Virus record (IMG/VR): IMGVR_UViG_2162886007_000119
Span: 1-20,335 of that record
Strand: one strand, 5' to 3'
Source of the DNA: a virus
DNA: 20,335 bases
Each line of letters begins with the position of its first letter. The stretch's first letter is position 1. The position numbers were made by a program, and so were the translations under genes. Positions 1 through 20,335 of this stretch are shown here, piece after piece. The notes under the pieces are model-generated. The model was not told the DNA's origin. It did no database searches and saw nothing but the letters and a program-made list of their open reading frames with translations.

Positions 1-53
1 GCAGGCGACTCATAATCGCTTGGTCGCTGGTTCAAGTCCAGCAGGGGCCACCA
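1..53 (+). tRNA. ileX/ileY-like: tRNA-Ile2 (CAU), 3' part only; 5' part lies outside the window
   Basis: The visible part covers the anticodon loop CTCATAA (anticodon CAT), variable region, T-arm (CTGG-TTCAAGT-CCAG), acceptor strand AGGGGCC, discriminator A and encoded CCA (51..53). It matches my recollection of the enterobacterial isoleucine tRNA that carries lysidine at the CAU anticodon and reads AUA codons. Elongator Met tRNA also has CAU but has a different T-arm and acceptor stem. The 5' half lies left of base 1. The gene's 3' end has been restored by phage DNA at integration. Confidence 0.88.
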
Positions 54-55
54 AA
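8..55 (+). repeat. attL: attL, direct repeat of the tRNA 3' end
   Basis: The 48 bases from the anticodon loop through CCA plus AA recur at 20000..20046 with two substitutions and one missing base. This copy keeps a canonical T-arm and is the functional tRNA end. Integration into a tRNA 3' end by a tyrosine recombinase is standard for P2-like phages. Confidence 0.88.
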
Positions 56-80
56 TTTAAGCAGTAGATACAAACAATTA

Positions 81-105
81 GGCCACTCTCGCGAGTGGTC
101 TTTTT
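81..105 (+). terminator. Rho-independent terminator after the tRNA
   Basis: An 8-pair stem (81..88 with 93..100, one G-T pair) with loop TCGC is followed by five T on the plus strand (101..105). It lies inside the prophage and would end tRNA transcription before it runs into the convergent ogr gene. Confidence 0.7.
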
Positions 106-130
106 GTTGCCTAAGATATTGATGGCGATG

Positions 131-159
131 AAATGGCGGTGGACTTCTTACCGCCATTT
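131..159. terminator. Perfect 10-bp inverted repeat, possible bidirectional terminator
   Basis: The arms AAATGGCGGT (131..140) and ACCGCCATTT (150..159) pair perfectly around a 9-base loop. The plus side runs into TTCTTT, a weak T tract. It lies between the tRNA terminator and the ogr terminator, and so between two convergent transcription units. Confidence 0.45.
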
Positions 160-170
160 TCTTTAAGGCA

Positions 171-194
171 TAAAAAACCCGCTCGCGGCGGGTT
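171..194 (-). terminator. Terminator of ogr and the late operon
   Basis: On the minus strand the stem AACCCGC/GCGGGTT (176..182 with 188..194) is followed by six T (177..172). It lies about 20 bases past the ogr stop codon. This is a well-formed intrinsic terminator. Confidence 0.75.
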
Positions 195-216
195 AGTTTA
201 AAGAGGATAACAGGCA

Positions 217-417
217 CTAGCCTTTGAGTGTGGATCGCGACACTTTAGGGGTAACTCCACCATTGGTAACAATAAATCGCTCTACCGATTCCATCGTCAC
301 GAAAGTGCAACTGCAATTGATGTTTGTGCACTGATGATAACGTTCTTTGGTATTCTCGCTAAGGTATCGACTCGTACGGGCATGTGCCGCTTGCTTGCAC
401 TCAGGACAATGAAACAT
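217..417 (-). CDS. ogr: Ogr/B-type zinc-finger activator of late transcription
   Basis: This 66-residue protein is of the P2 Ogr / 186 B / P4 Delta family (P2 Ogr is 72 residues). The four zinc ligands are present: C4-x2-C7 and C30-x4-C35. The segment HARTSRY after the first pair and the ERYHQC segment are strongly P2-like. In P2 the protein binds near -55 of late promoters and recruits RNA polymerase through the alpha subunit. It is the last gene before attL and is separated from D by a hairpin-rich promoter region, so it can be transcribed alone, as pB is in 186. The C-terminus is shorter than in P2 and diverges after residue 50. An intact Ogr suggests that the remaining late genes can still be switched on. 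Confidence 0.93.
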   Translation of the reverse strand: MFHCPECKQAAHARTSRYLSENTKERYHQCTNINCSCTFVTMESVERFIVTNGGVTPKVSRSTLKG

Positions 418-484
418 AACTGGCTCCGCAAATTCACTAATAGTGAATTTATAATACCCATAAAATCACTAAATGGGTATTGTT
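418..484 (-). promoter_or_regulatory. ogr promoter and operator region (pB-like)
   Basis: Two inverted repeats lie here: AAATTCACT/AGTGAATTT (430..438 with 442..450) and AATACCCAT/ATGGGTATT (453..461 with 473..481). On the minus strand TATTAT or TATAAA lies between them as a possible -10. The -35 is weak. The ATACCCATTT motif (minus strand, 480..471) also occurs in the cI/cox control region. In phage 186, CI directly represses pB, so these repeats are good candidates for CI sites. The outer hairpin could also act as a weak terminator after D. Confidence 0.55.
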
Positions 485-1654
485 TTATGCCTTCCCTTCT
501 TCTGTGACATATTCAATATCTGAGGATTTCACTTGCAGCTCAAGCGTCGAAGTGAAACCGTTGCTATTAAGACGATGCACTACCCGGCTGATTACCCATG
601 CTTGATTATCTATAACGTTCTTGAATCCTCTGACTGTAACAGGTATTTCAGGAAACAGATCTGCACGGCCAATTGCGAGCGTGATAGAAAACTCAGCTGC
701 ACCACGCTGTATCTCTTCCCATTTGGCCTGCGCCGCACGGATGGCCTGCGCTTTGCTAGCGAAAATGGTCGTTAACTCCAGAACATTTTCCGGTTCTCCA
801 GCCATGTATTCACCGTTTCGTGCGCCCTGATTCCCGCTCGGCTTGCTCGCTGACGGTGTCATAGTGGCATCCGGATGTTGCCAGGAATGTAGATCCTGCT
901 CTTTCGACACACGTTTGAGATGAACGTTTTGGTTTTGCTGACTCGGGTCTTTGGTTTGCAGCCATTTGGCTGTAACACCGCTATACGCCCCCCGATCGGC
1001 AATAGTAAATTGATGGCTGTCTCCATCGCCACGTTCTATGACCCTTTGCGGGAAGGGTTTATTACTTGCATTCATCGCACTCCCCTTTTTCAGGAAAAGG
1101 AGTTTTCCGGCCTTTACGGAGACAACCGCACCATTTCGCTCGGCCAGCCGCGACAAGAATACAGCATCAGACTCCTGCGTCTGATCGATATGGGGCACCT
1201 CAACAGGTACCAAACTCTCGGCTATCCTGGCTATGAGCTTATTCCGCTGAGCAATGGTGTCGACAATCGTCCCAAGCGTTGTATCATGCCAGGACTGCTC
1301 GCGACGCGAGTTGAGCGATCCTCGAAAATCAGCACTGCGTGCACGAATGGTGAGAACGTCTGGAGCACCTCGATACGCGATTTCGTCTACGATAAAACTC
1401 CCCTTTCCCAGCAATGCCGATCCCTGCCAGCCTAACCACAAACTCAAAGAAGCACCGCGCGGTGGTAACTCAACCAACCCGTCAGAATCATCGAGCTCTA
1501 TATCAAGCTGGTCAGCTTCAAATCCATTATTATCAGTCATTGTCAGACTGATGAGCCGCTCTCTGAAAACCTCAGTAATATCATCCTTACCGAAAGCGAG
1601 CATAAAATCGGGAGCAATGCATGCACCTGCCTGGAGAGTCATTCCCGTTATCAT
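485..1654 (-). CDS. D: Tail protein gpD, baseplate hub (late control protein D)
   Basis: This 389-residue protein matches P2 gpD (387) in length and position, between U and ogr. Family members form the trimeric hub (gp27-like) that joins the tail tube to the spike gpV. The N-terminal half has the typical hub pattern (TDNNGFEADQLDIELDD near residues 40 to 56), and the middle contains the DQTQESDAVFLSRLAERNG segment seen across the late control D family. The start ATG overlaps the stop of U as ATGA (1654..1651), which indicates translational coupling. No truncation is seen. Confidence 0.95.
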   Translation of the reverse strand: MITGMTLQAGACIAPDFMLAFGKDDITEVFRERLISLTMTDNNGFEADQLDIELDDSDGLVELPPRGASLSLWLGWQGSALLGKGSFIVDEIAYRGAPDVLTIRARSADFRGSLNSRREQSWHDTTLGTIVDTIAQRNKLIARIAESLVPVEVPHIDQTQESDAVFLSRLAERNGAVVSVKAGKLLFLKKGSAMNASNKPFPQRVIERGDGDSHQFTIADRGAYSGVTAKWLQTKDPSQQNQNVHLKRVSKEQDLHSWQHPDATMTPSASKPSGNQGARNGEYMAGEPENVLELTTIFASKAQAIRAAQAKWEEIQRGAAEFSITLAIGRADLFPEIPVTVRGFKNVIDNQAWVISRVVHRLNSNGFTSTLELQVKSSDIEYVTEEGKA

Positions 1655-2115
1655 CCCACCAGTCCTCCCGCCCAGCTACCCACTGATGACGCCAGGGTTT
1701 CGGCTTGTGCTTTTAAATCGCCATACATAACAACCAGGGATTCATCTACTCTCTTTAAAGTCAGGTTAAACTCGATTTTTCTGGCAGACCCATCACTGTA
1801 AAGATCCGTATGAGTATGTGTTACCTTTTCAACCACATACATGCCGTGAATCATTCCACTACCGTCGATCAGTGGCCATGCACGTCCCTCGTTGGCCATC
1901 AATTCGATCGCCAAAAGCGATAATTTACCGCCAGTAATTTCTGGGTAGAGCGTACCGGAGAGTATGCGTGTGGTTTCTCCCTCACCAAGAAATTGATACG
2001 CAGGTGACTTGCCGATGCGGTTATTTGATGCCCATCGATAATCTTTTGTATATTGCATCGACTGATACGGTAGCGTTCGGCGCTCAAACACAAATAAACC
2101 TAATACCATTAACAC
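1651..2115 (-). CDS. U: Tail protein gpU, tail terminator
   Basis: This protein of about 154 residues is of the P2 gpU family (P2, 159). Shared features are FVFE-RTLPYQ near the start, the YRW-N-R-GK segment, LSG-LYPEITGGKLSL, and KIEFNLTLKRVDESL toward the end. In P2-like tails it caps the tube and sheath at the head-proximal end. The best start is GTG at 2115, with GAGGAG about nine bases upstream; ATG at 2109 is the alternative. It overlaps D by four bases and follows T closely. In a headless particle this cap would be the natural end of the tail. Confidence 0.94.
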   Translation of the reverse strand: MLMVLGLFVFERRTLPYQSMQYTKDYRWASNNRIGKSPAYQFLGEGETTRILSGTLYPEITGGKLSLLAIELMANEGRAWPLIDGSGMIHGMYVVEKVTHTHTDLYSDGSARKIEFNLTLKRVDESLVVMYGDLKAQAETLASSVGSWAGGLVG

Positions 2116-2128
2116 TGTCTAAATCTCC

Positions 2129-4576
2129 TCAGTCATGCGAAAAGCTTGAGCGCTGATATGAACGCTCTTGACGAGCGAGGTTATCAACGGCTTCTCTGAG
2201 CCGACGGTCTAAATCACTGTTCGGCAGAACATCACCTTGCAGAGTGATGCTGTACTCTCGCTTACTGTTGTCGATAAAAGATCGCCCAGCGGGGGCAGAT
2301 AGCGGCTGATAAAGCGGATAGCCGCTTAATGTGGATGTCGGCGGAATATAGGTTCCGTCAGGCGTCACGGCCGTGGTTTTCACCTTAGCCTCGGTATCTT
2401 CAAGTTGGCCGGACTCTTTTTTGATAATGCCGAGTTTGTCCAATAACCAGCTTGCTTTACTGCTCAGGCTGTTAAAGATATTAAGTGGCGCCATGAGCGC
2501 ATTGGCCAGTGCCTGGCCAAACATTACCCCCACATTCTTACAGCGTTCGAGCGTTTCTTGTGTCGCCTTTACGGGTTCAAGTAGATCAGTGAACCACTGC
2601 CAGATGCTGCCGAGCTTCTCAACGAGAAAATCAAATGCCGGCGCAAGCGGGGAAAAAATTTCTGCCAGCGGAGCAAAAGCAGTACCAAGTCCCTCAATAA
2701 CGCCGCCAAAGAATGCACTGAGTGGTTCCCAATATTTACGGATCAGCAGGGCTCCACCGACAATCGCCGCCACAACAGCTATAACTGGCCACGTGATGGC
2801 CCCAAGAGCTGAGGCGATAGCGCCGCCGGCTAGAGTAAATACTGTCCCCAGCATGCTTGCTGCAGCAATAATGACATTCACCCCGGCAATCAAAGGCCAT
2901 ACGATTTGCCCGACACCTCCCAGCACGCCGACCAGCGCCAGCGTACTCGTGGCAACGTTCAATAGGGTTTGGGTCAGTTCGGGATTTGTCTGAACCCAGC
3001 TTGCGGCCATGCCAACCCAGGTGTTTGCCGAAGCCGTCAGACGCCTTAGGGCAGACTCTTCTTGCGCAAAAACATCAATTTTCAGACCATCCAGGGTCGA
3101 CTGTAGTTTTACTAAATCTCCATTGAGATTATCGGACTTGATACTGGCGATGCGCGAAGTACTCCCTTTCGCAGCGAGCATTTGCTGACGTTTGTTGTCC
3201 AGAGTTCCATCACCGGCAGCGGCAACCAGTGTTCCTGCCCCCTTTCCAGCCTCTTCACCGAACAGGCTTTTCAGGTATTCGGCCTGCTGCGCCATATCAA
3301 GTTTGTTTGTCTCAAAGGCGTGATAAATATCTTTAAATACCTTCTCGACCGGAAGCTTATTTCCGTTACCGTCGTGTGTGCTGACCCCCAGGGAATTGAG
3401 GGCAACAGGCGCCTGGCCTGTCATCGCATCCAGACGGCTCAAAATGGTGTTGATATTACTCCCGGCGCTGGCACCTTTAATATTGTGGTCTGCCAGGATG
3501 CCGAGCATCGCCGTTGTGTCTTCAAGACTTTCACCAGCCATTTCCGCACCTGGTGCAACGTTTTTCATCGCCGCAACCAAATCATCAAGACTCGTGCTCG
3601 ATGAGTGGAGGCTTTGTGTCAAGACATCAGAAATGCGTTCGATCTCTGTTATCGGCAACTTAAACGCCGATTGCACCGTAGAAAGTGCGCCAACAGCATC
3701 GCTGGCTGCAAGACCATTAGCTTGCCTCATTGTCACTGTCGAGTCGGTTGCCATGAGAACGTCATTCGCATTGTAACCTGAGCTTGCGAGCACACCCTGT
3801 GTTTGAGCTACGTCGACTTGAGAGAGATATCCTTTAGAACCAATATCTTTAGCCTGCTGGCGAAGAGCAGCCATCGTTTCATCATTCTTATCAATACCGA
3901 GAGTCGACTGCGTATCCGACATTTGTTTGGAGAAAGCGACGCCCGGCGCAAAAAATTGAGACAGCCCATGGAATCCAGCACTCGCCGTATTTATTCCCGC
4001 CGCCCCCGCATCACGTATGCCGAAGGCAAGCGTTTTACCGGACTCGTAGCGGCGCTTTATTGCATCGACTCTTTCCTGCTGCTGATTGACGCGGGAAAGA
4101 GCGTCACGCTGCATATTTAGCTGTTGCGTGGTCTGTCTAATCGTGACTTTCACACGCTGTGCATCAGCAGAGAGTGTACGCGTGTTAATGCCCGACTGAG
4201 AAAGCTCGGAACGCTGGCGCTGTAAGGACTGGCGCATACCGTTGTATTTACTCTGCAGCTCAGCTGCAGATTTTTTTGCAACATCCAGCGCCTGCGACTG
4301 TGCCAGCGTGGGTGCTTCGATATTCTTAAACTGAATGGCCAGTGCTGCCGCCTCCTGCTTCGCTTTTGCAAGTGACCGGCCGGTTAGAGAAAGCTGAGCG
4401 CTGGCTTTCCTGAACCCATCAATACGGGCTGCCTGCACGTTGAGATCGCGCAGAGATTGCTCAGAATCACGGATGTCACCCGCAAGGGATTTACTGGCAG
4501 TCCGGATAGCATTGAGCGGTCGGCTTGCGCGTCCAACGGCATTAAGCAGCGCCTCAAGTTTCACGTTATTGCTCAT
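2129..4576 (-). CDS. T: Tail tape measure protein gpT
   Basis: At 815 residues this has the length of P2 gpT, so the predicted tail length should be about that of P2. The N-terminal 200 residues are rich in Ala, Gln, Lys and Arg with coiled-coil heptads. The TP901/P2 tape-measure core (around 240 to 450: GSKGYLSQVDVAQTQG, GALSTVQSAFKLPITEIERISD, MLGILADHNIKG) is clear. Hydrophobic stretches lie at roughly 530 to 620, as usual for proteins delivered across the envelope. The start lies inside the E' reading frame, and E' ends at 4566, ten bases into T. The gene is intact over 2.4 kb with no frameshift, which argues against random decay. Confidence 0.96.
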   Translation of the reverse strand: MSNNVKLEALLNAVGRASRPLNAIRTASKSLAGDIRDSEQSLRDLNVQAARIDGFRKASAQLSLTGRSLAKAKQEAAALAIQFKNIEAPTLAQSQALDVAKKSAAELQSKYNGMRQSLQRQRSELSQSGINTRTLSADAQRVKVTIRQTTQQLNMQRDALSRVNQQQERVDAIKRRYESGKTLAFGIRDAGAAGINTASAGFHGLSQFFAPGVAFSKQMSDTQSTLGIDKNDETMAALRQQAKDIGSKGYLSQVDVAQTQGVLASSGYNANDVLMATDSTVTMRQANGLAASDAVGALSTVQSAFKLPITEIERISDVLTQSLHSSSTSLDDLVAAMKNVAPGAEMAGESLEDTTAMLGILADHNIKGASAGSNINTILSRLDAMTGQAPVALNSLGVSTHDGNGNKLPVEKVFKDIYHAFETNKLDMAQQAEYLKSLFGEEAGKGAGTLVAAAGDGTLDNKRQQMLAAKGSTSRIASIKSDNLNGDLVKLQSTLDGLKIDVFAQEESALRRLTASANTWVGMAASWVQTNPELTQTLLNVATSTLALVGVLGGVGQIVWPLIAGVNVIIAAASMLGTVFTLAGGAIASALGAITWPVIAVVAAIVGGALLIRKYWEPLSAFFGGVIEGLGTAFAPLAEIFSPLAPAFDFLVEKLGSIWQWFTDLLEPVKATQETLERCKNVGVMFGQALANALMAPLNIFNSLSSKASWLLDKLGIIKKESGQLEDTEAKVKTTAVTPDGTYIPPTSTLSGYPLYQPLSAPAGRSFIDNSKREYSITLQGDVLPNSDLDRRLREAVDNLARQERSYQRSSFSHD

Positions 4577-5014
4577 AGTGGTTTCCGCTTCGCTGTAGCG
4601 CCTTGTCGCGCCAGGTTATGAGTTCGGCCACGTCCAGAGGATACAGCTCGGATGGCGGCCAGTGAAAAATCACAGCAATATCCGCCATCAGGTCATCTAC
4701 CGACAATTGGTCGGGGAAATTCAGCGAGCCGAAGCAGGTGATAAAAAACCAACCACCTTACCGGCAAGTGCAATGAGATCTGCGGCATCCAGTTGAGCAA
4801 TCTCATGTTCGTTCAGCGCCGGGTAGGTCATTCGAGGTAACACCTTAATTAAGGCGTCAACATCACAGTTTGCCAGTGCAGCCAATGACACTCCGCGGAG
4901 TGTCCCCGCGTTGGGCCTGGATACAGTAACCTGCTCAATTTTTTGCTCACCGCGCATCAGCGGATTGTCGAAGGTCACAACGTTTGAATTTCCGGTATCA
5001 ATAATATTTTCCAT
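4566..5014 (-). CDS. E': Tail assembly chaperone E+E', made by -1 ribosomal frameshifting
   Basis: Zero-frame E reads through the heptamer T TTT TTA (4748..4742). A -1 slip there re-reads the A at 4742 and opens a frame that runs to TAA at 4568..4566, giving about 149 residues (P2 E+E', 142). The extension has the P2-like sequence IFHWPPSELYPLDVAELITW followed by RDKALQRSGN, which confirms that E' is coding although it has no start of its own. In tailed phages the long and short chaperone forms load the tape measure protein for tube polymerisation. It ends inside the start of T, suggesting coupling. Confidence 0.9.
4721..5014 (-). CDS. E: Tail assembly chaperone gpE (zero-frame product)
   Basis: This 97-residue acidic protein is of the P2 gpE family (P2, 91) and precedes T, as in all P2-like phages. 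The segment PLMRGEQKIEQVTVSRPNAG and the central LRGVSLAALANCDVDAL-KVLPRMT are typical. It is the major, unshifted product. The minor fusion E+E' shares its first 91 residues. The stop TGA at 4723..4721 lies about 20 bases beyond the slip site. Confidence 0.93.
   Translation of the reverse strand: MENIIDTGNSNVVTFDNPLMRGEQKIEQVTVSRPNAGTLRGVSLAALANCDVDALIKVLPRMTYPALNEHEIAQLDAADLIALAGKVVGFLSPASAR
4742..4748 (-). promoter_or_regulatory. Programmed -1 frameshift heptamer TTTTTTA
   Basis: The heptamer obeys the X XXY YYZ rule in the E reading frame (GGT TTT TTA). As I recall, P2 uses TTTTTTG at the same place. The frame downstream in -1 encodes the conserved E' domain, so the site is functional by inference. 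Confidence 0.85.
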
Positions 5015-5025
5015 TTGTCACTCCC

Positions 5026-5064
5026 TCAAAAATAGAAGAGACCGGCCTGCCTGAGCGGCCGGTC
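5026..5064 (-). terminator. Hairpin between FII and E, probable partial terminator
   Basis: The arms GACCGGCC (5040..5047) and GGCCGGTC (5057..5064) pair perfectly. On the minus strand TCTTCTATTTTT follows. It lies just past the FII stop, so it would lower expression of E/E' and downstream genes relative to the abundant sheath and tube proteins. Confidence 0.6.
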
Positions 5065-5071
5065 AACAACA

Positions 5072-5590
5072 TTACAGGCCAATCGCCTTACGGTGTTCGG
5101 CCAGACGGTCTACACCGTCGACCTTCAGCACCATGTTGACGATGTCAATTTCAATGACTTCTTTTCCGTCAATTGTCAGCTGGTAGTAAGCACAATCAGT
5201 TGTCATTTTCGTTGTACCGCTTTCGCCCTGCTTGTTCTCACCGCAGTCGTACTCTTTATGACGACCTCGCATCACCACCTCGACGGCGGAAATTGCACCG
5301 GTGTCATCGCGCTGATAGGAGCCAGTAAAACGCAGCGGTACGCTGTCTGCACCAGGGGATGCATACTGCGCCCACAGTGCGACATCCGGCAGACCACCGA
5401 GCGTCCATTCAAGGGACAGCGCATCATCATCAAGACCCATATCAATGGATACCGAACCCGGCATCCCGCCGCCGCGGTATTTCTCCAGCTTGCGGGTCAG
5501 CTTCGGTAAAGTGACGGATTCAACGACGCCCATGTAGCTCAGGCCATCGTTAAACATGTTCAAATATTTTAATTTACGTGGTAACGCCAT
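5072..5590 (-). CDS. FII: Major tail tube protein gpFII
   Basis: At 172 residues this has the length of P2 FII. The start MALPRKLKYLNMFNDG and the segments TLPKLTRKLEKYRGGGMPG and RGRHKEYDCG-NKQGE are diagnostic of the P2 tube family. Hexamers of this protein stack to form the inner tube that is driven into the target envelope when the sheath contracts. It lies 12 bases after FI and shares its promoter. A hairpin follows it. Confidence 0.96.
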   Translation of the reverse strand: MALPRKLKYLNMFNDGLSYMGVVESVTLPKLTRKLEKYRGGGMPGSVSIDMGLDDDALSLEWTLGGLPDVALWAQYASPGADSVPLRFTGSYQRDDTGAISAVEVVMRGRHKEYDCGENKQGESGTTKMTTDCAYYQLTIDGKEVIEIDIVNMVLKVDGVDRLAEHRKAIGL

Positions 5591-5602
5591 GCTGTTAGCT
5601 CC

Positions 5603-6796
5603 TTAGCCGTTGACCGAATCTGACAGATTCGCCAGATAGGTATCAGTGATGCGCTGGCGCAGGGTCAGGTTTTCCAGCGGTGGGACGGGGGTATAGTCGT
5701 AATCGATATACAGTTTGCCCGCTTTAAGCGTCGCAACATCGTTGGACTCAGGGTCGTACCAGCAGGAGCCATCGACGATATAACCATTACTTTTCAGCTC
5801 ACGGAACTTGGCATTAATGCCCGCCACGATGTCGCGAATAAGGGTTGGGGTAATCGGTTTATCCATCGCCCACGCATGTGCTTCCGCCATGGTGTCGGCC
5901 AGTACCTGCGCGGTACGGGTGTAGTTTTCAAACAGGAAAAGAGGATCATCCGCGCAGGTGCGGTTACCCCAGAATTTGAAACCATCATTGCGGATCAGCG
6001 TGGTCACACCAGCCTGATTAAGCAGGTTGGCATCGGTCGCCGGTTCCTGCAAATCCCAGGAAACTGAGGCGCTAACACCGGTGACGCCATTCACGCCGAC
6101 GTTTGACAGGGTTTTATGCCAGCCGGTTGTCTGGTCGATTTTGGCACGCAGGCCCAGCGCGCGCGCCGTCGCCCATGCGGTATCTGTTGCGTTTGTCGTA
6201 GTGTCCCACGCCAGAAAATCGGGGAAGATCACCATCAGCTCACGCTGGCTGAAATTCTTGCGATAGTCGATGGCCTCGGAAATGGTTTTACAGTCCCACG
6301 CACTGACATAGCCAAAGGCGCGCAGGCTCTGACAGGTAGCGGCAAGCGCAGTCGCTACTTCCTGCGAATCCAGCCCCGGCACGCCAAGAATGCGCGGCTT
6401 AACGCCGGTGACAGTCTGCGCCGTCAACAGCGCTTTCAGGCCGGTGTATTTGCCGTTTTCGTCCGTGGTACCAATGATGTTGGAAATCGTTTGTTTCTGA
6501 GCCGCGTCGGGGGCCTCAGGGTCTTCGACACCTTCGGCCACACGTACAACCACAATGACCGGTTTGCACTGGTCAGCGATCGCCTGTAGTGAAGATGATA
6601 GTGTTCCCTGTTTGCCGGCTTTACTAATAGCGCTTTGCACATTAGTAATCAGCACAGGTTCATTAAGAGGGAAAACCGTCTCGTCAGCATCGCTGGCCGT
6701 ACAAACCATGCCGATGATGGCTGTTGAGACAGTGGAAATGGTGCGCACGCCGTCATTAATCTCGATGACCTGCACGCCGTGATGATAGTCGCTCAT
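5603..6796 (-). CDS. FI: Contractile tail sheath protein gpFI
   Basis: This 397-residue protein (P2, 396) is nearly colinear with P2 FI: MSDYHHGVQVIEINDGVRTI at the start, VVVRVAEG near residue 90, NIIGTTDENGKYTGLKALL, GWHKTLSNVGVNGVTG, and DYTPVPPLENLTLRQRITD near the end. The chosen ATG at 6796 has GGAG eight bases upstream and matches the P2 start. The frame stays open 31 codons further upstream, but that part overlaps the probable late promoter and is not family-like. A contractile sheath makes this an R-type, not an F-type, tail. Confidence 0.97.
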   Translation of the reverse strand: MSDYHHGVQVIEINDGVRTISTVSTAIIGMVCTASDADETVFPLNEPVLITNVQSAISKAGKQGTLSSSLQAIADQCKPVIVVVRVAEGVEDPEAPDAAQKQTISNIIGTTDENGKYTGLKALLTAQTVTGVKPRILGVPGLDSQEVATALAATCQSLRAFGYVSAWDCKTISEAIDYRKNFSQRELMVIFPDFLAWDTTTNATDTAWATARALGLRAKIDQTTGWHKTLSNVGVNGVTGVSASVSWDLQEPATDANLLNQAGVTTLIRNDGFKFWGNRTCADDPLFLFENYTRTAQVLADTMAEAHAWAMDKPITPTLIRDIVAGINAKFRELKSNGYIVDGSCWYDPESNDVATLKAGKLYIDYDYTPVPPLENLTLRQRITDTYLANLSDSVNG

Positions 6797-6819
6797 CCAT
6801 TTAACTCCGTGGTTTAGTG

Positions 6820-6885
6820 GTGAGACTATTGTCAACGTCATACCTTGCAAGCGCGACGGGAAGGGGTTGGAGCGGGGATTACACA
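6820..6885 (-). promoter_or_regulatory. Candidate Ogr-dependent late promoter for FI (PF)
   Basis: In P2 a late promoter precedes FI. Here the minus strand has TGT-N12-CCA (6885..6868), with its centre about 56 bases upstream of a plausible start point that follows GACAAT/CAATAG (6833..6826). The TGT half-site and spacing agree with P2 late promoters, where Ogr binds near -55. The second half-site is poor, so this rests mainly on position. Confidence 0.4.
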
Positions 6886-6890
6886 ACAAT

Positions 6891-6911
6891 AAGCCCTCCG
6901 GAGGAGGGCTT
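6891..6911. terminator. Hairpin between the G gene and FI
   Basis: The arms AAGCCCTCC (6891..6899) and GGAGGGCTT (6903..6911) pair perfectly with a 3-base loop. It lies just past the stop of the fibre-assembly gene and would end the V-to-G transcript. The T tract on either side is short. Confidence 0.65.
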
Positions 6912-6914
6912 TAT

Positions 6915-7334
6915 TTATTCGGGGAGTTGCGGCCAGTCAACCGGGCGTGTCACTGATACAGTATCGATTTTTTCAACCTCATCGATGTAATCCAGAACAG
7001 CGAACAGTTTTGCTGCTTCGAGTTCAGTTAGTGTCCGACCTGCCTGCAGTTTGAGTTGAATCACACTCACTGACTGCATCGCATCACTGATGAGCATTTG
7101 CTTTTGCAACTCCGCCATTGCAGGGTAATCAGGCTCAATAGCTTTAAGTACTGGCATACCCTCTTCGTTCGGCACAATTGAATTACCTTTGGTCTGCCCT
7201 TCGATTAAATGCTGATACCAGCTTTGAGAGATGATTGACGCATCAGCAGGCCAGCTTCCTACCGCTTCATAAAGCCCTCTGTCGGACTCAAAGTAAAAGC
7301 CAGACAGTTCAGCACTATAATAAATACTATTCAT
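6915..7334 (-). CDS. G: Tail fibre assembly chaperone (gpG-type)
   Basis: This 139-residue protein directly follows the fibre gene H, with one base between them. The pattern is that of the phage tail-fibre assembly family: an N-terminal aromatic segment (IYYSAELSGFYFESD), then an acidic middle, then a C-terminal helix pair (LKLQAGRTLTELEAAKLFAVLDYIDEV) and the ending VDWPQLPE. Such proteins help trimerise or attach the fibre and co-vary with the fibre tip. It is much closer to the short lambda-Tfa-like type than to the longer P2 gpG (175). Confidence 0.87.
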   Translation of the reverse strand: MNSIYYSAELSGFYFESDRGLYEAVGSWPADASIISQSWYQHLIEGQTKGNSIVPNEEGMPVLKAIEPDYPAMAELQKQMLISDAMQSVSVIQLKLQAGRTLTELEAAKLFAVLDYIDEVEKIDTVSVTRPVDWPQLPE

Positions 7335-7335
7335 A

Positions 7336-9378
7336 TCAGTACCCTTTAGCCTGAATAATTACAGCGACTTGCCCGATGCTGCCGTAAGCCCTGTTTGCCA
7401 TGACAACACAGCCCGTATTTGTTTTTGAGATCAGTTGGAACATCCCTTCCGTATTGCTACTACCGTTGGCGTTTAATGTACTGACCGAAACTGATAAGCA
7501 GGCTGACGGAAACGCTTTAGGGAATGTGATCGTCTGCGTCGTCTCGCTGGTCATTGTCGCCCCCTGCACCCACTGCTCAATAATGCCGGTACTTCCGCAT
7601 TGCCACCATCCATTCGCCGCCTTTGATGCCGAGTTTGGTGCAGCAAACGAGCCTTTGGGCTGAAAACGTCCGTCGCTTTCGGCTTTGGTATACGCCCCCG
7701 TACGCGGCATATATCCCGCATCTGATTGTGCTTTTGTGTAGTAGCGAGCATCAAAGTTGCTGTAATCTGATGGCACAAATTGACCGGAGCCTGTGATACC
7801 ACCGTTCACAGCGAGACCGTGCCCCATGGTCACTTTGCCGGTTGAAATTTCGACATAAAATGGACGCAGGCTGTTATATGGTCCGAGCGGGTCGAGGGAG
7901 TTTGTCAACATCAGATAAAGTCTGTTGCCGTCGTTTCGCCAGAATGTTCCGTAATTCCCATAGGCAATTCGGTAACTGTTTGCGCTATCACTCATTAACT
8001 CAGATCGAAATCTAGCCCGAGCTGGTGTAAGACTGAATTCAGTAATGGCATCCGTATTCCCGGTTGCGATTCTGTACTCTTGTCCCTGAACCGTCTCATG
8101 CCAGATGGTATCACCCGTTCCGCCACGCATTTTTCGAAGATAGTTTTTACCTCCGGTAGGCCCACCTGAAAGTGATGAAAAATTGTAGGTTGCCGAGGGA
8201 ATTCCATCCTGATTAAGCGTTCCAGTCATGCTATCACCAGCTTTTGCCACTTTACTGGTGTCAGGGTTTTTATCAGTGAAAACATACTGATAGTCTTTAC
8301 TACCCGTCGCGATCGCCCCATCCCATCGAATAGCGACTTTCCCTTTGGGATCGGATGGAATAATAAGGTGACGGCTTTGTTTTACCGCACCACCATCCTG
8401 ATAAAGCGTGAAGGTATAGGCGTAAGGCCCACCACTCACGGCGTGCGTCCAGAAACCGGAAGGCAAATCCGTCGGGATATTGTCATAACTGTTACTCGCT
8501 ACAGCTGGCGTTCGGGGTGCTACCCCACCTAACCCCATCCAGCCAGTCACCGGTACTCTCCCGGCAGTCGTGTCTATCATTGAGGTGACAACATCAGCTT
8601 TTGCCGCCGTTCCCAGACTCCTTTTAACACCGGCCAGTTCATCATTGACGGTTTTCACCGCTTTCGGTGTCGCGGCGAGCGACTCAGACACACTGTCGGT
8701 CGCGCTACTGAGCTGGACAATCCCCTTCTGCGCCGTGGTCGCGTCCTGAGCCGTATACTTCGCGCTGGCAAAGTCATAGACTGCTTTAACCGCTTTCGGT
8801 GTGGCTGCAAGCGTCTCAGACGTGCTGTCGGTCGCACTGCTTAACTGCGTGAAGCCTTTTTCTTTCAGCGTGGCGTCAGGGTGGCGACGTGATTGCTCAT
8901 GCTCTGCGAGCCTGTCGTCGACGTAATCCTGCGTTGCCATCACAAGCGTAGTATCGATGGACAGCTCTACCGTCTCGATATCGCTCACCATGATTACCAT
9001 CCGCAGCGTCTGCGCGCGCCCTGACCCTTCCGCCAGCTCGGGCTTGTAGCTTTCTGCCATATTGCCTACCGCAATCAGCGTGCCGGTGTCATCGTAAAGC
9101 CCCATTTCACGCAGCCAAAAACCGCCGGTCTCTGGCGGAATTACCAGCTCCGCGACGACATAGTTTTTGTGCTTTTTATCCTGGCTGATTTTATTCAGCG
9201 CATGACGCCAGACCTCATTGACCAGTTTTGTCTGGCTGGCGTTTGGCTCGGGCAGCGTACCGCCACCATCCCCGACGGCCATCGCCACAAAATTGACTTT
9301 CTTCCCGTTCGGGACGCTCGCCGCCGCCAGCTTTTCAGCACCGGCTTTGGTGATAACGGTTTTATATTTTACTGTCAT
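7336..9378 (-). CDS. H: Tail fibre protein (gpH)
   Basis: This 680-residue protein (P2 H, 669) is the receptor-binding fibre. Residues 1 to about 155 are the conserved P2 attachment domain (TVKYKTVITKAGAEKLAAA, then GGFWLREMGLYDD and LVMATQDYVDDRLAEH). Two phage fibre repeats lie at residues 174 to 200 and 218 to 244. The middle is variable. The C-terminal 100 residues (NGWWQCGSTGIIEQW, then ITFPKAFPSACLSV and GQVAVIIQAKGY) are of the gp53/gp37-like tip type found in many enteric phages. The tip sets the host or killing range. No invertase or second fibre cassette is present. Confidence 0.94.
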   Translation of the reverse strand: MTVKYKTVITKAGAEKLAAASVPNGKKVNFVAMAVGDGGGTLPEPNASQTKLVNEVWRHALNKISQDKKHKNYVVAELVIPPETGGFWLREMGLYDDTGTLIAVGNMAESYKPELAEGSGRAQTLRMVIMVSDIETVELSIDTTLVMATQDYVDDRLAEHEQSRRHPDATLKEKGFTQLSSATDSTSETLAATPKAVKAVYDFASAKYTAQDATTAQKGIVQLSSATDSVSESLAATPKAVKTVNDELAGVKRSLGTAAKADVVTSMIDTTAGRVPVTGWMGLGGVAPRTPAVASNSYDNIPTDLPSGFWTHAVSGGPYAYTFTLYQDGGAVKQSRHLIIPSDPKGKVAIRWDGAIATGSKDYQYVFTDKNPDTSKVAKAGDSMTGTLNQDGIPSATYNFSSLSGGPTGGKNYLRKMRGGTGDTIWHETVQGQEYRIATGNTDAITEFSLTPARARFRSELMSDSANSYRIAYGNYGTFWRNDGNRLYLMLTNSLDPLGPYNSLRPFYVEISTGKVTMGHGLAVNGGITGSGQFVPSDYSNFDARYYTKAQSDAGYMPRTGAYTKAESDGRFQPKGSFAAPNSASKAANGWWQCGSTGIIEQWVQGATMTSETTQTITFPKAFPSACLSVSVSTLNANGSSNTEGMFQLISKTNTGCVVMANRAYGSIGQVAVIIQAKGY
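8647..8859 (-). repeat. Two fibre repeats within H
   Basis: Two 27-residue units (8779..8859 and 8647..8727) share KG--QLSSATDS-SE-LAATPKAVK-V, with a period of 44 residues (132 bases). They are the usual shaft repeat of P2-like fibres and could serve as recombination points for exchanging fibre tips. Confidence 0.8.
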
Positions 9379-9389
9379 TGTGCTCTCAC

Positions 9390-9920
9390 TTATCCGGGGT
9401 AAACCGTGGTGATATCGCCGTCATAGTTCAGGGCGCCGTAATACAGATGCCCCGGAATATCCTGAATAATATTCAGACCAATAAGATGACGGCTGGCTGG
9501 TTTTGCATCGGCAATCAGCCTTTCCATTTCGTAATACATTTCCTCGGTGATGCCGGTCTCTAACACGCCGATATCGAGGCGGAATGTGCCGGGCGGGTCG
9601 TTCGTTTCCCACCATTCCGTCACGTTAATCAGATACCCGAGCGGCTCGACAACACGGCGCACCGCACCAATCGTCCCTTTGTGCGCATGGATAAACCACG
9701 CCGCACGGATCACCTCGCGTTTGGTTTCTTCCGGCCAGCTCTCATCCCAGCGGTCGACAGAAAACGCCCAGGCAAGCCACGGCAGCAGATTTGCCGGGCA
9801 GGTATCGGGACTCCAGAGACGGCGCAGGGGGATCGGCGTATTTTCGATATCTGCACAGGCGCGTGCCGCCGCCACCTCAAGCGGCGAGGAGCCGACCGGC
9901 AACAGGCGGGCGTCACTCAT
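9390..9920 (-). CDS. I: Baseplate protein gpI
   Basis: From the ATG at 9920 this is 176 residues, the P2 length. The start MSDARLLPVGSSPLEVAAA, the segments TCPANLLPWLAWAFSVDRWD and KGTIGAVRRVVEPLGYLINV, and the end DGDITTVYPG are P2-like throughout. It forms the baseplate wedge with W and J. An in-frame ATG lies one codon upstream, but the family start favours 9920. It overlaps J by eight bases. Confidence 0.95.
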   Translation of the reverse strand: MSDARLLPVGSSPLEVAAARACADIENTPIPLRRLWSPDTCPANLLPWLAWAFSVDRWDESWPEETKREVIRAAWFIHAHKGTIGAVRRVVEPLGYLINVTEWWETNDPPGTFRLDIGVLETGITEEMYYEMERLIADAKPASRHLIGLNIIQDIPGHLYYGALNYDGDITTVYPG

Positions 9921-10821
9921 CATTGCCCCCGATGGTTACGCTATATTCACTGCACCAGGAAGCCTGCGTACTATCGAGTACGATGTCAGCCAACGGTGCG
10001 GCCAGCTCAACACGTTGCACCCCCTCAACGTGAAGGGCGGCATAAATAGCCGATTTACGGATATCACGCCCGAGACGGTGCTGGGCGCTGATATAACTCT
10101 TAAGCTTCGCCTTTGCTGCACTGAGCACCGGCTCGCTTTCAGGGCCTGGATAAAGAAATAGTGAGGCGTCGACTTTATAGTCAATAATATTTGCCGATTG
10201 CACTGTGACGCGATCGGCGACAGGCCTTACGTCCTCATCATTGAGAGCATTTCGGATGACGGCGAGCAGTTCTTCTGAGGCCACGCCATTATTTTCGCGA
10301 GACAATACCGAAATGGTCACGTTCGCAGGCTCGGGGCTAATAACAGAAATATCCGCAACCCTGCCGTCAGCACTGCGGCCATGAAATTGATATGCACCGG
10401 TTGAGCCAGCCACACTCATTCCCTCAAAGGCTTGCTGGATACGCAGGCGATAATCGGTATCAGCTTCCATCACCGCAGGCGTGGGCGGTAGCGAGGACTC
10501 ATCTCCTGGGGTGATGACAAGACGTGTGACGTTATAATTTGCACCAATATTATCGAGATCATTTCCGGCGGCGTAGGCCAACATGACCGCACGCGCCGCT
10601 TCATTAACATGCTGACGCCAGATGACTTCCCGGTAAGCATTTTCCTGCAACAGCTTCACAATGGGCTCAGATTCAAGCGTCAGAGTACGTGCAATAGCCT
10701 CCTGCTGATCTTCGGGATACAGGGAGATGAGGGTCGCCTTTCGTTCTGCAAGAAGGATTTCATAATTCAGCTCTTCCACGACATCGGGGGCGGCGAGCTG
10801 GCTTAGATCTACAATAGCCAT
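9913..10821 (-). CDS. J: Baseplate wedge protein gpJ
   Basis: At 302 residues this equals P2 gpJ, a gp6-like baseplate_J family protein. Typical parts are MAIVDLSQLAAPDVVEELNYE at the N-terminus, the central FEGMSVAGSTGAYQFHGRSA and the C-terminal RLGRDIRKSAIYAALHVEGV-RVEL. Wedge proteins W, J and I surround the hub and trigger sheath contraction. It is intact, lies five bases after W and overlaps I. Confidence 0.95.
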   Translation of the reverse strand: MAIVDLSQLAAPDVVEELNYEILLAERKATLISLYPEDQQEAIARTLTLESEPIVKLLQENAYREVIWRQHVNEAARAVMLAYAAGNDLDNIGANYNVTRLVITPGDESSLPPTPAVMEADTDYRLRIQQAFEGMSVAGSTGAYQFHGRSADGRVADISVISPEPANVTISVLSRENNGVASEELLAVIRNALNDEDVRPVADRVTVQSANIIDYKVDASLFLYPGPESEPVLSAAKAKLKSYISAQHRLGRDIRKSAIYAALHVEGVQRVELAAPLADIVLDSTQASWCSEYSVTIGGNDE

Positions 10822-10826
10822 AACGT

Positions 10827-11177
10827 TTAACTCAGTGGAATGGTTAGGGAAAAAGGCTGGCCTGAAGTCGAGCGTGCGCCAGTAATATCGACAAACAGCG
10901 CTCCGTCATCGTTAGGGTGTTCAAAGATGATGGTCGAGAGACTCACACGAGGCTCCCACTTCTGAATCGCGGAGTAGCACGCAGCCATAATCTGCAGGCG
11001 CAACGCCGGGGTATGCGGCTGGTCAATCAATGCTGACAACAAGGATCCGTACTCACGTCGCATGACGCGTGAGCCAACCGGCGTGACCAGAATGTCGCGC
11101 ACGCTTTGCCTGATATGGTCGGCCTCAGAAATACTGAGTCCGGTTTGGCTGTTCATTCCAAGATAGCGCACTGTCAT
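10827..11177 (-). CDS. W: Baseplate wedge protein gpW (gp25-like)
   Basis: This 116-residue protein (P2 W, 115) has the gp25/lysozyme-like wedge pattern: MNSQTGLSISEADHIRQSVR, then ILVTPVGSRVMRREYGS, with the EPR motif (KWEPRV) near residue 75 that is universal in contractile injection systems. The start overlaps the V stop as ATGA (11177..11174), so the two are coupled. Confidence 0.95.
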   Translation of the reverse strand: MTVRYLGMNSQTGLSISEADHIRQSVRDILVTPVGSRVMRREYGSLLSALIDQPHTPALRLQIMAACYSAIQKWEPRVSLSTIIFEHPNDDGALFVDITGARSTSGQPFSLTIPLS

Positions 11178-11815
11178 TTGGTCTCCTTCGTCCAGCTCCC
11201 GCCGCTCTGCACATTGCCGTGTGCATGGTCATCCACCTGCACGCCGTTGGAGGTAAATTTCCCGCCGGTGTGCTCGATGTCTCCTCTCATCGTCCCGCCC
11301 TTCTGCACTTCGAGTGAGCCGGTAATCAGCTTGTTGGTACAGACCACCTCGGGTGTATCGAGGGTGATGCGGGTTTCAGCTTTAACCAGCACAACAGGGA
11401 CGCTGGCCGTGATGGACTCGCTAGCCGTGATGTTGGCGGTTGTGATCCCGGAGACAGTAAGCGCCCCATTTTCTGGTTCGTACTCAATCATTGCCCCATC
11501 AGGAAATGAGACGTGAAACGCATCAGGAGAAGCAGAGGGGGCAGGATGGTCATCCGAGAAAATACCCGGTAGCACAAAGGCGGTGTCGAGCTCGCCGCCA
11601 ATGGCAAGAACCAGTACCTGCTCGCCAACGGAAGGCGCCCACCACACCCGCGCGCGGCCAGCACGACAGGTCAGCCAATTGAGCCACGTAGTTTTCATCC
11701 CTCCGGTCTGGACGCGACAGAGCCCCTCCTGAAGAGAGACATCTGTTACTACGCCGATGCGGATAAGATTACGGATTGCACGAGCGATACCGTGGATTGA
11801 AGTTAGCGTATTCAT
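11174..11815 (-). CDS. V: Baseplate spike protein gpV
   Basis: This 213-residue protein (P2 V, 211) is the membrane-piercing spike. The N-terminal OB-fold part contains CRVQTGGMKTTWLNWLT and WWAPSVGEQVLVLAIGGELD. The C-terminal beta-helix carries TLDTPEVVCTNKLITGSLEV and KGGTMRGDIEHTGG. The C-terminal DDHAHGN holds an HxH motif like that binding iron at the P2 spike tip. No Shine-Dalgarno sequence is seen before this ATG. The frame is open upstream, but no better start is visible, and the P2 product starts with the same MNTL. It heads the V-W-J-I-H-G operon. Confidence 0.94.
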   Translation of the reverse strand: MNTLTSIHGIARAIRNLIRIGVVTDVSLQEGLCRVQTGGMKTTWLNWLTCRAGRARVWWAPSVGEQVLVLAIGGELDTAFVLPGIFSDDHPAPSASPDAFHVSFPDGAMIEYEPENGALTVSGITTANITASESITASVPVVLVKAETRITLDTPEVVCTNKLITGSLEVQKGGTMRGDIEHTGGKFTSNGVQVDDHAHGNVQSGGSWTKETK

Positions 11816-12048
11816 GAGGAGAGAATGCCGAGGGTTCAGAGCAGCAGCAATGAGGCTAAGTTTTCTGCTGGATGAAACAACAATTTGCGACCGCAGGGCA
11901 TGATAATTTACAGGCGTAAAACAACACCCTGAGCGCTAAACACGCTATCGCCGAGAAAAGACAATCCTCTAAATATAAATCCAGGTCATTAAGTTCATTT
12001 CAGAACCCATACGGTATCGTTTTTACTCAGACTTCTATCACCTGCAAT
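11816..12048 (-). other. Gap in place of gene S; candidate V promoter
   Basis: P2 and 186 have the tail completion gene S (150 residues in P2) between R and V. Here 233 bases separate the two genes and no frame longer than about 30 codons with S-like sequence is seen. The minus strand has TGT-N12-ATA (11963..11946) centred about 61 bases before the likely start point of a TATCAT -10 (11905..11900), a possible Ogr-dependent V promoter. The promoter call is tentative. Confidence 0.5.
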
Positions 12049-12516
12049 TTACTCACTCCACTGGCTGACGAGTTCCCCATTAATGTACAACTCTTTAGGC
12101 CGAGTAACAGGTGCAGGTAACGGTGGTTCAGGAGAATAACTGGCGCGTAATGTGCCATTTTCCTCTGTGACAAGAATCCGCTCGGTCAATTGCAGACTGA
12201 AGCTAATATCTTTACTTTCATCATCATTCATGACTATCTGAAAGAGATAGCCATTTTTACGCCCTTCATCCAGCGTGAAAATATCAGGTTGATTTTCCCG
12301 AAGCCAAGCTAACAGCGGCACGAAAAGTTGATTGGATTCGCCGACAAAATTTTTAACAAGACCTTTCAGGGTATATTTCTTTTCAAATGATAATGAGACG
12401 GAGAGACGTGCATCAATATTTCCGTTCTCAACAGAGAAGCGCAACATTTCTGGGTGAGCACTTAGCTGTGGAATAGCGTCAATTAATGCCTGACGTAAGC
12501 TATTTGGTTTATTCAT
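12049..12516 (-). CDS. R: Tail completion protein gpR
   Basis: At 155 residues this has the length of P2 gpR. The segments LRQALIDAIP, SLSFEKKYTL, VPLLAWLRENQPDIFTLDEGRKNGY, LTERILV and the C-terminal VTRPKELYINGELVSQW are P2-like. In P2, R and S are both needed to complete the tail for joining to heads. Here R survives without S. It overlaps the lysC end by eight bases. Confidence 0.93.
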   Translation of the reverse strand: MNKPNSLRQALIDAIPQLSAHPEMLRFSVENGNIDARLSVSLSFEKKYTLKGLVKNFVGESNQLFVPLLAWLRENQPDIFTLDEGRKNGYLFQIVMNDDESKDISFSLQLTERILVTEENGTLRASYSPEPPLPAPVTRPKELYINGELVSQWSE

Positions 12517-12769
12517 TACTTTTACCCTGACACTCTTTGATGGTTTCGATTTGCAGCGCGCAGGTAATCAATGCCTGCTCAAGCCTGCGTATATCTGCAC
12601 TGAGATCGCCATTAGTCATCGGTTCGCTGCCTGGCATTGGGCATGAGCTCACTCTCGGGCAGGTGTTGTAGACAGCGTGCAGCGGAGGCACAGCCGGTGC
12701 GGGTGTGCAAGCGGCGCACCACATCAGGCAGACGGTCACGGTACCAACGGCGTAAAGTTTCATTTTCAT
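12509..12769 (-). CDS. lysC: Outer-membrane spanin lipoprotein (Rz1-like, LysC)
   Basis: This 86-residue protein starts inside lysB in another frame, the usual nested arrangement of spanin pairs. It has a signal peptide with a basic start (MKMKLYAVG) and a lipobox-like CAAC ending at Cys21, followed by a proline-rich stretch (TPAPAVPP). Further cysteines could crosslink dimers. The lipobox is not canonical, since Cys occupies -3. o-Spanins link to the i-spanin and fuse the two membranes in the last step of lysis. Confidence 0.85.
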   Translation of the reverse strand: MKMKLYAVGTVTVCLMWCAACTPAPAVPPLHAVYNTCPRVSSCPMPGSEPMTNGDLSADIRRLEQALITCALQIETIKECQGKSNE

Positions 12770-13037
12770 TCATCAACCTTGTAATAGTCTCCTCACGCTT
12801 TGCCCGCTGCTCACTCAACATTGAAAGTTCGTCACGCAGCCTGACCTGCGCGTTTTCATTATCTCGGGCTACTCGCAGTGAGACAGAGAGTTGATTTTTC
12901 AGGTTTGCAATAATGTTTTTTTGCTCGCCAGCAACTTGATTTACTTTTTCGAATGATCGAGAAAGGTTCTGATTTTCGCGGCTCAACCACAGTACTGAGG
13001 CAAGCAGCCCGGCCAGTATAAGTAGCAGGACTTTCAT
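12612..13037 (-). CDS. lysB: Inner-membrane spanin (Rz-like, LysB)
   Basis: From ATG 13037 this is 141 residues, as I recall the length of P2 LysB. It has one N-terminal membrane segment (LLLILAGLLASVLWL), then a long charged coiled coil rich in Glu, Asn, Gln and Arg (residues 20 to 100), then RRWYRDRLPDVVRRLHTR, typical of the family. The start overlaps the endolysin stop as ATGA. An in-frame ATG six codons upstream lies inside the endolysin gene and lacks support. The partner lysC is embedded in its 3' half. Confidence 0.9.
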   Translation of the reverse strand: MKVLLLILAGLLASVLWLSRENQNLSRSFEKVNQVAGEQKNIIANLKNQLSVSLRVARDNENAQVRLRDELSMLSEQRAKREETITRLMNENETLRRWYRDRLPDVVRRLHTRTGCASAARCLQHLPESELMPNARQRTDD

Positions 13038-13543
13038 GGAATCCCTTTGATGCAATATGCTTTTTCCCGTATACGTCGATTCTCAAGACCAGTATTCCTG
13101 ATACCTTTCACAAATACCCAGCGCGGAAACTGATCGCATGCCTGCTGCCACTGCTGGCGCTGAACAAATGACATCAGCGTCGACCGGCATGCGGCTCCCG
13201 CGCCAACGTTAAAGGCAAAACTCACCAACGAGTCATATATACGAGGGGGTATTTCGGCTGACACACACGCAGAAAGTCTCTTCTCGACATTGCGCACATC
13301 AGCAACAAGATTTACAGCCGCTTCGCGTTCACTGATATCTTCTTTTGGCACAACGCCAGCCGTATGGCCAATACCTGATGTCCACACACCCGCACTGCAC
13401 TGATAAGGTCTCAGCCGACAGCCCTCAAGATCGGCAATCAGCGCTAATCCCTCAGGAGACGTTTTCAGCAAATGAAAGTCCGGCAGCAGGGCTGCGAACA
13501 TCAGCACGCTGGCTACACTGCAGCGCTTAATGATTGAATTCAC
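13034..13543 (-). CDS. K: SAR endolysin of the P1 Lyz type (GH24 muramidase)
   Basis: From GTG 13543 (AAGG seven to eight bases upstream) this is 169 residues. A weakly hydrophobic N-terminal segment (CSVASVLMFAALLP) acts as a signal-arrest-release anchor. The catalytic triad is E40-x8-C49-x5-T55 within EGCRLRPYQCSAGVWT, the GH24 pattern. C8 in the anchor, C42 and C49 match P1 Lyz C13, C44 and C51: there, a C44-C51 disulphide keeps the membrane-tethered enzyme off, and C13 swaps in on release. ATG at 13558 is another possible start. P2 itself has a K of a different type. The gene overlaps Y by 17 bases. Confidence 0.88.
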   Translation of the reverse strand: MNSIIKRCSVASVLMFAALLPDFHLLKTSPEGLALIADLEGCRLRPYQCSAGVWTSGIGHTAGVVPKEDISEREAAVNLVADVRNVEKRLSACVSAEIPPRIYDSLVSFAFNVGAGAACRSTLMSFVQRQQWQQACDQFPRWVFVKGIRNTGLENRRIREKAYCIKGIP

Positions 13544-13748
13544 GAATCGCCTTCTCATCAAACCCGAGTGAGGTCAGATAACGGTATGTTTTGCGCTTAA
13601 ACCAGTAATTCGTCAGCGCCGTAAAAATGGCACACATCCCCCCCACGTAGAGTGCTACTTTTTCAGGTGACATTGCCCCAAAATAGGCGAGGCAAACGGC
13701 TAACCAGTAAGCTACAAACGTGGTGATTTTTTCCAGACTTAGTCCCAT
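13527..13748 (-). CDS. Y: Holin of the HP1 / phage_holin_2_3 type (gpY position)
   Basis: This 73-residue protein has two predicted membrane helices (TTFVAYWLAVCLAYFGA and VALYVGGMCAIFTALTNYWF) and a basic C-terminus. It is shorter than P2 Y (93) and looks like the small HP1-family holins of many enteric P2-like prophages. A SAR endolysin needs only membrane depolarisation, so a pinholin-like role is possible but not shown. Its start overlaps the X end. No lysA antiholin gene is seen. Confidence 0.82.
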   Translation of the reverse strand: MGLSLEKITTFVAYWLAVCLAYFGAMSPEKVALYVGGMCAIFTALTNYWFKRKTYRYLTSLGFDEKAIREFNH

Positions 13749-13942
13749 AAATGCACAGCCTCAGCTTTTGCTGCGCTATCAACCTCAGGAATTTCAATCG
13801 CCTTGCCGTGTGGCACAATAACGCCTGAAGCAGCAAGACCGGGATTTGCTTCTAACACTGTTTCAACGACGCCCTCTGTACGCCCGTAATAACGCGCACA
13901 AATAGCATCAAGCGTGTCCCCCTGCATTGCGTAGACCTTCAT
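13739..13942 (-). CDS. X: Tail protein gpX (LysM-like)
   Basis: From ATG 13942 this is 67 residues, the P2 gpX length. The sequence MKVYAMQGDTLDAICARYYG is P2-like, followed by RTEGVVETVLEANPG and a VPHG-AIEIPE segment, a short LysM fold. The start is preceded by GGGAG; a TTG one codon upstream is not preferred. In P2 the preceding gene is L (head completion). Here no L and no other head gene precedes it, so X is the first gene of the late block. Confidence 0.94.
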   Translation of the reverse strand: MKVYAMQGDTLDAICARYYGRTEGVVETVLEANPGLAASGVIVPHGKAIEIPEVDSAAKAEAVHLWD

Positions 13943-13974
13943 CAAATGCTCCCAACAAATGGATTTTCGGATCT

Positions 13975-14037
13975 AAGATAGTTTCCAGAGCAGGTGTTAA
14001 ATCGGCTACTGCTTACAGACGTGCAATCACGCGCACA
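13975..14037 (-). promoter_or_regulatory. Candidate Ogr-dependent late promoter upstream of X
   Basis: The minus strand has the palindrome TGTGC-N8-GCAC (14037..14021), which also fits TGT-N12-AC. Its centre is about 60 bases upstream of a start point near 13968 placed by TATCTT (13980..13975) as -10. P2 late promoters carry a TGT/ACA dyad bound by Ogr near -55. If real, it drives X through R without the head genes. Confidence 0.42.
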
Positions 14038-14140
14038 ACATTCCTTTATCGCTGGAAGCCCTCATATAAATGACAAAATACATAATGCCCGCCACTGATG
14101 AGACAATGAGCAGCGTAAATAAAATCAGGTGAACGTAGAG
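14027..14140 (-). pseudogene. Possible remnant of a small membrane protein
   Basis: A 37-codon open frame encodes LYVHLILFTLLIVSSVAGI followed by MYFVIYMRASSDKG, which looks like one membrane helix with a basic end. There is no start codon before the helix (TAG precedes it). A -1 shift near 14038 would extend it by about 35 codons of a cysteine-containing frame up to the X start. It may be a decayed gene at the deletion junction or chance. Confidence 0.22.
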
Positions 14141-14275
14141 CTACAGAAACGGAACGCTACAACTCTGGAGTGGAAAAATAAGGTTGGGGGCGTGCTAACA
14201 TATACTGCATTAACTATGTTCGTATCAGCAGCCCCTGTTTAGGGATATAACCTTTGATGGGCTGAGTATTAATAG

Positions 14276-14719
14276 CTATCGCCAGCTCTCATCTTCCCAG
14301 ACTTCCTGAAGAATATTGTCCAGGGCTTCACGGTCGGACTCTTTATCAAAGCCCCTCAATTCTACACCTGTCACAGAACCCTTTTTAACGGTGACATGCG
14401 TTGATGGGAACAAAGAATGAATTCGTCGGGTCAGCTCATATTGAAAGGCATCAACCATCGTCTGTCCTATTTTTTGTTCTTGGTCTAAGGCGATATTGAC
14501 TTTCACGTAGCCTCCCCTCTTTTTTAATCTTTCTGGTGCAGGCGTTGCTGAAAAGACAACTGTAAAGGCATTGCCTTTCATCAAGTTCCCTCTCGCAATC
14601 TCAGCGATTAAATTCAGGGCAATTTCACGATCTCTTTCCTGGCAAGTTCCTTCAGCTGTCAGACGGGCAATCATCTCGACTCGCTCAATCATAACTTGCT
14701 CGTTTAACTCTCTGTCCAC
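14276..14719 (-). CDS. tum: Tum-like antirepressor with a DinI-like domain
   Basis: From GTG 14719 (GGAGG four bases upstream) this is 147 residues, about the length of 186 Tum. The N-terminal 45 residues (DRELNEQVMIERVEMIARL then AEGTCQERDREIALNLIAEIARG) are Tum-like. The C-terminal 78 form a DinI-like domain (VKVNIALDQEQKI, ELTRRIHSLFP, GVELRGFD, DREALDNILQEVWEDESWR). In 186, Tum is made under SOS control and inactivates CI, inducing the prophage. The frame continues upstream to 14761, but that start would lie across the LexA box. It stands beside A where 186 also has it, normally next to cos. Confidence 0.9.
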   Translation of the reverse strand: MDRELNEQVMIERVEMIARLTAEGTCQERDREIALNLIAEIARGNLMKGNAFTVVFSATPAPERLKKRGGYVKVNIALDQEQKIGQTMVDAFQYELTRRIHSLFPSTHVTVKKGSVTGVELRGFDKESDREALDNILQEVWEDESWR

Positions 14720-14737
14720 ACAACCTCCACCATGAGT

Positions 14738-14757
14738 AACTGTATATACATACAGTA
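14738..14757 (-). promoter_or_regulatory. LexA box upstream of tum
   Basis: AACTGTATATACATACAGTA differs little from the consensus TACTGTATATATATACAGTA. The CTG-N10-CAG core (14740..14755) is intact and the arms are palindromic. It lies 18 bases before the tum GTG, as in the 186 p95 arrangement. DNA damage should derepress tum. Confidence 0.93.
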
Positions 14758-14895
14758 GCACGTATTACTAAAAGCTGGGAAGAAAAAAATCAGAGGTTGC
14801 ATATGTATCTTCATGATATCGATGGATATTAATGGGATGAACGCAACCTTCAACGGCTAAAAACACTTCGAATTTCACTTAATTCGGGTTCAAAC

Positions 14896-16956
14896 TCAGC
14901 CTTCAGACGAAGCGTTCACTGGCGTTGAAAGGCTTTGCAAGTCGTCTGGCCAACGCGCTTGATCAACCTGTATCTCACGCCCGCAATAAATATCAATATC
15001 CTGCTCTGGCAGCCTGAGTTGAGCCTTCAATAGCCGCCTTTTACGTAGACCTAAGGGCTTTGATAAAGCGAATACCGGAGGATCGCTTTCACTCTCCGTA
15101 CAGTTAATGACAGAACTCCAAGAGGGCGCAGGAGCGCCCTTAACGTCAACGGCCAAATCAACGGCCCGCTTCGGCACAATTTTCCATTGTGTAAGCCGGG
15201 TTAAAATTGGAGTACCTGCACCGACGGCGGAATCGTACACGCCACGAATACAAACGATTTCCTCGCCATACTGGTTAAATTCGGTGCGAGGCTCATACAG
15301 CGTGCGCACCTGCAAATCATCGCGACGGACAAACGGCCCACCCTGCGCATTAACGTAACCAGCCCAGTCACCAGCGTCGGCGGTATCGTGGACGGCGGCA
15401 AACTCAACGCTCAGGCCGTGCGCGGTCTCGGTATCCGCGAGACGACGCAACTCACGGTAGACCGTCACTGGCGCACCGCCGATAAATTGAAACTGACGAA
15501 TGTGCCAGCGCGCCGCCCATGCAGAAACGGAAGAAGCGGTCTCTTTCAATAGCTCACCGCTTTCGTCATCGGTTTCACCCTCAAGAGCATAACCGTCGAT
15601 ATTTTTGGAAATGTATTTAGCGACATAGCCGGTCGCGCTGCCCTTTGCCGGATCAATGACCTCAGCATGAAAGCGTGCCTTTTTAGCTTTATCACTTCTC
15701 AGTTCCTGGCAGTCTTCCTCCCACGCATAATCGCGAATGATGAGGCGCACGCGCTCTGCATCTTCTGGCAGCATGAACATAAGCATGTGCCAGTGTGGCG
15801 TACCATCATGATGAGGCTCAGCAACACGGATACCGAAAATACGGATGTCTTCCCGGTGCAGCCTGGCGCGAATACGCGCCCACAGGCCGGTGAGATAGCT
15901 CTGCGTGTCCGACGGGCTGGCTCCGTTCCATTTGCTGTTACGGTAGCCCGCTTTTGTTGTTGCGTGATATTTAGACGGCGCAGTCAGGGTGTAAAACTCC
16001 CCGACATAACCAAGCTCATTGCAGATATTTTCAAACCCACGGATGCGGGTCATTAGTTCGCAGCGGCGTATCGCAGGGTTAGCGACCGAACCGTCGTATT
16101 TTTCAATCAGGCTGATGCGGTTGCCGTCTTCGTCTTCAAGATCCAGCCCCTTGAGAAATTCACGCGTGCGGCGCTTCTGCTCACGCCAGTCGGTCACGCA
16201 GTTTTTACTCGCGTAGGCGTGCCGTTTTTTGCTGACATTGCCAACGGCAATTTGCAGGTGTTCGCGCCATGCAGTCGCAATACGGCGCAAACGACCACGC
16301 CACCACACTTCACTGAACATGCGCATTACTGCCGGTGCAATGACATCCTCCCCGATATATTTCTTTGTGACTTTCTCCCAATGCGGCGGAGTAATGTTGA
16401 ATTGCAGGGATATAAAACCGGCACGCATGTACCAGGTGTACAGCGTTTTAAGCTCGCTAAACCCAATGTCGTCAATGTTAGCCAGTTCAGCGCGAATGAA
16501 ATTAGCAATATCAGCGGCCAGCAGGTCAATATCGGCGCGCGACATGTCCGGGAGGCGGTTATATCTGGCGACCATATTGACCATGCGTGATGCCAGATAT
16601 TGCATAATCTGGGTATCAAAATGACCACCAAAAACAGCAGCTGATACATTGCGATTAATACCCGTACACTCGTATTTTTTTGCGACCCGCTCAACGCGTG
16701 GCAATGCCTTTTTGCAAAAGCTGATTAAAAAAGCGTTGGCTCGTTGGCTGCCCTTATTTTTTTCCAGCAGCGCAGCAGTGCGGTAAATATCAAAACGCAC
16801 GCACTCCGGCTGGAGAGAAAGCGCCTTTCTCGCATGCAGCAAAGCCGCGAACATACGGTCGCGGCGATACTGTTGCTCATAGGTCAGATATGGGCTGGCT
16901 ATTGCAGGTCGCGCTGCGTTCCATGGGTAAGCGAGCTGAATAGCCAAGTCATCCAA
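14896..16956 (-). CDS. A: Replication initiation endonuclease gpA (HUH, rolling circle)
   Basis: This 686-residue protein (186 A, about 694; P2 A, 761) nicks the phage origin and starts rolling-circle replication. The HUH motif lies at EPHHDGTPHWH (380 to 390; H388 and H390). The two catalytic tyrosines are Y444 and Y448 in YVAKYISKNIDG, equal to Y450 and Y454 of P2 gpA. Upstream, NPAIRRCELM and TLTAPSKYH match the P2 core. The TTG start at 16956 overlaps the end of the zinc-finger gene by eight bases, suggesting coupling. The gene is intact although the element has no packaging genes. The P2 origin lies within A, and a similar site is seen here. Confidence 0.95.
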   Translation of the reverse strand: MDDLAIQLAYPWNAARPAIASPYLTYEQQYRRDRMFAALLHARKALSLQPECVRFDIYRTAALLEKNKGSQRANAFLISFCKKALPRVERVAKKYECTGINRNVSAAVFGGHFDTQIMQYLASRMVNMVARYNRLPDMSRADIDLLAADIANFIRAELANIDDIGFSELKTLYTWYMRAGFISLQFNITPPHWEKVTKKYIGEDVIAPAVMRMFSEVWWRGRLRRIATAWREHLQIAVGNVSKKRHAYASKNCVTDWREQKRRTREFLKGLDLEDEDGNRISLIEKYDGSVANPAIRRCELMTRIRGFENICNELGYVGEFYTLTAPSKYHATTKAGYRNSKWNGASPSDTQSYLTGLWARIRARLHREDIRIFGIRVAEPHHDGTPHWHMLMFMLPEDAERVRLIIRDYAWEEDCQELRSDKAKKARFHAEVIDPAKGSATGYVAKYISKNIDGYALEGETDDESGELLKETASSVSAWAARWHIRQFQFIGGAPVTVYRELRRLADTETAHGLSVEFAAVHDTADAGDWAGYVNAQGGPFVRRDDLQVRTLYEPRTEFNQYGEEIVCIRGVYDSAVGAGTPILTRLTQWKIVPKRAVDLAVDVKGAPAPSWSSVINCTESESDPPVFALSKPLGLRKRRLLKAQLRLPEQDIDIYCGREIQVDQARWPDDLQSLSTPVNASSEG
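15105..15140 (-). other. ori: Candidate rolling-circle origin within A
   Basis: The minus strand reads GCGCCCTCTTGGAGTTCTGT, then CATTAAC. It resembles the P2 origin core as I recall it (GCGCCTCGGAGTCCTGTCA), with a few changes. Just before it a perfect 7-bp stem AGGGCGC/GCGCCCT (15123..15129 with 15134..15140) with a 4-base loop could expose the nick site. The position in the C-terminal third of A also fits P2. Confidence 0.55.
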
Positions 16957-17170
16957 CCCGATAATTTCTGTTTTTTAGCTCTGTGATTTCCTGGCAGGTC
17001 ACACAATATGCCACCCCAGGGATGGCAATGCGACGAGCCTCTGGGATTGGGCTATCACAGGCTTCGCAAATGAGACGAGAAGGCGCAGTAATTCGGCTAC
17101 GAGCGCTGTTGATGTAACGCTCACGCTCTTCCAGCTCGCGTTGCTGTGCGAGATCCATTGCGTCAGCCAT
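16949..17170 (-). CDS. TraR/DksA-type C4 zinc-finger protein
   Basis: This 73-residue protein has a helical, charged N-terminus (MADAMDLAQQRELEERERYI) and a zinc finger C35-x2-C38-x17-C56-x2-C59 (CEACDSPIPEARRIA, then CVTCQ). This family includes F-plasmid TraR and the small P2 early proteins next to A. TraR-like proteins bind the secondary channel of RNA polymerase and mimic DksA with ppGpp; whether this phage member does so is not known. It starts one base into the end of the preceding gene and overlaps A. Confidence 0.88.
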   Translation of the reverse strand: MADAMDLAQQRELEERERYINSARSRITAPSRLICEACDSPIPEARRIAIPGVAYCVTCQEITELKNRNYRVG

Positions 17171-17397
17171 TAGTGTTGCACCTGAGATTCGTACTCAAGA
17201 TGTTCAGCCTCGCCACGCAGCAACTCCGCAGCTTCGGTACTATTCAATCCCTGGTAACTAATATGGAGGGCCATTGCTTTAAGGCGTTTAGAAAAAACCA
17301 AAGCGTGCGCTTTACGCTCTTCATTTTTAACGTCAGACAGCAATACCGCCAAACTATCGGGATCTGTTTCAATTTTATTGATTTCGTTATTTCGCAT
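17170..17397 (-). CDS. Small early protein, DUF2732 family
   Basis: This 75-residue, largely helical protein has LLSDVKNEERKAHALVFSKR in the first half and the segment ISYQGLNSTEAAELLRGEAE near the end. It is as I recall DUF2732 proteins from P2-like early operons. No function is known. It is preceded by a good ribosome site (GGAGAT before ATG) and its stop overlaps the start of the zinc-finger gene (TAATG). Confidence 0.75.
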   Translation of the reverse strand: MRNNEINKIETDPDSLAVLLSDVKNEERKAHALVFSKRLKAMALHISYQGLNSTEAAELLRGEAEHLEYESQVQH

Positions 17398-17462
17398 TAT
17401 GTAATCTCCTGAATTTAGGCAAAGGGATACCCGGTGGGTTTACACCAGTGTATTTTTTTTGG

Positions 17463-17801
17463 TTAATTCGGCATGGTTAGCCGTTTGGGAAATAAACTCA
17501 CTACTGCACGGAAATGATTCATTGCAGTAATAAGCGATTTTTTCTCATCATACGTCAGTGAATTGAATTGCAGCTCATGACGAGCCACAGGGAGTTTTGC
17601 GAGATAAAAAATAGCTGCCAGCGCGCGAATATTATCTTCATATAAGGGGTCGTGCTTCTCACGCATTTTCTCGATAAAACATTCCAGTTCTTTACTGTTG
17701 CAACCCCAATATTTTGCACGCAGTTCTGCCACATAATTGAGACCCGCCAAACGCTCACTCGTCTTGAGTGGAACGGTTGCTGAATCAGCTTCAATAGCCA
17801 T
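17463..17801 (-). CDS. Early phage protein, DUF5347-like
   Basis: From ATG 17801 (AAGGAGAG five bases upstream) this is 112 residues. The segments TSERLAGLNYVAELRAKYWG and LAAIFYLAKLPVARHELQF recall DUF5347 proteins of P2-like prophages, whose function is unknown. It is soluble and helical with no catalytic motif. An upstream in-frame ATG at 17843 is rejected because it lacks a ribosome site. It lies where 186 has cII and fil, but no CII-like HTH is seen. Confidence 0.65.
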   Translation of the reverse strand: MAIEADSATVPLKTSERLAGLNYVAELRAKYWGCNSKELECFIEKMREKHDPLYEDNIRALAAIFYLAKLPVARHELQFNSLTYDEKKSLITAMNHFRAVVSLFPKRLTMPN

Positions 17802-17918
17802 ACTTTCTCTCCTTATGAAAGGGGGGTTCCACTCTCGGTACACCCTGTAGCTTCAGGAATATGAAACGCACAGTGAAAAGAAATGAATCAATCAGCTATC
17901 GAACTTACTCAGATGGCG

Positions 17919-18182
17919 TCATGCACCGATGATGAGCTGAAAACGGGAGTGCCCTAAAGCTTTACGCAATTGCTCTTCTTTCCAGCGAGCGTAATAGATG
18001 CGTATCGGGCCACCGGCTTTCTTGCAGCCCTTGCGGATGGTGCGAGGTTCAATAGGTACACAAGGGTTGTCACCGGTTGTCCAGCGATAAGCGGTGCGTT
18101 CAGATACCCCCTCAAGCACTGCGAACTGTTGCAGAGTAACGATTGGAGCAGGCACTTTGATGATTGCGATTTCAGAAGCCAT
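17919..18182 (-). CDS. cox: Cox/Apl-type regulator and excisionase
   Basis: From ATG 18182 this is 87 residues. An HTH lies at about 13 to 33 (TLQQFAVLEGVSERTAYRW), followed by a basic stretch (RTIRKGCKKAGGPIRIYYAR) and a helical tail. It is the first gene of the lytic operon, divergent from cI, where P2 has Cox and 186 has Apl. Those proteins repress the lysogenic promoter and direct excision with Int. Assignment rests on position and the HTH, as sequence similarity between Cox proteins is low. Confidence 0.8.
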   Translation of the reverse strand: MASEIAIIKVPAPIVTLQQFAVLEGVSERTAYRWTTGDNPCVPIEPRTIRKGCKKAGGPIRIYYARWKEEQLRKALGHSRFQLIIGA

Positions 18183-18315
18183 GTTGCATGATTCCCATTT
18201 GGATAATGTTTGCAATCAATGGTCTCTGTTTGCCAACCTCAGCCATTGATTTTCCTGAATTAGCAACAATACTAATACCCATTTGAGCATTAGTAAACAC
18301 CCAAAGGAGTATATA
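18183..18315. promoter_or_regulatory. Divergent lytic/lysogenic switch region (pR-pL) with operator repeats
   Basis: The 133 bases between cox and cI hold an inverted repeat AATCAATGG/CCATTGATT (18214..18222 with 18243..18251), a direct repeat ATTCCCATTTG (18191..18201) and ATACCCATTTG (18275..18285), and ACTAAT/ATTAGT flanking the latter (18271..18276, 18289..18294). A possible cI promoter is TTGATT (18246..18251), 16 bases, AATACT. The repeats are candidates for CI and Cox sites. The cox promoter could not be placed with confidence. Confidence 0.6.
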
Positions 18316-18891
18316 TTGATCCTTGATTCTCAAGTGAACAATGATGAGTTACTGGACCGCATCTGCCAGGTATATGGATTTAATCAAAAAATCCAGCTCG
18401 CAAGGCATTTCAACATTGCGGCCAGTTCCCTTCAAAATCGCTACTCTCGTGGCACAATTTCGTACGATTTCGCCGTACAGTGCGTTCTTGAAACGGGGGC
18501 AAGCTTGCGATGGTTACTTACCGGGGAAGGTTTGCAATATGATGGAAAGCCCGCCGCAACGGATCCCAAAGAGATCGCATCATTCACTTTAAGTGATGGT
18601 GAACTCGTTAAAAATTCCACTTTAAGTATTGATGCTAATTTTTTTAGTAAAGCGCTCAAAGACGGTATCGCTGTTCGCACCGAAGGCAAACTGCACTTTA
18701 TTGAACAAGATGCGGCTCTGACTGACGGTCTCTGGCTAATTGATATTGAAGGAACCATCAATATCCGCGATTTGACTTTGCTTCCAGGTAAGAAGCTTCA
18801 TGTTGCGGGTGGAAATGTGCCTTTTGAATGCGAAGCCCGCGAGATAAAAACGCTTGGTCGTGTGGTAGGTATATACAGCGAGATTAAGTAA
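18316..18891 (+). CDS. cI: CI repressor, 186 type
   Basis: From TTG 18316 (AAGGAG six bases upstream) this is 191 residues (186 CI, 192). Alignment by eye with 186 CI runs end to end: LLDRICQVYGFNQKIQLARHF, RGTISYDFAVQCVLETGASL, RWLLTGEGL, then LTDGLWLIDIEGTINIRDLT, LPGKKLHVAGGNVPFEC and IKTLGRVVGIYSE. The N-terminal HTH binds operators; the C-terminal domain makes the dimers and the 186 wheel of seven dimers. It lacks LexA-like self-cleavage, and induction goes through Tum. An earlier ATG at 18283 has no ribosome site. Its stop overlaps int. Confidence 0.93.
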   Translation: MILDSQVNNDELLDRICQVYGFNQKIQLARHFNIAASSLQNRYSRGTISYDFAVQCVLETGASLRWLLTGEGLQYDGKPAATDPKEIASFTLSDGELVKNSTLSIDANFFSKALKDGIAVRTEGKLHFIEQDAALTDGLWLIDIEGTINIRDLTLLPGKKLHVAGGNVPFECEAREIKTLGRVVGIYSEIK

Positions 18892-19925
18892 TGACTGTCC
18901 GTAAAAACCCTGCTGGAGGCTGGATTTGCGAGCTTTATCCGAATGGGGCAAAAGGCAAACGTATAAGAAAAAAATTCGCCACCAAAGGCGAGGCACTCGC
19001 CTTCGAACAGTACACCGTACAAAATCCCTGGCAGGAAGAGAAAGAAGACAGACGCACGCTAAAAGAGCTAATTGATGCGTGGTATAGCGCACACGGCATA
19101 ACTCTCAAAGATGGACTAAAACGTCAGTTAGCAATGCACCACGCCTTTGAGTGTATGGGTGAACCACGCGCCCGTGATTTTGATGCGCAGATGTTTTCCC
19201 GCTACCGGGAAAAGCGGTTGAAAGGTGAATATGCCCGTTCAAACAGAGTGAAAGAGGTATCACCCCGCACACTCAATCTTGAGCTGGCCTACTTTCGAGC
19301 AGTATTCAATGAGCTGAACCGCCTAGGAGAATGGAAGGGTGAAAATCCGCTGAAAAATATGCGCCCTTTCCGCACCGAAGAGATGGAAATGGCCTGGCTA
19401 ACTCATGATCAAATCTCGCTGCTACTCGGAGAATGTAAACGGCATGACCACCCTGATTTAGAATCTGTGGTAAGGATTTGCCTCGCCACAGGCGCCCGGT
19501 GGTCTGAGGCTGAGGGCCTCAAAAAAAGCCAGCTCGCGAAATACAAAATAACCTACACCAACACGAAAGGCAGAAAAAACCGCACTGTCCCCATCAGCAA
19601 AGAGCTTTACGACTCCCTGCCCGATGAAAGAAAAGGTCGGTTGTTTAGTGAATGCTATGGCGCGTTCCGGTCTGCTTTAGAAAGAACAGGCATCGAACTA
19701 CCGGCAGGTCAACTTACCCATGTTTTGCGCCACACCTTCGCCAGCCATTTTATGATGAATGGCGGAAATATTCTGGTCTTGCAGCGTGTCCTCGGCCATA
19801 CCGACATCAAAATGACAATGCGATATGCGCACTTTGCTCCAGACCATTTAGAGGATGCCGTTAAGCTCAATCCTTTGGCGATGAGTGGCGATAAAGTGGC
19901 GGTCGAAATGGCGAATAATGGGTAA
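18891..19925 (+). CDS. int: Tyrosine recombinase integrase
   Basis: This 344-residue protein is of the P2/186 integrase family. The N-terminal arm-binding domain (VRKNPAGGWICELYPNG, KKFATKGEALAFE), the core-binding domain (PRTLNLELAYFRAVFNEL) and the catalytic domain are all present. Active residues: R203 (GARWSEAE), K226 (TKGRKNRTVPI), H277 and R280 (THVLRHTF), H303 (LGHTD), Y312 (MRYAHFAP). The ATG overlaps the cI stop (TAATGA), so cI and int form one lysogenic transcript as in 186. It reads toward attR, 75 bases away. It appears able to work. Confidence 0.96.
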   Translation: MTVRKNPAGGWICELYPNGAKGKRIRKKFATKGEALAFEQYTVQNPWQEEKEDRRTLKELIDAWYSAHGITLKDGLKRQLAMHHAFECMGEPRARDFDAQMFSRYREKRLKGEYARSNRVKEVSPRTLNLELAYFRAVFNELNRLGEWKGENPLKNMRPFRTEEMEMAWLTHDQISLLLGECKRHDHPDLESVVRICLATGARWSEAEGLKKSQLAKYKITYTNTKGRKNRTVPISKELYDSLPDERKGRLFSECYGAFRSALERTGIELPAGQLTHVLRHTFASHFMMNGGNILVLQRVLGHTDIKMTMRYAHFAPDHLEDAVKLNPLAMSGDKVAVEMANNG

Positions 19926-19999
19926 ACCCTGGCAAACAATGGCAATGTATGTCAATGATAATCAAAATAAACCATTGTTTTTCGGTTGTTACTGTAGGA

Positions 20000-20046
20000 A
20001 CTCATAATCGCTTGGTCGCTGTTCATGCCCAGCAGGGGCCACCAAA
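20000..20046 (+). repeat. attR: attR, imperfect copy of the tRNA 3' end
   Basis: This repeats 8..55 with one base lost (TGG to TG) and two substitutions within the T-arm region; the outer parts, including the acceptor strand and CCA, are identical. These changes would spoil the T-arm, and since this copy is not used in a tRNA it can drift. It marks the right end of the element. Confidence 0.88.
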
Positions 20047-20050
20047 CATA

Positions 20051-20086
20051 AAGGGCTTACGCCAAAACGTAAGCCCTTAGTTTTTT
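20051..20086 (+). terminator. Strong rho-independent terminator beyond attR
   Basis: The arms AAGGGCTTACG (20051..20061) and CGTAAGCCCTT (20068..20078) pair perfectly over 11 bases, followed by AG and six T. It is probably the original chromosomal terminator of the tRNA gene, displaced by the prophage. Confidence 0.85.
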
Positions 20087-20116
20087 CAGGATTTCTGAAT
20101 CAGCGCCGTGGATAAC

Positions 20117-20335
20117 TCACACGAGCTCCCGGAGTTGCTCCTGCATATACGCAGAAAAGTATTCAGGGTTCTTGATAACGACGTGGTCAGTTGAGTTAAT
20201 TTTCTCAGCCCATCCGGCGACTTTTTTGGTGAAGTCCGGATCCCATCCCTCCTGGCTGCCGCGCGCCATCACATCAGCGGCGCTGGCTGGTGTACCCAAC
20301 TCTTTCAAATACTTGAATATTCCCTTCGCGGTACT
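20117..20335 (-). CDS. yoaC-like: YoaC-like (DUF1889) protein, C-terminal part; start outside window
   Basis: The frame is open to the right edge; the visible 72 residues begin STAKGIFKYLKELGTPASAA, and the protein ends with NPEYFSAYMQEQLRELV. This resembles Escherichia YoaC (DUF1889, about 99 residues, function unknown) as I recall it. A TTG at 20308 is not taken as the start because the family-like sequence continues upstream of it. This is chromosomal DNA, convergent with the tRNA terminator. The recognition is from memory. Confidence 0.6.
   Translation of the reverse strand, partial: STAKGIFKYLKELGTPASAADVMARGSQEGWDPDFTKKVAGWAEKINSTDHVVIKNPEYFSAYMQEQLRELV

Follow-up and report, generated by a model that had tools for sequence, protein, structure and literature searches.

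A headless 186-like element at a tRNA-Ile2 gene, predicted to represent an SOS-inducible R-type tailocin lineage of Enterobacter and Lelliottia

The closest described systems are phage-tail bacteriocins related to P2-type phages. BceTMilo, a P2/KL3-like R-type tailocin of Burkholderia cenocepacia that has been shown to kill, has a break between X and L and lost S, there with a moron, as its only tail gene, while it keeps R, the tail genes, Ogr, a CI-like repressor, int, and xis and is RecA-dependent, according to the part of its description that was available (PMC5411513). Xenorhabdicin derives from the P2-type remnant xnp1 of Xenorhabdus, which lacks capsid, portal, and terminase genes and has a P2-like tail, a CI repressor, and a gpA gene that responds to mitomycin C by induction, as given in the accessible part of that report (PMC8855722). 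The dickeyocin P2D1 of Dickeya dadantii is encoded by a 22-kb P2-like tail cluster without O, M, N, and L and forms killing contractile tails (PMC10719855), and carotovoricin of Pectobacterium occupies a locus conserved throughout the genus, with a conserved core and recombining tail fibres (PMC13195805). In a review, replication genes are listed among the functions missing from tailocins (PMC12090994). No report of an Enterobacter or Lelliottia tailocin was found in the open-access literature searched, kosakonicin being named only in a review.

The stretch of DNA analysed here, referred to as the window, is IMG/VR record IMGVR_UViG_2162886007_000119 and comprises 20,335 bases. Pfam and PHROG profiles together with tblastn show the gene order of a 186/P2-like prophage, running right to left on the minus strand, while int and CI are encoded on the opposite strand (plus). 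The element of about 20 kb is flanked at both ends by att repeats of tRNA-Ile2 (ileX). Its left boundary (8-53, minus strand) is the 46-bp 3' half of the tRNA gene and matches the 186 attP core at 100%; the right copy (20000-20044, minus strand) is degenerate (43/46 in comparison with the 186 att core), and the DNA past 20045 is host rather than element, containing the end of a DUF1889 gene (20046-20335; PF08986). The same element is found in Lelliottia nimipressuralis CCUG 25894, with most proteins 97-100% identical to those of the window; there, the left-att side adjoins a contig ending in the 5' half of tRNA-Ile2, followed by mug-rpoD-dnaG, and the contig on the opposite side matches the right flank of the window at 97.3%. 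Judging by these contig matches, the host of the window is Lelliottia-like and carries the element in ileX. E. coli was rejected as the host, given that coverage of the window by any E. coli genome stays below 80% and that the two best E. coli places are full prophages with head genes. In CCUG 25894 the element forms a contig of its own (contig 22), both ends of which lie inside the att core; this could reflect either an assembly interrupted at the repeat or a population in which excised and integrated forms are mixed. A further P2-like prophage, this one intact, is present elsewhere in that genome.

The contractile tail set of the window is complete by Pfam and PHROG assignment (sheath, tube, baseplate, spike, tape measure, and fibre; all on the minus strand). 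It extends from the spike gpV (11174-11815; PF18715/PF04717) through the baseplate wedge gpW (10827-11177; PF04965), the baseplate proteins gpJ (9913-10821; PF04865) and gpI (9390-9923; PF09684), the tail fibre gpH of 680 aa, with a conserved N-terminus and a variable C-terminus (7336-9378; PF12571/PF03406/PF21446/PF21882), and the fibre chaperone gpG (6915-7334; PF02413) to the contractile sheath gpFI (5603-6796; PF04984/PF17482), the true start of which is, by alignment with 186, probably at 6796 rather than at the TTG at 6889. It continues with the tail tube gpFII (5072-5590; PF04985), the tail chaperone gpE (4721-5014; PF10109), which has a T6 slippery site at about 4742-4747 and an open E' frame beyond it, both as in 186, the tape measure gpT of 815 aa (2129-4576; PF10145, phrog_28), the tail protein gpU (1651-2115; PF06995), and the baseplate hub gpD (485-1654; PF05954), and ends with the late-gene activator Ogr/B (217-417; PF04606, 2e-22). 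On the other side of V, likewise on the minus strand, lie the tail terminator gpR (12049-12516; PF06891, phrog_65), a lysis cassette consisting of the outer spanin LysC (12509-12769; PF23793), the inner spanin LysB (12612-13055; phrog_89), an endolysin in the position of P2 K (13034-13561; PF00959), and a holin (13527-13748; phrog_20, 7.5e-20), and gpX (13739-13945; PF05489). The tail genes between V and D were thus all found, these two and Ogr included, with open frames, and the tail and lysis genes are full length, as had been described.

The head end of such a phage is missing. Queries for Q, P, O, N, M, L, and S taken from 186, EtG, and an E. coli P2-like prophage gave no tblastn match in the window, leaving it without portal, terminases, scaffold, capsid, head completion, and gpS; nor was the 186 cos sequence found in it by a search that detects cos in an intact relative, which bears out the reported absence of the head genes and cos. 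The window therefore has none of the capsid, portal, terminase, and cos that a functional Eganvirus requires. Of the early/SOS regions of 186, CII, fil, Orf97, and the genes for the exonuclease and DUF5405 have no counterpart in the window either (17919-18891 region). The place of gpS is taken by the gap between R and V (11816-12048, minus strand; in relatives, also a cargo gene), which measures 90-236 bp and is devoid of S in 54/54 headless loci showing both genes (of 60), the sole S match among headless loci coming from an adjacent phage, whereas gpS is present in the full, head-bearing relatives. The lack of gpS had been held against a tailocin, an argument that fails: it is lineage-wide, PHROGs classes gpS as a tail completion/Neck1 connector (and gpL as a head-tail adaptor), and the proven tailocin BceTMilo has lost gpS too, so that the loss counts in favour. 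A separate 186-like element (G159:C33, locus L145, 5-20 kb) lacks Q-M and S, keeps most of L (132/168 aa), and has no tum and a different integrase; it is probably an independent head loss.

What remains between the DinI-like SOS antirepressor gene tum (14276-14761, minus strand; PF06183, phrog_189) and X is a gap of 330 bases, which confirms that X follows tum directly across a short gap. This gap retains a late promoter (13980-14039, minus strand; GTTGTG box at 14020-14039, GGAAACT at 13980-13986) corresponding to 186 pV, the driver of the capsid scaffold gene. The TGTTGTG...GGAAACT arrangement is kept in all 42 distinct tum-X gaps, and the copy in the window aligns with that in intact relatives; the deletion therefore set gene X directly behind a late promoter. 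A second, pJ-like late promoter with an Ogr/B box precedes FI (6868-6887, minus strand; GTTGTG...TCCA as at 186 pJ). The LexA box CTGTATGTATATACAG of the tum promoter (14740-14755, minus strand) matches the LexA site of 186 p95, and the CI repressor is encoded at 18283-18891 (plus strand; PF07022/PF16452). A palindrome upstream of ogr, AAATTCACTATTAGTGAATTT (430-450, minus strand), resembles the CI operator at 186 pB as a motif match. The SOS-linked parts, i.e. LexA box, tum, CI, and Ogr, are present, intact, and conserved in sequence, with the control itself being a prediction.

The junction is not peculiar to this copy. Among viral contigs scanned for tum, 44 have the same tum-X junction and 26 have 6-9 kb of head genes in between. 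Altogether, 60 headless loci share the junction, a count that leaves out L029, L038, L049, L052, L053, and L059, where the sequence merely ends after tum; the named genomes include Enterobacter cloacae, E. asburiae, E. mori, genomosp. O, and L. nimipressuralis. With at least 260 bits taken as the cut-off for gpR of the headless lineage (matches of 200-247 bits belong to elements with S), it occurs in 15/61 Enterobacter-group genomes, one per species, and S is absent from all examined carriers among those 15. Wherever the flank is readable the neighbour is mug-rpoD, as in E. cloacae, genomosp. O, E. asburiae (two), E. mori, and several further genomes; other genomes have another P2-like prophage adjacent to the element. 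In G437, G406, and G002 (loci L174, L180, and L144) such a prophage, with its own int, directly adjoins the headless element downstream of ogr, apparently as a tandem insertion at the same tRNA. An accident in a single strain or an assembly artefact was rejected because the junction is carried on complete chromosomes of several species; the comparison proposed for the tRNA-Ile2 site thus gave a junction common to many species.

In trees of V+W+J+FII and of FI+FII+V, the headless tails all fall into a single clade (support 1.0 and 0.997), the one sequence tagged FULL inside it being headless as well, with a tag that derives from a neighbouring prophage. The best explanation is that the head, packaging, and neck genes were lost once in an ancestor, and that the element has since been kept for its tail. 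A single history for the whole element was rejected, because in the window, L003, and L. nimipressuralis the A gene clusters with its counterparts in intact 186-like phages, among which CI is placed too, in disagreement with the tail trees, and L003 has tail proteins 98-100% identical to those of the window and a CI only 57% identical. In the Lelliottia clade, control modules have thus been exchanged with live phages, the tail module between them remaining stable. Strict vertical descent is only partly supported: the correlation with host dnaG distances is 0.88 for CI and 0.83 for A, weaker for tail genes, and absent for J and I.

Purifying selection on the tail genes, proposed as a check, was found. 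Pairwise NG86 estimates give median dN/dS of 0.03-0.32 for tail and lysis genes, not near 1 (0.03 for the tube gpFII), and of 0.10-0.14 for CI, tum, and ogr, and tail frames are intact in nearly all of 16 loci. The fibre diversifies: among 41 distinct fibres the first 150 aa are 91% identical and the last 200 aa 23%. Between the window (7336-9378) and the L. nimipressuralis copy (L140, 10640-12349), the first 318 aa of the fibre are 80% identical and the remainder is unrelated, the fibre chaperone is 35% identical, and J and I are 99-100% identical: the fibre has been swapped between two near-identical elements. In the same, otherwise near-identical L140 copy gpW is in two frames (8842-9188; 19 + 98 aa), possibly through a frameshift or a sequencing error, and genome G405 (L175/L176) has split or divergent W, J, and I, which may reflect damage to, or recombination within, the baseplate genes of its copy. 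Such tail-gene damage in some relatives (W in L. nimipressuralis, J/I in G405) counts against a tailocin.

The replication and integration genes behave differently from each other. In the window, the integrase (18891-19925, plus strand; PF00589) is intact and cox/apl (17919-18215, minus strand; phrog_575) is kept; 10/14 assessable genomes have no intact integrase, and cox in these amounts to about 20 residues or is missing. The rolling-circle replication initiator gpA (14896-16956, minus strand; PF05840, 6e-133) has an open frame in 15/15 genomes, with a dN/dS of 0.16 among int-less elements (pairwise NG86, extended frames). The preliminary description had cited int, cox, and A as kept and as speaking against a tailocin; that stands for A, which is truly kept and under selection, but most relatives show int and cox in decay. 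Within A, the replication origin core, aligned to the annotated 186 origin (15097-15120, minus strand), shows stronger codon conservation than any other part of the gene, with 6/6 degenerate invariant residues keeping their codon vs 14% elsewhere (binomial p 7e-6), although part of this constraint may predate the loss of the integrase. Late transcription in P2 is linked to replication, a possible reason to keep A, and the maintenance of gpA and origin despite the loss of int and cox suggests that a chromosome-locked locus still amplifies itself upon induction. With somewhat less than even confidence, the element can be pictured as a domesticated tailocin with a working rolling-circle replicon for gene dosage, in which gpA would nick its own origin and amplify the locus in place, giving high late-gene expression and particle yield in a doomed cell, while integrase, excisionase, cos, and head genes have been lost. 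The presence of an intact, conserved gpA and origin departs from the absence of nucleic-acid replication genes given for tailocins (PMC12090994); this absence is, however, no universal criterion, since xnp1 carries gpA too by the accessible part of its description (PMC8855722), and retention is not unique to this lineage.

Taken together, the window in all likelihood represents a new, 186-like lineage of SOS-inducible R-type tailocins, a prediction made from its genes, and the earlier tailocin reading is supported as such by the conserved junction, purifying selection, and intact LexA/tum/CI/Ogr. Roughly one in four of the sampled Enterobacter-group species carries this headless element at a single tRNA gene, with a tail that is complete and under selection, so that the production of phage-tail particles able to kill rival bacteria is very probable. 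In the proposed model, DNA damage would cause LexA to leave the tum promoter, Tum would inactivate CI, allowing Ogr to be made, and Ogr would activate the late promoters, among them the former scaffold-gene promoter in front of X and the promoter preceding the sheath gene. The locus may meanwhile be amplified by gpA from its own origin. Contractile tails would then assemble and be released by holin, endolysin, and spanins, and the fibre would bind a surface receptor, with the contracting particle killing the cell; induction, particle formation, killing, and amplification are all inferred steps. Int, cox, and att still present in the window copy count against this, as does the retention of gpA and its origin.

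Chance loss of the head genes from a prophage in ordinary decay is an unlikely reading, even though most relatives have a degraded integrase and cox, the right att is degenerate, and CII and other early genes are missing: the loss is one ancient event common to all headless relatives, tail frames persist with dN/dS well below 1, and decay is limited to functions that a tailocin does not need. A satellite that makes its own tails, borrows heads from an intact P2-like helper, and packages its own DNA is very improbable. It would fit the intact P2-like phages in the same genome or beside the element and the gpA, origin, and, in the window, int and cox that are kept, but cos, terminase, and the tail-to-head connectors gpL and gpS are gone, and most copies could not establish in a new host because they have lost the integrase. 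Among P4-like satellite features, neither cos nor an unassigned gene of the capsid-hijacking type was found among the annotated frames, and a satellite with cos was rejected as the 186 cos is not found in the window. Occupancy of ileX and CI repression as immunity against 186-like phages, with the tail incidental, would fit a CI that is under purifying selection and that the Lelliottia clade has exchanged with intact phages, but is hardly credible, leaving the stronger selection on sheath, tube, and baseplate and the fibre diversification unexplained, and other prophages still insert in tandem at the site.

The predicted tailocin would add a lineage for Enterobacter and Lelliottia with a fixed, PCR-testable site and dozens of natural fibre types, and its gpA and origin raise the question of whether chromosome-locked tailocins self-amplify before release. 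It shares with 186 and Erwinia phage EtG (Eganvirus) the gene order outside the deletion, the att core, LexA-tum, late promoter boxes, and gpA origin, and differs from them in that they have head genes, cos, gpS, and CII. Like carotovoricin, it combines a conserved locus and core with variable fibres, but carotovoricin is flanked by tolC and ybiB, shows invertase-driven fibre inversion in about half (PMC13195805), and has a sheath only distantly related to P2 types. P2D1 belongs to a different genus and was reported without a tape measure homologue (PMC10719855). With xnp1 the window shares a headless P2-like tail, CI, and gpA, a likeness of description rather than of sequence, and tum and an integration site are not described for xnp1 in the available part of that report (PMC8855722). 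It differs from BceTMilo in host and phage group and in its unrelated lysis genes, being 186-type, with a LexA-tum trigger and ileX, and in having tum and A with its origin, neither of which is described for BceTMilo in the part of its description at hand (PMC5411513). The X/L break and the loss of gpS are nevertheless common to both and make the window a second case of the BceTMilo pattern. The deletion in which head genes and gpS are gone and the promoter is kept thus recurs in a second phage group, and a rule for the conversion of P2-type phages to weapons therefore becomes testable.
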